Part shown: one piece after another, positions 1 through 64,000 of the stretch
How positions within the stretch are numbered: position 1 is the stretch's first letter
Layout: each line of letters starts with the position of its first letter
NCBI GenBank assembly: GCA_029881995.1
Contig: JAOULO010000009.1
Span: 1-64,000, forward strand
Length of the DNA stretch: 64,000 nt
From: Gammaproteobacteria bacterium
GTDB lineage: Bacteria > Pseudomonadota > Gammaproteobacteria > UBA6429 > Thiohalophilaceae
Direction of reading: 5' to 3'
Made by a program: the position numbers and the translations under genes
Notes under the pieces: model-generated
Told to the model about the DNA's origin: nothing
What the model saw: only the letters and a program-made list of their open reading frames with translations
Databases searched by the model: none

Positions 1-52
1 AAGCTGCTGACTGGCACCACTGTTACAACTGGTGGGTGGCAGTCAGCAGCTT
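1..52. repeat. Strong inverted repeat (stem-loop) at the window edge
   Basis: Bases 1-13 (AAGCTGCTGACTG) are the exact reverse complement of bases 40-52, and the stem can extend inward through CACC/GGTG pairs to a short loop. No T-tract follows, so it is not a typical intrinsic terminator. It may be the 3' end of an upstream transcript or a leader structure before ptsP. Bases 53-179 hold no gene. Confidence 0.6.
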
Positions 53-179
53 GCCGGTTGTGTAAAACACCGCTAGTTTCCACATTATCCTCATTATAAA
101 GATGGAGAGGCCATGTCAGGGCTGACATGCAGATGGAGCTTGTGGCTTTAAAGAATGTTTACTGGATAACAAAAATAAT

Positions 180-2453
180 ATGCTGGAAGTATTGCGACGC
201 ATCGTTGAGGAAGTCAACAACGCCTCTAATCTGGATAAGGCGCTGGCGGTTATCGTACATCGAGTTAAAGAAGCCATGTCGGTTGATGTATGTTCTGTTT
301 ATCTGACAGATGAGATTCAACAACAACATGTTCTGATGGCAACCGAGGGCCTCAATCCCGAGTCTGTCGGTAATATTCGCCTGGCCATTGATGAAGGCCT
401 GGTCAGTCTGGTTGCTTCACGTGCCGAACCGGTTAATCTGGGCAATGCTCCAGAGCATCCCCGTTATTATTATTTCCCAGAAACTGGTGAAGAAAAGTTT
501 AATGGATTTCTTGGTGTTCCCATTATCCATCATCGGCAGGTACTGGGTGTTTTGATTGTACAAAGTACAAGGTCAGAAAAGTTTGATGAAGAGAGTGAAA
601 CTTTTTTAATCACGATTGCTTCCCAACTGGCTGGAGCCATGGCTCATGCCGCTGCCAGTGGTGAGATAGAGCGAATTGTTCAGGGGACTGATGATTCAAT
701 CGATAACTCTAAACCTTTATCTGGCCTGCCGGGTGCGCCTGGGGTTGCGATGGGTACTGCCGTTGTGGTGTATCCCATGGCCAATCTTAAATCCATCCCG
801 GATAAATACATTGATGATGTTGAAGAAGAGATTGAGGTATTTAATCGTGCTGTAGAAACTGTCAGAAATGAAATTACGGCTCTCTCATCACGATTGACTG
901 AAGTGTTACCCACTGAAGACAAGGCCTTGTTCGATGCATATCTATTGATGCTGGATAGTGATTCTCTGGGTGGTGAAACCATTGCCAATATCCGAAAAGG
1001 TAACTGGGCCTCTGGTGCCTTACGCACAACTATTCTGGATCACGTTAAGGTGTTCAGGGAAATGGATGATCCCTATCTAAGTGAAAGAGCCGATGATATT
1101 TACGATCTTGGTCAACGCGTTCTGGCCCATATTCAGCAAACCAACCAGAAACAATTTGACTATCCCGATGAGACCATCCTGGTTGGGGAAGAGATCAGTG
1201 CCAGCATCCTGGCTGAAGTGCCTAGTGAAAAATTAAAGGGTGTAGTCTCTGCACGAGGATCCAGTACTTCACATGTTGCTATTCTGGCAAGGGCCCTGGG
1301 AATACCGGCAGTAATGGGGGCGAAGGATTTACCAGTTAGTCGTATCGATGGCCGTCCTATCATTGCCGATGGTTATAGTGGCAATGTATTTGTTTCTCCT
1401 TCACGCACTGTTCGTGAAGAGTATAAAAAACTGGCCAGGGAAGAGGCTGAGCTATCCACCGAGTTACTGACATTGCGGGATCAACCTGCGGTGACCAAGG
1501 ATAATGTTCATATCCACCTGTTTGCCAATACCGGACTGTTGTCCGATGTAACACCCTCCCTGAATAGTGGTGCGGAAGGAATCGGACTTTACCGTACTGA
1601 ATTTCCCTTCATGATCCGTCAGCGTTTTCCTAGTGAAGAGGAACAATACAAAATCTATCGACAGGTACTCGAAGCCTTTCATCCAAGGCCGGTGACACTA
1701 CGTACTCTTGATGTAGGCGGTGACAAACCTCTGTCTTATTTTCCGATTGAAGAAGACAATCCTTTCCTGGGTTGGCGTGGCATTCGTATCACTCTTGATC
1801 ATCCGGAAATTTTTCTGGTTCAGGTGCGTGCCATGATGCGAGCCAGCATCGGTCTGAACAATCTCAATATTCTGTTACCTATGATTTCAACTGTAGCAGA
1901 ATTGGTCGATTCCAAATTTTTTATTAATCGTGCCTATGAAGAACTGCTCGAAGAAGGGCTGGATGTACAGATGCCGAGGTTGGGGGTCATGATCGAGGTT
2001 CCTTCTGCCGTTTATCAGGCCGACAATCTTGCCCGGCGGGTTGATTTCTTTTCGATCGGTACTAACGACCTGACACAGTATTTACTAGCTGTGGATCGAA
2101 ACAATGCCAACGTGGCAGAACTTTATGATTCACTGCAGCCAGCCGTTTTGCAGGCCATTTATCAAACGGTTGAATCGGCCAAGCGGAATAATATACCGGT
2201 CAGCGTCTGTGGTGAAATGGCCGGAGATCCGGCCGCGGCCCTTGTATTAATCGGGATGGGGGTCGATAGTTTAAGTATGAGTGCCTCGAGTCTGACCCGG
2301 GTAAAGTGGGTAATTCGAAATATCAGTATGAAACGGGCAGAAGAATTATTGAGTGAAGTATTACAAATGGAAGATGCTCTCACAATCCGACAGTTTTTAA
2401 ACAGTCGGTTTGAGGTCTCTGGTATGGGTGGTCTGGTTAGGGCAGGTAAATAG
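180..2453 (+). CDS. ptsP: PEP-protein phosphotransferase PtsP (EI-Ntr) with GAF domain
   Basis: First enzyme of the nitrogen-related phosphotransferase relay. It autophosphorylates from phosphoenolpyruvate and passes phosphate to NPr and then EIIA-Ntr, in the cytoplasm. Residues ~18-155 form a GAF domain, then come the HPr-binding region, the swivelling phospho-His domain (SSTSHVAIL, His ~365) and a C-terminal PEP-binding TIM barrel containing TLRTLDVGGDKPL and the cysteine-bearing SVCGEMAGDP. The 757-residue length is the family norm. The ATG fits the usual PtsP N-terminus (MLEVLRRIVEEVN), although its ribosome site is weak. The downstream ATPase begins 13 bases after the stop, so co-transcription is possible. 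No other PTS gene is in the window. Confidence 0.96.
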   Translation: MLEVLRRIVEEVNNASNLDKALAVIVHRVKEAMSVDVCSVYLTDEIQQQHVLMATEGLNPESVGNIRLAIDEGLVSLVASRAEPVNLGNAPEHPRYYYFPETGEEKFNGFLGVPIIHHRQVLGVLIVQSTRSEKFDEESETFLITIASQLAGAMAHAAASGEIERIVQGTDDSIDNSKPLSGLPGAPGVAMGTAVVVYPMANLKSIPDKYIDDVEEEIEVFNRAVETVRNEITALSSRLTEVLPTEDKALFDAYLLMLDSDSLGGETIANIRKGNWASGALRTTILDHVKVFREMDDPYLSERADDIYDLGQRVLAHIQQTNQKQFDYPDETILVGEEISASILAEVPSEKLKGVVSARGSSTSHVAILARALGIPAVMGAKDLPVSRIDGRPIIADGYSGNVFVSPSRTVREEYKKLAREEAELSTELLTLRDQPAVTKDNVHIHLFANTGLLSDVTPSLNSGAEGIGLYRTEFPFMIRQRFPSEEEQYKIYRQVLEAFHPRPVTLRTLDVGGDKPLSYFPIEEDNPFLGWRGIRITLDHPEIFLVQVRAMMRASIGLNNLNILLPMISTVAELVDSKFFINRAYEELLEEGLDVQMPRLGVMIEVPSAVYQADNLARRVDFFSIGTNDLTQYLLAVDRNNANVAELYDSLQPAVLQAIYQTVESAKRNNIPVSVCGEMAGDPAAALVLIGMGVDSLSMSASSLTRVKWVIRNISMKRAEELLSEVLQMEDALTIRQFLNSRFEVSGMGGLVRAGK

Positions 2454-2466
2454 GTTATATAAACTT

Positions 2467-4251
2467 ATGGCAACTCGACAGGATACAGTAACGGCAGATC
2501 GAAAACTTGCTTTAAAGGAAGTGGTTGATGATCTGTTGTTTGATGGACTCATCGATAAAAAACAGGCGGAGCAGTTTTTAATCCCTGCCCGTAGTTCCAG
2601 CCTGGAGATCCACCCATTGGTGATAGTCGCCCAGCAGGAATGGGACAACCAGCAAACGGGTAAGCTGCTCAATCTTGAAGCCCTGACGCAATGGCTGGCG
2701 GAAAAAGTCGAGCTCCCCTATTTACGTATCGACCCTCTCAAGGTGGATGTGACCTCGGTGACAGGGATCATGTCGGCAGCCTATGCCAGTCGGTTTAAAA
2801 TCCTGCCTATCAAGGTTGATCATAAGAAGGTGATTATTGCCACAGCAGAACCCCATGTTCGTAGCTGGGAGAATGAACTGGTACATGTTTCCGGATTACA
2901 GATCGAAAGAGTCATAGCCAACCCGGTTGATATTTCACGTTATCTCAATGAGTTTTACAGCGTCAGTCATTCCATCCGTCGGGCAACCAGTGACAGTGAA
3001 GAAAAACAGATACCCGGTGTCGCCAACTTTGAACAACTGATCGAACTGGGTAAGTCCGGTCGACTCGATACCAATGATGAAAGTGTCGTCCATATTGTTG
3101 ACTGGCTGTTGCAGTATGCCTTTGATCAACGGGCCAGTGATATTCATCTGGAACCACGACGTGATAACGGTTACATCCGCTTCAGGATCGATGGTGCCCT
3201 GCAACTGGTAAATGAAATGCCAACGCCAGTGATGGCCGTAGTAACCAGCCGTATCAAAGTACTGGGTAGAATGGATGTTGTCGAAAAACGTCGGCCCCAG
3301 GATGGCCGTATCAAAACCAAGACACCCAATGGCAGTGAAGTGGAGTTGCGTTTGTCTACCATGCCGACAGCCTTTGGTGAAAAACTGGTAATGCGTATCT
3401 TCAACCCGGATGTGCTGGTTAAGGATTTTTCAGCTCTTGGTTTTAGCGAAAGTGATATCACGAAATGGGACAGCATGGTGACCGTACCCCATGGTATTGT
3501 CCTGGTGACGGGACCAACCGGGTCCGGTAAAACCACCACACTGTATTCAACTCTGCGCCAGTTAGCCAAACCCGAAGTCAATGTCTGTACTGTCGAAGAC
3601 CCAATCGAAATGGTCATGCCGGAATTTAACCAGATGCAGGTGCAACATAATATCGGGCTCGATTTCGCTACCGGTATTCGCACCCTGATGCGTCAGGACC
3701 CGGATATCATCATGGTGGGTGAGATTCGCGATAAAGAAACGGCTCAAATGGCGGTACAGGCCGCGCTGACCGGGCACCTGGTTCTCTCGACGCTACATAC
3801 CAATGATGTGGCAGGTGCCATCCCACGCTTACGTGAAATTGGAGTCCCGGCTTATCTTATTAATGCCACTCTGATCGGTGTTCTGGCACAGCGTCTGGTC
3901 AGAACACTCTGTCCACACTGTAAAACCCCGATTGAGTTGGATCCCGATATCTGGAAGTCCATGACACGCCCCTGGAAAATGAGTGGTAAGCATGAGTTTT
4001 ATGAAGCCGTTGGTTGTGATGAATGTCGTAACACTGGCTTCCTCGGTCGGGCAGGGATCTATGAACTCATGCCCATGACAGCAAGTTTGCGCGCTACTGT
4101 GACACCAGACAGTGATGCGAGTGTGATTCGGAAACAGGCCATCAAGGAAGGAATGACACAGCTTCGAATATCCGGTGCCAGGAAAGTGGCCATGGGGCAG
4201 ACAACCATTGAAGAAGTGATGAAAGTTGTTCCCCCGGATGAGGAACTGTAA
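2467..4251 (+). CDS. Orphan GspE/PilB-type secretion/pilus ATPase
   Basis: A traffic ATPase of the type II secretion/type IV pilus family, which powers pilus or pseudopilus assembly at the inner membrane. The N-terminal ~150 residues look like the MshEN/T2SSE_N fold but lack a clean c-di-GMP motif. The ATPase core has Walker A GPTGSGKT (residues ~349-356), Asp box and Walker B (QDPDIIMVGEIRD), His box (TGHLVLSTLHTND) and the four-cysteine zinc site (CPHC...CDEC). I place the start at the ATG at 2467; an upstream in-frame ATG at 2410 would overlap ptsP and adds a non-conserved stretch. Length is then 594 residues. No pilin, GspF/PilC or secretin gene is adjacent, so the machine it serves is not identifiable here. 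It converges with the next gene, 4 bases apart. Confidence 0.9.
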   Translation: MATRQDTVTADRKLALKEVVDDLLFDGLIDKKQAEQFLIPARSSSLEIHPLVIVAQQEWDNQQTGKLLNLEALTQWLAEKVELPYLRIDPLKVDVTSVTGIMSAAYASRFKILPIKVDHKKVIIATAEPHVRSWENELVHVSGLQIERVIANPVDISRYLNEFYSVSHSIRRATSDSEEKQIPGVANFEQLIELGKSGRLDTNDESVVHIVDWLLQYAFDQRASDIHLEPRRDNGYIRFRIDGALQLVNEMPTPVMAVVTSRIKVLGRMDVVEKRRPQDGRIKTKTPNGSEVELRLSTMPTAFGEKLVMRIFNPDVLVKDFSALGFSESDITKWDSMVTVPHGIVLVTGPTGSGKTTTLYSTLRQLAKPEVNVCTVEDPIEMVMPEFNQMQVQHNIGLDFATGIRTLMRQDPDIIMVGEIRDKETAQMAVQAALTGHLVLSTLHTNDVAGAIPRLREIGVPAYLINATLIGVLAQRLVRTLCPHCKTPIELDPDIWKSMTRPWKMSGKHEFYEAVGCDECRNTGFLGRAGIYELMPMTASLRATVTPDSDASVIRKQAIKEGMTQLRISGARKVAMGQTTIEEVMKVVPPDEEL

Positions 4252-4255
4252 TACC

Positions 4256-4648
4256 TTAATGCAGGCTCACCATGTGTCGTTCGACCTGCATCATGAGTTC
4301 ACGCTGATCAAAGGGCTGCATCAGGATATCATTCGCCCCGGCCTGCATGGCACGTTCCATTTTCTGTTTTTCGTATTGGCTTACCAGCACCAGGATGGGT
4401 ACGTTTTTCCAGTCACCGGTATTACGAATATCCGAGATCATCATACTGTCATTGTCGACCGAGGGTTTGTTACCCATGATGATCAGACGGGGAGTCATAC
4501 CTGAATCCTGTGTGATGTAGTTCTGGTGGTTAGGATTGATGGCAATGACCTTGTAGCCTTCACGGGACAGCAAATAATCCAGTAAAAAAGCCGTGCGGGC
4601 ATCCTCCTCAACCACGAGGATGGTATTATTGAAATCAGCAGTGGCCAT
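4256..4648 (-). CDS. Degenerate receiver-domain (response regulator-like) protein
   Basis: A 130-residue stand-alone CheY-like receiver. The beta1 acidic pair survives (ILVVEED). The phospho-acceptor aspartate expected at the end of beta3 is glycine 59 (LIIMGN), the beta4 Thr/Ser is Ser90, and the invariant lysine before Pro-Phe is Gln111 (ILMQPF). It is therefore predicted not to be phosphorylated in the normal way and may act as a constitutive protein-interaction module. It is convergent with the orphan GspE-type ATPase, so a link with pilus or motility control is possible but unproven. It appears monocistronic. Confidence 0.8.
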   Translation of the reverse strand: MATADFNNTILVVEEDARTAFLLDYLLSREGYKVIAINPNHQNYITQDSGMTPRLIIMGNKPSVDNDSMMISDIRNTGDWKNVPILVLVSQYEKQKMERAMQAGANDILMQPFDQRELMMQVERHMVSLH

Positions 4649-4832
4649 CGTTATTACCTCTTACTCATACAGCCAGTAAATATAACGTACAACAGGTCAC
4701 CTGCGGCAACGTTACGTCGATGTCGGCTTTGAGGTGATACCCCTTTAGTGAAATAATCACAAAAAAGTCTAAAGTTTTACCGAATTCTGCATAAAGTATG
4801 TAAATTTTTATCACAGCCAGGTAGTAAAGATT

Positions 4833-5900
4833 ATGGATACCCTTACCCATGCCTTAAGTGGCGCACTACTGGCCCGCGCCAGCCGTCGACCTCAGGTCGA
4901 TAACTCGCAAGGGCTGACGCTTCGAGTCCGTATGATGGCCGGTTTTCTGGCCTCGGCCTTCCCGGATATCGATTTTATATTCTGGTTTTTTGGGGATCTG
5001 ACCTATCTTAACAACCATCGAGGCATGACCCATTCAGTGATCCTCCTGCCTGTCTGGGCTCTGATGCTCGCCATGGCCTTTGCTGGTCTGTCGCGAGGGT
5101 GTTATCAATGGCAACAGTTCTACTGGGTGAGTGCCCTTGGCCTGGGGATCCACATCCTGGGTGACATCATCACCGCCTATGGGACTATGATCTTTGCCCC
5201 CTTCAGTATGATGAAGCTGGCCTTTCCTACAACCTTCATTCTTGATCCCTGGTTTAGCGGTATCATCCTGCTGGCTCTTTTCATGGCATGGATCAACAAA
5301 CAGCACTCCCAGCGTATTGCAGTGGCAGGATTGACTATTTTATTAGGCTATATCGGCTATCAGGCTGTGATGCAGCAAAAGGCCATCGATATTGCCGAAA
5401 CCTATCGTGTACAACAGGGTTGGCAGGGTGCAAAGATCCATGTCCTACCCCAGTTTCTCCTGCCCCATCACTGGAAACTGGTGATCACTCATGGTGATCA
5501 ATACCATGTCAGCTACGTAAACGTGATGAAACAAACCGGGCTTGCAGAATCGGAACGAGAAAGTAATAGTTTTATCAGCATGGTCAGGGAGTATTTCAAA
5601 CCAGCCGACAGGCTCAACTGGCTGACCCATGATCGTTACGGTAAACAAAAAGACAAACAGGACATGGCCAAACAAATTTGGCAATTGGAAAAATTCAGTG
5701 ATATCCGAACTTTTATGATGTTCCCCGCCTTTGATCGTATTGAACAACGAAGTGAAGGCACCTGTGGGGTGTTTATCGATCACCGTTTCGTAATCGATAA
5801 TGTACGGACACCACCGTTTCAATTTGGAGCCTGTCAGACACAGGGTCGACCATGGCAGTTATACCGGTTTAAATCGGGACGGCTGATTCGACTGGATTAA
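4833..5900 (+). CDS. YdjM/DUF457-family inner-membrane metal-dependent hydrolase-like protein
   Basis: The N-terminus MDTLTHALSGALLARA and the later FPDIDF and HRGMTHS motifs are characteristic of the YdjM (DUF457) membrane family, often annotated as metal-dependent hydrolases. His and Asp residues lie at the membrane face. Four or five hydrophobic segments occupy residues ~30-185; the C-terminal ~170 residues are soluble and carry many charged residues. At 355 residues it is longer than E. coli YdjM because of that tail. The biochemical activity of the family is not established. It stands alone between a minus-strand receiver gene and a small plus-strand gene. Confidence 0.8.
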   Translation: MDTLTHALSGALLARASRRPQVDNSQGLTLRVRMMAGFLASAFPDIDFIFWFFGDLTYLNNHRGMTHSVILLPVWALMLAMAFAGLSRGCYQWQQFYWVSALGLGIHILGDIITAYGTMIFAPFSMMKLAFPTTFILDPWFSGIILLALFMAWINKQHSQRIAVAGLTILLGYIGYQAVMQQKAIDIAETYRVQQGWQGAKIHVLPQFLLPHHWKLVITHGDQYHVSYVNVMKQTGLAESERESNSFISMVREYFKPADRLNWLTHDRYGKQKDKQDMAKQIWQLEKFSDIRTFMMFPAFDRIEQRSEGTCGVFIDHRFVIDNVRTPPFQFGACQTQGRPWQLYRFKSGRLIRLD

Positions 5901-6010
5901 TAAAGATCTGTTTGTACCAGTACACCTACATAATCACAGATAGATATTTCGATTTCATTCATTTATTTATTGTACTCACAGATAACAAATGAGTAATTGG
6001 AAAAAAGAAA

Positions 6011-6376
6011 ATGAAGTATATTCCTACCGACTTTATGCACATCAGTATCCTTGATGACAGGACAGTCCTGGTAGAAGCCATGCCCGGTGTGGAAATTGAT
6101 GGGGCAAAATCCCGCTATGCCAATGAATTGATCCAGAAGGAAATGCCAGGTGAATATGGCATGATCATTGATAGAAAATCAGATTATTCTATTGTGCCCG
6201 TTGCGGTTTATGACATTTTAAACAGCATCGATAATCTAAAAGCTATTGCGATCGTGGTCCACGGCACCCGAAGCTTTCTGCCATTTGAAACAGAGAAAAA
6301 TTTATTCAAGGGTGAATTGGAAATTTTCCAAACCATTCGGGAAGCCCACGAATGGATCGGGAAAGTCCTCTCGTAA
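6011..6376 (+). CDS. SpoIIAA-like (STAS-fold) small protein
   Basis: A 121-residue soluble protein with the pattern of SpoIIAA-like/STAS-fold proteins: strand-rich start (ILDDRTVLVEAMPGVEI), alternating helix and strand (YGMIIDRKSDYSIVPVAVYDIL), then a Lys-Ala-Ile-Ala-Ile-Val-Val strand and a C-terminal helix ending HEWIGKVLS, which resembles the AxxWL ending of this family. No phosphorylatable Ser in a D-S-S context is evident, so a signalling role through phosphorylation is not supported. No signal peptide or membrane segment. No functional partner is adjacent. Confidence 0.55.
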   Translation: MKYIPTDFMHISILDDRTVLVEAMPGVEIDGAKSRYANELIQKEMPGEYGMIIDRKSDYSIVPVAVYDILNSIDNLKAIAIVVHGTRSFLPFETEKNLFKGELEIFQTIREAHEWIGKVLS

Positions 6377-6562
6377 GTTTTAATACACTATCCCCATGTT
6401 TTAAGCTCATCCCCGAGACTGGAAAGGGACTTTACCCACTCATAGATCGCAATCTCGTTGCATTGGTGGGGGGAGATCCTTTCAGATCCAGCTTACATCA
6501 GTATGTCCTTTACCATATAATTAGAAGGTGTTTGCGTATTCTAATTATTATTGGGGAAAAAA

Positions 6563-6709
6563 ATGTCTGAGAAGTTTGCAGAGTTATTAAAGGAACTGTC
6601 ACCTGAAGATAGGGCAGAAGCCAGGGAGAAGGTGGTTGACCTGGAGACAGAAAAACTTGTCCGAGAAGTTAAGAAGGCACTGGAACAGGTTGGTTTTACC
6701 GTAGAGTAA
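6563..6709 (+). CDS. Small acidic hypothetical protein (48 residues)
   Basis: A 49-codon frame (MSEKFAELLKELSPEDRAEA...) behind a GGGG-containing ribosome-binding site about eight bases upstream of the ATG. The product is highly charged, almost wholly helical by composition and free of cysteines and membrane segments. It sits alone between the SpoIIAA-like gene and the 3' end of dam. I do not recognise a family. The coding-like periodicity and ribosome site argue for a real small gene, but conservation would have to confirm it. Confidence 0.5.
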   Translation: MSEKFAELLKELSPEDRAEAREKVVDLETEKLVREVKKALEQVGFTVE

Positions 6710-6753
6710 CGGACTCTACTTTTTAGCAAAACCTAACTCGCCAGAGTGCGTTG

Positions 6754-7572
6754 TTATGCGTATAAGGCTAACAATTCTCCTGCCTGGTCGCGTTTGTTGC
6801 CATTACAGCTGATAAAACGTCTGACTTTAAAGTCTTCAACCTGTGCATCGCTGTAGACATCCAGGGTGAAGCGGGTGTTGTGGTTGGAGATCAGGACCGG
6901 GATATTACGCGCTCGACACTGACGGGCTATTTCAGCTAGCTGGTGCTGTTGTTGTTCAGTAAAACCCCCTGCGCTATAGGTCGTGAAATTGGCTGAGGCC
7001 GAAAGTGGATAGTAGGGTGGATCACAATAGATGACATCACCCTTACGCGCCTGTTGCATGCAGGTGCTAAAGTCGGAGAGTCTGAATGTTGCCCGTTGGG
7101 CCTTTTCATGAAAGGCCAGCATCTCCCTGGCCGGGAAGTAGGGTTTTTTATAACGACCAAAGGGGACATTAAAACCCCCTTTCTGGTTATATCGGCACAG
7201 ACCGTTATAACCGTGTCGATTAAAATACAGAAACAGGGCGGCCTTGCGACGCAGCTTGTTGGTTCGATTAAACTCTTCCCGCCATTTGTAATAGGTTTCC
7301 GGATTATTATATTTGTCATTAAAAAAACGTTTGCAATAACTAATAAACGCAGGACCTTCTTGTTTGAGGTGTTGGTAGATATTAATTAAATCCGGGTTGT
7401 TATCGGTCAACAGGTAATGCTCATAATCGGTGTTGAGGAATACGGCCCCGGAACCGGTGAAAGGTTCCAGCAAACGTTTTCCCTCTGGTAACAGGCGCTG
7501 GACTCGTTCGATGATACGGTATTTGTTACCGGCCCATTTTAAAAACGGTTTGATGTTGTTTGTTTTTGTCAT
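6754..7572 (-). CDS. dam: Dam-type DNA adenine-N6 methyltransferase
   Basis: Methylates adenine in GATC, with roles in mismatch-repair strand choice, replication timing and gene switching. The AdoMet-binding motif FLKWAGNKYR lies at residues ~10-19, the FxGxG-like motif (EPFTGSGAVFL) near 36-46 and the catalytic DPPY at 184-187, in the alpha-class order. Length 272 is typical. Its ATG begins two bases after the argA stop codon, so translation is probably coupled and the two genes share a transcript. There is no restriction endonuclease nearby, consistent with a solitary housekeeping methylase. The identity of the target as GATC is inferred from family resemblance. Confidence 0.95.
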   Translation of the reverse strand: MTKTNNIKPFLKWAGNKYRIIERVQRLLPEGKRLLEPFTGSGAVFLNTDYEHYLLTDNNPDLINIYQHLKQEGPAFISYCKRFFNDKYNNPETYYKWREEFNRTNKLRRKAALFLYFNRHGYNGLCRYNQKGGFNVPFGRYKKPYFPAREMLAFHEKAQRATFRLSDFSTCMQQARKGDVIYCDPPYYPLSASANFTTYSAGGFTEQQQHQLAEIARQCRARNIPVLISNHNTRFTLDVYSDAQVEDFKVRRFISCNGNKRDQAGELLALYA

Positions 7573-7574
7573 GG

Positions 7575-8897
7575 CTATATCTTCTTCATAAAGACTTTAG
7601 AGTTGCGCTGCATGTTATACAGGCCCTGTTTTTCCATCGGTAACTGCTTGGTATCCACTTCTTCAAAGCCCCGTTCCTGAAACCAGTGGGCTGTGCGGGT
7701 GGTCAACACAAAGAGTTTTTTCAAGCCCTGTTGTCTGGCCTGTTTTTCCATAAAGTTATATAACACATCACCACGATTCTGCTTGCGATAATCGGGATGG
7801 ACCACCAGACAGGCCAGCTCGGCCATTTTGTCATCTGGATAGGGATAGAGTGCGGCACAGGCGACGATCATGCCGTCTCTCTCAACCACGGTGAAATGTT
7901 CAATCTCCATTTCAATGCGTTCCCGAGAACGACGCACCAGGATACCTTCTTCTTCCAGTGGTGTGATTAATTCCAGTAGACCACCGACATCATCGATTTG
8001 GGCCTGACGGGTATCTTCAAACTGTTCAGTGGTGATCAACAGGCCAATCCCATCGCGGGTAAACAGTTCCAGCAGGATGGCTCCATCGATATGGCGATTG
8101 ATGATGTGGGTGCGTGGGATACCAACTTCACAGACGGTGATGGCACTTTGCAGATATTTACGGGCATCTTCGGGAAGTTTGTCATTGGTTTGTAACAGAT
8201 CCCTGGCATCCGACAGGGTGAGTTCCCTCAATAATTTTTGTTGACTGTCTTCTATCCCTTCGCTGTCCATCAAATAAATGAGTTTATCGGCCTGCAGCTG
8301 TATGGCCGCAGCCGTGGCCACATCTTCGGCAGTCAGGTTAAAGACTTCTCCGGTGGGGGAATAACCCACGGGAGAGAACAGGACAATGGCGCCATCATCC
8401 AGTTGCCAGTGAACGGCCTCAGCATCGATGTTCCTGACTTCACCGGTATGCAGGAAATCGACACCATCACGCACACCCAGGGGTTGGGCCGTGACATAGT
8501 TACCGGAGACCACCCGAATATCGGCGCTGTCCATCGGTGTGTTACTCACACCCATGGAAAGCAGGGCCTCGATTTCGACCCGCACGCTGCCAGCGGCCTC
8601 TTTGACACATTGCAATGCCGCCTCGTTAGTAATGCGCAGACCATTGGCATATTGCAGTTCAATGTTTCTCTCTTTGAGGCGCTCTTCGATCTGGGGACGG
8701 GCACCGTGTACCAGCACAAGTCGGACACCAAGACTGTTGAGCAGGGCGATGTCATGTACCAGGGGGGCAAACTGGGCATCGGCCAGCATTTCGCCACCAA
8801 AGCAGACCACGAAGGTCCGGTCGCGAAAGGCATTGATGTACGGTGAGGAATTGCGAAACCAGCGTACGTAGTCTGAATTGTTGAGTGGATTGTCCAA
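7575..8897 (-). CDS. argA: N-acetylglutamate synthase (amino-acid N-acetyltransferase)
   Basis: Commits glutamate to arginine synthesis by acetylation from acetyl-CoA. Residues ~1-285 are an amino-acid-kinase-type regulatory domain (VLVHGARPQI), the site of arginine feedback in this family. Residues ~290-440 are a GNAT acetyltransferase domain with the acetyl-CoA loop near PDYRKQNRGDVLY. At 440 residues it is a full-length classical ArgA. It is immediately followed by dam. Other arginine genes in the window (argE, argD-argF, argG) are separate transcription units; argB, argC and argH are not here. Confidence 0.97.
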   Translation of the reverse strand: MDNPLNNSDYVRWFRNSSPYINAFRDRTFVVCFGGEMLADAQFAPLVHDIALLNSLGVRLVLVHGARPQIEERLKERNIELQYANGLRITNEAALQCVKEAAGSVRVEIEALLSMGVSNTPMDSADIRVVSGNYVTAQPLGVRDGVDFLHTGEVRNIDAEAVHWQLDDGAIVLFSPVGYSPTGEVFNLTAEDVATAAAIQLQADKLIYLMDSEGIEDSQQKLLRELTLSDARDLLQTNDKLPEDARKYLQSAITVCEVGIPRTHIINRHIDGAILLELFTRDGIGLLITTEQFEDTRQAQIDDVGGLLELITPLEEEGILVRRSRERIEMEIEHFTVVERDGMIVACAALYPYPDDKMAELACLVVHPDYRKQNRGDVLYNFMEKQARQQGLKKLFVLTTRTAHWFQERGFEEVDTKQLPMEKQGLYNMQRNSKVFMKKI

Positions 8898-8990
8898 TTT
8901 GCCCTGACGATGTGAGTATCAAATAAGAAAATACTATACCATTTAATGGCTTATGTCAGGTTTTTAATGTTTTTCCTAAGGCTGGATGGC

Positions 8991-9476
8991 TTAGTGGAAC
9001 ATGACACCGACACCAAAATGGAAGCCGGTACCGGATTTACGATCTATTTTTTCCCACAGGTGCAGTTGTTGAACCTGGACCAGGGGATAGGTATAGGCTG
9101 AATCTCCTACCTTGCCTTTTTCGATCCCGGTAATGGAACCAAGCACGGTGATAACCCTGCCCTTGGCATAATCGGCGGTCTCCAGATACCCCGCCTGGCT
9201 CAGAATAAACCGACCCAGGGGTTTTTGATCCCGTTCCGGCCAGCCATCACCGTCCAGGGGGTAAGCGAGTACTTCCAGACGGGTGGACTTTTTCAGGTTT
9301 TTTCCAGACAGGATTGTTCCACCCCACAAGATATTTTTCCCTTTATGTGCCTTGAGGTCAGAGGCAACCTGGGTGGGTAACAGACTTTTATCGACATGTC
9401 GGGTATCAAACTTGGGATACTGTGCACAGCCAGTGATGGTAAGGACAAGTAATAACAAGCTAAGTGTTTTCATCAT
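8991..9476 (-). CDS. Slp-family outer-membrane lipoprotein
   Basis: A 161-residue lipoprotein. The signal peptide ends in a lipobox (LTITGC, Cys ~17). The mature part has the Slp pattern: GKNILWGGTIL, then LEVLAYPLDGDGWP, GRFILSQAGYLET and GRVITVLGSITG. Slp proteins are outer-membrane lipoproteins of starvation or stress; the function is not settled. It lies 5 bases downstream of a paralogue (9482-10048) and is evidently co-transcribed with it. Confidence 0.85.
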   Translation of the reverse strand: MMKTLSLLLLVLTITGCAQYPKFDTRHVDKSLLPTQVASDLKAHKGKNILWGGTILSGKNLKKSTRLEVLAYPLDGDGWPERDQKPLGRFILSQAGYLETADYAKGRVITVLGSITGIEKGKVGDSAYTYPLVQVQQLHLWEKIDRKSGTGFHFGVGVMFH

Positions 9477-9481
9477 AGTGT

Positions 9482-10048
9482 TCAGTAGTGCCGATGTGGG
9501 TGGTAATAAGGTCCCCAGTAGGGATACCAGGGATCATACCAGTAAGGATAGTCATTATAATTAACTTTTTCCGGAACCTGCCACAAATAGAAATGTTCGA
9601 CTTTCACTAACGGGTAGCGATAGTCAAAGTTATCAATCTTTTTGTCCAGTATCTTTTCATAACGACCATAGACGGTGATGGATCGGCCTTTGGCGTAAAT
9701 GGCCGGGTCAAGAAATCCTTTGATGATGGCGATGAACCGACCATAGCTTTTGTCACCTTCCATGGGTTCACCATAACTGTCCAGAGGCTTGGCAAGCACA
9801 GTGAGTGTGGTCTGGTCTTTTTTGTTTTCCGTATGGATGATGTCACCGCCCCAGCGGATGACCTTACCCTGGTGTTTTTCCGGTTGGGCCTGGACACGTA
9901 CAAGACTCAGGTCTTCTGCAGGAGGCTTTTCAATAATTTCCGGGATACCAGAGGCACAGGCCGTCAGGAAAAGTATGCCTGTTAATAGATAGATAATCTT
10001 TGCAATATAAAGCAGATTTTGCACGTGAAACGCCTGATAAGAATTCAC
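9482..10048 (-). CDS. Slp-family outer-membrane lipoprotein, first of a pair
   Basis: A 188-residue homologue of the next gene. An N-terminal hydrophobic segment ends in the lipobox LTAC (Cys ~31), with a longer n-region than usual, so a later start is possible. The core repeats the Slp pattern (GKVIRWGGDIIHTENKK, LTVLAKPLDSYGEP, GRFIAIIKGFLDP, GRSITVYGRYEK). The C-terminus is rich in Tyr, Trp, Pro and His (about a dozen aromatic residues in the last 30), which the partner lacks. First gene of a two-gene operon; the upstream 80 bases to argE hold no other gene. Confidence 0.83.
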   Translation of the reverse strand: MNSYQAFHVQNLLYIAKIIYLLTGILFLTACASGIPEIIEKPPAEDLSLVRVQAQPEKHQGKVIRWGGDIIHTENKKDQTTLTVLAKPLDSYGEPMEGDKSYGRFIAIIKGFLDPAIYAKGRSITVYGRYEKILDKKIDNFDYRYPLVKVEHFYLWQVPEKVNYNDYPYWYDPWYPYWGPYYHPHRHY

Positions 10049-10128
10049 ATAGTTAATTAATACGTGCTATGGCACCAAAACACAATGATCCTGACCACGA
10101 TTTTGTGTATCTGTTTTATAGATACTTT

Positions 10129-11283
10129 TTATTGCTTTAAACAGAACTTTTTAATCAGCCCTTGCAGGATGCTTATCATGGGATTGATTGTATTGAGATG
10201 CAGGAATTCATCCGGCTGGTGGGCCTGTTCGATTGCACCGGGGCCGAGGATGATGGTGTCCATTCCCAGTTCATTCAGGAAGGGACCTTCGGTACTGTAG
10301 GCAGCGGCTTCGGTGGAATGGCGGGTCAGTGATTCCGCAGTTTTAACAATGGCACTATCAATATTGGTGTTCATGGCCTGTACACCTTTCATTAAATGCC
10401 GAATCTCAAGCTCAAGTCCGGTCAGCTTGACCGAATTAAACACTCGTTGTTGTAACTCTTCCTGTAATGCAGTGATATCCATACCGGGCAGGGGTCGAAT
10501 ATCAATATACATTTCGCACTCTCCACAAATACGATTGGGGTTATCACCACCGTGAATGTGACCGAGGTTTATCGTTGGATAGGGGACATGGAACAGGGGG
10601 TTCTGGTGTTGCATTTGAAGTTCGTTTTGCCAGCTTTCGATCACACCCAGCACTTTGTGCATACCCTTGATTGCATTGTTACCCAGGGCCGGGTCACTGG
10701 AGTGTCCGGCTTTACCAATCAGGCGAATACTTTCCATCATCATGCCTTTATGGGCATGGATGGGTTTCATGCCAGTGGGTTCACCGATGACCGCATAACG
10801 GGCTTTGGGTTTGCCCAGCCTGACCAGTTCACGGGCACCGTCCATGGAGCTTTCTTCATCGGCGGTGGCAAGAATGATCAGGGGGTGATGGAATGATTTT
10901 GATTCCAGTCTGTTAACAGCTTCGATGGCCATGCCAAGAAAACTTTTCATGTCTGAGGTACCCAGACCATAAAAGCGATTATCCTGTTCAATCAATTTAA
11001 ACGGATCATGTTTCCAGCGACCTTCATCATAGGGCACGGTATCGGTGTGACCGGCCAGTACCAGTCCGCCGGGACCTTCGCCCAGTGTAGCTATCAGGTT
11101 GGCCTTGTCGGGATTATTGGGCAGGGGGAGAATTTCACAACTGAAGCCCATGGTATCCAGCCATTTGGCCAGCAATTGAATGACTTTAAGATTGCCCTGA
11201 TCGAGTTCAGGTTTGACGCTACTGATGGAGGGAATAGCGATCAAACCCTCCAGCATCTGTTTCAGATCGGGTGATGAGGGCAT
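10129..11283 (-). CDS. argE: Acetylornithine deacetylase
   Basis: Hydrolyses N-acetylornithine to ornithine and acetate in linear arginine biosynthesis. M20-type metallopeptidase fold: the metal-binding segment VLAGHTDTVPYDEGRW, the catalytic/metal residues in ATADEESSMDGAREL, a lid/dimerisation domain (residues ~175-290) and the late metal-binding histidine in LGPGAIEQAHQPDEFL. Length 384 is normal for ArgE. Together with argA in the window it indicates the linear rather than cyclic pathway. It is followed 80 bases later by the Slp pair and preceded by the SH3-domain gene 28 bases away. Confidence 0.95.
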   Translation of the reverse strand: MPSSPDLKQMLEGLIAIPSISSVKPELDQGNLKVIQLLAKWLDTMGFSCEILPLPNNPDKANLIATLGEGPGGLVLAGHTDTVPYDEGRWKHDPFKLIEQDNRFYGLGTSDMKSFLGMAIEAVNRLESKSFHHPLIILATADEESSMDGARELVRLGKPKARYAVIGEPTGMKPIHAHKGMMMESIRLIGKAGHSSDPALGNNAIKGMHKVLGVIESWQNELQMQHQNPLFHVPYPTINLGHIHGGDNPNRICGECEMYIDIRPLPGMDITALQEELQQRVFNSVKLTGLELEIRHLMKGVQAMNTNIDSAIVKTAESLTRHSTEAAAYSTEGPFLNELGMDTIILGPGAIEQAHQPDEFLHLNTINPMISILQGLIKKFCLKQ

Positions 11284-11311
11284 TTGGTCAGTGCCTTACA
11301 TGAAAACCAGT

Positions 11312-11956
11312 TTACAGGCTGCTGCCACTCCAGCCACTTTTCTTACTAGGGCGCAGTTTGGGTAAAAATAGACCAAGCAAAATGCCAACAACCATTACAC
11401 CGCCACCAGCAACGAACCAGTCACGGTCAGAACGATCCTTGAGGATCTGGTTTTCCTGGGATATCAGCTGCATTTCATTGGTCAGGGTGACATTTTGCTC
11501 TTTTAGTTCGCGGTTTTCCTTATCGAGCAGGATGGGTTTGGCAGCCGCTTCAGAGAGACGTTTCATACGAGCCTGCAAAGCATTGTGCTCTTTTTCTACT
11601 TTCTTAAGTGTATTAAGCTCTTCTTGTATGCCAGCCTGGCTATCTTTTAATTTTTTGTATTGATCCTTGAACCATTCCAGTTGGGCCTTTGCAACCGGTT
11701 TGTCTGTCAGATATTGGGTGCGTACCCAGCCTTCCGTTCCGTCTTCAAGAGTAACCCTGGCATAACCGGTTTCAGGAAATTCTTCCAGCAGGGTCATTTT
11801 GGTACCGGTGGTAATGGTCTTGATGATCTTGTGCTGACTTCCCTGACCAGAACGTATGGTAATAATTAGTTGATCCGCAACGTAGCGGGTCTGGGCCTGG
11901 ATTTCAGCTGAAAAAAGTAAACTGGATAATAAAATCGAAACAACAAATTTATACAC
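11312..11956 (-). CDS. SH3-domain inner-membrane protein of the YgiM/TIGR04211 type
   Basis: Signal peptide (residues 1-21, ending IQAQ), a bacterial SH3 domain (residues ~22-85; RYVADQLIITIRSGQG ... GTEGWVRTQYL), a long coiled coil (~95-175), then one membrane helix (WFVAGGGVMVVGILLGLFL) and a basic cytoplasmic tail. This architecture is that of the TIGR04211 SH3-domain proteins (YgiM-like). The SH3 domain is expected in the periplasm, perhaps binding cell wall. The molecular role is unknown. Upstream of argE in the same direction and possibly co-transcribed. Confidence 0.88.
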   Translation of the reverse strand: MYKFVVSILLSSLLFSAEIQAQTRYVADQLIITIRSGQGSQHKIIKTITTGTKMTLLEEFPETGYARVTLEDGTEGWVRTQYLTDKPVAKAQLEWFKDQYKKLKDSQAGIQEELNTLKKVEKEHNALQARMKRLSEAAAKPILLDKENRELKEQNVTLTNEMQLISQENQILKDRSDRDWFVAGGGVMVVGILLGLFLPKLRPSKKSGWSGSSL

Positions 11957-12136
11957 TTTTGTACCCTGTTGTAGTTTTATATTAAGTATTCAAAACGTCA
12001 TTAATTGTAATTCAAGTGGCAAAACAGACTGCGTTCCATGTCATGTTTTTCTAATATTGCAGTTAAGAGTAACACCTGATCCGCAATTCTGCCACATCCC
12101 TCACGTAAAACCATGGAATTCGAATATTATCTTTGA

Positions 12137-13204
12137 TCAGGCAATATCGGAGGCTAGTTTATCTGCCCTGAAGATCACCATATGATCCGGTGCGAGTTGT
12201 AAGCGGACTTTTTCACCCAGGGCATGATCATGGTGACTGGGAAACAGGGATAAAACTTCAGTACCTGTATTCAGGCGCAGGGTATACATAATTTCAGCAC
12301 CTTTGAAGGCCTTGTGAATAACCTCTCCCTGTAAATGACCATCTGGCTGACTGATTAAATCATCAGGTCTAAGCAATAATTTTACCGGGGTTTTGAGAGG
12401 CCAATCATAGGCACGATCTCCCACGATAATACCCAGTTCGGTTTCTACAGTATCCGGCGATAACAATGTGCCATCAAGAAAGACGCCCTGACCGATAAAA
12501 TCGGCTACAAAGTGGTTATCTGGAGAATGATAAAGATTATATGCCGTGTCCTTTTGCAGTAGTTGGCCATCATTCATGACGCCAATTTGGTCACCGACGG
12601 CAAAGGCCTCCATTTGATCATGGGTGACCAGGATACCGGTGGTACCCTGAGACTTTAGGATCTGCCGGACCTCCTGGCTCAGGTGTTCACGCATTTCCAC
12701 ATCCAGATTGGAGAAGGGTTCATCCATCAGAATGAGGTCCGGCTTGGGCGCCAGGGCGCGAGCCAGGGCCACACGTTGTTGTTGTCCTCCAGATAACTCA
12801 TGCACATATCGCTGACCAAAACCGGCCAGACCGACGAGTTCCAGCATTTCATCGGCAATACGAATCCGTTCCTGTTTGTTTTTTCCATGTAACCCAAAAC
12901 AGACATTGCAGCAGACGTTCATATGGGGGAACAGGGCATAGTCCTGAAAGACCATGCCGATACGTCGTTTCTCTGGTGGCAGGGTGGTGTGGGAGGTGGA
13001 AACGGCCTGGTCTCGTAATCGAATAGTCCCCGCCGTGACAGGTTCAAAGCCGGCAATAGCTCGAAGGGCCGTGGTTTTACCACAGCCACTTGGCCCCAGC
13101 AGACAGAACAGATCGCCCTGATTCACATGCAGGCTCAGGTTTTCTACAGCAGTGTGGCCGCGATACTGGCAGGTAATATTGTCGAGTTCGAGTAAGGGTT
13201 TCAT
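12137..13204 (-). CDS. ABC transporter ATP-binding protein (FbpC/PotA-like), no permease nearby
   Basis: Nucleotide-binding subunit of an importer of the iron/spermidine/sulfate type. Walker A GPSGCGKTTAL, Q-loop VFQDYALFPHMN, signature LSGGQQQRVALARAL, Walker B LILMDEPFSNLD and H-loop VTHDQ are intact. The C-terminal ~110 residues form a TOBE-like domain (LLLRPDDLI...). The TTG at 13225 would add seven residues; I prefer the ATG at 13204, giving MKPLLELDN as the usual N-terminus and 355 residues. No membrane permease or binding protein gene adjoins it, so the substrate cannot be told. Confidence 0.88.
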   Translation of the reverse strand: MKPLLELDNITCQYRGHTAVENLSLHVNQGDLFCLLGPSGCGKTTALRAIAGFEPVTAGTIRLRDQAVSTSHTTLPPEKRRIGMVFQDYALFPHMNVCCNVCFGLHGKNKQERIRIADEMLELVGLAGFGQRYVHELSGGQQQRVALARALAPKPDLILMDEPFSNLDVEMREHLSQEVRQILKSQGTTGILVTHDQMEAFAVGDQIGVMNDGQLLQKDTAYNLYHSPDNHFVADFIGQGVFLDGTLLSPDTVETELGIIVGDRAYDWPLKTPVKLLLRPDDLISQPDGHLQGEVIHKAFKGAEIMYTLRLNTGTEVLSLFPSHHDHALGEKVRLQLAPDHMVIFRADKLASDIA

Positions 13205-13275
13205 AGGTTCAGCAAATGATAACAAATCTCATTTAGGAAAGAACCTGATTTTTAAACTGAAAATAGAGAGAGTTA

Positions 13276-13540
13276 GGGTCTGTTGATGCTTCATTTTCAC
13301 CACTGTTGAGCCAGAAAAAGCGCCAATCAAGGCACGAGGAGCGCGGTTTGGTTGCTCCAAATAAGTGACGAGTAACGCCGAGTGGCGCTTTTTCTGGCTC
13401 AACCCATTGGGCTGGGCGGCATTTTTCACCCAACCGCGTTGTCATTTCGCTCATGTAGAATAACTACACGACACTTATGACGCCTTGTTGGACAAAAAAT
13501 GTGGCTCCAGCAGTGGTGAGAATGAAGCATCAACAGACCC
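13276..13540. mobile_element. MITE-like element with 38-bp terminal inverted repeats
   Basis: The left end (13276 onward, GGGTCTGTTGATGCTTCATT...) and the right end (ending 13540) are reverse complements over about 38 bases with three or four differences. Inside, an 18-base perfect inverted repeat GAGCCAGAAAAAGCGCCA lies at 13308-13325 and its complement at 13383-13400. Farther in is a small palindrome TGTAGAATAACTACA. The element has no credible coding frame. Flanks are TTA on the left and TTG on the right, so a target duplication is not clear. It lies 3 bases beyond the stop codon of the Sel1 gene. Confidence 0.75.
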
Positions 13541-13543
13541 TTG

Positions 13544-14116
13544 TCAGTCCTGCCACTGTTTTGCAGCGCTAGGATCCGGGGTGACACCAAACATCCCTTC
13601 TGTATAGGCCTGAAAGAGTGCCTTGCGTGCCCCTTTGTGTCCCTGTTTGGCTGATAGCAGCCAGAGTTCCATGGCCTTCTTTTCGTCTTTACCAGTTGCA
13701 ATGCCATAGGCGTAGAGCACAGCAAGGTTGTGTTGGGAAGGGGCATGGCCTTTTCCAGCAGCCAGTTTCCACCATTCATAGGCTTCCATTTTACTGACTG
13801 CGACACCCCGACCTTCAAAATACATCAGGCCGGTGTTGTATTGCGCATCCAGCATGCCTTGTTGAGCAGCCTTGCTGAACCACTCCAGGGCCGCACGATC
13901 GTTTTGTTTGATTCCATGACCATTTCGATAAAGCAGACCAAGATTAAACTGGGCATTGGCATCGCCTTTTTCTGCAAGTGGTTTCCAGAACTGGTAGGCC
14001 TCGTTAAACTTACCGTCCTGAAAGGCGGCCATACCCTTGCTCATGTCATCGGCCTGGGCTGAAAATGCCATCAACACAGCGAAGTAAATAACAAGTCTGA
14101 AAAGTTTTGATCCCAT
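13544..14116 (-). CDS. Secreted Sel1-repeat protein
   Basis: Signal peptide (residues 1-22, MGSKLFRLVIYFAVLMAFSA) followed by four Sel1-like helical repeats, seen as AFQDGKFNEAYQFWKPLAE, NAQFNLGLLYRNGHG, DAQYNTGLMYFEGRG and APSQHNLAVLYAYGIA. Such solenoids mediate protein-protein contacts in the periplasm. The ATG at 14116 is preferred over the upstream GTG at 14134 because it gives a clean signal peptide; neither has a strong ribosome site. The C-terminal coding end abuts the MITE-like element. Located 41 bases downstream of argF and possibly read through from argD-argF. Confidence 0.85.
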   Translation of the reverse strand: MGSKLFRLVIYFAVLMAFSAQADDMSKGMAAFQDGKFNEAYQFWKPLAEKGDANAQFNLGLLYRNGHGIKQNDRAALEWFSKAAQQGMLDAQYNTGLMYFEGRGVAVSKMEAYEWWKLAAGKGHAPSQHNLAVLYAYGIATGKDEKKAMELWLLSAKQGHKGARKALFQAYTEGMFGVTPDPSAAKQWQD

Positions 14117-14157
14117 AGTATTAAGATATAGCACTCTGTTAGCTAAAAAGGGAATTA

Positions 14158-15063
14158 CTACTTACTATTATAGAGTAACTCCAGCAGAGCCTTCTGGCTA
14201 TGCAGGCGATTTTCGGCCTCATCCCAAACCACACTCTGTGGGCCATCGATGATATCCGCTGCAACCTCTTCACCGCGATGGGCAGGAAGACAGTGCATAA
14301 ACAAGGCATCTTTTTTGGCGCAGGCCATGAGTGAGGCATTTACCTGAAAATCCTTAAAGCTTTTTTCACGCTGCTTTTGTTCTTCTTCCTGTCCCATGCT
14401 GGCCCAGACATCGGTCACGATCATGTCTGCCTGATCAGCCGCTTCTTTGGGATCTCGGGTCAACTTAACAATATCTCCTGCCGCTTGCATGATGTCAGTA
14501 TCAGGATCATACCCAGTCGGAGCTGCAATATTCAGCTTAAAGCCAAATTGACGGGCCGCATTAATATAGGAATGGCACATATTATTACCATCCCCTATCC
14601 AGGCTACAGTCTTATCTCTTATAGCACCGCGATGCTCAACAAAGGTCTGCACATCGGCCAGTAACTGGCAGGGATGATACATATCCGTCAATGCATTAAT
14701 AACAGGGACCTGAGAGTATTCGGCAAATTTTTCTAGTTTCTCATGTTCAAAGGTGCGAATCATGATGAGATCGACCATGCGTGATAGAACACGGGCACTG
14801 TCTTCTATTGGTTCACCGCGCCCCAACTGGGTGTCACGTGGAGACAGGAAAATGGCATGACCACCAAATTGCACCATGGCGGTTTCAAATGAGACTCGGG
14901 TACGCGTCGATGACTTATCAAAGATCATGGCGAGGGTTTTCTGTTTCAGAAAATTGTGCTCAGTACCTTCACGAAGCATTTTTTTCAGCTCTATGGCTCT
15001 TTGAATCAGAGCTTCCGCTTCATTCTTTTCTAAATCCAATAACGTTAAAAAATGTTTGGCCAT
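14158..15063 (-). CDS. argF: Ornithine carbamoyltransferase
   Basis: Makes citrulline from ornithine and carbamoyl phosphate. Carbamoyl-phosphate motif STRTR (in [11 protein letters not shown]), HPCQ motif ([11 protein letters not shown]), ornithine-side motif with DVWASMGQE and the catalytic [11 protein letters not shown] are all present. At 301 residues it is a complete subunit. It follows argD by 24 bases, so argD-argF form an operon. I see no convincing arginine-repressor box upstream of argD. Confidence 0.97.
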
Positions 15064-15087
15064 TATGCCGTCCTCATCTGGCTGGGA

Positions 15088-16263
15088 TTATTGAGCGAGA
15101 AATGTCTCGATCAGAGAGCTGACTTCATTGATGATGCGTTCCGCTTCATCATTGCTGATCGTCAGGGGGGGGAGTAAACGTACAACGTTGTTGGCTGTGA
15201 CATTAATTAAAAGTCCTGCTTTAATCGCCAGGCCAACCAGTTCAGCACAGGGTTTATCCAGTTCAATACCAATCATCAGACCTTTTGACCTGATTTCTTT
15301 AACACCGGCCAGGGATTGCAGACGGCTACTAAAGCCAGCATGGATCATATCTCCCAACTCGGCGGAACGTTGGTCGAGTTTGTCTTTTTCCATGGTTTCA
15401 ATCACAGCAAGGGCGGCACGACTGGCGAGTGGGTTGCCACCATAGGTTGAACCATGATTACCGGGTTGGAAAATGTCTGCAGCCCTGGGTCCCGCCAGGC
15501 AGGCGCCGATGGGTACACCATTACCCAGAGCCTTGGCCAGAGTCATCACATCCGGTTTAATAGCATTATGCTGGTGGGCAAACCATTTACCAGTACGACA
15601 CATGCCACTTTGAATTTCATCCAGCATCAATAACCAGTCATGCTTGTCACAAATGTCTCTTAGCTTGTTGAGATAATCACTTGCCGGGATTCGAATACCT
15701 CCTTCACCCGTCACAGGTTCAACCAGGATGGCGGCGATGTCATGGTTCTCTTTGGCCAGTTTCTCGATGGCGACAACATCGTTGTAATCCACATGGATAA
15801 AGCCCTCTACCAGAGGATCAAAACCGGCCTGAACTTTTGGATTACCCGTGGCAGACAGGGTCGCCATGGTGCGGCCATGGAAACTGCCATGCATAACGAT
15901 AATCTGAGGCACGGCTATCCCTTTACTATGGCCAAACATACGCGCAATTTTAATCGCTGCTTCATTAGCTTCAGCGCCGGAGTTACCAAAGAAAACCCTG
16001 TCCAGTCCTGAATGTTCACACAACTTATCGGCCAGCTTGCCCTGCAGGTCGATGTTGTACAGGTTAGAGGTATGAATGAGTGTTCCGGCCTGATCGCAGA
16101 TGGCCTGAGTGACAGCAGGATGGGCATGACCCAGTGCGGCCACGGCAATACCACCCAGGGCATCCAGATATTCCTTGCCATCGGTATCCCAGATGCGCGC
16201 ACCTTCTCCATGAGAAAAAGTCACGGCGATAGGGGCATAGTTGTTCATTAAGTGATGGCTCAT
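15088..16263 (-). CDS. argD: Acetylornithine aminotransferase
   Basis: PLP-dependent class-III aminotransferase converting N-acetylglutamate semialdehyde to N-acetylornithine. Motifs: GNSGAEANEAAIKIAR, the PLP aspartate in LLMLDEIQSGMCRTG and the Schiff-base lysine in VMTLAKALGNGVPIGA. Length 391 is normal; the N-terminus (NNYAPIAVTFSHGEGARIWD) is typical. It is first in the argD-argF operon. It may also serve lysine synthesis as DapC, as is known in enterics. Confidence 0.95.
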   Translation of the reverse strand: MSHHLMNNYAPIAVTFSHGEGARIWDTDGKEYLDALGGIAVAALGHAHPAVTQAICDQAGTLIHTSNLYNIDLQGKLADKLCEHSGLDRVFFGNSGAEANEAAIKIARMFGHSKGIAVPQIIVMHGSFHGRTMATLSATGNPKVQAGFDPLVEGFIHVDYNDVVAIEKLAKENHDIAAILVEPVTGEGGIRIPASDYLNKLRDICDKHDWLLMLDEIQSGMCRTGKWFAHQHNAIKPDVMTLAKALGNGVPIGACLAGPRAADIFQPGNHGSTYGGNPLASRAALAVIETMEKDKLDQRSAELGDMIHAGFSSRLQSLAGVKEIRSKGLMIGIELDKPCAELVGLAIKAGLLINVTANNVVRLLPPLTISNDEAERIINEVSSLIETFLAQ

Positions 16264-16370
16264 ATCTATTCCTGCTTAAAAACAAAAAGGCAGCCAGCTA
16301 GGGATATCAGCGGGCCGCCATGAAGGGCTTATTCTATATATAAACGGTTGTTTCGCAAACCCCTGTAAAT

Positions 16371-16400
16371 AAAAAACCCGGCCAGAGCCGGGTTTTTTTA
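16371..16400 (-). terminator. Bidirectional intrinsic terminator
   Basis: A-rich left flank, stem AACCCGGC/GCCGGGTT with loop CAGA, then seven T. It lies after the 3' end of the PuuD-domain gene (minus strand) and upstream of argD, isolating the two units. Confidence 0.9.
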
Positions 16401-16421
16401 GTCTTTTATACCCTTTCTAAT

Positions 16422-16913
16422 TTAGAGAGGGAAACCAGCATGGCCATAACCAACCATGCTCATCAGCATCGGAATAGACAGGGCAGTGTTGGTACGGGAA
16501 GCCAGCAGAGCAGTACGGGCTGCCTTGGCTTTTTCTTCATCACTGGCCTGAACCATACCCAGCACTTTCTTCTGGTTTGGCCAGATCAGGACCCAGACAT
16601 TGAACAGCATAATGGTACCTAACCATGCACCGATACCGATGTAGGTGGCAGCCTGGTTGGCAAAGGTGAAGGCTTCAACAAAACCAACAGTCAATGACAG
16701 AGCACCAGCACCTGTTACCCAGGTAACGACAGCGGCCCAGCGGAACCAGAGCAGGGCACGTGGAGCGATATGGGTAGCAATACCGGCGGCAGTACCGTCG
16801 GCCTTGGCCTTGGCCATGCCAGGAACCTGGACAAAATTGAAATAATAAAGCAGGCCAATCCAGACAATACCAGCCATGACATGGAACCATACAGCAAGCG
16901 ATAGATCGTTCAT
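16422..16913 (-). CDS. Stand-alone PuuD-type (urate hydroxylase N-terminal domain) membrane protein
   Basis: A 163-residue protein with four hydrophobic segments: ~8-28 (VWFHVMAGIVWIGLLYYFNF), ~55-78, ~85-110 and ~140-158. The motif H-x3-G-x-x-W-I-G-L-L-Y-Y-F-N near the start and the WFRWAAVVTW segment match the membrane domain of PuuD-like urate oxidases. The cytochrome c domain of the full-length enzyme is absent. Such stand-alone copies are common and of unknown role; histidine-bound haem is conceivable. Upstream on the same strand is a 25-residue membrane peptide gene, probably in the same transcript. Confidence 0.75.
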   Translation of the reverse strand: MNDLSLAVWFHVMAGIVWIGLLYYFNFVQVPGMAKAKADGTAAGIATHIAPRALLWFRWAAVVTWVTGAGALSLTVGFVEAFTFANQAATYIGIGAWLGTIMLFNVWVLIWPNQKKVLGMVQASDEEKAKAARTALLASRTNTALSIPMLMSMVGYGHAGFPL

Positions 16914-16971
16914 TTTATTCTCCGTTATTCTTTATAAATTACTAATCTGATATCTCAGTTTTTTCTGCTGT

Positions 16972-17049
16972 TTATACAATCAGCATAATGATGATGGCCA
17001 ATACAAAACCGGTGGCGATAGTGCCAGAGATCGAGTCTAATGGGTTCAT
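16972..17049 (-). CDS. 25-residue single-pass membrane peptide
   Basis: A 26-codon frame (MNPLDSISGTIATGFVLAII...) preceded by GAGGG seven bases upstream of the ATG, a much better ribosome site than most neighbours have. The last 16 residues are hydrophobic enough for one membrane helix. It is 58 bases upstream of the PuuD-domain gene on the same strand, so it may be a small subunit or regulator of that protein. I know of no named family with this sequence; the call rests on ribosome site, composition and context. Confidence 0.55.
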   Translation of the reverse strand: MNPLDSISGTIATGFVLAIIIMLIV

Positions 17050-17145
17050 GATTTTTCCCTCAAATTGTAGTGATTGCGAATATTCTAATGCTGAGTATTT
17101 TACTATGGTATTTTTATTTTACCACCCCTGGTAGGCGTTTTATTT

Positions 17146-17173
17146 CTTGAGTGGTTTACTGGGCCGATATAAT
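17146..17173 (+). promoter_or_regulatory. Possible sigma-70 promoter for the hyuB homologue
   Basis: A consensus TATAAT at 17168-17173. The best -35 candidates upstream are TTCTTG (17144-17149, 18-base spacer) or TTGAGT (15-base spacer). Start of transcription near 17180 would leave a leader of about 29 bases before the ATG at 17209. Confidence 0.4.
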
Positions 17174-17208
17174 AGAGTGATTCTAGATTGGATAAAATAC
17201 CTAATAAA

Positions 17209-18744
17209 ATGAATGCTATAGAACTGAGCATTTTTACCAGCCGGATCAACGCGGTATGCGATGAAATGGGGACTGTTCTCCAGAAAGCGGCCTTCTCGCC
17301 CAATATTCGCGATCGACTGGATTTCTCCTGCGCCATTTTCGATGCAAAAGGTGAGCTTTGTGCCCAGGCAGCCCATATCCCGGTACATTTGGGGAGTATG
17401 GCCTATGCCATGCAGGGAATAGTGACGAATATCGAGTGGCAGGAAGGGGATATGATCATTGTCAATGATCCCTACCTGGGAGGTACCCATCTACCCGATA
17501 TCACGCTAATCGCACCGGTATATCATGATGATATATTGCAGGCATTTGTTGTTAACAGGGCACATCATGCAGATATTGGTGGCGAAACGCCGGGCTCCAT
17601 GCCGATTTCAGGCAGTCTGGATGAAGAGGGGATCATTATTCCTCCAAGCCATTTATTGCGAGAGGGGCAGGTCGATGAAGCCTGCTTGTCCAATATCGTG
17701 GGTCAGACCCGCAGTGAGTTACAGGGGCGGGGTGATTTTGCCGCTCAGATAAGTGCCAATCGTACTGGGCTTACCAGGCTGTCACTATTAATTAGCCAGA
17801 TGGGGAGTAGCAATTTTCAACAGGCGCTGCATGAATTGAATGCCTACGGAGAACGCCTGGCCCAGGCGGCCCTGGCCGTCATACCCGATGGTGAATATTC
17901 ATTCAGTGACTACATGGACGATGATGGTCTTGGTAACCAGGACATCAAGATCTGCGCAAAGCTGAAGGTAGAGAGTCATCAAGTGCATGTGGACTTTAGC
18001 GGGACGGCACCACAAACCGCAGGCAATATTAATTGCCCCCTCTCCGTTGCGGCGGCGGCGGTGTATTACGTCTTTCGCTGTTTAATGCCAGCCCAGACTC
18101 CGGCCTGTGCCGGTAGTTTTCGTCCTATTACTTTATCGGCCCCCGAAGCTTGCCTGCTCAACGCAAAACGACCTGCTGCAGTTGCGGCGGGGAACGTAGA
18201 AACCAGTACCCGCATTGTCGATGTCGTTATGGGTGCGCTAGCCAAAGCCTTACCAGACCAAATTCCAGCAGCCAGTCATGGCAGTATGAATAATCTCGCT
18301 ATGGGGGGCGTGGTGAATGGCAAAAGCTGGGACTACTACGAAACCATGGGCGGTGGTATGGGCGCGAGCTCAAACCAGCCGGGTCTAAGCGGTGTGCAGA
18401 CCCACATGACCAATACTCGCAACACACCCATTGAGGTGCTGGAAAGCCGTTATCCTGTGCGCCTGCATATATATAGTATAAGAAAGGGTTCTGGTGGCCA
18501 GGGTACACAGCCAGGTGGAGATGGTTTGGTGCGGGAATTTGAATTCCTGGCCGATACTACCGTGACCCTGTTAACTGAACGACGGACTCATCAACCCTGG
18601 GGACTGGCGGGAGGAAAACCTGCTCAGCCAGGTGAAAACAGTTTGAACCAGCAAGTACTCGGATCAAAGTTCACGGCCCAGGTGAAAGCCAATGATCGAT
18701 TACGACTTAGTTCCGCTGGTGGTGGTGCCTGGGGTGATTCTTAA
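17209..18744 (+). CDS. Hydantoinase B/oxoprolinase-family protein, without its usual partner
   Basis: Related to HyuB (N-methylhydantoinase B) and the C-terminal half of 5-oxoprolinase. Hallmarks are the metal-site region HIPVHLGSMA, NDPYLGGTHLPDITL, NRAHHADIGG with PGSMP, and the Gly-rich end RKGSGGQGTQPGGDGLVR and SSAGGGAWGD. Length is 511 residues from the ATG at 17209, which I prefer to the TTG at 17188 because a TATAAT lies just upstream. HyuB normally works with a HyuA ATPase half encoded next door; none is in this window, so activity on hydantoins or 5-oxoproline is uncertain. Confidence 0.85.
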   Translation: MNAIELSIFTSRINAVCDEMGTVLQKAAFSPNIRDRLDFSCAIFDAKGELCAQAAHIPVHLGSMAYAMQGIVTNIEWQEGDMIIVNDPYLGGTHLPDITLIAPVYHDDILQAFVVNRAHHADIGGETPGSMPISGSLDEEGIIIPPSHLLREGQVDEACLSNIVGQTRSELQGRGDFAAQISANRTGLTRLSLLISQMGSSNFQQALHELNAYGERLAQAALAVIPDGEYSFSDYMDDDGLGNQDIKICAKLKVESHQVHVDFSGTAPQTAGNINCPLSVAAAAVYYVFRCLMPAQTPACAGSFRPITLSAPEACLLNAKRPAAVAAGNVETSTRIVDVVMGALAKALPDQIPAASHGSMNNLAMGGVVNGKSWDYYETMGGGMGASSNQPGLSGVQTHMTNTRNTPIEVLESRYPVRLHIYSIRKGSGGQGTQPGGDGLVREFEFLADTTVTLLTERRTHQPWGLAGGKPAQPGENSLNQQVLGSKFTAQVKANDRLRLSSAGGGAWGDS

Positions 18745-18749
18745 ATACA

Positions 18750-20336
18750 TCAGGCGATCTTGAAGTAAGCTACCAGATCCTTGAGATCTGCTGACTGAGA
18801 ATTCAATTCTTCTGCTGTCGAGGCAAGTTCTTCCGATGAACTGGCAACAGTTTGTGCGACCGTCTCCATTTGCGTTATGGCTGTGATGACCTGTTCGGTA
18901 CCTGTTCGTTGCTCTATTGATGCAGCAGAAATTTCCTGCACCATGGAGGCTGTTTTTTCAATACCTGGGACAACTTCGTTAATCAATTCACCGGCCTTTT
19001 CGGTAACCGCCATACTGCTTTGCGCATTTTCGCTGATTTCAGCGGCCGATACCTGGCTGCGTTCTGCCAGCTTCCGTACTTCGTCAGCGACAACCGCAAA
19101 GCCCTTGCCGTGTTCGCCCGCCCTTGCCGCTTCAATGGCCGCATTCAGTGCCAGCAGGTTCGTCTTGTAGGCAATTTCTTCAACCAGTTGAATCTTTTCT
19201 GCAATAACTCGCATCGCGCCGACTGTTTCAGTAACAGCCTTACCGCCTGTCGATGCTTGTTTGGCAACCTTATCTGCGATTGCTTCAGTACTCGTTGCAT
19301 TATCTGCATTTTGAGCAATCGTAGAAGACATTTGTTCGATAGTTGCACTGGTCTCTTCAATGCCGCTTGCCTGCTCAGTCGCGGACTGGCTCAGGTTTTG
19401 TGCGGTAGAGCTGACCTGAGTTGAAGCGGCAGAAATGTTATCTACTGCAGAACTCACCTGTGCAATGACATCCTGGATACGCTCGATGAAACCATTTAAT
19501 GAAAGGGCGGTATCACCCACTTCATTTTTTCCAAAATCAGGTAGTCGGTAGGTCAGGTCTCCGTCACCTTCGCGCAAGTCTTCCACAGCAGCCAACATCA
19601 TGGCCAGGGGTCTGGAAAGGGCTCGGATAATGAGTAGCGATAACAACAGGCCAATAGTGACTGCAATAGCTGAGGCCACACTGATCTGAACCAGGGCCGT
19701 CTTTTCATCGTGCTCGGCGGTCATGGCGGCCTTGGCGGTAAATGCAACGAGTTCCAGCTCCAGTGCTTCCAGTTCCTTGACCAGTTTCTCTTCCTCTTGC
19801 TCAATCTTTTCCGCCTTCAGGTAGGCCTTGTGCATTTTATTGGCCTTGATCAGGGCAAAGATCTCGTGCGCATGCTCTTCATAATTACGGTGTTCGACTT
19901 CCACCTGCTTGAGCACTTCCAGGACATGCTCAAATTCTTTTTTCTCTTCCTTGGTGTGGGCTTTCGTTAAGGCAAATTCAGCCAGTTCTTCACCCTCTAT
20001 CACTTCCTTGTTGACTTTTGCAGACAGTTTGTCGAATTGTTTAACGGAATCTTTATAATGTTTCCTGGCCGTAGGCTCCTTGGCCATGGCCTCGCCATAA
20101 CGCAGGGCCCTTTCGAAGTTAATCGCCTGTTCCAGTTGATGTATCGTTATCTTGGTGACAATGCCGGTTAGTGGTAGGTCGTGTTCGGCAATGGCTTCAA
20201 TCTCCTGGCCGATAGAGGCCATTTTCGTAATAGCGATAAGCGCAACAACAGCAAGCCCAGTAAATAAGGCGCCTGATAGGAACATCACCAGTTTGCTTAG
20301 CTTGATATTTTTTATACTAAGATTTGTTATGGCCAT
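18750..20336 (-). CDS. Methyl-accepting chemotaxis protein with helical-bundle sensor
   Basis: Transmembrane chemoreceptor. TM1 is at ~17-38, then a periplasmic, very charged helical segment (~40-205, rich in Glu and Lys), TM2 at ~212-234, a HAMP domain ([25 protein letters not shown]) and the signalling domain with the hairpin tip [34 protein letters not shown]. The periplasmic part resembles a four-helix-bundle sensor; the ligand is unknown. No C-terminal CheR-tethering pentapeptide. It is transcribed away from the chemotaxis operon. Its HAMP and tip are close to those of the receptor at 25068-27602, suggesting duplication with sensor replacement. Confidence 0.94.
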
Positions 20337-20789
20337 TAGACAATCCCTTGTTAATTTTGCAGCTAAACAAATAGATACAATTGAGAAGATAAAGCCTTAA
20401 CGGTCCGATTGGAAAACGGGTAAACAGGGTAATAACAAAATTAACACTTCTTAATAAATCGTTACAGTTTTACACATTTCGATGTAAAGCAAACAGACTA
20501 TTAATAACTGAATATAAATACAACCATGTTTAATATGTGTTAATGGAAAATGAAGCACTTAAAAGTATTTCCATTTTTGCCTACATAATTACCCCATTTT
20601 AGATAGCAATTAAACCATCCAGTAAAAGCTGCCAGCTAAGTAAATAAAGAATTAACTTATTCAGACGATAAAAGTTCTGTGAAAGAAGGGTTTTTATAAT
20701 CCTGATTATTCATGCCTGAATCATATGCTTGGTAAGGTTAATGACTTACCAGTATGTATTGCTGTTTCTGTACATAGTTTGGCGACTAT
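20337..20789. other. Divergent intergenic region of the chemotaxis cluster
   Basis: About 450 AT-rich bases between the two divergent receptor genes. The only signal I can support is the sigma-28 promoter at 20645-20671. No convincing sigma-28 match faces the minus-strand receptor. No small gene or RNA is apparent. Confidence 0.5.
20645..20671 (+). promoter_or_regulatory. Sigma-28 (FliA)-type promoter of the chemotaxis operon
   Basis: TAAAG at 20645-20649 followed, after exactly 14 bases, by GACGATAA at 20664-20671. The FliA consensus is TAAAGTTT-N11-GCCGATAA, so the spacing is exact, the TAAAG core is perfect and the -10 differs at one base. It lies ~120 bases upstream of the first gene. 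Confidence 0.7.
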
Positions 20790-22013
20790 GTGCAGCCAGA
20801 CAAATTATTAGAACAGGACAAAGTCACCCAGGTGATAAAACAAATTTTATTATTTATTGCAGCCGGGCTGCTTATTGCACTGGGACTTCTGTTCGAGGGT
20901 ATCTCCAGTAAGAGTTTGATCTATAGCGTACTGGCGGGTGGGTTTATGTTGGGCTTTTTTGTTCTACTAAAAGGTGTGGAAAAAAAGACTCTTGCTAAAG
21001 TCGAGCATAAGTTTCAATTAGAACTGGATGATCTTAAAAAAGGCCTTGCACCACAGGAATTTGTTGAGTCCATGGAATCGGCTATGAGCCAGCTCTGTGA
21101 TCTGTCCGCCAAGCAGGTGGAATTGTCACGTAGCCAGACAGAGGACGCTATTAAATCCCTGTCGAAGAGATTTTCAGGTCTTGTTCAGCAGCTTAATAAT
21201 GCCATTCATGCCTCAAAAACAGCAGCGGGTGATACTGATGCTGATGGTAATAATCACGTTGTGATCGTTTTTGAATCAAGCAGGGAAAAACTGGTACGTC
21301 TCGTGGATAGAATGGCCCAATCCACCCAAATGCGAGATAACCTCAAGCACCAGGTATCTGATCTGGTAGGCCATACTGATGAGCTCACCAAAATGGCCAG
21401 GACGGTCGAGGATATAGCGTCACAAACAAACTTACTGGCCTTGAATGCGGCCATCGAAGCGGCACGCGCCGGGGAAATGGGGCGAGGATTTGCAGTGGTG
21501 GCGGATGAAGTGCGCAGCCTGTCCATGAAATCAGGGGAAGCAGGTGAGGCCATCGTTGAGATGGTAAACCGGGTTAATGACGCCATGAAACTCACGCTAT
21601 TAAGTGCTGAACAGGCATCGATTCAGGACGGAGCCGCAGAAACTGAAGCAAGAGATGCAATTAATATTGTTCTGGAAGAACTACAGGAAGTGACTGATGG
21701 TTTATCCAGCTCATCTAATATGTTCAAAGATTTAAGTGTCGGAATAGTCAAAGAAATTAATGATATTTTGGTATCTCTTCAATTCCAGGATAGGGTCAGC
21801 CAGATTCTTGTTCATGTAACACAATCCATGGGTCAATTTTCAGAAGTTATGGCCGATAAACAAAGACAACGGTTGTTAGGTCAGTATGAAATATACGATT
21901 CAAGCTCTTTATTGGAACAATTAAAGAAAGGTTATACGACCGAAGAGCAACGTCGCCTGCATGATGGTCAGGAGGCCGGTGGGCCGGAAGATTCAGATGT
22001 GGATTTTTTTTAA
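20790..22013 (+). CDS. Chemoreceptor-like protein with two N-terminal membrane helices, first gene of the che operon
   Basis: A 407-residue methyl-accepting-type signalling protein. Two hydrophobic helices (~16-36 and ~42-60) are separated by only a few residues, so there is no sizeable periplasmic sensor. The signalling hairpin is present ([37 protein letters not shown]) but no HAMP is evident. The C-terminal part ([18 protein letters not shown]) is typical of short MCP-like proteins found beside cheY. The start is GTG at 20790 with a weak ribosome site. The first product of the operon may sense an internal or membrane cue. Confidence 0.85.
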
Positions 22014-22057
22014 AAAAAGTATGAGTAGTAACAAGTCGCAAAAACAGGAGAGCTGCA

Positions 22058-22426
22058 ATGTCTAAAACGATATTGATTGTGGATGATTCCGATTCACTAC
22101 GCGAAGTGGTCGGTATCGCCCTTAAAAATGCCGGTTATGAAGTTATCGAAGGTGCTGACGGGCAGGAAGGTTTAAATCAACTGGATGGTAAAAAAGTTCA
22201 TCTGATCATCAGTGATGTAAACATGCCCAATATGAATGGCATTGAGATGGTAACCAAGATTAAGGAAATGGATGCCTATAAGTTTACCCCCATCATCATG
22301 TTAACCACGGAGTCAGGTGATGACATGAAAGATCAGGGCCGCAGTGCCGGGGTCAAGGCCTGGATGGTCAAGCCTTTCAAACCGGAACAAATGCTGGACG
22401 CCGTTTCAAAACTGATTATGCCTTAA
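22058..22426 (+). CDS. cheY: CheY-type single-domain response regulator
   Basis: A 122-residue receiver with all phosphorylation residues: acidic pair in ILIVDDSDS, phospho-acceptor Asp in LIISDVNMPNMNG, Thr in IIMLTTES and Lys in AWMVKPFKP. It carries the signal from CheA to the motor or another target. A ribosome site (AGGAGAGCTGCA) precedes the ATG. Downstream genes follow in the same direction at short spacing. Confidence 0.93.
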   Translation: MSKTILIVDDSDSLREVVGIALKNAGYEVIEGADGQEGLNQLDGKKVHLIISDVNMPNMNGIEMVTKIKEMDAYKFTPIIMLTTESGDDMKDQGRSAGVKAWMVKPFKPEQMLDAVSKLIMP

Positions 22427-22438
22427 CGAGGTTATCTC

Positions 22439-22744
22439 ATGGAATTCAAGGAAAATATCAAAGATGGGATCTGTGATGCCGCTGTAGAAGGTGAATTGAC
22501 AATCTATCATGTCAATGACTTCAAAAACGATCTTGAAAAAGTCATTAAGAAGTCAACCACCTTAAAACTGGATCTGTCACAGGTATCAGAGATAGACACG
22601 TCCTGTATTCAGTTATTAATGCAGGCCAGGAATTCCTGTCGTGATAATGAAAAAACCTTTGAACTGATATCCATCAGTCCTGCCGTTGAGGAAGTTATCG
22701 AAATTTTTGGTTTACAAAGCTACTTGATTGAAAAAGCCAGCTAA
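22439..22744 (+). CDS. STAS-domain protein of the chemotaxis operon
   Basis: A 101-residue STAS-domain protein (anti-anti-sigma-like). The core strand-helix element is TTLKLDLSQVSEIDTSCIQLLMQARN; the position equivalent to the phosphorylated Ser in SpoIIAA is in the D-T-S-C segment. Such small STAS proteins are often found between cheY and cheA in CheX/CheD-type clusters; their target is not established. It sits 12 bases after cheY and 27 before cheA. Confidence 0.85.
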   Translation: MEFKENIKDGICDAAVEGELTIYHVNDFKNDLEKVIKKSTTLKLDLSQVSEIDTSCIQLLMQARNSCRDNEKTFELISISPAVEEVIEIFGLQSYLIEKAS

Positions 22745-22771
22745 ACATATGTGAAATATTTGGAGTAGACA

Positions 22772-25030
22772 ATGGGTGATAGTGCAATAGATTCATTTGA
22801 ACACGAAGCAACGGAATTGTTGAACCTCATGGAGGAGTCTCTACTGCGACTGGAGAATGCCCCTGAGGAAGAAGAAACACTCATCCATGCCATTTTTCGA
22901 GCAGCCCATACTATCAAGGGAACCGGAGGCGTGTTTGGTTTCGATAATATTGTCGAGTTTACCCATATTGTTGAAAACGTGCTGGATCGTGTTCGTGGCG
23001 GCAAGACGAAAATTGATGGTGACCTGATTGCGGTTTTATTGAGTTGCCGTGACCATATGGGGACACTTGTCAGGCTTGCGGTAGATGGGGATGAAGATTT
23101 ACCTGAAGAAGTCAAACAGGAAGGACACAAACTCATTAGTGAGCTTAATCCTTATCTGGATCCCGCTGGCAAAGTGGTTAGCCAGGAAGAAGTCACAAAA
23201 ATGATTGCCGAAGAAGGGGGCTTTCCACTCAATGATGAAGGCGCACCGATTATTTTTGATAACTGGCATATCTCAATGCGCTTTGATCGCGAAGTTCTAC
23301 AGAATGGGATGGATCCGATTTCATTCATTCGTTATTTGAAAAGAATGGGCGAAGTCAGTGTTACCACCCTATATGACGAGCTTCCTAGTCTGGAAATTGG
23401 TGAGCCGGAACACTGTTATCTGGCCTTTGAGGTCAACTTTGAAGGTGAGGTCGAAAAAGAACAAATCGAATCTGTATTCGAATTTGTTCGTGAAATGAGT
23501 GAAATAAACATTCTGCCACCGGACAAGAAATTTGGTCTCTATTCAGAGATGATTGAACAGCTACCCGATGAAGAAATGAAACTGGGTGAAATCCTGGTGA
23601 AATGCGGTGCCGTCACTGAAGAAGAATTAAAACATGTGCTGCAGGAGCAGGTAGAAGAAGACGTTCAGAAGATTAACCAGGAAGATGAACATGATCACCG
23701 CAAAGTGGGTGAAATACTGGTCGAAGAAAAAGTGGTTAAGCAGGAAGTAGTTGACGCGGCCCTGGCCAAGCAGGAAAAGGTCATGGAGCAGGCCAAGGCT
23801 GCCAATCGGGTTATTCGAGTTGATGCCACTAAGCTGGATCGATTAATCAACCTGGTGGGCGAGCTGGTAATTGCCGGTGCCTCCAGTAATCTGCTGGCCC
23901 ATAAACTGGGTGATGAAAAATTGCTTGAGTCTATGTCCAGCATGGGCCGACTTGTAGAAGAAATTCGTGACAGTGCGCTTAACCTGCGTATGGTTCAGAT
24001 TGGTGAAACATTTACCCGCTTCCAACGTGTGGTGCGAGATGTGTCAAAGGAACTTGGCAAAAGTATCAAACTGGAAATCAGTGGTGAAGATACCGAACTG
24101 GATAAAACTGTTGTCGAACGCATTGGTGATCCTCTCATGCATCTGGTGCGTAACTCCATGGACCATGGCATTGAATCTGCTGCAGAACGACAGGCGTCAG
24201 GTAAGTCACAACAGGGGACTTTGAAACTCAATGCCTATCATGACTCCGGTAGCATTGTCATCGAAGTAACAGATGATGGACGTGGCCTGTCACGGGAAAA
24301 AATCCTGGCCAAGGCCAGAGAGCGCGGTATGAATATTGATGAAACCAATATGTCAGACAATGATGTTTATCACCTGATCTTTGAGGCCGGATTCTCAACG
24401 GCAGAAAAAGTTACTAACCTGTCTGGTCGTGGTGTTGGTATGGATGTGGTGCGTCGAAATATTGAGGCCCTGCGCGGTAACGTGGATATTGAAAGTGAAT
24501 ACGGTAAGGGCACTACGGTCAGTATTCGTCTGCCTCTGACCCTGGCCATTATTGATGGCTTTCTGGTCGGTGTGGGTAGCTCCAGTTATGTTATTCCCCT
24601 CGATACCATTCATGAGTGTATCGAACTCAATGAAGAAGAGTCCAAAGAGGTGGCAGTGCAAAGTTATATCAACCTGCGCGGTGAAGTGTTGCCCTTCCTG
24701 CGCTTACGGGAGTTTTTCAAAGACAGCAAGAGTGAAGTCAGCCGAGAAAATATCGTTGTGGTGCAATTTGGTAACCAGAAGGCCGGTTTTGTCGTGGATG
24801 AACTGCTGGGCGAGTTCCAGACCGTGATTAAGCCCATGGGCAAGATACTGCAAAAGCTCAAGGGCATCAGTGGCGCGACTATTCTGGGGGATGGCGATGT
24901 TGCGGTCATCCTGGATGTACCGAATCTTGTACAGCGTGCGACAGATGAGGCTGAACGGCTGCATGGCGCGATTCATTCACAAATGCGTGAAGGACCCGGT
25001 CAAGATGGTGAAGCACCGGTATTACATTAA
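22772..25030 (+). CDS. cheA: Chemotaxis histidine kinase CheA with inserted MshEN-like repeats
   Basis: Core kinase of the array. In order: P1 Hpt domain with phospho-His in FRAAHTIKGTGG (~residue 50); a P2-like region (~165-255, starting NWHISMRFDREVLQNG); two MshEN-like motifs, KLGEILVKCGAVTEEELKHV (~268 onward) and KVGEILVEEKVVKQEVVDAA (~311 onward); dimerisation helices with DRLINLVGELVI; ATP-binding domain (HLVRNSMDHGIE; VTDDGRGLS; GRGVGMDVV); and a CheW-like P5 domain (SYINLRGEVLPFLRL). 752 residues. The MshEN-like pair is unusual for CheA and suggests an extra input, possibly c-di-GMP; that is inference from motif resemblance. Confidence 0.95.
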   Translation: MGDSAIDSFEHEATELLNLMEESLLRLENAPEEEETLIHAIFRAAHTIKGTGGVFGFDNIVEFTHIVENVLDRVRGGKTKIDGDLIAVLLSCRDHMGTLVRLAVDGDEDLPEEVKQEGHKLISELNPYLDPAGKVVSQEEVTKMIAEEGGFPLNDEGAPIIFDNWHISMRFDREVLQNGMDPISFIRYLKRMGEVSVTTLYDELPSLEIGEPEHCYLAFEVNFEGEVEKEQIESVFEFVREMSEINILPPDKKFGLYSEMIEQLPDEEMKLGEILVKCGAVTEEELKHVLQEQVEEDVQKINQEDEHDHRKVGEILVEEKVVKQEVVDAALAKQEKVMEQAKAANRVIRVDATKLDRLINLVGELVIAGASSNLLAHKLGDEKLLESMSSMGRLVEEIRDSALNLRMVQIGETFTRFQRVVRDVSKELGKSIKLEISGEDTELDKTVVERIGDPLMHLVRNSMDHGIESAAERQASGKSQQGTLKLNAYHDSGSIVIEVTDDGRGLSREKILAKARERGMNIDETNMSDNDVYHLIFEAGFSTAEKVTNLSGRGVGMDVVRRNIEALRGNVDIESEYGKGTTVSIRLPLTLAIIDGFLVGVGSSSYVIPLDTIHECIELNEEESKEVAVQSYINLRGEVLPFLRLREFFKDSKSEVSRENIVVVQFGNQKAGFVVDELLGEFQTVIKPMGKILQKLKGISGATILGDGDVAVILDVPNLVQRATDEAERLHGAIHSQMREGPGQDGEAPVLH

Positions 25031-25067
25031 TCGATTAAATATTTGATAAAAGAAAAGGGAATCAGGT

Positions 25068-27602
25068 ATGAAGTTTTTTATGAATCTTAAAGTCGGTACG
25101 AAGGTCCTGGTGGCATTTTTGTCTGCAGGCCTGTTGGCAATTTTGTCTGTTGCCATTATCAGCTATAACGTCTCACAAGAAGCCATGCAAAAAGAGTCGT
25201 TTAATAAACTCACGGCCGTGCGTGAAATTAAGTCAGTGCAGATCGAGGACTACTTCGAACAGATTCGTAATCAGATATTTACCTTCTCAGAGAGCGAGAC
25301 AGTGGTTCTGGCAATGAAAGACTTTAAAAAGAGCTTTCTTAATATTCGAAAAGAGCTCAAGGCTAACAATTTGAATCCTTATCGAGCAAAGGTAGAAGGC
25401 TTTTTAAATAACCAGTTTCTACCTAAATACAGAGATACCACCGGTAAGAGTGCGTCAAGCAGTGAGTTTATGACGACCAACCCGGAAGCTCTGATTCTGC
25501 AAACCCTCTATATTGCATTAAACCCTAAACCACTGGGATCCAAGCATGAAATGGATGCAGCCAGTGATGGCAGTAGTTACAGTAAACATCATGCCGAGTA
25601 TCATCCGATCATTCGTGATTACCTCGAGAAGTTCGGTTATTACGATATTTTCCTGATCGACCACAAAACCGGTGAAATCGTCTATAGCGTATACAAAGAA
25701 GCCGATTATGCAACATCACTTATTAATGGTCCTTATCGGAATACTAACTTTGCCCGTGTATTCCGTGAGGCAGCCGCAGCGGGTTCCAATGATTTTGTGA
25801 AACTGATCGACTTTGAACCTTATGCAGCCTCTTATGATGCGCCGGCCTCTTTCATAGCCTCCCCTATTTTTGATCATGGTGGCAAGAAGATCGGTGTACT
25901 GGTATTTCAGATGCCGGTACAGAAGATCAACGACATCATGACAAGTCATGGTAAGTGGAAAGATGTGGGACTGGGTGACAGTGGGGAATCTTATATCGTG
26001 GCTGATGATTTTACTTTGCGCAGCCAGTCTCGCTTCCTGCTGGAAGACAAGGAAGGTTACTTTAAATTGATGAAGGAAGTAGGCCTGGACAGTGGTACTC
26101 TGGATAAAATCAAGGCCCAGGAAACTGCGATAGGTTTACAGCCGATTAAGACCCAGGGTACCAAGGCGGCCATGAACGGCAAGAGCAATACGGAGATATT
26201 TGCTGACTACCGTGATGTCCCAGTATTGTCTGCCTATCGACCCCTCAAGATAAAAGATATGAAGTGGGCCATTATGAGTGAGATCGACGAGGCCGAGGCC
26301 TTTGCACCCATTTATTACATGCGCAATATGATCGTGATTACTGCATTGGTTGTACTGGCCATCGTGACATTCATCGCTATTCTGTTTGCCAAATTAGTTA
26401 TAGCCAGACCACTGAATACCATGCTGGCTGCAGCCGATGACCTGCGCATGGGTGACGGTGACCTGACCCAGCGCCTGCCTGACTTTGGTAAGGATGAGCT
26501 TGGCCAGACGGCGCGATCCTTCAATGGCTTTATTGAGAAGATCCAGAATGTCATGCTGGAAGTAAAAACAGCTGTAGAAAATATGGCCTCGGCTTCACAG
26601 CAGGTCAGTGCTTCATCTCAATCGCTAAGCCAGGCCGCCAGTGAACAGGCCGCCAGCGTGGAAGAGACTAGCGCCTCACTGGAAGAGATGAACGCCTCGA
26701 TTACCCAGAACACGGAAAATGCCCGCGCCACCGATGCCATTGCCACTACCTCATCCAAACAGGCCGAAGAGGGTGGTAAGGCCGTCGCGGAAACGGTTGA
26801 GGCCATGAAAAATATAGCCGACAAGATTGGCCTGATTGAAGACATTGCCTATAAGACCAACCTGCTGGCACTGAATGCAGCTATTGAAGCAGCCCGTGCC
26901 GGTGAGCATGGCAAGGGGTTTGCCGTGGTAGCGGATGAGGTTCGCAAACTGGCTGAACGCAGTCAGACCTCGGCAGGTGAAATCAGCGAACTGGCTGGCA
27001 GTAGTGTACAGATTGCCGAAAAAGCCGGCGGGCTGATCAACGAGATTGTGCCTGGTATCCAGAAGACCGCAACACTGGTACAGGAAATCACCGCTGCATC
27101 TGAAGAACAAACTTCAGGTGTTGCTCAGGTCAATGGAGCAATGGGTCAACTGGATACCGGTGCTCAGCAGGCGGCTTCTTCATCGGAAGAACTCGCCGCA
27201 ACGTCTGAGGAAATGAATTCGCAGGCGATGCAGTTACAGGAAACCATTGGCTTCTTTAAACTGGGTTCATCCAGTGAGCAATCAACTGCCAATGCGGTGG
27301 GTGGTAGTGTCACAACAATGAAGACGGCTGCAACAACCAATGCCCGTGTGACTGCGGCAAAACCTGCGCCTGCGCCGACACCTGCTCCCACGAGCAAACC
27401 TGCGCCGGTAGAAACCGCCGCACCGTCAACTCCAGTTGCAGAGAAAAAGACCATCACACCACACAAAATTGCACCCCAGGAAGGGGCCATCAAGGTAGAG
27501 CCTGTCCATCATCAGAAAACCGGTTTTGTGGCTGATAAGCCAGTTGAGAACTCAGGTAAAAATGATGGCCCAGTAGATGAAAAAGACTTTGAAGGCTTCT
27601 AA
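25068..27602 (+). CDS. Methyl-accepting chemotaxis protein with large periplasmic Cache-type sensor
   Basis: An 844-residue chemoreceptor. TM1 ~10-31; a periplasmic double-Cache-like region (~32-420) with [16 protein letters not shown] at its start and [20 protein letters not shown] in the second subdomain; TM2 ~424-446; HAMP ([20 protein letters not shown]); signalling domain with tip [21 protein letters not shown]; then a Pro/Ala/Thr-rich linker (~745-810) and an acidic tail ending KDFEGF. The tail lacks the Trp of the CheR-binding xWxxF pentapeptide. It is embedded in the operon between cheA and cheW, so it is probably this pathway's dedicated receptor. The ligand is unknown. Confidence 0.95.
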
Positions 27603-27648
27603 GCAAGCAACAAAGTCATATTGAATAGAATGTGAAAAGGAAAAGACG

Positions 27649-28218
27649 ATGTCAGAACTCAATGAGGGTAATGCCATGAATCAACAGGAACCGAATCAGG
27701 GACTGGTGGGGGAAGAATTAATAGAAGGCGGACTTGGCCACGATATTGAAGGCGACAAGTTTCTTACCTTTCGCTTAAACAATACTGTGTATGGCGTGGA
27801 AATTACCCGTATTAAAGAAATTATTGAGTACGGAGGTATAACACGCATTCCCATGACCCCACCCTGTATCCGTGGTGTGATTAACCTGCGTGGTAATGTC
27901 GTACCCGTAGTTGATATGGCAGAACGACTTGAGGTGGGGCATGAAACAGATGTATCTCGTCGTACCTGTGTCATCATCACTGAGATGGAAGATGAGGGTG
28001 AGAAAATGGATATCGGTTTTGTGGTTGATGCGGTAGATCAGGTTGTTGGGATTCATGAGGACCATATTGAAGCCACTCCCTCGTTTGGTACCGATGTGAA
28101 AAGTGAATTTATTGCTGGCATGGGCAATGTGAATGAAAAATTTGTTATTTTGCTCGATGTGGATACGGTCTTCGATGTGGAAGCCTTGGGAACACTGGTT
28201 GAACAGGCAATAGAATAA
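27649..28218 (+). CDS. cheW: Chemotaxis coupling protein CheW (copy 1)
   Basis: A 189-residue CheW-domain protein linking receptors to CheA. It shows KFLTFRLNNTVYGVEITRIKEI, the receptor-binding region around RIPMTPPCIRGVINLRGNVV and the closing segment EFIAGMGNVNEKFVILLDVD. About 40 residues before the domain are acidic and probably disordered. An internal ATG ten codons in is an alternative start. A second CheW is encoded at 30424. Confidence 0.93.
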   Translation: MSELNEGNAMNQQEPNQGLVGEELIEGGLGHDIEGDKFLTFRLNNTVYGVEITRIKEIIEYGGITRIPMTPPCIRGVINLRGNVVPVVDMAERLEVGHETDVSRRTCVIITEMEDEGEKMDIGFVVDAVDQVVGIHEDHIEATPSFGTDVKSEFIAGMGNVNEKFVILLDVDTVFDVEALGTLVEQAIE

Positions 28219-28298
28219 AAGCAGGCTTATGAAACTGGCAGATTAGTAATGAAACAAGTGTGGACAGATTTTAAAGAATTGAGAGGCGCAAGAAGTTT

Positions 28299-29303
28299 AT
28301 GGCCCTGGCAGCAAATGAAAATACAGTTTCAGACAATAGCAATGATGGGATGGAGATCTTTCTTCAGTCCGGTGATCTTTATTTTGGGAATGCCCCAACT
28401 CAGGTATCAACCATGCTGCATTCCCGTACTGCCATTAGCTTCTGGCACCCAGCGACACGCATTGGTGGTATGTGCCATGTGATAAAGGCAGAGGCCCCTG
28501 ATGGTGAGCAGGATATACATTATGCGGATGGTGCAATTGTAGAATTTTCCCGATTAGCAAATAAATACAATACCCCGCTAAATGAATATGAGGTAAAGGT
28601 TTTTGGTGGTGTACCAAAAGATGAAAAGGATGCTCGGCAACATGAAATTACCCTGGATACAATTTGTAAACAGATTCGTGAGCAGGGTTTTAAACTAACC
28701 CAGCTACATGGTTTTGCCGGTAGCTCAAGAAAACTAAAACTGGATCTTGCGACAGGTGTGATAACCAGTCGGGAAATTGGTGCAGACAAACAGGAAAAGA
28801 ATGAAGTTGAGCGTAGAAGGGCCATGGCAGAGCAGGCCATGGAAATATTTCTTCACCCCGGTGAGATTTATTTTGGTAAGGCGCCGATGATAATTTCGAC
28901 ATTATTAGGTTCCTGTGTTGCAGCAACACTCTGGCATCCGGACAAACACCTGGGTGGCATGTGTCACATAGTATTGCCTGAATCAAATGGTAAGCAATGT
29001 GAAATGAAATATGGTGATTGTGCCATTGGTGAATTTGTAAAGCAGATAAGCAGGCATACAACGGATGCAAAAGAATATGTGGTCAATATTTATGGTGGCT
29101 CAGATATGTTTCCAGATATGCAGAAATCCTCCGGGATGAAAATTGGTGACCGAAATATTGATAAAGTCAGAGAACTTCTGGAACTATATAAATTTAGAAT
29201 CAATGAAGTTGATACCGGAGGTTCTCATTCACGGAAGATTAGACTTGATTTATCAGACGGGAGCGTGGGAATACGTAAACACGGTAAACCGGCAGAAGGA
29301 TAA
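28299..29303 (+). CDS. cheD: Tandem CheD: inactive N-terminal copy fused to an intact CheD deamidase
   Basis: CheD deamidates specific Gln residues of chemoreceptors and in some bacteria stimulates the CheC phosphatase. The 334-residue protein holds two CheD domains (~18-160 and ~182-325). The second has the catalytic Cys206 (STLLGSCVAATLWHP) and His223 (GGMCH). In the first, the aligned segment reads STMLHSRTAISFWHP, so the catalytic Cys is Arg43 and the preceding Gly is His, while His60 (GGMCH) remains. The N-terminal copy is therefore a predicted pseudo-enzyme, perhaps for regulation or substrate binding. The start at 28299 lies ~80 bases after cheW. Confidence 0.92.
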   Translation: MALAANENTVSDNSNDGMEIFLQSGDLYFGNAPTQVSTMLHSRTAISFWHPATRIGGMCHVIKAEAPDGEQDIHYADGAIVEFSRLANKYNTPLNEYEVKVFGGVPKDEKDARQHEITLDTICKQIREQGFKLTQLHGFAGSSRKLKLDLATGVITSREIGADKQEKNEVERRRAMAEQAMEIFLHPGEIYFGKAPMIISTLLGSCVAATLWHPDKHLGGMCHIVLPESNGKQCEMKYGDCAIGEFVKQISRHTTDAKEYVVNIYGGSDMFPDMQKSSGMKIGDRNIDKVRELLELYKFRINEVDTGGSHSRKIRLDLSDGSVGIRKHGKPAEG

Positions 29304-29306
29304 GTT

Positions 29307-30413
29307 ATGAAAAAGAAGGTATTGATTGTTGATGACTCGGCGGTAATTCGTCAGGTGCTAAGTGATATTGTCAGTAAAGACTCTGAGCTGGAAGTTATGG
29401 CTGCCGTCCACGATCCTATCTTTGCCATGAAAAGAATGGAAAGTGACTGGCCCGATGTGATTTTACTGGATGTGGAGATGCCTCGTATGGATGGGATTAC
29501 ATTTCTGCGAAAAATTATGTCAGAACATCCTACCCCGGTTGTTATATGTTCAACACTGACAACAGAAGGTGCAGAAACAACCATGCAGGCCATTGCCGCA
29601 GGTGTGGTGGACATTATTGAAAAACCTAAGATTAATCCTAAAGAGTTTCTGTCTGATGAAGCCAAGCTGATCATTGATGTGGTCAAGTCGGCTGCTCAGG
29701 CAAAAATGAAAAATCTGACTGCCGCGACGCTAGCGACAGAAAAACGCAAAGTTGCCCCCAAATTGACTGCCGATGCCATCATGGCACCCGCAACTGGTGC
29801 AATGAAACAGACAACGGATCAGTTGATTGCAATAGGAACATCAACTGGAGGTATTCAGGCACTCGAATCCGTATTAACTGGCCTACCCAGAGTTTCTCCG
29901 GGGATTGTCATTGTTCAGCATATGCCAGAGAAGTTCACTGCATCTTTCGCTGAGCGATTGAATGGTATATGTGAAATAGATGTTAAGGAAGCAGCTGATA
30001 AGGACAGGGTTGTCCCGGGCAGGGCATTGATCGCACCGGGTGGGATGCATCTGATGTTAAAACGTAGTGGTGCACAATATCATGTTGAGGTAGTGGATGG
30101 CCCTCTGGTAAGTCGTCATAAACCCTCGGTTGATGTTTTGTTTAGATCCGTGGCCAAATCGGCGGGTAAGAATGCTCTGGGGATTATTATGACCGGCATG
30201 GGTGATGATGGTGCATCGGGTATGAAGGAAATGCATGATACCGGCGCTTTGACTATTGCTCAGGATGAGGCGAGTTGTGTGGTATTTGGTATGCCCAATG
30301 AAGCGGTTAAAAAGGGTGGAGTGGACAAGACCGTTTCACTCCTGGATATACCAAAAGAGATTATGAAATTCTATGAATCAGAAGGGATTCATAATAGTGG
30401 GAAATGTGCATGA
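29307..30413 (+). CDS. cheB: Chemotaxis response regulator protein-glutamate methylesterase
   Basis: Removes methyl groups from receptors to reset adaptation. Receiver domain (residues 1-~125) with phospho-acceptor Asp in [13 protein letters not shown] and Lys in DIIEKPK. After a linker comes the methylesterase domain with catalytic Ser in [12 protein letters not shown], His in IVQHMPEKF and Asp in [13 protein letters not shown]. Length 368 is typical. It begins 3 bases after the cheD stop, implying coupled translation of the two adaptation enzymes. Confidence 0.96.
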
Positions 30414-30423
30414 GGATTAAATC

Positions 30424-31038
30424 ATGGTAAAGGCAATAGAAATACAATCGGCTGCTGTGCTTGAGATTGAGAATGAGGATGCCCACAAGTATCTGACATT
30501 TTTGACACCTGGCAAGGTCTATGCGGTCAGCATCATGAAGGTCAAGGAGATTATTGAATACGGAAAAGTAATCGATGTGCCTATGATGCCGACCTTTATT
30601 AATGGTGCGATCAATCTACGTGGACAGGTCATCCCTGTAATTGATCTTAATGTTCGCCTGGGTGGTGAAGAAACAGAAGTTACCCGACGTTCCTGTATTG
30701 TTGTGGTAGAGCTGAGTTTAAGTGGAGACAATAAAAAGGTCGGCCTACTGGTTGATGCAGTGAGTAAAGTAGTTGACTTTCACGAATCTCAAATAGATGA
30801 AGCACCATCATTCAATGGCAATATTAATACTGACTATATTGAAGGCATGGGTAAAACTGAAGATGGGTTTATTATTTTACTGAATATCGACAACTTACTT
30901 AGTATGGAAGATATTGAGCAATTCAACAAGGTTAGTTCTACTGAAAATGATAGTGAGTCAATGGAATGGTCTGATGCGGCCGATCTACAGGCCGTTGCTG
31001 AGCAAATTGCCAGGCAGACAAACACAGATGATAATTAA
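30424..31038 (+). CDS. cheW: Chemotaxis coupling protein CheW (copy 2)
   Basis: A 204-residue CheW paralogue with KYLTFLTPGKVYAVSIMKVKEI, VPMMPTFINGAINLRGQVIP and the DYIEGMGKTEDGFIILLNID segment. It diverges from copy 1 at the N-terminus and has a ~35-residue acidic C-terminal extension. Two CheW copies may assemble different receptor arrays or alter array stoichiometry. It starts 10 bases after cheB. Confidence 0.93.
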   Translation: MVKAIEIQSAAVLEIENEDAHKYLTFLTPGKVYAVSIMKVKEIIEYGKVIDVPMMPTFINGAINLRGQVIPVIDLNVRLGGEETEVTRRSCIVVVELSLSGDNKKVGLLVDAVSKVVDFHESQIDEAPSFNGNINTDYIEGMGKTEDGFIILLNIDNLLSMEDIEQFNKVSSTENDSESMEWSDAADLQAVAEQIARQTNTDDN

Positions 31039-31108
31039 AGAGATTATATTACGAGACATAAGAAACATGAATTATAACTATAATAAATTATGTGGATAAT
31101 AAATTAGC

Positions 31109-31945
31109 GTGTTAAATCCGGAACAAGATAAATATTTTGATTATACGTCGGTTCAATTATCAGACAGAGATTTTGATGCCTATAAGAATCTGGTGTATGA
31201 GGTAGCAGGAATTTCTCTAAAGGATAAAAAGAAGCCACTGTTAACCGGTCGTTTATCCAAGCGACTCCGACATTACAAAATTCAAAGTTATTCAGACTAT
31301 CTTGAGCTGGTACAGAATGATGAGCATGAATTGCAGATGATGATTGATCTGGTTTCTACTAATGAGACCAGCTTCTTTCGAGAAGAAAAGCATTTTGATT
31401 TTCTGGAAAACTATGTAAAAAATCTGGATCCACGCCGTGGACCATTTCGAATCTGGAGTGCGGCCTGCTCCTCTGGTATGGAGGCCTATACAACTGCAAT
31501 GGTAATGGATAATGCAGAGCTAAAATTTGGCTGGGAAATATTTGGTACCGATATCAGTACCCGTATCCTGGAAAAGGCCAGAAAGGCACTCTATCCACTT
31601 GATGTCTCAAACCGAATACCTCAGCATTATTTAAAAAAGTATTGCCTGAAAGGGGTGCGTGATATGAGTGGCTTTTTACTGGTTGATAAAAAACTCCGAG
31701 CCAGAACAACGTTTAGCTATATGAATTTGAATGAACAGCCATGGCCAGATGTAGGATTATTTGATGTTATATTTTTAAGGAATGTCATGATCTATTTTGA
31801 TAAGCCAACGAAGCAAAAACTAATTTCAAATATTATCACCCGGCTAAAAAGTGATGGCTATTTGTTTGTAGGTCATTCGGAGAATTTGCTGGGTATTCCG
31901 ACTACACTTAAAACAGTCCAACCCTCAATATATCGAAAAATATAA
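31109..31945 (+). CDS. cheR: Chemotaxis protein-glutamate O-methyltransferase
   Basis: Methylates receptor glutamates using S-adenosylmethionine. The N-terminal helical domain (residues ~15-80) precedes the catalytic domain with STNETSFFREEKHFDFL, the SAM-binding segment RIWSAACSSGMEAYTTAM (the usual GEEPY is GMEAY here), FGTDIS and VIFLRNVMIYFDKPT. Length 278 is typical. The start is GTG at 31109, about 70 bases after cheW. The lack of a CheR-tethering pentapeptide on the operon's receptors suggests tether-independent methylation. Confidence 0.94.
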   Translation: MLNPEQDKYFDYTSVQLSDRDFDAYKNLVYEVAGISLKDKKKPLLTGRLSKRLRHYKIQSYSDYLELVQNDEHELQMMIDLVSTNETSFFREEKHFDFLENYVKNLDPRRGPFRIWSAACSSGMEAYTTAMVMDNAELKFGWEIFGTDISTRILEKARKALYPLDVSNRIPQHYLKKYCLKGVRDMSGFLLVDKKLRARTTFSYMNLNEQPWPDVGLFDVIFLRNVMIYFDKPTKQKLISNIITRLKSDGYLFVGHSENLLGIPTTLKTVQPSIYRKI

Positions 31946-31961
31946 GAACTGGAAAACACTG

Positions 31962-32456
31962 ATGGCTGACTTACTTCATATTGGTAAAGAAAACATGGAT
32001 ATACTTATTATTAATGCCTTGCTTGATTCTTTGATGAAAATTTTCAATACCATGATCGGTGTTATGCCTGAGCCTGGTATACCAACACCTAAAAGTGATG
32101 ATATTTCATTAGGTGAAGTGACTGGCATGATGCTAATGGAAGCGGAGATGGCAAAGGGAAGTATGGCCATATCTTTTAGCCAGGGTGCCATCGCCAAGGT
32201 GGCGAATAAAATGCTCGGTGACAAGCTTAAAAAAATTGATGATGCCGCAAAAGATCTCACTGGTGAGATGACCAATATGCTGGTGGGGGGAGCAAAAAGC
32301 ATCCTTGCTGAACGGGGTTATGATTTTGATATGTCTACCCCTGAAATTCTCTCAGGTAAGCAGCACAAGATTGAGCACAAATATGATGGTCAGACGGTGA
32401 TTCTTCCTTTTACCCTCGATAAAGATAAGTTCTATCTAGAAATTAACTTCCAGTAG
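31962..32456 (+). CDS. cheX: CheX-like CheY-P phosphatase
   Basis: A 164-residue CheC/CheX/FliY-family protein. The phosphatase helix carries the ExxN signature in LTGEMTNMLVGGAKSILAE, followed by the family's GYDFDMSTPEIL. There is one such motif, as in CheX rather than CheC. It dephosphorylates CheY-P to end the signal. No cheZ is in the cluster, so this is the likely phosphatase. It is the last gene of the operon, 16 bases after cheR. Confidence 0.87.
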   Translation: MADLLHIGKENMDILIINALLDSLMKIFNTMIGVMPEPGIPTPKSDDISLGEVTGMMLMEAEMAKGSMAISFSQGAIAKVANKMLGDKLKKIDDAAKDLTGEMTNMLVGGAKSILAERGYDFDMSTPEILSGKQHKIEHKYDGQTVILPFTLDKDKFYLEINFQ

Positions 32457-32553
32457 AGTTTCCTCAAGTTCCATTTCCATACCTGATTGTTAACCAACTC
32501 AGAGATTCTCAGCCGAATTTCGATACAAACCTGACGAAAATCAGGGAAAATAC

Positions 32554-32583
32554 TTGGCGGACCTACCGATTTTAAGGTATAAT
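32554..32583 (+). promoter_or_regulatory. Likely sigma-70 promoter for grxD
   Basis: TTGGCG (32554-32559), an 18-base spacer, and consensus TATAAT (32578-32583). It lies 67 bases upstream of the grxD start and separates it from the chemotaxis operon. Confidence 0.6.
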
Positions 32584-32649
32584 ATCTGACTAATTTACTC
32601 GGAAATATATTTACACAATTGTTGCCCAATTTACGAATCGAGGTGTGTT

Positions 32650-32976
32650 ATGGACGTACTGGAACGAATCGACCAGGTGGTTAAAAACAATCCGGTGGTC
32701 ATTTTTATGAAAGGGACGCCACAAATGCCGCAGTGTGGATTCTCCATGCGTGCGGCTCAGGCCTTACAGGCCTGTGGTAAGGAGTTTGCTCACGTCAATG
32801 TCCTGATGGACCCGGAAATCTTTGAAAATCTGCCCCGTTATGCCGACTGGCCCACATTCCCACAAATCTATATCAACGGTGAATTAATCGGTGGTTGTGA
32901 TATTACCCTTGAGATGTATCAGCAGGGGGAACTGCAGAAGGCCGTCACAGAGGCAGTCGAGAAGGCATCAGTCTAA
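32650..32976 (+). CDS. grxD: Monothiol glutaredoxin Grx4
   Basis: A CGFS-type monothiol glutaredoxin that binds and transfers [2Fe-2S] clusters with glutathione. The active site Cys29 lies in PQMPQCGFSMRAAQAL; the glutathione-binding WPTFPQIYINGELIGGCDI segment is intact. At 108 residues it is the single-domain bacterial form. It has its own promoter and terminator. Confidence 0.97.
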   Translation: MDVLERIDQVVKNNPVVIFMKGTPQMPQCGFSMRAAQALQACGKEFAHVNVLMDPEIFENLPRYADWPTFPQIYINGELIGGCDITLEMYQQGELQKAVTEAVEKASV

Positions 32977-32995
32977 AACTAACTTTTCAGATCAT

Positions 32996-33023
32996 AAAAA
33001 ACCCGGCCAGGCCGGGTTTTTTT
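32996..33023. terminator. Bidirectional intrinsic terminator between grxD and rnt
   Basis: Six A, stem ACCCGG/CCGGGT around CCAGG, then seven T. It serves grxD on the plus strand and, read in reverse, the converging rnt gene. Confidence 0.92.
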
Positions 33024-33027
33024 GTGA

Positions 33028-33669
33028 CTAGAATTTTTTGCCGGTGAATTTATCCCAGCTATTCACAATGGTGCAAAATAGTTCGGCGGTCCTTTCGGCG
33101 TCATAAATGGCGGAATGGGCCAGGCTGTTGTCCCAGGCTAGGCCTGCGGCCTGGGCAGCTTTGGCCAGGACAGTTTGACCATAGGCCAGCCCACCCAGTG
33201 TTGCAGTATCGAAGGTGCTGAATGAATGAAAAGGGTTTTTCTTAACACTATTCCGTTCCACTGCAGCACGGATAAAACCAAGATCAAAAAATGGATTATG
33301 GCCAACCAGAATTGCACGAGAGCAACTATGTTTTTTCAACAGGGTGTGAATAGGTTTAAAAATATATTCCAGGGCTTCTTTTTCCGGTTTAGCCATTCGA
33401 AAAGGATGGTGGGGATCAATTCCGGTAAACTCCAGGGCCTTGGGATCAAGGATTGATCCAGGAAAGGGTTCTACATGACAGGCAAGGGCATCAGTTGGAA
33501 CCAGAACACCGAGATTATTGAGATGGATTGGCACAGCCGCAATTTCAAGCAGGGCGTTGGTTTGAGGATCAAATCCTGCCGTTTCCACATCCACCACTAC
33601 AGGAAGAAATCCACGGAACCGGTCGGCAATTTGTTTGCTACTTACTGCTGCACTCATGGCGGCAAGCAT
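33028..33669 (-). CDS. rnt: Ribonuclease T
   Basis: A DEDDh 3'-5' exoribonuclease trimming 3' ends of tRNA and other stable RNAs. Exo I is [23 protein letters not shown] (Asp and Glu), Exo [15 protein letters not shown], Exo [17 protein letters not shown] with its His and Asp. Length 213 matches RNase T. It converges on grxD and diverges from the TraB-family gene. Confidence 0.95.
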
Positions 33670-33737
33670 AGCGGATAGGTGTAAAAAATGATATGACTAG
33701 ACCTGTCATTTCTAGATTGAAATAGCGGAGTGTTAAG

Positions 33738-34625
33738 TTGAAAAAATATATTACTGGTCTGTTAATGTCATTCAGTTTAATCCTGGCTGGAAATTTGTAT
33801 GCAAGCGATTCCTTAAACACTCGTAATCAACAGACTGGGATTTTATGGGAAGTTTCTAAATCAACTAGTCGACCCAGTTACCTTCTCGGTACGGTGCACA
33901 GTGATGATACCAGAGTTATAAAGTTACCGAAGATCATACTGGATAAACTCAACAGGGCTGACAGCTTTACCGCAGAACTGAAGATGGACAGGCATTCAAT
34001 GCAACAAGCCAGTCAATTGATGTTTCTATCTCCGGGGCAGACACTGGAGTCCCAGATAGGTGCTAAGCGTTATCAATCCTGTATAAAGTTGCTAAGTCAA
34101 TATGGGTTGACGGAAGCCATGATCAATAAGATGAAACCCTGGGCCGTGGTCGTGACGCTGAGTATGCCTCGAAGCAGAACCGGTTTGGTGCTGGATCATT
34201 ACCTTTATAAAGAAGCAGAACAGCTTGGCAAAAGGACCTATGGCCTTGAAACAAATCGGGAACAGATTGCTGTGTTTGAGTCCTTTGCTTTGCGAGAGCA
34301 GATTATCATGCTGGATGAGGCGATTAAGGACTTTAACAGATTACCCGCTATATTCGATGAACTGGTTCATTTGTACCTGCAACGTGATCTGACAGGCCTG
34401 GAGCGGATTAGTGATAAATACATGTTGCAGGGAAATAGTCCTCTGGCAAAAAGCTTTCGAAAGCGCGCTTTGATTGATAGAAATTACCTTATGCTGCGGC
34501 GGATGAAACCGAGATTACTGGAAGGCAATAGCTTTATTGCTGTAGGCGCACTGCACTTGCCCGGTGATGAAGGGATATTGCGACTATTACAGCAGGAAGG
34601 TTATACCGTCAGGCCGGTATATTAA
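33738..34625 (+). CDS. TraB/GumN-family periplasmic protein
   Basis: Signal peptide (residues 1-22) followed by the TraB/GumN fold: [24 protein letters not shown] at the start and [25 protein letters not shown] at the end, including the paired GTxH and GAxHLPG motifs that resemble metal/catalytic sites of TIKI-type proteases. Length 295. The bacterial function is unknown. Its 3' end overlaps the end of pyrC on the opposite strand by 4 bases. Confidence 0.87.
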
Positions 34626-35653
34626 GTAAGTTGCCAGCTTATCTTTTCTCCAGCTCGCAGGGGAATGAGTCTTTCTTCACCAAAAGCGAGGCTGTCTGGT
34701 ACAGTCCACTCCTGTTTGGTTAATTTAATTTTGTCGGTATTGCGTGGTAAGCCATAAAAGTCGGCGCCATAAAAACTGGCAAAACCTTCCAGCTTGTCCA
34801 GGGCATCAGCCTGTTCAAAGACTTCAGCGTATAACTCGATGGCGGCATGGGATGAGTAAATACCAGCACAGCCACAGGCGGATTCCTTGGCATGTTGGGC
34901 ATGGGGCGCACTGTCTGTACCAAGAAAGAATTTGGGGTTGCCGGAGACAGCCGCTTTCACCAGCGCCTTTCGATGGGTTTCACGTTTAATAATTGGCAGG
35001 CAATAGTAGTGAGGACGAATTCCACCCGCCAACATGGCGTTACGGTTATATAAGAGATGATGAGGGGTGATGGTGGCTGCAATATTTGCACCGCTACCTG
35101 TGACAAAATCAACGGCATCACTGGTGGTGATGTGTTCCAGTACAATCTTTAATTCCGGCAGGCGTTGAGTGAGTGGCTCAAGAATCTGTTCAATAAATAT
35201 TCTTTCTCTATCAAAAATATCAATGTGTGAATCTGTAACCTCTCCATGCACCAGCAGGGGCAGTCCCAGCTCAGCCATTTTTTCCAGAGTGCTATTGCAT
35301 TTTCGAATATCGGTAACCCCTGCATCAGAGTTGGTAGTCGCACCCGCCGGATAGAGTTTTAAGGCATGAACCAGACCACTTTCCTTTGCCTTGAGGATTT
35401 CTTCCTTGGGTGTGTTATCCGTTAGATAAAGGGTCATCAAGGGTTGAAAAGAAATTCCGTTGGGGACTGCGGCGAGAATACGTTCACGGTAGGCCAGTGC
35501 CTGTTCGGTTGTGGTAACGGGTGGCTTGAGATTGGGCATGATGATGGCCCTGGCAAATCGTTCTGCTGTGTCAGGTATCACATGTCGTAAAACATCGCCA
35601 TCACGCACATGTAGGTGCCAGTCGTCTGGATAAACTAATGAGATTTCTTGCAA
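34622..35653 (-). CDS. pyrC: Dihydroorotase
   Basis: Zinc amidohydrolase closing carbamoyl-aspartate to dihydroorotate in pyrimidine synthesis. Metal ligands are seen in [10 protein letters not shown], the carboxylated lysine in [14 protein letters not shown], His in LVHGEVTD and [10 protein letters not shown], and catalytic Asp in [11 protein letters not shown]. Length 343 fits the class-II PyrC. It appears monocistronic. Confidence 0.97.
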
Positions 35654-35898
35654 GTCTGGTTTCTCAAAATCGTTATGTAAAGTCTAATTATGCCATTTTG
35701 ATGTGGATTATACTGCTGAAAAAAGGCTTTTTAGTCAATCACTAATGAAATAACCGCGCTAAAAATATGTTGTTGTAACATTTTTTATATTCTTCTCAAG
35801 TCCTGAGTTTGCTTGCCGTTAATTTCATAAGCTCTCAAAAAATTGGGGCTAGTAGCGTTATGCATAACTTCTACTTGTAAAAACATAAGGAGAAAAAA
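35654..35898. other. Intergenic region upstream of the twin lipoprotein genes
   Basis: An AT-rich 245-base stretch. The ribosome-binding site AAGGAG (35888-35893) for the first lipoprotein is strong; promoter elements are not clear enough to call. Confidence 0.4.
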
Positions 35899-36108
35899 AT
35901 GAAAAACCTGAAATTAGTGGCTGCTGCAGTTATTGCGCTTGTCATCACTGGTTGTACTTCATATGCCGGCATCAGCAAGGCTGACAAACCCGGTTCTTAC
36001 TATATCGTGACCAATACTCACACTTTTGGTATCCACCCTGGTGTACAGTTATGTAATTCTAAGGGCTCAGGCGATTTGTCATGTAGAGAAGTCAATGTGG
36101 ACGATTAA
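35899..36108 (+). CDS. Small lipoprotein, first of a twin pair
   Basis: A 69-residue predicted lipoprotein. The signal peptide ends with the lipobox VITGC (Cys19), then YAGISKADKPGSYYIVTN and a C-terminal GSGDLSCREV with two cysteines (in QLCNS and DLSCRE) able to form a disulfide. No family is recognised. It shares the layout of the next gene: Cys-x-x-Tyr-x-Gly-Ile-(Ser/Thr)-Lys, a Tyr-Ile-(Val/Ile)-Thr strand and Ser-Gly-Asp-Leu-x-Cys. Strong ribosome site AAGGAGAAAAAA. Confidence 0.75.
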   Translation: MKNLKLVAAAVIALVITGCTSYAGISKADKPGSYYIVTNTHTFGIHPGVQLCNSKGSGDLSCREVNVDD

Positions 36109-36128
36109 CATATTGAGGACTTAATATC

Positions 36129-36317
36129 ATGAAAATCAAATCAATATTACTAGTATTAGTAAGTGTTGGTTTGTTGGGCGCATGTGTCCCTTACACTGGG
36201 ATCACTAAAGTCTCTACGGGAAAATATATTATTACTCACCCTAAAGGGGTTATTAATTGTATTAGTAAACCCAGTGGCGATTTAAAGTGTGATGCACCAA
36301 CACACCGCATTCCTTAA
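36129..36317 (+). CDS. Small lipoprotein, second of a twin pair
   Basis: A 62-residue paralogue of the preceding gene. The signal peptide ends LLGAC (Cys19); the mature part has VPYTGITKVSTGKYIITHP, then NCISKPSGDLKC with two cysteines. It starts 20 bases after its twin and is followed by a terminator, so the two form a dedicated operon. The function is unknown; location at the cell envelope is inferred from the lipobox. Confidence 0.73.
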   Translation: MKIKSILLVLVSVGLLGACVPYTGITKVSTGKYIITHPKGVINCISKPSGDLKCDAPTHRIP

Positions 36318-36333
36318 GTCACAATGTAATATT

Positions 36334-36365
36334 AAAAAGGCCAGAACGAGTTCTGGCCTTTTTTT
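36334..36365 (+). terminator. Intrinsic terminator of the lipoprotein operon (also faces fumC)
   Basis: Stem AAAAGGCCAGAAC/GTTCTGGCCTTTT with a short loop, followed by T residues. The symmetrical A/T flanks suit both the lipoprotein operon and the converging fumC gene. Confidence 0.93.
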
Positions 36366-36386
36366 GTGCTTGTAGCAAAACTGTAA

Positions 36387-37775
36387 TTAGTCGTTTATGC
36401 CACCCTGGGTGAGTCTGGCGGGATCGAGCAATTCTTTTAGTTCCTTTTCGCTCATGCCAGTTTCTTCCTTGGCTACCTCAATAACAGCTCGACCTTCGGC
36501 ATAGGCTTTCTTGGCAATGGCAGCACCCTTTTCATAACCAATAACTCGATTGAGGGCGGTGATGAGAATCGGGTTTTTATCCAGTGCTGATTTAATCGAT
36601 TCCTGGTTGACAGTAAAACCTTCGATAGCAAGGTCGGCCAGAGTGCGGGCACCGTTGGCCAATAGTTCAATACTCTGCAGTAGGTTATAGGCAATCACTG
36701 GTAGCATGACATTGAGCTGGAAGTTGCCGGACTGGGCGCCAATGGTAATGGTCGTGTCATTACCAATCACCTGAGCACAGGCCATGGCGACGGCCTCCGG
36801 GATCACCGGGTTGACCTTACCGGGCATGATGGAACTGCCGGGTTGCAGAGCGGGCAGGGCGATCTCTCCCAGACCGGCCAGGGGACCACTATTCATCCAG
36901 CGCAGATCATTACTGATTTTCATCAGGGCCACGGCCAGGGTCTTGAGCTGACCGCTCATTTCCACCGCCACATCCTGGCTGGCCAGGCCCACAAATTTGT
37001 TGTCCATGGGGGTGAAGGCAATGCCGGTGCGGGCCTTGATGGCAGCGGCAAAACGTTCACCAAATTCTGGGTGTGCATTAATACCCGTGCCAACGGCGGT
37101 GCCACCCTGAGGCAGGGCGCGCAGGCGGGTGAGGCCAGCCTGAATGCGATACATACATTGGCGGATCTGGGTGGCCCAGGCATTGAGCTCCTGACCAAAA
37201 GTGACCGGCATGGCATCCATCAGGTGGGTGCGACCAGTTTTGGTAATATCCTTTAATTCTTCGGCTCTTTTCTCGATAGTCGAAGTCAAATGGTTAAGGG
37301 CCGGCAGGAGCTTTTCTTCGATCTCGAGGTAGGCACTGACATGTATGGTGGTGGGGATGACGTCATTGGAGCTCTGGCTCATATTGACGTGGTCATTGGG
37401 GTGAATCTTCTCCCCGGAATTATCTGATGCAATGTGAGCAATCACTTCGTTGGCATTCATATTGGTACTGGTGCCGGAACCGGTCTGGAAGACATCGATG
37501 GGGAAGTGATCATCATACTGGCCTTCGGCCACGGCTTCGGCAGCATCCTGGATGGCGGCACCGAGTTTTTCATCCAGCAGATCTAGTCGGTAATTAGCTG
37601 CGGCACAGGCCCCTTTCACCAGGCCCAGGGCACGGATAAAACTGCGAGACATGGGAATGCCGCTGATCGGAAAGTTATTTACTGCGCGCTGGGTCTGGGC
37701 GCCATAGAGTGCATCGGCAGGAACCTGTAGTTCCCCCATGCTGTCCCGCTCGGTGCGGAATTTTTTGTCAGCCAT
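36387..37775 (-). CDS. fumC: Fumarate hydratase class II
   Basis: Iron-independent fumarase interconverting fumarate and malate in the citric acid cycle. Family motifs include GSGTSTNMNANEV, SSNDVIPTTIH, TGRTHLMDA and the signature GSSIMPGKVNPV. Length 462 is normal. Its start overlaps the end of the upstream small gene by 8 bases, implying coupled translation. Confidence 0.97.
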   Translation of the reverse strand: MADKKFRTERDSMGELQVPADALYGAQTQRAVNNFPISGIPMSRSFIRALGLVKGACAAANYRLDLLDEKLGAAIQDAAEAVAEGQYDDHFPIDVFQTGSGTSTNMNANEVIAHIASDNSGEKIHPNDHVNMSQSSNDVIPTTIHVSAYLEIEEKLLPALNHLTSTIEKRAEELKDITKTGRTHLMDAMPVTFGQELNAWATQIRQCMYRIQAGLTRLRALPQGGTAVGTGINAHPEFGERFAAAIKARTGIAFTPMDNKFVGLASQDVAVEMSGQLKTLAVALMKISNDLRWMNSGPLAGLGEIALPALQPGSSIMPGKVNPVIPEAVAMACAQVIGNDTTITIGAQSGNFQLNVMLPVIAYNLLQSIELLANGARTLADLAIEGFTVNQESIKSALDKNPILITALNRVIGYEKGAAIAKKAYAEGRAVIEVAKEETGMSEKELKELLDPARLTQGGIND

Positions 37776-38193
37776 TCGAAGCCATCACCTCGTTCATCTT
37801 ATAATGTTTCCATGAGCGGATGTTCTGCTCGACCAGCCGCCACTTGTCGTCGTCTTCCAGTTCCAGGATGACGTCCATATTGGCCGTAATAATACGCCCA
37901 TCGGCACCGACAATCGACTCGTTTACATTAAAGATGATTCTACGCAGGGTGATGGTTTTGATTTTTGTATTGGCATAACTGATACAAATGACAGTCTCAT
38001 TTTCAAATTCATTTTTACGTCGTTTATACCAGCCAGCATAATTAATTTGCTTATTACTTGGATTCCCAAAAACCTCGACTTTTTTAGAGACTAACTCCAT
38101 ATGTTGAGGGAGATCTTTTTCACTTATCGTTTTGGCCATAGCATCCTGCCAGGAATAAATGACTTGAGTTTCTTCAGAATGGTTCATATACAA
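37768..38193 (-). CDS. Hypothetical protein coupled to fumC (NTF2-like fold possible)
   Basis: A 141-residue soluble protein of no family I can name. The order of long helices at the start (YSWQDAMAKTISEKDLPQH...) and C-terminal strands (TITLRRIIFNV, ITANMDVILELEDDDKWRLVEQNIRSWK) resembles NTF2-like scaffolds, where a conical cavity binds small ligands or partners. It overlaps fumC by 8 bases, and its own leader is the long region before pdhA. A role in fumarase expression or assembly is only suggested by this coupling. Confidence 0.55.
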   Translation of the reverse strand: MYMNHSEETQVIYSWQDAMAKTISEKDLPQHMELVSKKVEVFGNPSNKQINYAGWYKRRKNEFENETVICISYANTKIKTITLRRIIFNVNESIVGADGRIITANMDVILELEDDDKWRLVEQNIRSWKHYKMNEVMASNG

Positions 38194-38532
38194 GCAAAAA
38201 CCTTAAAAAATTAATGATGAATCTTTGTTTTACATTTCTCAAACAGCTAATTTCTATATCGTGCAAAGTATAGTTTCCTGAAATATCTTTTTATAAAGTT
38301 TCAGAAAGAATTTAATAAAATCCTAATATTAGCGCTGGCAAAGATTCAGGTTCTTTCCTAGAATTAGCCGGTTACTTATTGAAAACCCTAGAAAAACTGA
38401 GCTGAGTATAGCTTATCCAGTGTGTGTCAATCTTGACCTGATAGACAAAAACCACGATGATACGCGCCTCCTTACGTGCGCCACGTTGTTGTGGTTGCAA
38501 TTCATACAGTAGTACAACAAATAAGGAATCAC
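38194..38532. other. Divergent regulatory region between the fumC unit and the pyruvate dehydrogenase operon
   Basis: About 340 bases, AT-rich on the fumC side and more GC-rich near pdhA. It contains the spaced complementary sequences AACCAC (about 38450) and GTGGTT (about 38490), a possible leader hairpin. No promoter passes a strict match, and no small gene is evident. Confidence 0.4.
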
Positions 38533-39546
38533 ATGAGCGACGCGGACAAAAAACGACTTCTACGTGAAATGATTTTCTATCGCCGCTTCGAAGACCGTAC
38601 CTTCGAAGCTTATATGGAACGTAAAATCGGCGGTTTTCTCCATTTATATTCAGGCCAGGAAGCGGTATGCACCGGTGTGCTGGAAATGGCCAATGTGGGT
38701 AAGGGAAAGGAAAACGATTATGTGATTACGGGTTATCGTGATCATATTCATGCTATCAAGACCGGTGCTGCGCCCCGTGAAGTGATGGCTGAACTCTATG
38801 GTAAAGAAACCGGTTCATCAAAAGGTCGTGGTGGTTCCATGCACATCTTTGATGCCAGTCAGAATTTTATGGGCGGCTATGCACTGGTTGGTCAGCCTTT
38901 CCCATTGGCAGCAGGCCTGGCGATGGGTTGTAAACATAAAGGCACGAATCAGATTGCCATCTGTTTCCTGGGTGATGGTGCTAATAACCAGGGGACGTTC
39001 CACGAAACTATGAACATGGCGGCCATCTGGAACCTGCCAGTTCTATTTGTCTGTGAGAATAATGGCTATGCGATTGGTACTCATATCGATCGTTCTACCG
39101 CACAGCCTGATCAATACAAGCGTGTTGATACCGCCTACAACATGAAGTCCAGCCAGCATGATGGTATGGATATCGATAATGTGATGGAAGCGGCCAAGAC
39201 AGCGGTTGATTATGTTCGTAATGAACAAAAACCCTATTTCATTGAATTCATGACTTACCGTTTCCGCGGTCACTCCATGTCGGATGCCAAGGGCTACCGT
39301 ACCAAGGAAGAAGAAGCGGAGTGGGAGAAGCGTGACCCCATCAAGATCTACAGCAAGAAACTGATTGAAGCCGGTGTGATTAAGCAGGCTGATATCAAGG
39401 CATGGGAAAAAGAGATCGATGATGAAATGGAAAATGACATCATCAAGTTCGCCGAAGAAAGTCCTGAGCCGAAGCTTGAAGAACTGACCAGATACGTACT
39501 GGACGATAATCCTGATCCGCGCTGGATTGGTCCTTTACAGAAATAA
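38533..39546 (+). CDS. pdhA: Pyruvate dehydrogenase E1 component, alpha subunit
   Basis: Thiamine-diphosphate-dependent subunit of the alpha2beta2 E1 that decarboxylates pyruvate. Motifs: FLHLYSGQEAV, YRDHIHAIKTG, GRGGSMH, the ThDP-binding GDGANNQGTFHETMNMAAIW...NN, and the phosphorylation-loop-like YRFRGHSMSD. The start is taken at the ATG at 38533 (MSDADKKRLL) behind AAGGAATCAC; an upstream in-frame ATG would add 19 unsupported residues. Length 337. It is followed by pdhB 18 bases later. Confidence 0.95.
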   Translation: MSDADKKRLLREMIFYRRFEDRTFEAYMERKIGGFLHLYSGQEAVCTGVLEMANVGKGKENDYVITGYRDHIHAIKTGAAPREVMAELYGKETGSSKGRGGSMHIFDASQNFMGGYALVGQPFPLAAGLAMGCKHKGTNQIAICFLGDGANNQGTFHETMNMAAIWNLPVLFVCENNGYAIGTHIDRSTAQPDQYKRVDTAYNMKSSQHDGMDIDNVMEAAKTAVDYVRNEQKPYFIEFMTYRFRGHSMSDAKGYRTKEEEAEWEKRDPIKIYSKKLIEAGVIKQADIKAWEKEIDDEMENDIIKFAEESPEPKLEELTRYVLDDNPDPRWIGPLQK

Positions 39547-39564
39547 AACAATAGAGGTTTACGC

Positions 39565-40545
39565 ATGGCAGAAACAGCTTATTGGGAAGCGATTCGTCGC
39601 GCCCACGATGAAGAAATGGCCCGCGATCCCATGGTGATTGCAATGGGTGAGGATATTGGTGTTGCAGGTGGTACTTATAAAGCGACTTCCGGTCTGTTTG
39701 ATAAGTACGGTGAAAAGCGCATTATCGATTGCCCTATCTCTGAAAACTCCTATACCGGTATCGGTATTGGTGCCTCCATGGTGGGCATGCGCCCGGTCAT
39801 CGAAATTATGTCTATTAACTTCGCCCTGCTGGCACTGGATACCATTGTTAATGCAGCGGCCAAGATTCGTTATATGTCAGGTGGCCAGATTGAATGTCCA
39901 ATCGTGATGCGTACACCTGGCGGTACTGCGCACCAGTTGGCGGCTCAGCACTCGGCCCGTCTGGCGCGTATGTTTATGTCCACTTCTGGTCTACGCGTCG
40001 TTACGCCACGTGGTCCTCTGGATGCCTATGGCATGCTGAAGTCGGCGATTCGATCTAATGACCCGGTGGTTATTATCGAGCACGAGCAGATGTATAACCT
40101 GAAAGAAGACATCCCCGATGAAGAATTCTTCCGCCCACTGGAAGGGGCAGAGGTTATCCGTGAAGGTTCAGATATCACCTTGATTGGTTACAACTACAGC
40201 GTACATCTTTGTATGCAGGCTGCTGAACGTCTGGCCAAAGATGGCATCAGTGCCGAAGTAGTTGACTTGCGTTCGCTTAAACCTATCGATCGTGAAACCA
40301 TTCGCAAGTCGGTTGAAAAGACCCACAAGGTTGTGGTGGCGGAAGAAGATGAAGCCCCTGTTGGTGTCGGCTCAGAAATTATTACCGGTATTATGGAAGA
40401 CTGTTTCTTTGCCCTCGATTCTCAGCCGGTACGTATTCATGCGGCGGATGTCCCTGTGCCTTATAACGCGAAACTGGAAAAGGCCGCCATTCCTAATGCG
40501 GATGACGTCTACCAGGGTGCCCTGAAGGCAATGGGTAAGATTTAA
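39565..40545 (+). CDS. pdhB: Pyruvate dehydrogenase E1 component, beta subunit
   Basis: Partner of PdhA that completes the active site. The N-terminus has AIRRAHDEEMARDPMVIAMGEDIG; then GGTYKATSGLFDKYGEKRI, PISENSYTGIGIGASMVG, the cation-binding/ThDP segment and the C-terminal transketolase domain (DLRSLKPIDRETI). 326 residues, standard for heterotetrameric E1. This alpha/beta E1 is the type different from the single-chain AceE of enteric bacteria. Confidence 0.95.
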   Translation: MAETAYWEAIRRAHDEEMARDPMVIAMGEDIGVAGGTYKATSGLFDKYGEKRIIDCPISENSYTGIGIGASMVGMRPVIEIMSINFALLALDTIVNAAAKIRYMSGGQIECPIVMRTPGGTAHQLAAQHSARLARMFMSTSGLRVVTPRGPLDAYGMLKSAIRSNDPVVIIEHEQMYNLKEDIPDEEFFRPLEGAEVIREGSDITLIGYNYSVHLCMQAAERLAKDGISAEVVDLRSLKPIDRETIRKSVEKTHKVVVAEEDEAPVGVGSEIITGIMEDCFFALDSQPVRIHAADVPVPYNAKLEKAAIPNADDVYQGALKAMGKI

Positions 40546-40550
40546 TAATA

Positions 40551-40590
40551 CACCCCCTTACCCCAACCCTCACCCGGAGGGAAAGGGGGT
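40551..40590 (+). repeat. Palindromic CCCTCACCC-type intergenic repeat between pdhB and the E2-E3 gene
   Basis: An imperfect hairpin: ACCCCCTT at 40552-40559 pairs with AAAGGGGGT at 40582-40590, and CCCTC with GAGGG inside. The core CCCCAACCCTCACCCGGAGG resembles palindromic repeats scattered through many bacterial genomes. It may attenuate or stabilise mRNA between the two genes. Confidence 0.6.
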
Positions 40591-40608
40591 AAATAAAAAG
40601 AGTTTCTT

Positions 40609-43600
40609 ATGGCAGATCCTTATGTAATAAAAATGCCCCAGCTGTCTGACACCATGACCGAAGGTGTGGTGGTCAGTTGGGAAAAGAATATCGGTGACAA
40701 GGTGGAGCGTGGCGATATCGTCGCAACAGTCGAAACCGACAAGGCCATTATGGATGTGGAAGTGTTCCGTGAAGGTTATCTCTCTGGCCCTGTTGCCGAA
40801 GTGGATTCCACTATCCCAGTGGGTGAGGCAATGGCCTATCTTGTTGCCAGTGCCGATGAAGTACAGAGTGACGGCGCTGCACCAGCAGCCAGTAGTACTC
40901 CATCAGAATCAGCAGCACCTGAAGCCACTGCTCCAGCTGTAGATGAAACACCTGATAATGCCTATATGGTCAAGATGCCTCAGTTGTCTGACACCATGAC
41001 CGAAGGTGTGATGGTCAGCTGGGAGAAAAATGTTGGCGATAAAGTGGAACGTGGTGACGTAGTAGCCCAGGTCGAAACCGACAAGGCCATCATGGATGTT
41101 GAAGTCTTCCGTGAAGGTTACCTGTCCGGCCCAATCGCCGAGATCGATTCGACTATTCCTGTCGGTGAGGCGATTGCCTTCCTGGTGGCGGATGCCGGTG
41201 CTGTAATGGACAGCAAGCGCACCGCCAGTGCCGCTGCGGCACCAGTTGAATCTGCCAAACCTAAACCCATTCCCGCTGGTACGGCATCGGCCAAGACCCG
41301 CGCCCCGGCTCAGCCCCACGGTGCGACCCCTGCACCCCGACCGAATAGCAAGAATGCCACACCTTATGCTCGCCAACTGGCCGGTGCCCATGGTATCGAC
41401 CTGAACAGTATCCCTGGTACCGGACCCGGTGGGGCTGTTATTGCAGCAGACGTATTAAATAGCAATGTGCAGAAGACCTCCACCAAACGTATCTTCCAGG
41501 TGCCCGGTGAAGGTCGGCCTATGTCGGCCATGGAGAAGGCGGTATCCCATAACATGGAATACTCCCTGTCCATGCCCCTTTTCCGCGTCACGATTAATAT
41601 TGACCCGAGTGCCCTGAAGACGGCCTCCAAGGCCAAGGGCTTCTCTCTGACGGTGACTCTGGCCAAAGCCGCCGGTCTGGCCATTGAGAAACATCCTTCC
41701 ATTAATGCCGTATACCAGCATGAAGATCGTATCGTCGAGCGTGAGCAGGTGGATATCGGGATTGCGGTAGAGACAGAAGGCATGGGCCTGGTCGTTCCCG
41801 TCTTGCGTGATGTGGTGAATACAGATTTAGGTGGCCTTTCTGCCAGTTGGAAAGACATGGTAGACCGTGCTCGTGCTCGTCGCCTGAAACCGGATGAGTA
41901 CTCTAACCCGACCTTTACCATCTCCAACATGGGGATGATGGGCGTGTCGCACTTTGATGCCATTCCCTCGCCGGGTACCTCGGCCATTTTTGCGATTTCG
42001 ACCCTTGGCCCACAGGGGATGCCGGTCACCATTACGGCTGACCATCGAATCGTCAACGGTGCCGATGCGGCCAAGTTCCTGAATACCTTTAAAGGGCTGG
42101 TTGAAAGCCCGACCTGGCTGGATTCTGCGGCCGCTTCTGTGGCATCTGCTCCAGCAGCCGTACCTTCAAGCGGCTTTGAGCTGGCCAAGGGCAAGTATGA
42201 CTACGATGTGGTTGTGATCGGTGGTGGACCGGGTGGTGAAGACTGTGCCCGTGACCTGATAGAGCACGGCTTCAAGGTGGCCATGATCAATGATGCACCC
42301 TTCCCTGGTGGTGAGTGTCTGTGGCGCGGTTGTATCCCGTCCAAGGCCTGGCGTGCAGCGGCAGACCGCATGCGTGACCGCGCCCATGACAAGCTGCTGG
42401 GTATCAGTGGTACGGACAAGCCATCTCTCGACTGGAGCAAGATGGAGAAACATCGCCGCACAGTTCTCGAAGAACGCGGCAAGATGGCGCTCAATACCGA
42501 CAAGGGCGTGAAGATCGATGTGATTCAGGGCTTTGCCCGTTTTGAAGATGAACACACCGTATTTGTTGATACCGGCGGCAACCAAAAAGACCCTCATACC
42601 CGGGCCCAAGAGGGTGATGGTAAGAAGGGTAAGAAGATCAGCTTCGGTGCGGCCGTCATTGCCACCGGTGCGCCTCCCTTTGTGCCCCCGATTCCCGGTG
42701 CCCATGATGGCCTCGCCAGTGGTGGTGTACTGACCTCAGACACCGTCTGGGGTCTGAAAGAACAGCCTAAGAAAGTCGGGGTTATCGGTGGTGGTGCCAT
42801 TGGTTGCGAAATGGCGCAGATCTTCCAGGATTTTGGGGCAAAAGTGACGCTATTGGAAGCGAACGAGCGCATTCTGGCTGAGGTGGAGACCGAGGTGGCC
42901 AAGCAACTGACGGCCATCCTCAATGAGGACAAAAATCTCTCCATCGAGACGGCGGTCAAGATCAAGGATATCAAGGGTGAACCTGGCAAGATGAAGATCG
43001 CCTATGAAGGTGCGGACGGCAAGGCCCACAACTTCAGTTGTGATTACGTCATCATGGCCACCGGCAAACGCCCGGTTCTGGAACCTCTACAGCTGGATAA
43101 GGCGGGTATTCAGACGGAAAACGGTGTCATCAAGGCGGACAATCGTTGCCGTACCAACGTGCCCCATATCTTTGCCGTGGGCGATGTGATTGGTGGTCTG
43201 ATGCTGGCCCATACCGCCGGTCAGCAGGGTCGCGTGGCGGCCCACAACATCGGTGGTGAGGCCCATGTCTATGACCAGGATAAGGACTCCGGTGTGATCT
43301 TTACCCGCCCCGAGGCAGCCTTTGTGGGTCTCTCCATGGAGCAGGCCAAGGCCAAGGGCATTGATGCCGCCGAGGTGAAAGTCCCTATGAGCGTGGATGC
43401 CAAGGCCATGATTACCGGTGAGACCCTGGGTCTGATCAAGATCGTGGCGGACAAAAAGTCTCATCAAATCATAGGGGTACATATGCTGGCCGACCATGCC
43501 GATACTCTCATCGGTGAGGCCGTGATGATGGTTTCCGCCAATATGACCCTGGAGCTGGCCGGTCAGGCTATTCACCCACATCCAACCCAGACAGAGCTGT

Positions 43601-43668
43601 TTGGTGAACTGGCCAGACGCCTCTCTTCACGTCTGCGCCGAGCAGAAAAACGGGCCAAAAAGAAATAG
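40609..43668 (+). CDS. Fused pyruvate dehydrogenase E2-E3: dihydrolipoyl acetyltransferase plus dihydrolipoyl dehydrogenase
   Basis: A 1019-residue chain joining two normally separate subunits. Order: lipoyl domain 1 (lipoyl Lys45 in ETDKAIMD), lipoyl domain 2 (Lys159), Ala/Pro-rich linkers, peripheral-subunit-binding domain (~250-285, TPYARQLAGAHGIDLNSIPG), acetyltransferase core (~305-515; catalytic His in DHRIVNGADAAKF, where the usual D-G is N-G), a short linker, and a full E3 flavoprotein (~533-1019) with FAD site VVVIGGGPGGEDCARD, redox disulfide Cys570/Cys575 (CLWRGCIPSK), NAD site GVIGGGAIGCEMAQ and catalytic HPHPTQTE. The two lipoyl domains are almost identical. Fusion should fix E3:E2 stoichiometry at 1:1, unlike the usual sub-stoichiometric E3. 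Confidence 0.94.
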   Translation: MADPYVIKMPQLSDTMTEGVVVSWEKNIGDKVERGDIVATVETDKAIMDVEVFREGYLSGPVAEVDSTIPVGEAMAYLVASADEVQSDGAAPAASSTPSESAAPEATAPAVDETPDNAYMVKMPQLSDTMTEGVMVSWEKNVGDKVERGDVVAQVETDKAIMDVEVFREGYLSGPIAEIDSTIPVGEAIAFLVADAGAVMDSKRTASAAAAPVESAKPKPIPAGTASAKTRAPAQPHGATPAPRPNSKNATPYARQLAGAHGIDLNSIPGTGPGGAVIAADVLNSNVQKTSTKRIFQVPGEGRPMSAMEKAVSHNMEYSLSMPLFRVTINIDPSALKTASKAKGFSLTVTLAKAAGLAIEKHPSINAVYQHEDRIVEREQVDIGIAVETEGMGLVVPVLRDVVNTDLGGLSASWKDMVDRARARRLKPDEYSNPTFTISNMGMMGVSHFDAIPSPGTSAIFAISTLGPQGMPVTITADHRIVNGADAAKFLNTFKGLVESPTWLDSAAASVASAPAAVPSSGFELAKGKYDYDVVVIGGGPGGEDCARDLIEHGFKVAMINDAPFPGGECLWRGCIPSKAWRAAADRMRDRAHDKLLGISGTDKPSLDWSKMEKHRRTVLEERGKMALNTDKGVKIDVIQGFARFEDEHTVFVDTGGNQKDPHTRAQEGDGKKGKKISFGAAVIATGAPPFVPPIPGAHDGLASGGVLTSDTVWGLKEQPKKVGVIGGGAIGCEMAQIFQDFGAKVTLLEANERILAEVETEVAKQLTAILNEDKNLSIETAVKIKDIKGEPGKMKIAYEGADGKAHNFSCDYVIMATGKRPVLEPLQLDKAGIQTENGVIKADNRCRTNVPHIFAVGDVIGGLMLAHTAGQQGRVAAHNIGGEAHVYDQDKDSGVIFTRPEAAFVGLSMEQAKAKGIDAAEVKVPMSVDAKAMITGETLGLIKIVADKKSHQIIGVHMLADHADTLIGEAVMMVSANMTLELAGQAIHPHPTQTELFGELARRLSSRLRRAEKRAKKK

Positions 43669-43688
43669 CTCATTTCTCTGTTTAACTA

Positions 43689-43724
43689 ACAAAGGCCCGC
43701 TTATTGCAACCGGGCCTTTGTTGT
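43689..43724 (+). terminator. Probable terminator of the pyruvate dehydrogenase operon
   Basis: AAAGGCCCG (43691-43699) and CGGGCCTTT (43711-43719) form a 9-bp stem with an 11-base loop, followed by a T-rich stretch. Confidence 0.75.
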
Positions 43725-43780
43725 TTCGATCTCTGAAAAAATGTTTCTAGCTGGAATAGAACTTGCTTTTGTTCCCAGGT

Positions 43781-45145
43781 ATGAAATTCCGAATATTTAT
43801 TACGCTGTTTTTCTCCCTGGCATATCCTGGGGCTGTGAGTGAGCTTCAATCCGCCCCAGCAAGATTTCAGGACCCGTCTCTGGCTTCTCAGTATGATGAG
43901 GATTTACCCTCCATTGCCAGAGAAAGTGGGGACGAGAAGGAAACGGTGGCCAAGCTGAGTGAGCCGGCACCTGCTTCGACGACACTCTCTAAAACCGAGC
44001 TTCAGCAGGAGCGGGGCGGAGAGACTAAAAGTAAGGCTGATGAGACTGAACCTGAGCAGCAAGAATCCAGTACTGAAATAGCTGAAAACAAGCCTGGTAA
44101 AAATAGAAGACAGAAAGATATCAGGCATATCACCATAACTGAAGCCCTGACAAATCCGGAATCGGTCGATGAAAACGTTGACGTCGGTAGTGAGACCATT
44201 GAATGGGTGGGTAAGGACCGCCGCATCAAACGAAAGAAAAAATCGACTGCCACCATCTATCTCAAAACACAAAAGCCCTCGGGCAAGCTGATGATCACCG
44301 ATGACTATCATAAGTCGACTACTGATCTGCTGGGGATATCGAATATTCGTCAATATGGGGCAAGACCGGATGAAGCCAAATGGCTGTATTCAGGTAATAA
44401 ATTTAATTGTGAATTACGTCATCCGATTCCAGGCTTTGGCCATGCCGTGATGAAGCAGGGTATTCAGGAACCTCTACAGTTTTTAGTGGAAACAGACGGT
44501 TTGACCGGGGGATCGGGCCAGGCCCGAATTCAGTCCATGCCACCCCGTTGGATGCGATTTACCCATACCAAGGATCTTGGGGTTGTGGCGGTAGATCCAA
44601 AAGATCGGGTGTTGTTTACCCTGACCAATGAATGGGTCAAACGTCTAATGTTGGAACTTAAGGATGGGATGGTGCCAACCATCTCATTCTGGGATGAGGA
44701 TACCGGTGGGGACGATGTGGTACTGACCCTGTCTTCCTTTAATTTCACCAAGCATTTACCCGATTTTTCAAAATGCCTGGGTGAGTTATTGCCTTACTCA
44801 TTTAGAGATGTTGAAAAGCGTACAGTCTACTTTGGTTATGACAAGTACACTCTCACCGATAAGCAGAGGATCAGGCTCAATAAACTGATCGAGTACGTCA
44901 AACTGGATGAAGAAGTGAGAAAAATCAATATCACCGGTTTTTCAGACAGTGTCGGTTTTTCCCGGTATAACCGAACCCTGGCCCAGCGACGGGCCAATGC
45001 CGTGAAAAAATATCTACAGGCTAGGGGCTTGCCAGCAAAGAAACTGGTGGTTAGCGCAAAGGGTGAGAAGGATAAGCGTCACAGCAATCGCACTGAAACC
45101 GGCCGTCGGCTGAATCGACGGGTAGAAGTGACCCTCATTAAATAA
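43781..45145 (+). CDS. MotY-like OmpA-family protein with acidic N-terminal extension
   Basis: A signal peptide (MKFRIFITLFFSLAYPGAVS) is followed by ~180 residues of Glu/Lys/Ser-rich, low-complexity sequence. The next region matches the MotY N-terminal barrel (CELRHPIPGFGHAVM, LVLELKDGM-like and SSFNFTKHLPDFSKCLGELLPYSF). The C-terminal OmpA peptidoglycan-binding domain (VYFGYDKYTLTDKQR, GFSDSVGFSRYNRTLAQRRA, NRRVEVTL) ends the chain. MotY builds the T-ring that anchors sodium-type flagellar stators. I prefer the ATG at 43781 over the TTG at 43763. The acidic extension is not part of ordinary MotY, so a divergent relative is equally possible. Confidence 0.72.
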   Translation: MKFRIFITLFFSLAYPGAVSELQSAPARFQDPSLASQYDEDLPSIARESGDEKETVAKLSEPAPASTTLSKTELQQERGGETKSKADETEPEQQESSTEIAENKPGKNRRQKDIRHITITEALTNPESVDENVDVGSETIEWVGKDRRIKRKKKSTATIYLKTQKPSGKLMITDDYHKSTTDLLGISNIRQYGARPDEAKWLYSGNKFNCELRHPIPGFGHAVMKQGIQEPLQFLVETDGLTGGSGQARIQSMPPRWMRFTHTKDLGVVAVDPKDRVLFTLTNEWVKRLMLELKDGMVPTISFWDEDTGGDDVVLTLSSFNFTKHLPDFSKCLGELLPYSFRDVEKRTVYFGYDKYTLTDKQRIRLNKLIEYVKLDEEVRKINITGFSDSVGFSRYNRTLAQRRANAVKKYLQARGLPAKKLVVSAKGEKDKRHSNRTETGRRLNRRVEVTLIK

Positions 45146-45163
45146 GCCCAAGCCCGTCCATTT

Positions 45164-45172
45164 TGTTATAAT
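45164..45172 (+). promoter_or_regulatory. Extended -10 promoter for argG
   Basis: TGTTATAAT, that is TG-N-TATAAT with a perfect -10 hexamer at 45167-45172, 44 bases before the start codon. No good -35 is visible, as is usual for extended -10 promoters. Confidence 0.5.
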
Positions 45173-45216
45173 CCCGCCCCTGTTTGGCACTCAGTTCTCG
45201 AGTCTGGAGTTTTTAC

Positions 45217-46434
45217 ATGTCTGATATCAAAAAAGTGGTGCTGGCCTATTCTGGTGGCCTGGATACCTCCATCATCCTCAAGTGGTTGCAGGATACCTAC
45301 AACTGCGAAGTGGTGACCTTTACTGCCGACATTGGTCAGGGGGAAGAGGTCGAGCCTGCCCGTGCCAAGGCCAAGGCCATGGGTGTAAAAGAGATTTATA
45401 TCGAAGATCTGCGTGAGGAATATGCCCGGGATTATGTCTATCCCATGTTCCGTGCCAATACTATTTATGAAGGGGAGTACCTGTTAGGGACTTCCATTGC
45501 CCGGCCCCTGATTGCCAAACGGCTGGTTGAAATCGCCAAACAGACCGACGCCGATGCCATTTCCCACGGCGCGACCGGTAAGGGTAATGACCAGGTCCGT
45601 TTTGAGCTGGGTGCTTATGCCCTGAATCCGAATATTAAGGTGATTGCCCCCTGGCGAGAGTGGGATCTCAACTCCCGTGAAAAACTCATGACCTATGCCG
45701 AGCAACACCAGATCCCGGTGGACTTTAAAAAGAAGGGTAAGAAATCACCGTATTCCATGGATGCCAACCTGCTGCACATCTCCTACGAAGGTGGCATTCT
45801 GGAAGACCCATGGGCTGAGCCTGAAGACGATATGTGGCGCTGGAGTGTGGCACCTGAAGCCGCTCCCGATAAGCCGACCTATCTTGAACTGGGTTTTACC
45901 AAGGGTGATATCACCGCTATCGATGGTAAGGCCATGTCACCGGCTGAAGTGATGACCTACCTGAATAAGGTGGCTGGTGATAATGGCATTGGTCGTGATG
46001 ATATCGTTGAGAACCGCTTTGTGGGCATGAAGTCCCGTGGTTGTTATGAAACACCGGCGGGTACGGTATTGCTAAAAGCTCACCGAGCTATGGAATCCCT
46101 GACCATGGATCGTGAAGTCATGCACCTCAAAGATGAACTCATGCCCCGTTATGCCAAGCTGATCTATAACGGCTTCTGGTGGTCACCGGAAAGAGAAATG
46201 ATGCAGAAGATGATCGATGCCTCCCAGGAAACGGTTAATGGGGTTGTTCGCCTGAAGCTTTATAAAGGGAATGTGGTCGTGGTGGGTCGTAAGTCTGATA
46301 CCGATTCACTGTTTGATGAAAGTATTGCAACCTTTGAGGATGATGCTGGTGCCTATGACCAGAGCGATGCAGAAGGGTTTATTAAACTCAATGCATTGCG
46401 CTTACGTATTGCAGGTAATAAACGGCATAAGTAA
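45217..46434 (+). CDS. argG: Argininosuccinate synthase
   Basis: Joins citrulline and aspartate with ATP in arginine synthesis. The P-loop-like [31 protein letters not shown] and [17 protein letters not shown] are diagnostic. I place the start at the ATG at 45217 ([14 protein letters not shown]) behind CTGGAG, giving 405 residues, the usual size; the in-frame ATG at 45184 adds 11 residues not typical of ArgG. Single-gene unit with its own promoter and terminator. Confidence 0.97.
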
Positions 46435-46450
46435 GTCTTCAATCCGCTTC

Positions 46451-46476
46451 AAAGCCCGCACATGCGGGCTTTTTTA
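46451..46476 (+). terminator. Intrinsic terminator after argG
   Basis: Stem AAAGCCCGCA/TGCGGGCTTT with minimal loop followed by TTTTTA, 16 bases after the argG stop and before bioA. Confidence 0.92.
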
Positions 46477-46492
46477 TTGGTAAGATAAAACA

Positions 46493-47776
46493 ATGGATGA
46501 AATTGAAAATCTGCTTGAGTTTGATAAACAGCATGTCTGGCACCCCTACAGTGCCATGGCCAGTGATATACCTGTCTATCCTGTAGTATCCGCCAGTGGG
46601 GTAAGGCTGACACTGGCCGATGGCCGTGAACTGATTGATGGTATGTCGTCCTGGTGGAGTGCCATACATGGTTATAACCACCCGGTAATGAATTTTGCCA
46701 TTAATGAACAATTGAAAAGTATGGCCCATGTTATGTTTGGTGGTTTAACGCATCCACCGGCCGTGGTGTTGGCCAATAAACTTGTCGAACTGACACCGGA
46801 TGCATTACAGACAGTATTTTTCTCCGATTCGGGATCCGTGTCTGTTGAGGTCGCCATGAAAATGGCCATTCAATACTGGTATGCCCGTGGTGAGATTCAT
46901 CGACAAAAATTTCTCACACTTCGATCGGGCTATCATGGCGATACCTTCGGTGCCATGTCGGTCTGCGATCCTGTTACGGGTATGCATGGCTTGTTTAATG
47001 AGGTGCTGGCCCAGCAGGTTTTTGTGAATGCACCGCAGTGTCGATTTGGTGAGACTGACTGTGTTGCAGATGTTAATGAGTTTGAAAAGACATTAGCTCA
47101 GCATAAGAATGAACTTGCCGCCGTAATCATGGAACCTGTTGTACAGGGAGCGGGGGGAATGCGATTTTATTCAGCCGATTACCTGGCTAAAGTTAGACAG
47201 TGTTGTGATGAACATGGAGTTTTATTGATTCTTGATGAAATTGCGACCGGTTTTGGTCGGACAGGTAAAATGTTTGCCTGTGAGCATGCGAATATTGCGC
47301 CTGATATCATGTGTGTTGGCAAGGCACTGACCGGTGGTTACATGAGCCTGGCCGCAACCCTGACGACCACTGAAATCAGTGAGACCATCAGTCAGAATGC
47401 ACCAGGTGTGTTTGTGCATGGTCCAACCTTTATGGCCAATCCCCTGGCCTGTGCAGCCGCCAATGCCAGTATCCAGTTACTACTGGATTCAGACTGGCAG
47501 AAAAATATCAAACGTATTGAACAGGAACTGGAAGCAGGACTGGCACCCTGTAAAGATTTTAAAAGTGTCAGTGAGGTTCGGGTACTAGGTGCGATTGGTG
47601 TAGTGGAAATGAAACAGCCAGTCGATATGACAACAATTATGGAAATGTTTGTCGAACAAAGTGTGTGGATTCGACCTTTTGGAAAGTTGGTTTACGTGAT
47701 GCCACCTTTTATTATGAATAATGAAGACTTAACTTTACTGACAACTGCCTTATGTAAGGTTGTTGAATCTATTTAA
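46493..47776 (+). CDS. bioA: Adenosylmethionine-8-amino-7-oxononanoate aminotransferase
   Basis: PLP enzyme using S-adenosylmethionine as amino donor in biotin synthesis. The N-terminal [42 protein letters not shown] (PLP Asp) and [16 protein letters not shown] (Schiff-base Lys) are characteristic of BioA, distinguishing it from other class-III aminotransferases. Length 427. No other bio gene is adjacent. It is convergent with the GGDEF/EAL gene, overlapping its end by 4 bases. Confidence 0.94.
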
Positions 47777-50652
47777 CTTGAATGATCTATGTTTTTCTGA
47801 ACCTGTTCCATTATGGATTTTGGTCCCGTCGTGCTTTTGGCATTATTGAGTAATAAGCGAGTGGCTTCTTCAAATGGTAATGGCTTGCTGAATATAAACC
47901 CCTGTAACTGATCACACTTCAGACGTCGAAGAATATCAATCTGTTGTGAATGCTCCGCACCTTCTGCTACAACTTTAAGATTCATGGCATGCGCCATCGC
48001 GATAATGGCGGATACAATGGCGTGGTCATCCATATCATCCTCAATGTGCATAATGAAGGAACGATCTATTTTTATGACGCTAATGGGGAAACGCTTTATA
48101 TAATTCAGTGATGAGTAGCCAATCCCAAAATCATCAATGGCAATTTCCACACCCTGTTCATGCAACTCATAAAGAATGGGGGTGACTGTTTCGATATTCT
48201 CCATCATCATGTTTTCAGTCACTTCAAGCTCAAGGTTACCAGGTGGGAATCCTGTTTCGTCAAATATGGCCATGACTCGATCCAGAAAATCATTTTTCTT
48301 CAACTGGACGGCTGAAAGATTCACGGCCACGCGCAAATCGATTAAACCTGCCTGTATCCATTTATTGGCCTGTAGGCAGGCTGTTTTCAGTACCCACAGG
48401 CCTAGTTCATTGATCAGTCCGGATTGTTCAGCAATTGGAATAAATTGACCGGGTGAAATATCTCCCAGATCAGGATTACGCCAGCGTGCCAGGGCTTCAA
48501 GCCCGGTGATTCTACCCGTATTCAGATCCACTTTTGGTTGATAGTGTAAGTAGAGTTCGTTATTTTTTAGTGCATTATGTAACTTGTTTTCTATTTCAAG
48601 CGTGTCGATTGTACTGGTATTGAACTCAGCCAGGTAAGGCTGATGGACCTGTCCTCCCCGATCTTTAGCGTGGTTGATGGCAGCTTCAATATTTCTCAAC
48701 AATACTTCAGCTGATTCCCCATCCTGAGGATAGATACTGCTACCAATGCTACAGGTCAGATTTATTTCCTTGTCACCATGTCTGAAGGGTATTTTTATGG
48801 CCTGTTGAATTTTATCGGTTATGGCAGAAATCTGTTCAAGCGAATGGGCCGTACGACATATGATCCCAAATTCATCGCCCTTCAAATTAAAGACATCAGT
48901 TTTGTCTTTACATGATCCCTGCGAAAATTGCCGTACCAGCCGTTGACGAGTCTCTTCTATAAACTCATCACCTGTTTGATGACCCAGAGTGTTGTTGATT
49001 CTCTTAAACATATCGATGTCGATAAGGAAAACAACCAGACCTTGCTGTAATTCATTGCATTCATGAATAGATGAATTCAGTAGCCGGATAAAACCTGGGC
49101 GACCTGTCGTCAGTTCTGTAACATTGTCGATGGTTGTATTTTCATCCTGAAGGTTATCTTTTATTTCTGACCATTTATTTACCTGATTGCGACCATTTTC
49201 TTTAGAAAAATATAAGGCCTGGTCAGCCTGTTCGATTAATTCATTGAGTGACATGGCTTTATCGTGACTGTCGGCAATACCAAAACTGGAGGTAATTTTC
49301 ATGTCCTTAGTTGCCGGGTCGGTTGAAAAGTCCAGTTTTTCAACCTGCTGACGAATCCGTTCTGCAATATTAACTGCACCTGTGGCATCGCTGTCTTTTA
49401 GATACAGGACAAACTCTTCACCCCCATAGCGGCAGGCCAGATCTCCATTGCGCATATTGTCCAGAATAGTCCTGGCTAGGGTTTTGATTACATTATCACC
49501 TACGCCGTGGCCATAAGTATCATTTACCAGTTTAAAGTGATCGATATCCAGCATGACACAGGAAAAGTCTTCAGCTGATTGTATTAGTTCTCTAAACTGG
49601 GGTTCGACGGTTTCAAAAAAGGCTCGACGATTCAGGCAACCCGTTAGAGGATCTCGCGATGCCAGAAAAGCCAGTTCCTTGTTCTTTTTTGCTACTTCTG
49701 CCTGGGATTTTTTCAGGGTATGAACCGCTTTGTTGAGCTGGGTGTTACGAAGTTGTAGCTGGGTAACATCATTAAATGTCACCATGCTGCCTCGCACCTT
49801 CTTATCTTCACCGGTAATGGGGGCTGCATTCACCAGGAAGGAACGTTGCCCAAACTTTTTTGTCTGTAAGCTCATTTGCGCTTCCGCAATGGCCCTGTTT
49901 GATTTCTGAGCCTGGGTCCAGGGCATTTCGTCGGAACTCCCGGACTTATATCTCCAATTCATTTTCTTAGGGGATTTTCCAGTCAATGTTTCTGCGTCGA
50001 CCCCAACCAGCTGGGCAAACGCATTGTTCGCCAGAATAATGCGTTCTTTATCATCAAGGATTAAAAGCCCTTCAGAAATGATATTCATGGCATTTTTAAC
50101 TCTATCGGGTATAACAGCATTGGGATCAAGATGCGTCAGGGTTTTTCTAAGTAAATAGCCATACAGGAAATAGCCGAGTACACCGACAAAGACAATCAAT
50201 AAAAGACTATTATTGATGGATACTCCAAAGACATTATTGCTGCTGATTGGTTTGAATCGAAGCTCTAAATTACCCCATTGTCGGCGTCCGGCATGAATCA
50301 TTAATTGCACCTGTTCACTGGTAGACTTGTCACTGCTTCTAAGTGTCCAGTTTTTGCGATGTGGTCCGACCTCGATAAGAATATAGCCTCTGGCATTACG
50401 GATGGCAGACGATAGGATTTCAGGGTTACGCTCAGTAACGGCGTTTAGATGCTTGCGAACCTGTTGTGTCTGGTTATTGGCGGCGTATTGGGTTACCTGT
50501 ATGGCCAGGTTCTCTATTAGTGCTTTGCGATTTTGTAATTGTGCTTTTTTATTATCAGGTAGTATTCCGAATAACTGGGCCAGAATGAGTACGGCAATTG
50601 TCATGGTGACCAGTCCAAAGGCAATGCGTTTATCTGGTGATACCGGGTTCAA
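47773..50652 (-). CDS. Membrane PAS-GGDEF-GGDEF-EAL c-di-GMP protein
   Basis: A 959-residue second-messenger enzyme. TM1 ~12-31, a periplasmic region, TM2 ~150-170, a PAS domain (~185-305), an intact diguanylate cyclase domain (RYGGEEF, ~410; FSCVMLDIDHFKLVND), a second cyclase-like domain whose signature is LKGDEF (~590) and therefore probably inactive or GTP-binding only, and an EAL phosphodiesterase domain with catalytic motif LEALARW (~717-723), DDFGIGYSSL and VVAEGAE. A predicted bifunctional enzyme. Its start lies 15 bases after the giant LEPR-XLL gene, so c-di-GMP control of that surface protein is a reasonable inference. Confidence 0.93.
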   Translation of the reverse strand: MNPVSPDKRIAFGLVTMTIAVLILAQLFGILPDNKKAQLQNRKALIENLAIQVTQYAANNQTQQVRKHLNAVTERNPEILSSAIRNARGYILIEVGPHRKNWTLRSSDKSTSEQVQLMIHAGRRQWGNLELRFKPISSNNVFGVSINNSLLLIVFVGVLGYFLYGYLLRKTLTHLDPNAVIPDRVKNAMNIISEGLLILDDKERIILANNAFAQLVGVDAETLTGKSPKKMNWRYKSGSSDEMPWTQAQKSNRAIAEAQMSLQTKKFGQRSFLVNAAPITGEDKKVRGSMVTFNDVTQLQLRNTQLNKAVHTLKKSQAEVAKKNKELAFLASRDPLTGCLNRRAFFETVEPQFRELIQSAEDFSCVMLDIDHFKLVNDTYGHGVGDNVIKTLARTILDNMRNGDLACRYGGEEFVLYLKDSDATGAVNIAERIRQQVEKLDFSTDPATKDMKITSSFGIADSHDKAMSLNELIEQADQALYFSKENGRNQVNKWSEIKDNLQDENTTIDNVTELTTGRPGFIRLLNSSIHECNELQQGLVVFLIDIDMFKRINNTLGHQTGDEFIEETRQRLVRQFSQGSCKDKTDVFNLKGDEFGIICRTAHSLEQISAITDKIQQAIKIPFRHGDKEINLTCSIGSSIYPQDGESAEVLLRNIEAAINHAKDRGGQVHQPYLAEFNTSTIDTLEIENKLHNALKNNELYLHYQPKVDLNTGRITGLEALARWRNPDLGDISPGQFIPIAEQSGLINELGLWVLKTACLQANKWIQAGLIDLRVAVNLSAVQLKKNDFLDRVMAIFDETGFPPGNLELEVTENMMMENIETVTPILYELHEQGVEIAIDDFGIGYSSLNYIKRFPISVIKIDRSFIMHIEDDMDDHAIVSAIIAMAHAMNLKVVAEGAEHSQQIDILRRLKCDQLQGFIFSKPLPFEEATRLLLNNAKSTTGPKSIMEQVQKNIDHSS

Positions 50653-50667
50653 TGTTTATTCCTTAAC

Positions 50668-53600
50668 TTAATTTTTGTGATCGTTATTGAAGTCATCAAA
50701 AACTGAATCAACACCATCGCTTTCAGTTGCCTTGTCAGGATCGGTAGTATTTTTGTCTTTTTTCGCGTTAAGTATAGGCAAGGGGTCAAAACTGTTCCAG
50801 GCAGGCAGGGTTGTTAATAAGGCAGTCAATAGTGAACTACCCTGTAAGGCCCAGGTGACAAAACCGGCAGTCAGACCTATCGTTACACCGGCTGTCGTGG
50901 CAATAACAATCTGACCATTGGATTCTTCTGCACGGGCATCGTCGCCCAGTTGCTCATTAAGTTCATCCAGCACCTGTTGTAAGTCAGTTAGCTTAATATT
51001 ATCTGCCTGCCAGGCTGAGATGGAATCTATTAGAACATTCTCAGTTTCAACCAGTTCATGTTCCGAAATAACATTAACTTCATTACCTGACTCGTTACCA
51101 ATCAGTGCCTGGACAAGTGGCTGATTACTATGTGTTACAAGGACGGTAGGGGTACCATTTCGATCAACGGTGACTTTTACATCAGGCTCTTTTTCCAGTG
51201 TGCCAATGTCCTGTGTATCAGGATCAGCTTCTTCTGATGGGTTTTCTTCCTGCGTAATGTCAATGCTTACTGAACTATCATCATCCTCAGTGCCCGAGGT
51301 ATCTATATCGGATTGTGGTGGGCTATAGCGTACCGTCTCGTTGGTATTAGAGTTATCTTCCACACCAGTAATGATTGAAGTTGTTGGGGATGAGAGTGTT
51401 TCTAAAGTTCCATGTGTGTCGGTATAGCTTATGGTGACGTTTATTGCGCTACCCACATCTGCATCGGTGAGGGTATAACTGCTGTCGGTTGCACCAGTAA
51501 TGGGCGCCCCATCTCGAAGCCATTGGAAACTGAAGGTACCCAGGCCATCGGCATCAGCCAGGGATGCAGTATCAGCGGTCAGGGTTTGATTTTCGGTGGT
51601 CGTACCGGAGATAGTAATATCACCAGTGGGGGTGTCATTTATATTGGCCACGGCTGCTGTAGCCGGAGAGGTGACAGTCTCACTGGTACCATGTCCATCT
51701 GTGTAGCTGACCTCCACACTAATACCTGTGCCCACATCGGCATCGTTAAGGGTGTAGGTGCTACCAGTCGCACCAGTAATCGTGGCCCCATCGCGCAGCC
51801 ATTGATACGAGAAGGTACCCAGACCATCGGCATCGGTGAGGGACGAGGTGTCGGCCGTTAAGGTTTGATCTTCAGTAACCGTACCGGAGATGGCGACACC
51901 ACCGGCGGGCACATCATTTACATTGGCCACAGCACCAGTGGCCGGGGAGGTGACCGTTTCACTGGTACCATTTCCATCGGTATAGCTGACCTCCACACTG
52001 ATGCCTGTGCCTACATCGGCATCGGTTAGAGTATAGGTGTTGCCGGTAGCACCACTGATAGTCGCCCCATCACGCAGCCATTGATAAGAGAAGGTGCCAA
52101 GGCCATCGGCATCCGCGAGAGATGAGGTATCAGCAGAGAGGGTTTGATCTTCGGTGACAGTACCCGAAATTGCTATACCACCAGTTGGGGCTGAATTGGT
52201 TGTAACCGGACCAATAGATGATGAAACGACATTTTCAACTGTGCCATGACCATCGGTATAAGTTATTTCGACCGTCATGTTTGCACCGACATCACTTCCA
52301 GTCAGCGTATAACTGCTGCCGGTGGCACCGGTGATAGTGGCTCCATCTCGTAGCCATTGATAACTGAAGGTACCAAGGCCATCGGCATCAGACACTGAGG
52401 ATGTATCAGCGGTCAGGTTATTTCCTTCAAACGTTGTACCCGTGATTGAAACGCCACCCGTGGGATTATCATTCACATTGGCCACAGCCCCAGTAGCCGG
52501 GGAGGTGACAGTCTCACTGGTGCCATGACCATCGGTGTAGCTGACCTCCACACTAATACCTGTGCCCACATCGGCATCGGTAAGGGTATAGGTGCTACCA
52601 GTGGCACCAGTAATTGTGGCCCCATCACGTAGCCATTGATAAGAGAAGGTACCCAGACCATCGGCATCGGTAAGCGATGAGGTATCGGCCGTTAAGGTTT
52701 GATCTTCGGTGACCGTACCAGAGATGGCGACACCACCGGCAGGCGCATCATTCACATTGGCCACAGCCCCGGTGGCCGGGGAGGTGACAGTCTCACTCGT
52801 GCCATGTCCATCGGTGTAGCTGACCTCTACACTAATACCTGTGCCTACATCGGCATCGGTAAGGGTGTAGGTGCTACCAGTGGCACCAGTAATCGTGGCC
52901 CCATCACGCAGCCATTGATACGAGAAGGTACCCAGGCCATCGGCATCGGTGAGGGACGAGGTACCGGCAGTTAAAGTTTGATCTTCAGTGACCGTCCCGG
53001 AGATGGCGACACCACCGGCTGGTGCATCATTCACATTGGCCACGGCCCCGGTGGCCGGGGAGGTGACAGTCTCACTCGTGCCATGTCCATCGGTGTAGCT
53101 GACCTCTACACTAATGCCTGTGCCTACATCGGCATCGGTAAGGGTGTAGGTGCTACCAGTGGCACCAGTAATCGTGGCCCCATCACGCAGCCATTGATAC
53201 GAGAAGGTACCCAGACCATCGGCATCAGTGAGGGACGAGGTATCGGCGGTCAGGGTTTGATCTTCAGTGACCGTCCCGGAGATGGCGACACCACCGGCTG
53301 GTGCATCATTCACATTGGCCACGGCCGCTGTGGCGGGGGAAGTGACTGACTCACTGGTACCGAATCCATCGGTGTAGGAGACCTGTACACTGATGGCCGT
53401 GCCTACATCGGTATCGGTAAGGGTATAGGTGTTACCAGTCGCACCAGAAATAGTGGCCCCATCACGCAGCCATTGATAAGAGAAGGTACCCAGTCCATCG
53501 GCATCGGCCAGTGAAGTGGTATCGGCGGTCAGGGTCTGATCTTCGGTAACTGTACCTGAAATTGCCACGCCACCAGTGGGGACAGAATTTGCATTGACGT

Positions 53601-54687
53601 TGATGGTAACGATATCGGTATCACTTAGAGGACCACCACCACCAAAGCCATTGTCATAGGTATAGATGGTAAGTGTATCCGTCCCAGTCCAACTGCTGGT
53701 TGGTGTATAGACCATACCATCCAGTGCAGCGTTGATATCTGCATAAGCACCATTGACGGTAATGCTTGAGCTGCCATCAGCCCCTGCAGTTATGGACAGG
53801 CCGGTCGTTTGACTTAAAGTGATCGTTCCATTCGTAACCGAAATAGTAACATCAGGGATGTCACTATCAGCATCGCTGACACTTATCAGATTGCCATTCC
53901 CTGATGAAAAAGTAATGGGAATATCCGTAACTGTAGTTTGGGTACCTGGAACTGAGTTAACCGGGGCGTTGTTTGGTGGTAGTATCCCAACCCAGTCCTG
54001 CTGCAGTGCTTCACTAAACGCAAGATTGGTTTCAACAATACCTGACTGAAACTCCAGATCCCAGTCACCGCCAAGATCAGCATGTCCGGTTATATCGTCA
54101 CTGGCAGCAATATCCGTTCCGGTCAGAACATTCAGAGACTCGAGCAGGTTGAGGCCCTCTTCACTGGAAGCCACGTCACAACCATAGATCAATAAATCAG
54201 CCTGTTCACTTAAAGCACTTTGCCAGCCTGTAATAGTATCGCGATAACTGTCCAGTGTGTCGTTGGTCAGGCTGCTGTTACCAAGATAGAGTCCTTCCTC
54301 GTCACCATGAGAGACCAGGTGGATGGCATCCAGATCCTGATAGTTTTCCAGAACAGCACTGATTTGATGGACCCCATCTAGGCTGGTATCGAGAATATAG
54401 ATATCGATATGGTCTTTACCCGCCAGATCAGCCATGAGCTCATCATAGTCAGGGACGTTTTCATCGATAAAGATCACTTCACTAGCAGGTGAAGCGTTGT
54501 ATGCATCATGCTGGATGGTTTCCAACTGCAGGATTTCAACCTCTGCCTCGGAAATGGTTTCGACAATGGCGGCTTCGTCATCTGGCAGGTTGGTATCCAG
54601 CAACACGGCCTCGGCCCCGGCTGAAAACAGCAGGCGGGGTTCAAGTTCTTCATGTATCAAACCTGTCAGTGCGATCTTTTTTCCCAT
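50668..54687 (-). CDS. Giant LEPR-XLL/DUF4347 surface-type protein with eight 93-residue repeats
   Basis: A 1339-residue protein without a classical signal peptide. The N-terminus carries the LEPR-XLL motif (LEPRLLFSAGAE, residues 15-26), then a DUF4347 domain (~68-235; IDENVPDYDELM, HLVSHGDEEGLYLG, LLIYGCDVAS, GGDWDLEFQSG), a cadherin-like segment (~237-365), and eight tandem ~93-residue Ig/cadherin-like repeats (each with SYQWLRDGATI... and YTLTDADVG). After an acidic linker (~1106-1200) and a short helical segment comes a hydrophobic module (~1255-1310; GVTIGLTAGFVTWALQGSS and ALLTTLPAWNSFDPLPIL) and a charged tail. This fits a long extracellular protein held at the envelope. The export operon is immediately upstream. 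Confidence 0.9.
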   Translation of the reverse strand: MGKKIALTGLIHEELEPRLLFSAGAEAVLLDTNLPDDEAAIVETISEAEVEILQLETIQHDAYNASPASEVIFIDENVPDYDELMADLAGKDHIDIYILDTSLDGVHQISAVLENYQDLDAIHLVSHGDEEGLYLGNSSLTNDTLDSYRDTITGWQSALSEQADLLIYGCDVASSEEGLNLLESLNVLTGTDIAASDDITGHADLGGDWDLEFQSGIVETNLAFSEALQQDWVGILPPNNAPVNSVPGTQTTVTDIPITFSSGNGNLISVSDADSDIPDVTISVTNGTITLSQTTGLSITAGADGSSSITVNGAYADINAALDGMVYTPTSSWTGTDTLTIYTYDNGFGGGGPLSDTDIVTINVNANSVPTGGVAISGTVTEDQTLTADTTSLADADGLGTFSYQWLRDGATISGATGNTYTLTDTDVGTAISVQVSYTDGFGTSESVTSPATAAVANVNDAPAGGVAISGTVTEDQTLTADTSSLTDADGLGTFSYQWLRDGATITGATGSTYTLTDADVGTGISVEVSYTDGHGTSETVTSPATGAVANVNDAPAGGVAISGTVTEDQTLTAGTSSLTDADGLGTFSYQWLRDGATITGATGSTYTLTDADVGTGISVEVSYTDGHGTSETVTSPATGAVANVNDAPAGGVAISGTVTEDQTLTADTSSLTDADGLGTFSYQWLRDGATITGATGSTYTLTDADVGTGISVEVSYTDGHGTSETVTSPATGAVANVNDNPTGGVSITGTTFEGNNLTADTSSVSDADGLGTFSYQWLRDGATITGATGSSYTLTGSDVGANMTVEITYTDGHGTVENVVSSSIGPVTTNSAPTGGIAISGTVTEDQTLSADTSSLADADGLGTFSYQWLRDGATISGATGNTYTLTDADVGTGISVEVSYTDGNGTSETVTSPATGAVANVNDVPAGGVAISGTVTEDQTLTADTSSLTDADGLGTFSYQWLRDGATITGATGSTYTLNDADVGTGISVEVSYTDGHGTSETVTSPATAAVANINDTPTGDITISGTTTENQTLTADTASLADADGLGTFSFQWLRDGAPITGATDSSYTLTDADVGSAINVTISYTDTHGTLETLSSPTTSIITGVEDNSNTNETVRYSPPQSDIDTSGTEDDDSSVSIDITQEENPSEEADPDTQDIGTLEKEPDVKVTVDRNGTPTVLVTHSNQPLVQALIGNESGNEVNVISEHELVETENVLIDSISAWQADNIKLTDLQQVLDELNEQLGDDARAEESNGQIVIATTAGVTIGLTAGFVTWALQGSSLLTALLTTLPAWNSFDPLPILNAKKDKNTTDPDKATESDGVDSVFDDFNNDHKN
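51366..53598 (-). repeat. Eight tandem 279-bp coding repeats in the LEPR-XLL gene
   Basis: Eight units of ~93 codons. Units 2, 3 and 4 (about 52476-53310) are nearly identical in DNA, differing at only a few bases over hundreds; units 1, 5 and 8 diverge most. The pattern suggests recent expansion by unequal recombination and likely copy-number variation between strains. Confidence 0.9.
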
Positions 54688-54874
54688 TGGGATAGCCTAT
54701 TATCCATATAAAAACAGTAGGTTAATCCACCTGTGTGATGGATATCACACCCTATAGTTTCGGCACAAATGCATACTATTTAAGGGATTTATTTCAGTAT
54801 TTGTTAGGAGAGGCAAGGGCTGCAGATAATGTCAGCGTAGATGAGGGATATATAAGGCATTGATTGATCTTGAT
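54688..54874 (-). promoter_or_regulatory. Regulatory region of the LEPR-XLL/GGDEF-EAL unit
   Basis: 187 bases between the adaptor gene and the giant gene, containing the CRP-type palindrome. No terminator hairpin follows the adaptor gene, so read-through is also possible. Confidence 0.5.
54734..54749. promoter_or_regulatory. CRP-type operator upstream of the LEPR-XLL gene
   Basis: TGTGATGGATATCACA: both half-sites (TGTGA, TCACA) are perfect with the six-base spacer of the CRP/Vfr consensus. It lies 47 bases upstream of the start codon of the LEPR-XLL gene and ~125 bases past the end of the adaptor gene. The activator or repressor role cannot be told; its closeness to the start would suit repression or a close promoter. 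Confidence 0.65.
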
Positions 54875-55702
54875 TTATTTTGCATTTGGCAAGAACTGGG
54901 CCTGACAGCGCAAGCCACTCGGGATTCGATAGTCCGGGTTGGGCAGGGCCAGACGAATCCCAAAGGTCCCACTGGCTGCATCGATAAGTTTGTCCACTAC
55001 CGTGACCGTGGCCCTGGCTGGCGCATAATTGGGTAATTCCGGGATGATGTCTGCCTGCATGCCTTTTTTAATCAGACCAAACATTTCTGAGGTCAGAATC
55101 AACTCGACTCTAAGGGGGTTAATCTTGGCCAGTTTTATGACCGGCCTGTCCTTTACCGATTCCCCCAGGGAGAGATGGAGTTTTACCACAATGCCATCGA
55201 AGGGGCTGCGGATACTGCGTTCCATCAGTTTTTGCATGGCCTGTTGGTATTCCAGCTTTGAGAGCAGCTTTTCCCGTTTCGCCAGATCCAGTTCTGATCG
55301 GGCCAGCTTCAATTCTGTTTCGGCCTCGTCTTTCTGAAAACTGCTCGCAGCCTTTTGCTTGTGTAATTTTTTAATGCGATCCAGCTTGCGTTGGGCAAAG
55401 GCCAGGTAGGCCTGTTTAGAGTCAATTTTTTCCTGCATTTCAGACTGGGCCTTGGCCAGGATGGCAGTGGACAGGTTAACCGATTGATTCAACTGGGCCA
55501 GTTTTTGCCCCTTTTTGACAATGTCACTTTTGCTGACGAAGAATTTCTCTATTACACCATCCACCGGGCTACCCACATCGGCAAGGAGTTCCGGTTCGAT
55601 GAGGCAGTCAAAAGAAGGCAAGGGGGGAGTGTTGGCAAATGCGGCCAGGGGCAGGCATACCAGACAGGTAAGAGTCAGTTTGGTGTTAATCGAGGTTTTC
55701 AC
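54875..55702 (-). CDS. Periplasmic adaptor (HlyD/RND membrane-fusion type), last gene of the export operon
   Basis: A 275-residue secreted protein: signal peptide (residues 1-23, ...LAAFA), a split lipoyl-like barrel (GSPVDGVIEKFFVSKSDIVKKG... and RSIRSPFDGIVVKLHLSLGE) flanking a long alpha-helical hairpin (~75-160), and a beta-barrel domain (VELILTSEMFGLIKKGM...). It lacks an N-terminal membrane helix, unlike type I HlyD, and resembles the soluble adaptors of tripartite pumps. No RND or ABC pump is encoded nearby. It begins 17 bases after the SecA-like gene and is likely to act with the two membrane-bound HlyD fusions upstream. Confidence 0.87.
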   Translation of the reverse strand: MKTSINTKLTLTCLVCLPLAAFANTPPLPSFDCLIEPELLADVGSPVDGVIEKFFVSKSDIVKKGQKLAQLNQSVNLSTAILAKAQSEMQEKIDSKQAYLAFAQRKLDRIKKLHKQKAASSFQKDEAETELKLARSELDLAKREKLLSKLEYQQAMQKLMERSIRSPFDGIVVKLHLSLGESVKDRPVIKLAKINPLRVELILTSEMFGLIKKGMQADIIPELPNYAPARATVTVVDKLIDAASGTFGIRLALPNPDYRIPSGLRCQAQFLPNAK

Positions 55703-55719
55703 TGTTTCGTTCCCTGTGT

Positions 55720-57708
55720 CTATTCCCTCCTGCCATTAAAGGCCAGAGTTTTGTCCTGTTGGTAATCCCACTTCAACAGGCGATAGCGTATTCGAGACTG
55801 TTCTGCCTGCTTGATCGTCTGCGCCCAGAAGATCAATAAGCGGCCTAACCAGATGGGTAAATGGCGATGTGGTTTGAGCATGGCTGACAGTCGCGTCCGT
55901 AAAGATACAGGGATAGTTTTAAAAATTCGGTCATCCAGTGACAGGATGGCTTCACAGCTACCACGGTTACCCTGCCTAGCCGTACGGCCATACAATTGCC
56001 GATCGATACGATGCGCATCATTTAATTCAACTGCGATCACGTGCAGACCTCCTGCCTGTCTTGCTTCTTTCAATAGCCTTATATCGGTCCCTCGGCCTGC
56101 CATGTTAGTACTAATAGTAATTTGCCCAGTTTTACCTGCTTTGGAGATGATCCTGGCCTCATCTTCATCTTGTCGTGCATTAAGGATTTGATGAGCTAAA
56201 CCGGCTTTATCGAGTAACAGGCCGAGATATTCAGATTCACTGACCGAGCGAGTACCCACGAGTATAGGACGACCTTTTTTATGTATTTTCTCGATACGCT
56301 TAACACAAACATGCCATTTAATTTCCATGCTGCTGTAGATACGTTGCGGTAAGATCTTACGGCGACTTGGTTTTCTGGTAGGAACAACGAATACATCCAG
56401 TTGATAAATTTGTTTGAGTTCCCCGGCCACTTCCCGGGCTGTCCCTGTCATGCCGGCCAGATGCAGGTATCGATTAAAAAAGCGTTGGAAGCTGATGCGG
56501 GCAAGGATGGTTTTTTCACTACTAAGAGCACAGCCTTCCTTGCATTCTACCATTTGCTGTAAACCCTTTTGCCAGTTGCGATCCTGTACACGCCTACCAG
56601 TATTCTCATCAATAAGTTCAATCTGATTGTCCTTAACAAGATAGTCTCGACCGGCCTGGAGAATAAACATGGCCCGTAAGGCCAGTGTGATATTCTGCTG
56701 ACTCTGTGGTTCTGACCATTTTAGATTCAGCGTGTTAACAATTTCACGTATGCGCTGCAGGCCTAGCTCTGTGAGTGTGATTCTGGGTTCATTTAAACTT
56801 AATATGAATTCATTATTCTCTTTAAGAAGGTTGGCAATAGCTAATGACTGGTAATAATCAGTTAATTCCGGATGAGTCATCTGGTCCTTTGCCAATATTA
56901 AGGGAACACGAGCATCATCGATTAAAACACTATCAGCCTCATCAATAATGGCAAAGCAAAGACCACGGAGTAGAGGGACATGGTCCGTCGATATATGTTG
57001 ATTAAGCTGGCTATCAAGCTGATGTCGTAATGCCTTATGTTGTAGCCCGTCCTGTCGACGATCTCGCAGGTAGTCCAGGGCAACCTGTTTACTGGTACAG
57101 TAAGTTATATTACAGGCATAGGCATGGCGTCTTTCTTCAAGGGTTGACTCACTGCTTATAACACCAACCGAGAGACCAAGTGCCTTGTAAACAGGCTCCA
57201 TCAATCGTGCATCACGTTGGGCGAGATAGTCATTGGCTGTAATAATATGAACAGGTATTCGAGCCATAGCCGCTGTGCATGCAGGAAAGGTAGCAGACAG
57301 TGTTTTACCTTCCCCGGTTTCCATTTCGGCAATACTTCCCTGCATCATGGTCCACGCAGCCATGAGCTGAACCTTGTAAGGACGCATTTTTAATTTTTTT
57401 ACGATGGTATAATAAGTCAGGGCAAAGCTGTCGATAATATGTTTATCTTCCAGGCCATCACGTACCATGGCGTAGCGAAGTTGTGTGGCATAGTCCTTAA
57501 ATTCAGTTTCATTCATTCCCCGGATAAATTTCAGTCGGGGTTTAAATTCCTGGTAAAACTGGTTAAACCTGGTTTTACGAGTTCCCTGTAAAATCTGATA
57601 ACGGCCAAGCAGATATGCAACATAGTCATCAAACCGGTTGTTACTTTGCTCTCCTTTTTCAGGATAGGTGTCAATTGACAGGCTGGAGGTAAAAGGTGTA
57701 CTAAACAT
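55720..57708 (-). CDS. Shortened SecA-like ATPase of the export island
   Basis: A SecA paralogue of 662 residues against ~900 for housekeeping SecA. Walker A is METGEGKTLSA (~132-136 for GEGKT), DEAD-type Walker B is IIDEADSVLIDDARVPL (~256), and the second motor domain has LAGMTGTA, STNMAGRGTDIRL and YGRTARQGNRGS. The C-terminal zinc-binding and linker tail of SecA is missing, and the sequence ends soon after LSLDDRIF. It probably drives export of a special client through SecYEG or another channel. The start at 57708 is chosen because GGGGAGG lies four bases upstream and overlaps the previous gene by 8 bases. Confidence 0.92.
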   Translation of the reverse strand: MFSTPFTSSLSIDTYPEKGEQSNNRFDDYVAYLLGRYQILQGTRKTRFNQFYQEFKPRLKFIRGMNETEFKDYATQLRYAMVRDGLEDKHIIDSFALTYYTIVKKLKMRPYKVQLMAAWTMMQGSIAEMETGEGKTLSATFPACTAAMARIPVHIITANDYLAQRDARLMEPVYKALGLSVGVISSESTLEERRHAYACNITYCTSKQVALDYLRDRRQDGLQHKALRHQLDSQLNQHISTDHVPLLRGLCFAIIDEADSVLIDDARVPLILAKDQMTHPELTDYYQSLAIANLLKENNEFILSLNEPRITLTELGLQRIREIVNTLNLKWSEPQSQQNITLALRAMFILQAGRDYLVKDNQIELIDENTGRRVQDRNWQKGLQQMVECKEGCALSSEKTILARISFQRFFNRYLHLAGMTGTAREVAGELKQIYQLDVFVVPTRKPSRRKILPQRIYSSMEIKWHVCVKRIEKIHKKGRPILVGTRSVSESEYLGLLLDKAGLAHQILNARQDEDEARIISKAGKTGQITISTNMAGRGTDIRLLKEARQAGGLHVIAVELNDAHRIDRQLYGRTARQGNRGSCEAILSLDDRIFKTIPVSLRTRLSAMLKPHRHLPIWLGRLLIFWAQTIKQAEQSRIRYRLLKWDYQQDKTLAFNGRRE

Positions 57709-59845
57709 TGAACCTCCCCAGCAGAAGTTGTTGCAACCTGCGTCCCCATTGCTTTGCGAGTGGTTGATAGGCATGACGAATCTTCACGTAGACCCTGCTG
57801 CCAATTTGATTACCGATAGAGTTTTTGGGCAGATATAATTCAAGTTGGAAAACTTTTTCGACTGTCTTTCGGCCAGAGGGATCATCCGGGTCGACCAGCA
57901 CCTTGCCACCACCTTTAATACCCAGTGCAGCAGAAGGCAGATATTTAATTGCTTCAGGTACAAGACGTTTAAATCTTGCAGTGACCAGTTTATCTAATTG
58001 TCCAACAGGGCGAATTTCAAAAACTGAGGTTTCAGGATTAAACAGGGCAATTTCTTCCTCAGATATGATGACCTGAGCTGTGATATGTGCTGGGTCAAGG
58101 ATAAAACCAATAAGCTGCCCGGCCTGAACGAACTGATCGGGAAGATCCTGAATGTCAGGCACTATCAGTCTACCAGCAGCCGGGCTTGTAATGCGTAGCG
58201 ATGCAAGGCGATCATTGTTTAAATCCAGTTCGCTTTTTAGAGCCGTTATTTCCTGTTTTAACTGTTCTTCTTCCAGGTGTTGTCCTCGTTTGGCCTTTAA
58301 TAAGGCATCTTTCTCTCTTAGCATGGCTTTTAAGACATTTACTTTTCCTGCCAGCAATGGATCTTCTACCCTAAGAATTGTTTGCCCTGCTAAAACTTCC
58401 TGGTTGTTGCTAACATGAATCTGGCGAATGAAACCTGGGGCTTTGGATTTTATTTGCATTTCCTCACTCAACCAGATAATGCCTTCTGTTGAGCTGGTGT
58501 GGGGTACAGGAATAAGAAAAACTGCAATAAGGATAATGAGTGAAACGGATGCTACAACTATACTGACGCGAGCTCGTTGCTGGGATATTTCCAATGAATT
58601 AGTTAAATAATGAATATATTTCAGGCCTGGTAAAATAAACTGCACAGTAATCACCCATGCAGCCAGAAAAATTCCTATAGCGAAAAATTTATCGATCAAC
58701 ATACCCAGAATGAATAGCATGATAAATATTCGACAGATAAAAGCCGAAATAGCATAAATGAGGAATAGTTGGGCTTCTTTTTCGGTGCTCAGGCCATTAT
58801 CGATTTTAATAACATTGAATAATGCCTTATGCAAAATGAATGAAAGATATTTCTTGGATCGAGAAGCCAGATTAGGTGATTCGATCGCATCAGCCATGAC
58901 ATGGTAGCCATCAAATTTAAGAAGAGGATTGCCATTAATTAATAGAGTGGAAAGACCACCGATCAGTATTATATCAAGACAGATGGTGCGTATCAGTCCA
59001 GGTTCAATTGCTAACCATACAAGTAGTGCCAAACTCGCCAGGCTTGTTTCGATAATAATTCCCATGGCACTGACAAGTATTCTTTGGTGTTTGTCTGGAA
59101 AGGCTATGGCATTGTGTGCGTTAACATAAGGAATAGGTATAAATGCCATCATCATAATGCCCATTTCATTTACTTCACCACCAAAATGTTTTATGGCATA
59201 GGCATGTCCTAGTTCATGTAAAAGTTTTATAATTGGGTATATGAGGATGATTATGAAAATGTTACTGGTGCTGAAGGCATGTAGCCGGGTTGCATTGCTG
59301 AGTTCTGGCCAGTTTAAAATGGCCAGCATTAAGGCCAATGCTGTCAGACCCAGCCAGGCATAGAAAACTTTTTTTCTGAACAGGGGGGTGATAAATCTAA
59401 GAGACTGGCCAAGCAATTTATCAGGGTTAATTAAATTAAACCTTATGGCAATCGGATTTAGAAAGTACTGTTTGATGCGCTGTTTTTTTGAATTTTTCAC
59501 GCGGAGGCTTAACTCATCAATATCCGGGACTTTGTCAGTTGAAATAAGTTCTGATAGATATAGTTTTCCCAACAAGCTTATTAATTCATCCTGTGTTGGT
59601 GGATTGTTACTGAATTTTGTACAAATAATGTCATATAGTTCAGCCATGGTTCGATGGCCATTCATACAGCTGATAAAAAACCAGGCTGTAGCGTTAAATC
59701 GATGAGAACGCCCAAGGTGGGTATCGTACAGGATAAACCAGGCTTGATTCCGATATTCATGTCGATGTGTTGTGATATGCCCCTGTAAGCGTGGTTTTGT
59801 ATCAGCTATTCGATACCAGCTTGTGCTTGTGTTATCAGTTGACAT
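57701..59845 (-). CDS. PqqD-like/M50 site-2 protease/HlyD fusion membrane protein
   Basis: A 714-residue three-part protein. Residues ~1-110 look like a PqqD-type peptide-chaperone domain (FILYDTHLGRSHRFNATAW...LISLLGKLYLSELIS). Next is a multi-span membrane domain with the M50 zinc-protease motif HELGHA (His ~211) and the second ligand region NPLLKFDGYHVM (~310). A C-terminal HlyD-type part follows (~450-714) with split lipoyl-like halves (IKSKAPGFIRQIHVSNNQEV, ITSPAAGRLIVPDIQ), a coiled coil and a barrel. Known relatives pair intramembrane proteolysis with export. It overlaps the SecA-like gene and starts 12 bases after the GAF-HlyD gene. Cleavage of the LEPR-XLL protein near its N-terminal motif is a plausible role. 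Confidence 0.9.
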   Translation of the reverse strand: MSTDNTSTSWYRIADTKPRLQGHITTHRHEYRNQAWFILYDTHLGRSHRFNATAWFFISCMNGHRTMAELYDIICTKFSNNPPTQDELISLLGKLYLSELISTDKVPDIDELSLRVKNSKKQRIKQYFLNPIAIRFNLINPDKLLGQSLRFITPLFRKKVFYAWLGLTALALMLAILNWPELSNATRLHAFSTSNIFIIILIYPIIKLLHELGHAYAIKHFGGEVNEMGIMMMAFIPIPYVNAHNAIAFPDKHQRILVSAMGIIIETSLASLALLVWLAIEPGLIRTICLDIILIGGLSTLLINGNPLLKFDGYHVMADAIESPNLASRSKKYLSFILHKALFNVIKIDNGLSTEKEAQLFLIYAISAFICRIFIMLFILGMLIDKFFAIGIFLAAWVITVQFILPGLKYIHYLTNSLEISQQRARVSIVVASVSLIILIAVFLIPVPHTSSTEGIIWLSEEMQIKSKAPGFIRQIHVSNNQEVLAGQTILRVEDPLLAGKVNVLKAMLREKDALLKAKRGQHLEEEQLKQEITALKSELDLNNDRLASLRITSPAAGRLIVPDIQDLPDQFVQAGQLIGFILDPAHITAQVIISEEEIALFNPETSVFEIRPVGQLDKLVTARFKRLVPEAIKYLPSAALGIKGGGKVLVDPDDPSGRKTVEKVFQLELYLPKNSIGNQIGSRVYVKIRHAYQPLAKQWGRRLQQLLLGRFNV
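57713..57719 (-). promoter_or_regulatory. Ribosome-binding site fixing the SecA-like start
   Basis: GGGGAGG followed by TTCA and ATG on the minus strand. This near-perfect site, inside the end of the M50 fusion gene, decides the start at 57708 over an upstream in-frame start at 57774 and predicts translational coupling. Confidence 0.8.
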
Positions 59846-59857
59846 ATTTATCAGAAC

Positions 59858-61309
59858 CTAGAATGACCATATGGTAAAACGTAACCAGTCAGTAAATCGA
59901 TGCAACCAGATCCAGACCAGTTTTCGCTCACCAATTTCAATTTTCGCGACGCCATGCATACCTGGACGCAGCAATACATTTTTTTCTTTAAGCTGGGCTT
60001 CAACCTTGAAAAAATTTCGCCCATCTTCAGCGATAGAAACTGGTGTGATATTTTTTATTGTAAAAGTCATCAATGTATCGGGTTGACTAGCCAGAACCAG
60101 ATGACCGATTTGTTGTGTGTTGATCCAGGCGATGTCCCTGTCATCAATCTTGAGAATAATACGATAATCGTCCAGTGGGGCGATTTTCAGCAGTACCTGA
60201 CCCCTTTCAACAGGTGAACCCAGGGCCTGTTCCAGGTTACCTTCTATAATCACGCCATCAAAAGGTGCTGTCATTTGCAGGCGCTTGAGTTGCTCACGAA
60301 TTATATTTAGTTCAGCCTTTGCCTGTTGCATTTTGGCACTGGTGATGCTGACCTGTGTCAGGTCATATTTGGCACGAGCATCTCGATATTCACGACTAAA
60401 ACTGTCATATGAACCCTGTAGCTTCATTTTTTGTAATTGCAGTTCTCGATCGTCAAGATGGGCCATTAACTGACCTGATGTCACTATATCTCCGGCTCTG
60501 ACATGTACCTCAGAAATAAAACCATCGATAGGCGAGGTAATTACACGTTGTATTTTCCCTTCCAATAAGGCGACGCCACTTACTCTGTGGGTGCCTGTAG
60601 CAAACAGAAGAAATAGTATAACCAGCAATCCAGAAATATAGGATGCCTTTTCTGTATAATGTCCTTTCCCTGTCAGGCCATCCCAGGACTTCTTAATTCG
60701 AGCCCATGCATATTCTTTCAGCCAGTTTTCCTCCTCGTATTTAAGTAAAATAATTGGGCTAATGAGCAGAGCAATACGTTGGCAAAAGAAAATAGTGTCC
60801 TCATCAAAAGGGTTATCATTCAATCTCTCCAGTGTCAGCACACCGATAATTTCATGAACATGAGTGAGTAGTACAGTACAAATACTTTTATGAGGATGCT
60901 TGCTGGCAAGCTTTGAGTGGGCACTGGTTATCAGTAGCTTATCTTCTTTTAGCGGTGGATAAATAATAGTAGATTTTTGATCCTGGGCCTCATTCATAGC
61001 GTCAGAGATAGAGTTTATAAGATGCGATTCCGGGCTGACACCGGCGGCGAAAGATATTGCATGTGGTGCATTTTGTTTTGCCCGGTTGATTCTCAGGCTA
61101 ACCCGTTCACACTTAAGATGTCTGGCCAGTTCATTCACCAGTGTATGGCTGACAGCATGAAAACCTTTATGCTCCAGGCTGGCGGCAATTAATTCAATAA
61201 TGATGTGTTCATTGGCTTGCAGGGCTGGACCTTCATCAATCAGATGTTGGCGCTCAATCTTTGTTGAGTTGCTATTACCGCTTTGTGTTTGGAGCTTATA
61301 AATAGCCAT
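59858..61309 (-). CDS. GAF-HlyD fusion, first gene of the export operon
   Basis: A 483-residue protein. Residues ~35-190 form a cytoplasmic GAF-like sensor (FHAVSHTLVNELARHLKCERVSL...ICTVLLTHVHEIIGVLTLERLN). One membrane helix (~225-243; YISGLLVILFLLFATG) leads to a periplasmic HlyD adaptor: lipoyl halves (RVITSPIDGFISEVHVRAGD; MTAPFDGVIIEGNLEQ), a helical hairpin and a barrel, then a second hydrophobic stretch at the C-terminus. Joining a ligand-sensing GAF domain to an export adaptor is unusual and suggests cytosolic gating of export. The operon promoter lies in the AT-rich region 61310-61604. Confidence 0.88.
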   Translation of the reverse strand: MAIYKLQTQSGNSNSTKIERQHLIDEGPALQANEHIIIELIAASLEHKGFHAVSHTLVNELARHLKCERVSLRINRAKQNAPHAISFAAGVSPESHLINSISDAMNEAQDQKSTIIYPPLKEDKLLITSAHSKLASKHPHKSICTVLLTHVHEIIGVLTLERLNDNPFDEDTIFFCQRIALLISPIILLKYEEENWLKEYAWARIKKSWDGLTGKGHYTEKASYISGLLVILFLLFATGTHRVSGVALLEGKIQRVITSPIDGFISEVHVRAGDIVTSGQLMAHLDDRELQLQKMKLQGSYDSFSREYRDARAKYDLTQVSITSAKMQQAKAELNIIREQLKRLQMTAPFDGVIIEGNLEQALGSPVERGQVLLKIAPLDDYRIILKIDDRDIAWINTQQIGHLVLASQPDTLMTFTIKNITPVSIAEDGRNFFKVEAQLKEKNVLLRPGMHGVAKIEIGERKLVWIWLHRFTDWLRFTIWSF

Positions 61310-61604
61310 GATGTTCTCTGTTAAGAATTGTCCTGGAAACAGGTCGGTACGTCAGTGGCCTATTCTTTTAATATATATGTACATAGTCCTACTTATTTTC
61401 GGATAATATGGTCAAAACTTTATCTCAGACTGTTTAGAGATATAATTTAATTAGGGTTAAAAATAAAAAAATCAATAATAAACAATATGTTATTGGTTTT
61501 TGTATGTTTCTCTTTCAAATTTAGGGCTGTGTGAAAGCACATTAGGTTTTTAGGTGTTAACAGTTATAGTTAATACAGTATTTGATTCTACAGGCGATTA
61601 AATA
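61310..61604. other. Divergent AT-rich region before the export operon
   Basis: 295 bases between the export operon and the TlpA-like gene. It is very AT-rich, with several TATAAT-like stretches (for example GATAATATGG and GATATAATTT), too many to pick promoters. A single TGTGA half-site occurs without its partner. Confidence 0.4.
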
Positions 61605-62870
61605 ATGCGGCTTTTATTGTTTTGTTTTCTCTTAGCGGGCAGTTTTTTATTCGATTCGCAGGTCCAGGCATCACAAAAGGTCAGTCTAGAATTACCCTCT
61701 GGACATGAAGTGGTAGTTGATGTCTATGGTGGGAGTTCAGTAACTCGGGTTTTGTGGATCGGATCAGGCTTTGGCTTACATGCTCGTCATAAACAGGTAG
61801 CTAGTGACCTGGCCAGGCTTGGACTACAGGTCTGGCAGGCAGATCTGGCTGAAGCGCTGTTTCTGACAAAGGGTGCCCAGTCGATGCGTAGTATTTCTGG
61901 TGGGATTGTTGCAGAGTTAATCGATGCAGTATCCGAAAAGGGTAAATACCGTTTATTAATTATCAGTGGGGCTTATGGTTCTATTCCTGCATTGCGTGGA
62001 GTGCATGCCTGGCAGTTGAGTCAACCTAAGCAACGAACAGTAATTGGGATGGTGCTGTTTTCTCCATATTTATTTACTCATGTCCCCAATGTTGGTGAAG
62101 CCCCCAGTTTTGTAGAAATCGCCAAATCGACCTCGGTACCAATTTATATTTTTCAGGCTGAGAAGAATACCAGCCGATGGCATCTTCCAGATATGGTGAA
62201 ACAGCTTAAATTGCATGCACCTGTTTATACCGAATTTATGAAAGATGTGACATCACTCTTCTATCGTGAAGATAAGGCACCTGCTACTTTTAAGAAACTA
62301 AAAACAGTAGCAAAACGGATAAAAAATATTTTACCACTGCTACAAAATCATCCATATCCTTTAACGGCTGTTAAGTTAAAAGAGACAGGCATAAAGCAAA
62401 ACAGACTTGGGCTGGATGATAAGCTGAAACCATATCGCGGAACTATTCAACCGCAGGCGTTCTCATTAAAAGATATCAATGGGAAGGTCTATAAAGAAAC
62501 AGACTTTAAAGGAAAGATAAGCGTCATTAACTTTTGGGCCACCTGGTGTCCTCCCTGTGTTGAGGAAATACCCTCTCTGAATCGTCTACGAAAAAAAATG
62601 CAGGGTAAACCCTTCCAGCTAATTTCAATCAATTATGGTGAATCCGCCTCACAGATCAAACAATTTATGAAGAAAGTTGCGGTGGATTTCCCTGTTCTGC
62701 TTGACCCGCAAGGTCGGACAGCAGGTGAATGGAAAGTTGTCGCCTTTCCATCAACCTTTGTAATCGGCCCAGATGGCAATATTAGATATGGGGTAAATGC
62801 CGCCATACATTGGGATACGGATGAGGTTACACAAAAGTTAAATTCATTAATCAGCCATGTAGCACAGTGA
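61605..62870 (+). CDS. TlpA-like thioredoxin domain fused to an alpha/beta-hydrolase-like domain
   Basis: A 421-residue secreted protein. Signal peptide (residues 1-23, ...QVQAS); an N-terminal alpha/beta-hydrolase-like domain (~24-245) whose nucleophile elbow reads IISGAYGS, so the expected catalytic Ser is Ala123; then a thioredoxin/TlpA domain (~278-421) with the redox motif WATWCPPCVEEIPSL (Cys315 and Cys318) and cis-Pro in VVAFPSTFVIG. A periplasmic thiol-disulfide oxidoreductase is expected; the hydrolase-like part probably binds a partner rather than cleaving. It is divergent from the export operon. Confidence 0.85.
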   Translation: MRLLLFCFLLAGSFLFDSQVQASQKVSLELPSGHEVVVDVYGGSSVTRVLWIGSGFGLHARHKQVASDLARLGLQVWQADLAEALFLTKGAQSMRSISGGIVAELIDAVSEKGKYRLLIISGAYGSIPALRGVHAWQLSQPKQRTVIGMVLFSPYLFTHVPNVGEAPSFVEIAKSTSVPIYIFQAEKNTSRWHLPDMVKQLKLHAPVYTEFMKDVTSLFYREDKAPATFKKLKTVAKRIKNILPLLQNHPYPLTAVKLKETGIKQNRLGLDDKLKPYRGTIQPQAFSLKDINGKVYKETDFKGKISVINFWATWCPPCVEEIPSLNRLRKKMQGKPFQLISINYGESASQIKQFMKKVAVDFPVLLDPQGRTAGEWKVVAFPSTFVIGPDGNIRYGVNAAIHWDTDEVTQKLNSLISHVAQ

Positions 62871-62966
62871 GAAAGGGTTTGTTTGATATAGCAGAAACCT
62901 ACCGTTATTGATTCAAGCTCTATGCCATTACGTCGATATAATTAGTAATTGCAAGGATAATAAATT

Positions 62967-63704
62967 ATGAAAATTGCGGTTATATCGGACATTCATAGTA
63001 ATCTTGAAGCATTGACGGCCTGCTGCCAGATGGCCATGGAGCAGGGGGCTGAAAAGTTTGTCTGTCTGGGGGATATCGTTGGTTATGGACCTGATCCGGT
63101 TGCTGTAATCGATATGTTGCGAGGCCTGCCTGGTTTCACTTGTATTCTGGGAAATCATGATGAATACATGTATAACAGTATTGATGTAAAGAGTACTGCC
63201 CCGGTTCAGGAAGTAGCTGAATGGACCGTTGAACAACTGTCAGAACAACATATTGAGTTTCTCAAAACATTGCCCTACGTGTTGGTAGAGAATGGTGTAA
63301 GTTATGTGCATGCCAGTTTAAATAATCCAGGTAACTGGTCTTATATCATTAAACCAGACAGTGCTAAAAAGTGTCTTGATTCGGCATCAACCAATCTTGT
63401 TTTCTATGGCCATGTACATATACCGATGCTGTTCCATGAAAATCAGGACAATTCAGTTGAACTCATATATCCCCAGGCAGGCCAGAAATTCCTTTTAAGA
63501 CCCAATCAACGCTACCTGATTAATGTGGGTTCTGTAGGGCAACCCAGAGATGATAATAATGATGCAAGCTTTGTTATGTATGATGAAGAGATACATGCTG
63601 TAAGTTTTTTCAGGGTTGCGTATGATGTTGATAGAACTATAGAAAAAATACATGAATATAAATTACATGAGGAATTTGCTAAACGACTAAGAACAGGAAG
63701 ATGA
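62967..63704 (+). CDS. Calcineurin-like metallophosphoesterase (YfcE/MJ0936 type)
   Basis: A 245-residue cytoplasmic phosphoesterase with all metal-binding blocks: AVISDIHSNLEAL, VCLGDIVGYGPDP, CILGNHDEYM and VFYGHVHIPMLF. The family hydrolyses phosphodiesters or protein phosphates; the substrate cannot be told. It is preceded by a ribosome site (AAGGATAATAA) and lies 96 bases after the TlpA-like gene. Confidence 0.9.
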   Translation: MKIAVISDIHSNLEALTACCQMAMEQGAEKFVCLGDIVGYGPDPVAVIDMLRGLPGFTCILGNHDEYMYNSIDVKSTAPVQEVAEWTVEQLSEQHIEFLKTLPYVLVENGVSYVHASLNNPGNWSYIIKPDSAKKCLDSASTNLVFYGHVHIPMLFHENQDNSVELIYPQAGQKFLLRPNQRYLINVGSVGQPRDDNNDASFVMYDEEIHAVSFFRVAYDVDRTIEKIHEYKLHEEFAKRLRTGR

Positions 63705-63708
63705 TGAT

Positions 63709-64000
63709 CTAAATTATTTTTTTATGTATCATGCTGCTGGGCTTGTCTTCATTCGTGTTCTTAAGACGTTTACTGGCGATACCATGGCCTTCCTTAACAA
63801 TATAAGTATTGCAGTTAATCGAAGCCAATATACTATTTCTGTTGCTGTTACGCATAAAGTTTCTGAATCCTGATGGCTTGCTTGAACCAATAATTAAAAG
63901 ATCAACATGATAGTTTTCTATACAGATGTTGATGACTTCAACGGGGCTGCCAACCTGGACATTAATTCCCACGGCAAGCCCAGAGTCGGCAGATATTTCA
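63709..64000 (-). CDS. Universal stress protein, C-terminal part (cut by window edge)
   Basis: The reading frame is open to the last base of the window, so the start lies beyond 64000; the GTG at 63972 need not be the start. The visible 97 residues show the C-terminal USP pattern: VQVGSPVEVINICIENYHVDLLIIGSS, a degenerate ATP-loop (GSSKPSGFRNFMRNSNRNS) and the closing strand NCNTYIVK, then a ~20-residue basic tail. It may not bind ATP in the usual way. It converges with the phosphoesterase gene. Confidence 0.75.
   Translation of the reverse strand, partial: EISADSGLAVGINVQVGSPVEVINICIENYHVDLLIIGSSKPSGFRNFMRNSNRNSILASINCNTYIVKEGHGIASKRLKNTNEDKPSSMIHKKII

Follow-up and report, generated by a model that had tools for sequence, protein, structure and literature searches.

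A short SecA paralogue linked to giant LEPR-leader proteins: candidate ATPase of an ABC-less, type-I-like export locus

Giant surface proteins may have neither a classical signal peptide nor an obvious adjoining ABC exporter, which raises the question of how they leave the cell. The window analyzed here (the whole stretch of 64,000 nucleotides of gammaproteobacterial DNA) contains a shortened SecA gene within a cluster of HlyD-type adaptor genes, and the tie of this cluster to giant surface proteins sharing an N-terminal leader could explain how such giants exit the cell. In our best reading, the protein, hereafter SecA-short, acts as an ATPase, either auxiliary or alternative, in a type-I-like system without ABC transporter that exports LEPR giants.

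The open reading frame of SecA-short extends over 684 codons (55720-57774, reverse strand). We preferred the start at 57708, which is Met23 of this longer frame, because GGGGAGG is located just upstream and the start overlaps the end of the preceding M50-HlyD gene by 8 nt, whereas no Shine-Dalgarno sequence was present before the upstream ATG (57774). Homologs align from the 57708 start on, and pLDDT of the AF2 model is <50 before residue 36. An earlier note, made from the DNA alone, had considered this gene a SecA paralogue with intact motor motifs. Both points were confirmed: Pfam matches included SecA_DEAD (293 bits), P-loop_SecA (158) and SecA_PP_bind (75), and Walker A GEGKT, the DEAD box, TNMAGRGTDI and GRTARQG were all found, with motor residues fully or almost fully conserved across 38 homologs. 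Judging from these motifs, SecA-short may hydrolyze ATP and translocate polypeptides. No Pfam match to SecA_SW was observed in the protein. Coordinates of all features are shown in Table 1.

Table 1. Features of the SecA-short cluster in the window and related loci lacking SecA
Feature	Location	Strand	Details
GGDEF-EAL protein, N-terminal sensor segment	47773..50652	-	directly after LEPR/DUF4347 gene
Putative exported substrate	50668..54687	-	1339 aa; LEPR leader, DUF4347, Ig-type repeats, hydrophobic C-terminal segment
Leader motif LEPRLLFSA, residues 15-23	54619..54645	-	NF012209 LEPR-8K 16.3 bits (cut-off 17); motif survey
HlyD-type periplasmic adaptor	54875..55702	-	275 aa; hydrophobic N-terminal signal-like segment
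SecA-short (secondary SecA_DEAD ATPase)	55720..57708	-	662 aa; alternative start 57774 = 684 aa
First part of helical scaffold helix, chain end thereafter	55738..55854	-	AF2 helix 641-679; aligns to E. coli 661
Preprotein cross-linking domain (SecA_PP_bind)	56545..56856	-	Pfam PF01043, 75 bits, residues 307-410
DEAD box of SecA-short	56932..56943	-	motif; 38-homolog conservation
Walker A GEGKT of SecA-short	57301..57315	-	invariant or nearly so in 38 homologs
RRE(PqqD)-M50-HlyD membrane protein	57701..59845	-	714 aa; HExxH, NPLLKFDGY retained
HELGH zinc-protease motif of M50	59204..59218	-	motif; conserved in homologs
PqqD/RRE-like domain, M50-HlyD residues 16-105	59531..59800	-	structure matches 5v1v, 6jx3
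GAF-HlyD adaptor protein	59858..61309	-	483 aa; probable first operon gene
SecA-less loci with GAF-HlyD, M50-HlyD, LEPR-type giants	L205 (G246), L208 (G189), L211 (G216), L212 (G230), L214 (G307)		

The extent of the truncation was examined by both sequence and structure. The alignment to the housekeeping SecA of the same genome ends at residue 666 of 918, and the structural match of the AF2 model (pTM 0.84) ends at residue 661 of E. coli SecA (2fsf). The closest fold was SecY-engaged SecA (6itc; Z 41.9, 588 residues, 2.5 A). By the established SecA domain boundaries, a stop at 661 means that helical wing, two-helix finger, C-terminal linker and zinc tail are all lost, whereas NBD1, PPXD, NBD2 and the first scaffold helix remain. 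Of the lost parts, the earlier note had named only the zinc-binding tail, which is indeed missing, but the loss is wider and extends to the helical wing and to the latter half of the scaffold, two-helix finger included. With respect to the structural check suggested there, the preprotein cross-linking domain is present, whereas the helical scaffold is kept only in its first helix. As the wing, finger and linker are missing besides the zinc tail, SecA-short appears, on the basis of the model, to resemble a natural counterpart of the laboratory truncate SecA-N68. The two have NBD1, PPXD and NBD2 in common and lack most C-terminal domains (5k9t, Z 37.5); SecA-short differs in being a natural gene product and about 50 residues longer (equivalent to E. 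coli residues 610-661). SecA-N68 binds SecYEG and signal peptides and is a constitutive ATPase, but cannot translocate (PMC5603524).

A separate full-length secA, which the earlier note had expected elsewhere in the genome, was identified on another contig (G000:C86; 918 aa) and has a C-terminal CPCGSGKKYKQCH tail; the zinc-tail CxC...CH motif is absent from SecA-short. The score of SecA-short with the housekeeping equivalog TIGR00963 was 522 (cut-off 800), and the curated SecA2 models scored it under their cut-offs as well (TIGR04221, 416/725; TIGR03714, 424/930; NF012136, 354/1100). Its best PDB sequence match was C. difficile SecA2. We then placed it in a tree of 101 sequences including housekeeping SecA, Firmicutes SecA2 and actinobacterial SecA2 (FastTree, LG+gamma). 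All 66 short SecAs were monophyletic (support 0.995) and apart from housekeeping SecA, so that the separate clade raised in the earlier note does exist; its sister group consisted of the two sampled actinobacterial SecA2s (Gordonia and Tsukamurella, support 0.996). The tree agrees with that of Kamneva et al. (2015; PMC4452313). Absence of the C-terminal quarter of SecA might in itself suggest a decaying, functionless duplicate of the housekeeping gene, an idea that is hardly credible given the distinct clade, the same truncation in 66 sequences and the conservation of both motor residues and gene order.

Like the accessory SecA2 of Gram-positive bacteria and mycobacteria, SecA-short is a second SecA beside a housekeeping one, with the Gordonia and Tsukamurella proteins as nearest neighbors in the tree. 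It could be an ordinary SecA2 handling a general subset of Sec substrates via SecYEG, and both the sister relationship and the retained PPXD would agree with this. On the other hand, SecA-short is Gram-negative, lacks wing, finger and tail, and is encoded in a HlyD operon rather than beside secY; its cluster has HlyD partners and contains neither SecY2 nor Asp genes. Since it also scored far under the NCBIfam SecA2 cut-offs (the two TIGR models above), we consider such a role quite improbable. Another SecA paralogue (848 aa, annotated as DEAD/DEAH box helicase) was observed at 11863-14409 of L195 (Pseudomonas sp. Leaf58 megaplasmid pBASL58), with other helicase-like genes nearby; it fell outside the SecA-short clade.

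The SecA-short locus is not new as a kind, because Kamneva, Poudel and Ward (2015; PMC4452313) described a 'secondary SecA_DEAD' protein and the gene order GAF-HlyD / M50 / SecA / HlyD in several Gram-negative phyla, and proposed that ATPase activity comes from SecA and the pore from M50. The proteins of that study share with SecA-short the loss of SecA_SW and a clade position near actinobacterial SecA2, and the four genes of the window are found in identical order in Methylobacterium extorquens (META1p2402-2399). SecA-short has SecA_DEAD without SecA_SW, its own clade and a GAF-HlyD/Peptidase_M50/HlyD locus; the window locus is real and well conserved and belongs to this published, little-studied kind. 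In the main text of that paper, there is no mention of a substrate, a LEPR/DUF4347 protein, a PqqD/RRE domain or loci without SecA. New in our analysis are the tie to LEPR giants, the RRE-like domain, an extent like that of SecA-N68 and the variants that lack SecA.

In the window, the SecA gene lies between M50-HlyD (upstream) and HlyD (downstream), just as the earlier note had described, and GAF-HlyD precedes them. When the alignment of M50-HlyD was used to scan GTDB contigs, at least 588 relatives were detected, and 80 loci were kept, spanning Gamma-, Beta-, Alpha- and 'Delta'-proteobacteria, Nitrospira, Omnitrophota and Rokubacteria. GAF-HlyD was found in 76 of these 80 loci, a SecA-short match in 73 and HlyD in 65, mostly in the order GAF-M50-SecA-HlyD on one strand. 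Three closed plasmids each contain the giant gene, DUF3467, GAF-HlyD, PqqD-M50 and SecA. SecA is followed by HlyD and TolC in Methylosinus pMSC49a, and by HlyD in the Pontibrevibacter plasmid; in the Pseudosulfitobacter plasmid, a HlyD-type gene is located on the far side of the giant. The DUF3467 gene lies between the giant and GAF-HlyD (L182 15583-15924, L183 15446-15727 and L184 15409-15729) and was found by profile in the loci of about two dozen relatives; it is not present in the genome of the window. DUF3467 has a conserved LxPxAAKRLxxLL stretch with a weak alignment to SecB; its candidacy as a SecB-like chaperone was rejected (hhalign probability 3%).

Neither an ABC transporter nor TolC was found among the genes of the window's local cluster, which, having HlyD only, falls outside the definition of a type I secretion system. 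Giant-adhesin type I secretion systems of the LapA type have HlyD adaptors and huge repeat proteins. Both are also seen in window-type loci, together with a c-di-GMP gene nearby and, in some, TolC. However, the window cluster has a SecA-type ATPase and an RRE-M50 protein instead of the ABC transporter, and the signature shared by its giants is N-terminal. A sensor segment related to that of the GGDEF-EAL protein recurs in 5 of the 80 loci (L041, L049, L057, L059 and L094), which suggests by association that c-di-GMP might control the surface protein, as in LapA-type systems.

The N-terminal domain of the M50-HlyD model (AF2) has the three-strand, three-helix winged fold of leader-binding RREs. 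Its matches were 5v1v (TbiB1 with leader; Z 10.8, 86 aa, 2.6 A) and 6jx3 (lasso-peptide B1 protein; Z 10.3, 84 aa, 2.6 A). These came from VIA-align; Foldseek with the whole model gave HlyD-type proteins only among the matches listed, and the C-terminal part matched MacA/HlyD-type adaptors (Z 13-16). Pfam PqqD (PF05402) was above cut-off in two relatives and was not reported for the window protein; the Pfam M50 score of the latter was under cut-off (22.4/27.2). The M50 site itself (H210, E211, H214 and D312), comprising HExxH and the downstream NPxxxxD, is invariant in 33 homologs. The modeled domain appears to share its fold with domains that bind RiPP leaders, from which we infer possible leader recognition here. 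With RRE/PqqD and M50 combined, the protein is similar to enzymes of daptide maturation (NF041824; E 7.5e-37, 127 bits versus a cut-off of 300), and one might regard the locus as a small-peptide, RiPP-like export or maturation machine with the LEPR giants as mere neighbors. We consider this improbable: the only recurrent small precursor candidate observed beside the loci was DUF3467, missing from the window's genome, and leader-bearing giants co-occur strongly with the loci.

The DUF4347 protein of the window begins ...EELEPRLLFSAG, and giants beside homologous loci have the same leader. No signal-peptide-like hydrophobic stretch was detected in its start (MGKKIALTGLIHEELEPRLLFSAGAE), where the best 15-residue mean was 1.0 versus 2.2 for the HlyD signal. 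With NF012209 (LEPR-8K), the window leader scored 16.3 bits against a cut-off of 17, the LEPR-x-LF motif itself being present. The protein shares the LEPR signature at its beginning with LEPR-XLL proteins (NF012209), although the latter is a domain name only in NCBIfam and no exporter assignment was found for it in the sources consulted. We surveyed the first 130 residues of the ORFs of the 80 loci for the pattern E-x-LE-x-R-x-L-(F/L/Y)-S-(A/G). It occurred in 22 of 749 ORFs, each from a different locus, and in none of 1671 internal windows or of the reversed windows. The leader was carried by giants, by DUF4347 proteins or by short ORFs, several of which are truncated at the end of a contig; the giants of the three closed plasmids (∼8,800, 10,600 and 12,700 aa) carry the leader. 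On the basis of co-occurrence, the LEPR giant is a probable substrate that the genes of the locus may export. The earlier note, sound on paralogue, motor, clade and adaptor linkage, had missed both this LEPR/DUF4347 giant and the PqqD-like domain. DUF4347-class giants (the window protein, L041, L049 and L094) also have in common a hydrophobic segment at the C-terminus, A/G-F-x-T-W-A-L-Q-G-x-SLL...P-x-W...FDPLPIL, which might serve for anchoring or retention.

A class-wide test of 275 genomes was carried out with thresholds of E<1e-3 for LEPR-8K and E<1e-110 for strong M50-HlyD; the first searches scored four candidates per genome, and exceptions were then rescanned in full. LEPR-8K was identified in 19 genomes, strong M50-HlyD in 22 and both in 16. 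Hence, M50-HlyD was present in 16 of the 19 leader genomes versus 6 of the 256 others (Fisher p=2e-18, not phylogeny-corrected), and its carriers were spread over many families. All 15 genomes with SecA-short had strong M50-HlyD. Among 29 carrier genomes picked mostly because the leader was unseen beside the locus, 26 had LEPR-8K above cut-off, with open frames of up to 14,414 aa. In the Alphaproteobacteria sample, the leader was rare (2 of 241 genomes at E<1e-3, the centre genome among them), which is too few to add much, and both leader genomes had an M50-HlyD relative.

A strict link between the leader and SecA-short was rejected, as SecA-less loci were found. SecA-short is absent from G230, G307, G216, G204, G301, G246, G189 and others despite M50-HlyD, and most SecA-less M50-HlyD genomes keep GAF-HlyD and a LEPR-type giant. 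The first five of these genomes, as well as a more distant M50-HlyD group, have housekeeping SecA only. Two further loci (L052 and L062) have no SecA, and SecA-short is encoded elsewhere in the same genome. It should be noted that metagenome assemblies may miss genes. Since SecA-less M50-HlyD/LEPR genomes exist, SecA-short is not obligatory, and the leader and M50-HlyD therefore form the constant pair; in G237 and G108, the leader is present without M50-HlyD. SecA-short would be an optional accelerator used by some of the systems, or else a component that SecA1 can replace. Some giants at the SecA-less loci of Table 1 bear a variant leader, LEPRxxFDGA; a tie between this variant and missing SecA-short was contradicted by G230, G307 and G216.

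Taken as a whole, we lean slightly towards SecA-short being the SecA2-derived ATPase of a dedicated non-ABC, type-I-like exporter for very large LEPR-leader surface proteins. The signal of the substrate would be its N-terminal LE-x-LEPR-x-LL/F-SA leader, and the RRE/PqqD-like domain on the cytosolic side of the M50-HlyD membrane protein would capture it on the nascent giant. The PPXD clamp of SecA-short could grip the unfolded chain and, by ATP hydrolysis, feed it across the inner membrane, either through SecYEG or through a pore including the M50-HlyD protein. Across the periplasm, the connection to a TolC-like outlet would be made by HlyD and by the HlyD parts of M50-HlyD and GAF-HlyD; trimming of the leader might fall to the M50 site. 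The computed part of this picture comprises the intact motor, the missing wing, finger and tail, the clade, the operon order, the RRE-like fold, HExxH/D and the LEPR co-occurrence; the identity of the substrate, the recognition and cleavage of its leader, the direction of transport, the channel and any motor role of SecA-short are what we infer, with substrate and machine linked throughout by association. The broader proposal, a distinct ABC-less system in several Gram-negative phyla for proteins of up to ∼14,000 residues, in which the LEPR leader is read by the RRE part of a fusion with a site-2-like protease (M50) and HlyD and a SecA without wing and finger provides the motor or helps it, is tentative, and we hold it with somewhat more doubt than trust. 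The window leader score just below cut-off, the lack of a local TolC and the two genomes with leaders and no M50-HlyD speak against the exporter reading.

The SecA-less loci also make an auxiliary role of SecA-short possible. In its full form, this alternative has SecA-short bind SecYEG or nascent giants and keep them unfolded, or gate the adaptor complex, whereas housekeeping SecA and SecYEG do the pushing. Loci with LEPR, M50, GAF and HlyD that are complete except for SecA, and the properties of SecA-N68, which is of similar extent, argue for it and against SecA-short as the export motor. However, where SecA-short is present, its motor residues vary hardly or not at all over 38 homologs and its gene keeps its place right behind M50-HlyD in the operon, and we rate a purely auxiliary ATPase as rather unlikely. 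If the exporter reading is true, a SecA that has lost its two-helix finger would work, or help, in combination with HlyD adaptors, and recognition of leaders by an RRE would serve protein secretion rather than peptide maturation. For the export of giant surface proteins, the locus provides a concrete candidate machine and signal that can be tested.

Two other observations were made around the loci. A divergent gene of the window (61605-62870, forward strand) encodes a protein with a hydrolase-like N-terminal half and a TlpA/ResA-type thioredoxin domain, and a gene of this type also adjoins the locus in G002 (L034). In addition, the region 6262-8355 of L039 (contig C15 ∼66261-68354, just outside the window) encodes a small protein of GKCGEGKCGEGK repeats next to two further genes, and it looks like a copper-binding RiPP cluster of the bufferin type.

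Follow-up and report, generated by a model that had tools for sequence, protein, structure and literature searches.

The window, that is, the whole stretch of 64,000 nucleotides that was analyzed, contains on its reverse strand an operon encoding a fusion of an RRE (PqqD-like) domain, an M50 protease, and an HlyD-type adaptor. The genes and features of the locus are the following, residue numbers referring to the protein named.

59858–61309, reverse strand: GAF-HlyD partner adaptor of 483 residues, first gene of the operon (PF01590, PF13437, PF16576)
57701–59845, reverse strand: RRE(PqqD-like)-M50-HlyD fusion gene, 714 residues, ATG start
59531–59800, reverse strand: predicted RRE/PqqD-like leader-binding fold, fusion residues 16–105 (structure match to TbiB1 with leader; PF05402, 18.2 bits)
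58877–59275, reverse strand: predicted M50 site-2-protease core, fusion residues 191–323 (structure match to RseP, SpoIVFB, and mjS2P, Z 8–10; NF041824, E 7.5e-37)
59204–59218, reverse strand: HExxH zinc motif, HELGH, fusion residues 210–214 (H, E, and H invariant, 112/112)
58904–58930, reverse strand: second M50 motif, NPLLKFDGY, fusion residues 306–314, with the third zinc ligand D312 (invariant, 112/112)
57743–58513, reverse strand: predicted HlyD/MacA-type periplasmic adaptor domain, fusion residues 445–701 (Z 13–15 to MacA, MexA, and AcrA)
55720–57708, reverse strand: SecA-like ATPase devoid of the wing/scaffold region (PF07517, 2.5e-87)
54875–55702, reverse strand: small HlyD partner adaptor of 275 residues (PF16576, PF13437)
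50668–54687, reverse strand: LEPR-XLL/DUF4347/Ig-repeat protein of 1339 residues, probable cargo
54619–54645, reverse strand: LEPR motif LEPRLLFSA, cargo residues 15–23 (NF012209)
53980–54477, reverse strand: DUF4347 domain of the cargo (PF14252, E 1.8e-56)
50770–50907, reverse strand: C-terminal hydrophobic hairpin and P-x-W-x-x-x-D-P motif of the cargo (alignment)
47773–50652, reverse strand: PAS-GGDEF-EAL protein, possible regulator (PF00990, PF00563)

Pfam PqqD matched residues 38–96 of the fusion with 18.2 bits (gathering cut-off 23.4), Peptidase_M50 matched residues 199–346 with 22.4 bits (gathering cut-off 27.2, a score passed by the relatives at loci L132, L148, and L099), and HlyD_3 matched residues 552–609 with 25.0 bits, above its cut-off of 22.2. 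Two of the three domains were therefore below threshold by sequence alone, and structure comparison was taken to settle their identity. Jointly, the PqqD and M50 parts were covered by the NCBIfam model daptide_HExxH (NF041824; positions 23–400, E 7.5e-37), and a sequence search of the PDB returned weak, irrelevant matches only. Structure prediction of the full-length chain, proposed as a check in the preliminary description, gave an AlphaFold model with a pLDDT of 89 and a pTM of 0.74. In this model, residues 16–105 comprise three strands (24–31, 34–41, and 46–51) and three helices (52–59, 67–77, and 85–97) and resemble the leader-bound structure of the lasso-peptide RRE TbiB1 (5v1v; Z 10.7, rmsd 2.6, 86 aligned residues). 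The adaptor part displays the HlyD-type architecture, with lipoyl and barrel domains and a hairpin following a transmembrane helix, and matches MacA (Z 14.7) and MexA (Z 13.7). Since the matches listed for the full chain were confined to HlyD, biotin-carrier, and RRE structures, the M50 part was folded separately (pLDDT 90). Its top matches were all M50 proteases (RseP 7w6y, Z 9.9; SpoIVFB 8vjl, Z 9.1; mjS2P 3b4r, Z 8.9), the first match outside this group reaching Z 5.8. The predicted layout is a cytoplasmic leader-binding domain, seven hydrophobic transmembrane segments, and a periplasmic adaptor. Comparison of the predicted models confirmed that the 714-residue ORF is a genuine one-chain fusion of three folds, as had been claimed for its peptide-binding, M50, and HlyD parts.

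The protease site, previously described as intact, is both intact and invariant as judged from the aligned sequences. The HExxH motif and the downstream N-P-x-x-x-x-D zinc motif are both present within membrane helices. The fusion belongs to a large family. None of its 112 aligned members deviates at H210, E211, H214, N304, P307, D312, or Y314, the catalytic residues (H, E, H, D) being retained even at 17–20% identity with the fusion of the window.

The ORF of the SecA-like protein opens at 57774; the likelier start, at 57708, would make it overlap the fusion gene by 8 nt, an arrangement also found at locus L003. The protein matched SecA_DEAD, PP_bind, and P-loop models, and the Pfam search detected no wing/scaffold region in it. 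Canonical SecA uses this region, and its lack is a point against the export mechanism proposed below. The PAS-GGDEF-EAL gene starts 15 nt downstream from the cargo gene. Neither the operon of the window nor the module at L132 includes an ABC transporter gene, and no known translocation pore is encoded. A TolC-type channel is absent from the locus, two OEP proteins being encoded elsewhere in the genome. Scanning for promoters and terminators gave counts that were not clearly above those of shuffled sequence.

The adjacent genes for GAF-HlyD, M50-HlyD, SecA_DEAD, and HlyD proteins form a four-gene module, the order of which is repeated in many of loci L099 to L139. This module (GAF-HlyD, M50-HlyD, truncated SecA, and HlyD) was published in 2015, with a proposed role in secretion (Kamneva, Poudel and Ward, 2015; PMC4452313). 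The published locus shares with the present one the kinds and order of the four genes, the SecA without wing-scaffold, and the M50 protein with an HlyD domain, but the paper names neither a cargo nor a PqqD/RRE domain nor a SecA-less subtype; PqqD, DUF4347, and LEPR-XLL do not occur in its text (PMC4452313). The M50-HlyD fusion in a SecA/HlyD locus is thus already published and the new element is the assignment of a partner.

The preliminary description had proposed a nearby giant LEPR-XLL protein as the candidate substrate. The protein is real, although its size is modest for a giant, the 1339 residues having to be read with the reservation that the assembly may have collapsed near-identical repeats. 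Its LEPRLLFSA motif resembles that of the proteins of family NF012209 and has an exact LEPRxL core, but scores 15.7–16.2 bits against that model, just below the cut-off of 17. At the C-terminus, a hydrophobic hairpin followed by PxWxxxDP is conserved in this protein and six relatives. The hairpin was considered as a general signal and rejected, since it was present in only 4 of 299 genomes.

A first, narrow regular expression detected the LEPR motif next to just 12 of the 80 genome loci. Because contigs are often cut and the cargo often lies elsewhere, whole-genome co-occurrence was used instead, and the same 299 Pseudomonadota genomes were searched with both the fusion and the LEPR models. 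The fusion was detected in 72 genomes, LEPR proteins (E ≤ 0.1) in 76, and both in 62 (Fisher 1.8e-39, a value that ignores kinship, although the pairs come from many families and show physical linkage of their genes). At E ≤ 0.001, all 35 genomes encoding a LEPR protein also carried the fusion. Reading of the neighboring genes raised the number of fusion genomes with a LEPR protein from 62 of 72 to at least 69 of 72: in seven of the ten genomes that appeared to have the fusion only, the module is adjoined by a divergent LEPR-type giant (motifs LEARMMFDG, LEQRIAFDA, LLERRIAFDA, LEPRQLFDG, and LEARVMFDG) of a kind that escapes the 24-residue LEPR model. Neither approach identified a LEPR protein in the remaining three genomes (G112, G175, and G202). 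Slightly more than half of the LEPR frames detected at E ≤ 0.01 (33 of 63) were less than 20 kb from a fusion gene. Outside the Pseudomonadota sample, LEPR proteins were found in 18 of 21 genomes of other groups, all of them already known to carry the fusion. Carriers that can be cultured and are non-pathogenic include Methylobacterium extorquens AM1, Methylomonas sp. LW13, and Geomonas. LEPR proteins are almost certainly partners of the fusion machine, and the earlier proposal of a LEPR-XLL substrate is well supported as an association. Since the fusion and these very large surface-type proteins occur almost always together, the fusion probably forms the core of a machine dedicated to their export. 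The association also fits recognition of LEPR by a different subunit.

Upstream from the motif, LEPR N-termini have a net charge of +3.0, and they are devoid of a signal-peptide-like hydrophobic core. M50 proteases usually act on segments that span the membrane, and the fact that the LEPR segment is not of this kind speaks against cleavage of the leader.

A second subtype of the locus lacks SecA and retains the fusion, the LEPR giant, and usually TolC, which adjoins 16 of 23 SecA-less loci. The two subtypes share only the LEPR cargo, the fusion, and the HlyD partners. The fusions encoded with and without SecA are homologous over their full length (hhalign, 687 columns, E 9e-88), and daptide_HExxH matched every one of the 18 members scanned, of type A and of type B alike. 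None of ten SecA-less members had a Pfam PqqD match; the corresponding region is covered by the profile alignment and partly spanned by the daptide model, the RRE fold being predicted for the protein of the window. The flavor of the motif tracks the subtype: position +7 is Ser in 22 of 24 loci of the SecA type, and each of the 21 SecA-less loci compared has Asp there.

Taken together, these results make it likely that proteins beginning with a LEPR-XLL signal have a dedicated one-step exporter and that the fusion forms its core in the inner membrane. RREs dock RiPP leaders, and the cytoplasmic N-terminal RRE of the fusion would similarly dock the cargo's LEPR leader, which is basic and non-hydrophobic; we consider this binding fairly probable. 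The fused M50 site would then receive the leader and cleave it, probably within or just past the hydrophobic/small-residue stretch LEPRx[LM][LF][SD][AG]; we lean, if only slightly, toward such a cleavage. Finally, the cargo would be threaded into a periplasmic conduit formed by the fused HlyD domain, the two HlyD partners, and a TolC-type channel, the truncated SecA-like ATPase potentially powering this step in the SecA subtype. The physical coupling of recognition, cleavage, and export claimed in the preliminary description fits the three-domain layout, although we infer binding, cleavage, and export themselves. More tentatively, and with doubt somewhat outweighing confidence, the loci might define a distinct secretion class present in about a quarter of the sampled Pseudomonadota, in which an RRE-protease-adaptor fusion would replace the ABC transporter as the inner-membrane platform, read and remove the LEPR signal, and export in one step proteins of up to ~19,000 residues; one subtype would use a SecA-like motor, and the other has none that is recognizable.

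If the fusion is the core of the LEPR exporter, its protease might nevertheless leave the leader uncut and cleave the C-terminal hairpin, thereby freeing the finished protein from the inner membrane. The conserved hairpin of the window cargo is a possible alternative target and, by type, a better M50 substrate than the LEPR segment; we consider this reading unlikely, since the hairpin is found in four genomes whereas the fusion is found in 72, with an intact site in every aligned member, and giants adjoining the module end without it. It is also quite unlikely that the M50 and RRE parts have a structural role, as pore and docking platform, with no need for proteolysis. The module encodes no ABC transporter or other inner-membrane channel, and M50 was put forward as a pore by the authors of the 2015 study (PMC4452313), but invariance of the catalytic residues in 112 of 112 members, down to 17–20% identity, is not expected of a mere scaffold. 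We regard as improbable a function of the protease in quality control or signaling within the export complex, by cleavage of an adaptor, stuck cargo, or a regulator, with LEPR read elsewhere, for example by the SecA-like ATPase. The GAF domain of the partner adaptor and the GGDEF-EAL gene directly downstream do suggest regulation, but LEPR accompanies the fusion even in loci devoid of a SecA-like gene, and an RRE fold is a leader binder. Ordinary type I secretion with odd adaptors, the neighborhood resulting from a chance meeting of secretion islands, is already disfavored and most improbable, since the HlyD and TolC parts resemble those of type I systems but the module lacks an ABC transporter and the co-occurrence and linkage of LEPR are far from chance.

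Export of LEPR-XLL proteins by the fusion machine would join two loose ends, a conserved SecA/HlyD/M50 locus published without a substrate and a widespread N-terminal motif of very large bacterial proteins, and the pairing gives a large class of huge, surface-type proteins a concrete, testable exporter. The literature found does not state an export route for LEPR-XLL proteins or link them to this exporter; most subscription journals and preprints were outside its coverage, so that priority is not certain. In peptidase-containing ABC transporters, a single assembly with a C39 peptidase and an ABC ATPase recognizes and cleaves the leader and carries out export. The proposed machine is alike in idea to these transporters and to type I systems with an N-terminal leader, but relies instead on an M50 protease and an adaptor, joined in the SecA-bearing subtype by a SecA-like ATPase. 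Among related profiles, NF041824 describes a daptide biosynthesis intramembrane metalloprotease and spans the PqqD-like and M50 parts in a single model, but the fusion scores 127.3 bits against a cut-off of 300, and the 379-position model lacks an HlyD domain and belongs to a RiPP cluster context. The pairing of exporter and cargo also suggests that RiPP leader-peptide logic, with RRE and M50, is used for secretion of giant proteins. A related M50 core is also found in the epipeptide proteases EpeP, YydH, and LiaK (NF058609, E 5e-13), of which EpeP, believed both to cut its epipeptide and to export it (PMC10885120), offers a precedent for the proposed machine. The fusion scores 49 against this model, for a cut-off of 225, and differs from EpeP-type proteases, which lack an HlyD domain and act on a small peptide.

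The gene at 57701-59845 had been described from its sequence as encoding a fusion of PqqD-like, M50 protease and HlyD parts with an intact protease site, and the LEPR-XLL protein was proposed as its substrate. The genes of the locus are in the following order.

59858-61309, GAF-HlyD gene
57701-59845, minus strand, RRE-M50-HlyD fusion ORF (714 aa)
55720-57774, SecA-like ATPase without wing/scaffold (likely start, 57708)
54875-55702, small HlyD gene
50668-54687, minus strand, LEPR-XLL/DUF4347/Ig cargo gene, 187 nt beyond the small HlyD gene
50770-50907, minus strand, within the latter gene, C-terminal hydrophobic hairpin ending in PxWxxxDPLPIL
47773-50652, minus strand, PAS-GGDEF-EAL gene, starting 15 nt past the cargo gene

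The likely start of the SecA-like gene results in an 8-nt overlap with the fusion gene, as in the related locus L003. The PAS-GGDEF-EAL gene directly past the cargo gene hints at cyclic-di-GMP control of the surface protein. The first four genes correspond to the locus of Kamneva, Poudel and Ward 2015 (PMC4452313), who recognised the M50 similarity and the loss of the wing-scaffold, suggested that it functions in secretion with M50 as the pore, and considered the broader biological role "completely unknown". The four-gene module itself is already known. A text search of PMC4452313 detected neither PqqD nor DUF4347. Within the literature open to search, the presence of an RRE, the assigned cargo and the subtype without SecA all appear to be new.

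The three-part architecture was borne out by modeling. In Pfam, the PqqD and M50 matches were sub-threshold and HlyD was also matched; NCBIfam daptide_HExxH covered the PqqD and M50 parts as a single unit. The AlphaFold model (82-row alignment; pLDDT 89, pTM 0.74) contained three domains. In structure comparisons of this model, residues 16-105 superposed on the leader-bound RREs of TbiB1 (5v1v, Z 10.7) and lasso B1 (6jx3, Z 10.2), and residues 445-701 on MacA, MexA and AcrA (Z 13-15). The M50 part, modeled separately (pLDDT 90), best matched the M50 proteases RseP, SpoIVFB and mjS2P (Z 8-10), which stood well apart from the following row (Z 5.8). Seven transmembrane segments predicted from hydropathy (160-178, ~190-212, 256-281, 283-304, 366-384, 387-409 and 424-446) would give the RRE a cytoplasmic and the adaptor a periplasmic location.

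Relatives were sampled from 58 related genomes (eight sequences) and from GTDB genomes (80 further loci). The protease site proved intact: H210, E211, H214, N304, P307, D312 and Y314 were invariant across 112 aligned sequences, D312 and the Asn and Pro residues being partly selected for by the NPL..D region included in the search patterns for the 80 loci. HExxH was absent from these patterns, and no such pattern governed the choice of sequences in the whole-genome searches. GTDB genomes contain at least 589 relatives. The fusion is therefore a widespread family rather than a local accident.

A single set of 299 Pseudomonadota genomes was searched for the fusion and for the LEPR-XLL model NF012209. 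The fusion was present in 72 genomes, LEPR-XLL in 76 (E ≤ 0.1), and both in 62 (Fisher p 1.8 × 10–39). At E ≤ 0.001, all 35 LEPR genomes carried the fusion; at E ≤ 0.01, a single genome did not, and its LEPR frame was just 64 aa. In seven of the ten fusion-positive genomes negative for the LEPR model, a large ORF adjoining the module started with a divergent LEPR motif, and the pairing therefore extends to at least 69 of 72 genomes. LEPR was also found in 18 of 21 carriers from other groups, as assigned from record titles (Desulfobacterota and other former deltaproteobacteria, Omnitrophota, Nitrospira and Rokubacteria). Thirty-three of 63 LEPR frames (E ≤ 0.01) lay 20 kb or less from a fusion gene, with at most three fusion copies scored per genome and many contigs short. 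The proposed role of the LEPR-XLL protein as candidate substrate is supported in terms of partnership and architecture. LEPR frames had a median length of 4156 aa; the survey's largest open frame (19,427 aa) was in genome G116, contig C115, near 112865-112924.

Among 40 aligned LEPR N-termini, L, E and R were invariant, a core selected by the search pattern, and P nearly so, followed by x-[LM]-[LF]-[SD]-[AG]. The 30 residues upstream carried a mean charge of +3.0. No Sec-signal-like hydrophobic core was detected in these N-termini (maximum 15-mer hydropathy of 1.04 for the window's protein). The N-terminus looks more like a docking and trimming leader than a signal peptide.

Comparison of loci L098-L168 from relatives distinguished two subtypes. 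Type A loci mostly contain the SecA-like gene, as in the window. Type B loci (for example L132) lack SecA and encode HlyD, GAF-HlyD, M50-HlyD, a LEPR giant and, in most cases, TolC. The type A and type B fusion proteins are homologous across 687 columns, and SecA-like proteins were found in only 25 fusion genomes. Since the features common to both types are the LEPR protein, the fusion and its two HlyD partners, the fusion, rather than SecA, is likely to read the LEPR signal. No recognised energy source was detected among the module genes of SecA-less loci (L132, L130, L134, L148, L154 and others). The signal varied with locus type, LEPRxLLSA in type A (Ser in 22 of 24) and LEPRxMFDGA in type B (Asp in 21 of 21), which co-inheritance explains as well as direct contact does.

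We infer that the fusion would dock, cleave and export the LEPR cargo. In the literature found, the nearest functional counterpart is EpeP; this M50 protease is believed to cut an epipeptide and export it (PMC10885120). The cargo's C-terminal hairpin, to which no Pfam family matched at the chosen threshold, may serve as an anchor or as a second site of cleavage; it is conserved in loci L018, L026, L037, L073, L129 and L131 and rare in the family at large (4 of 299 genomes). The cargo's Ig-like repeats (~100 aa each) are nearly identical in sequence, and their number, hence the protein size, may therefore be collapsed in this assembly. Elsewhere in the window, a 1019-aa ORF at 40609-43668 (plus strand), adjoining E1 genes, encodes an E2-E3 fusion in which a lipoyl/E2 acyltransferase is joined to a dihydrolipoyl dehydrogenase (E3).
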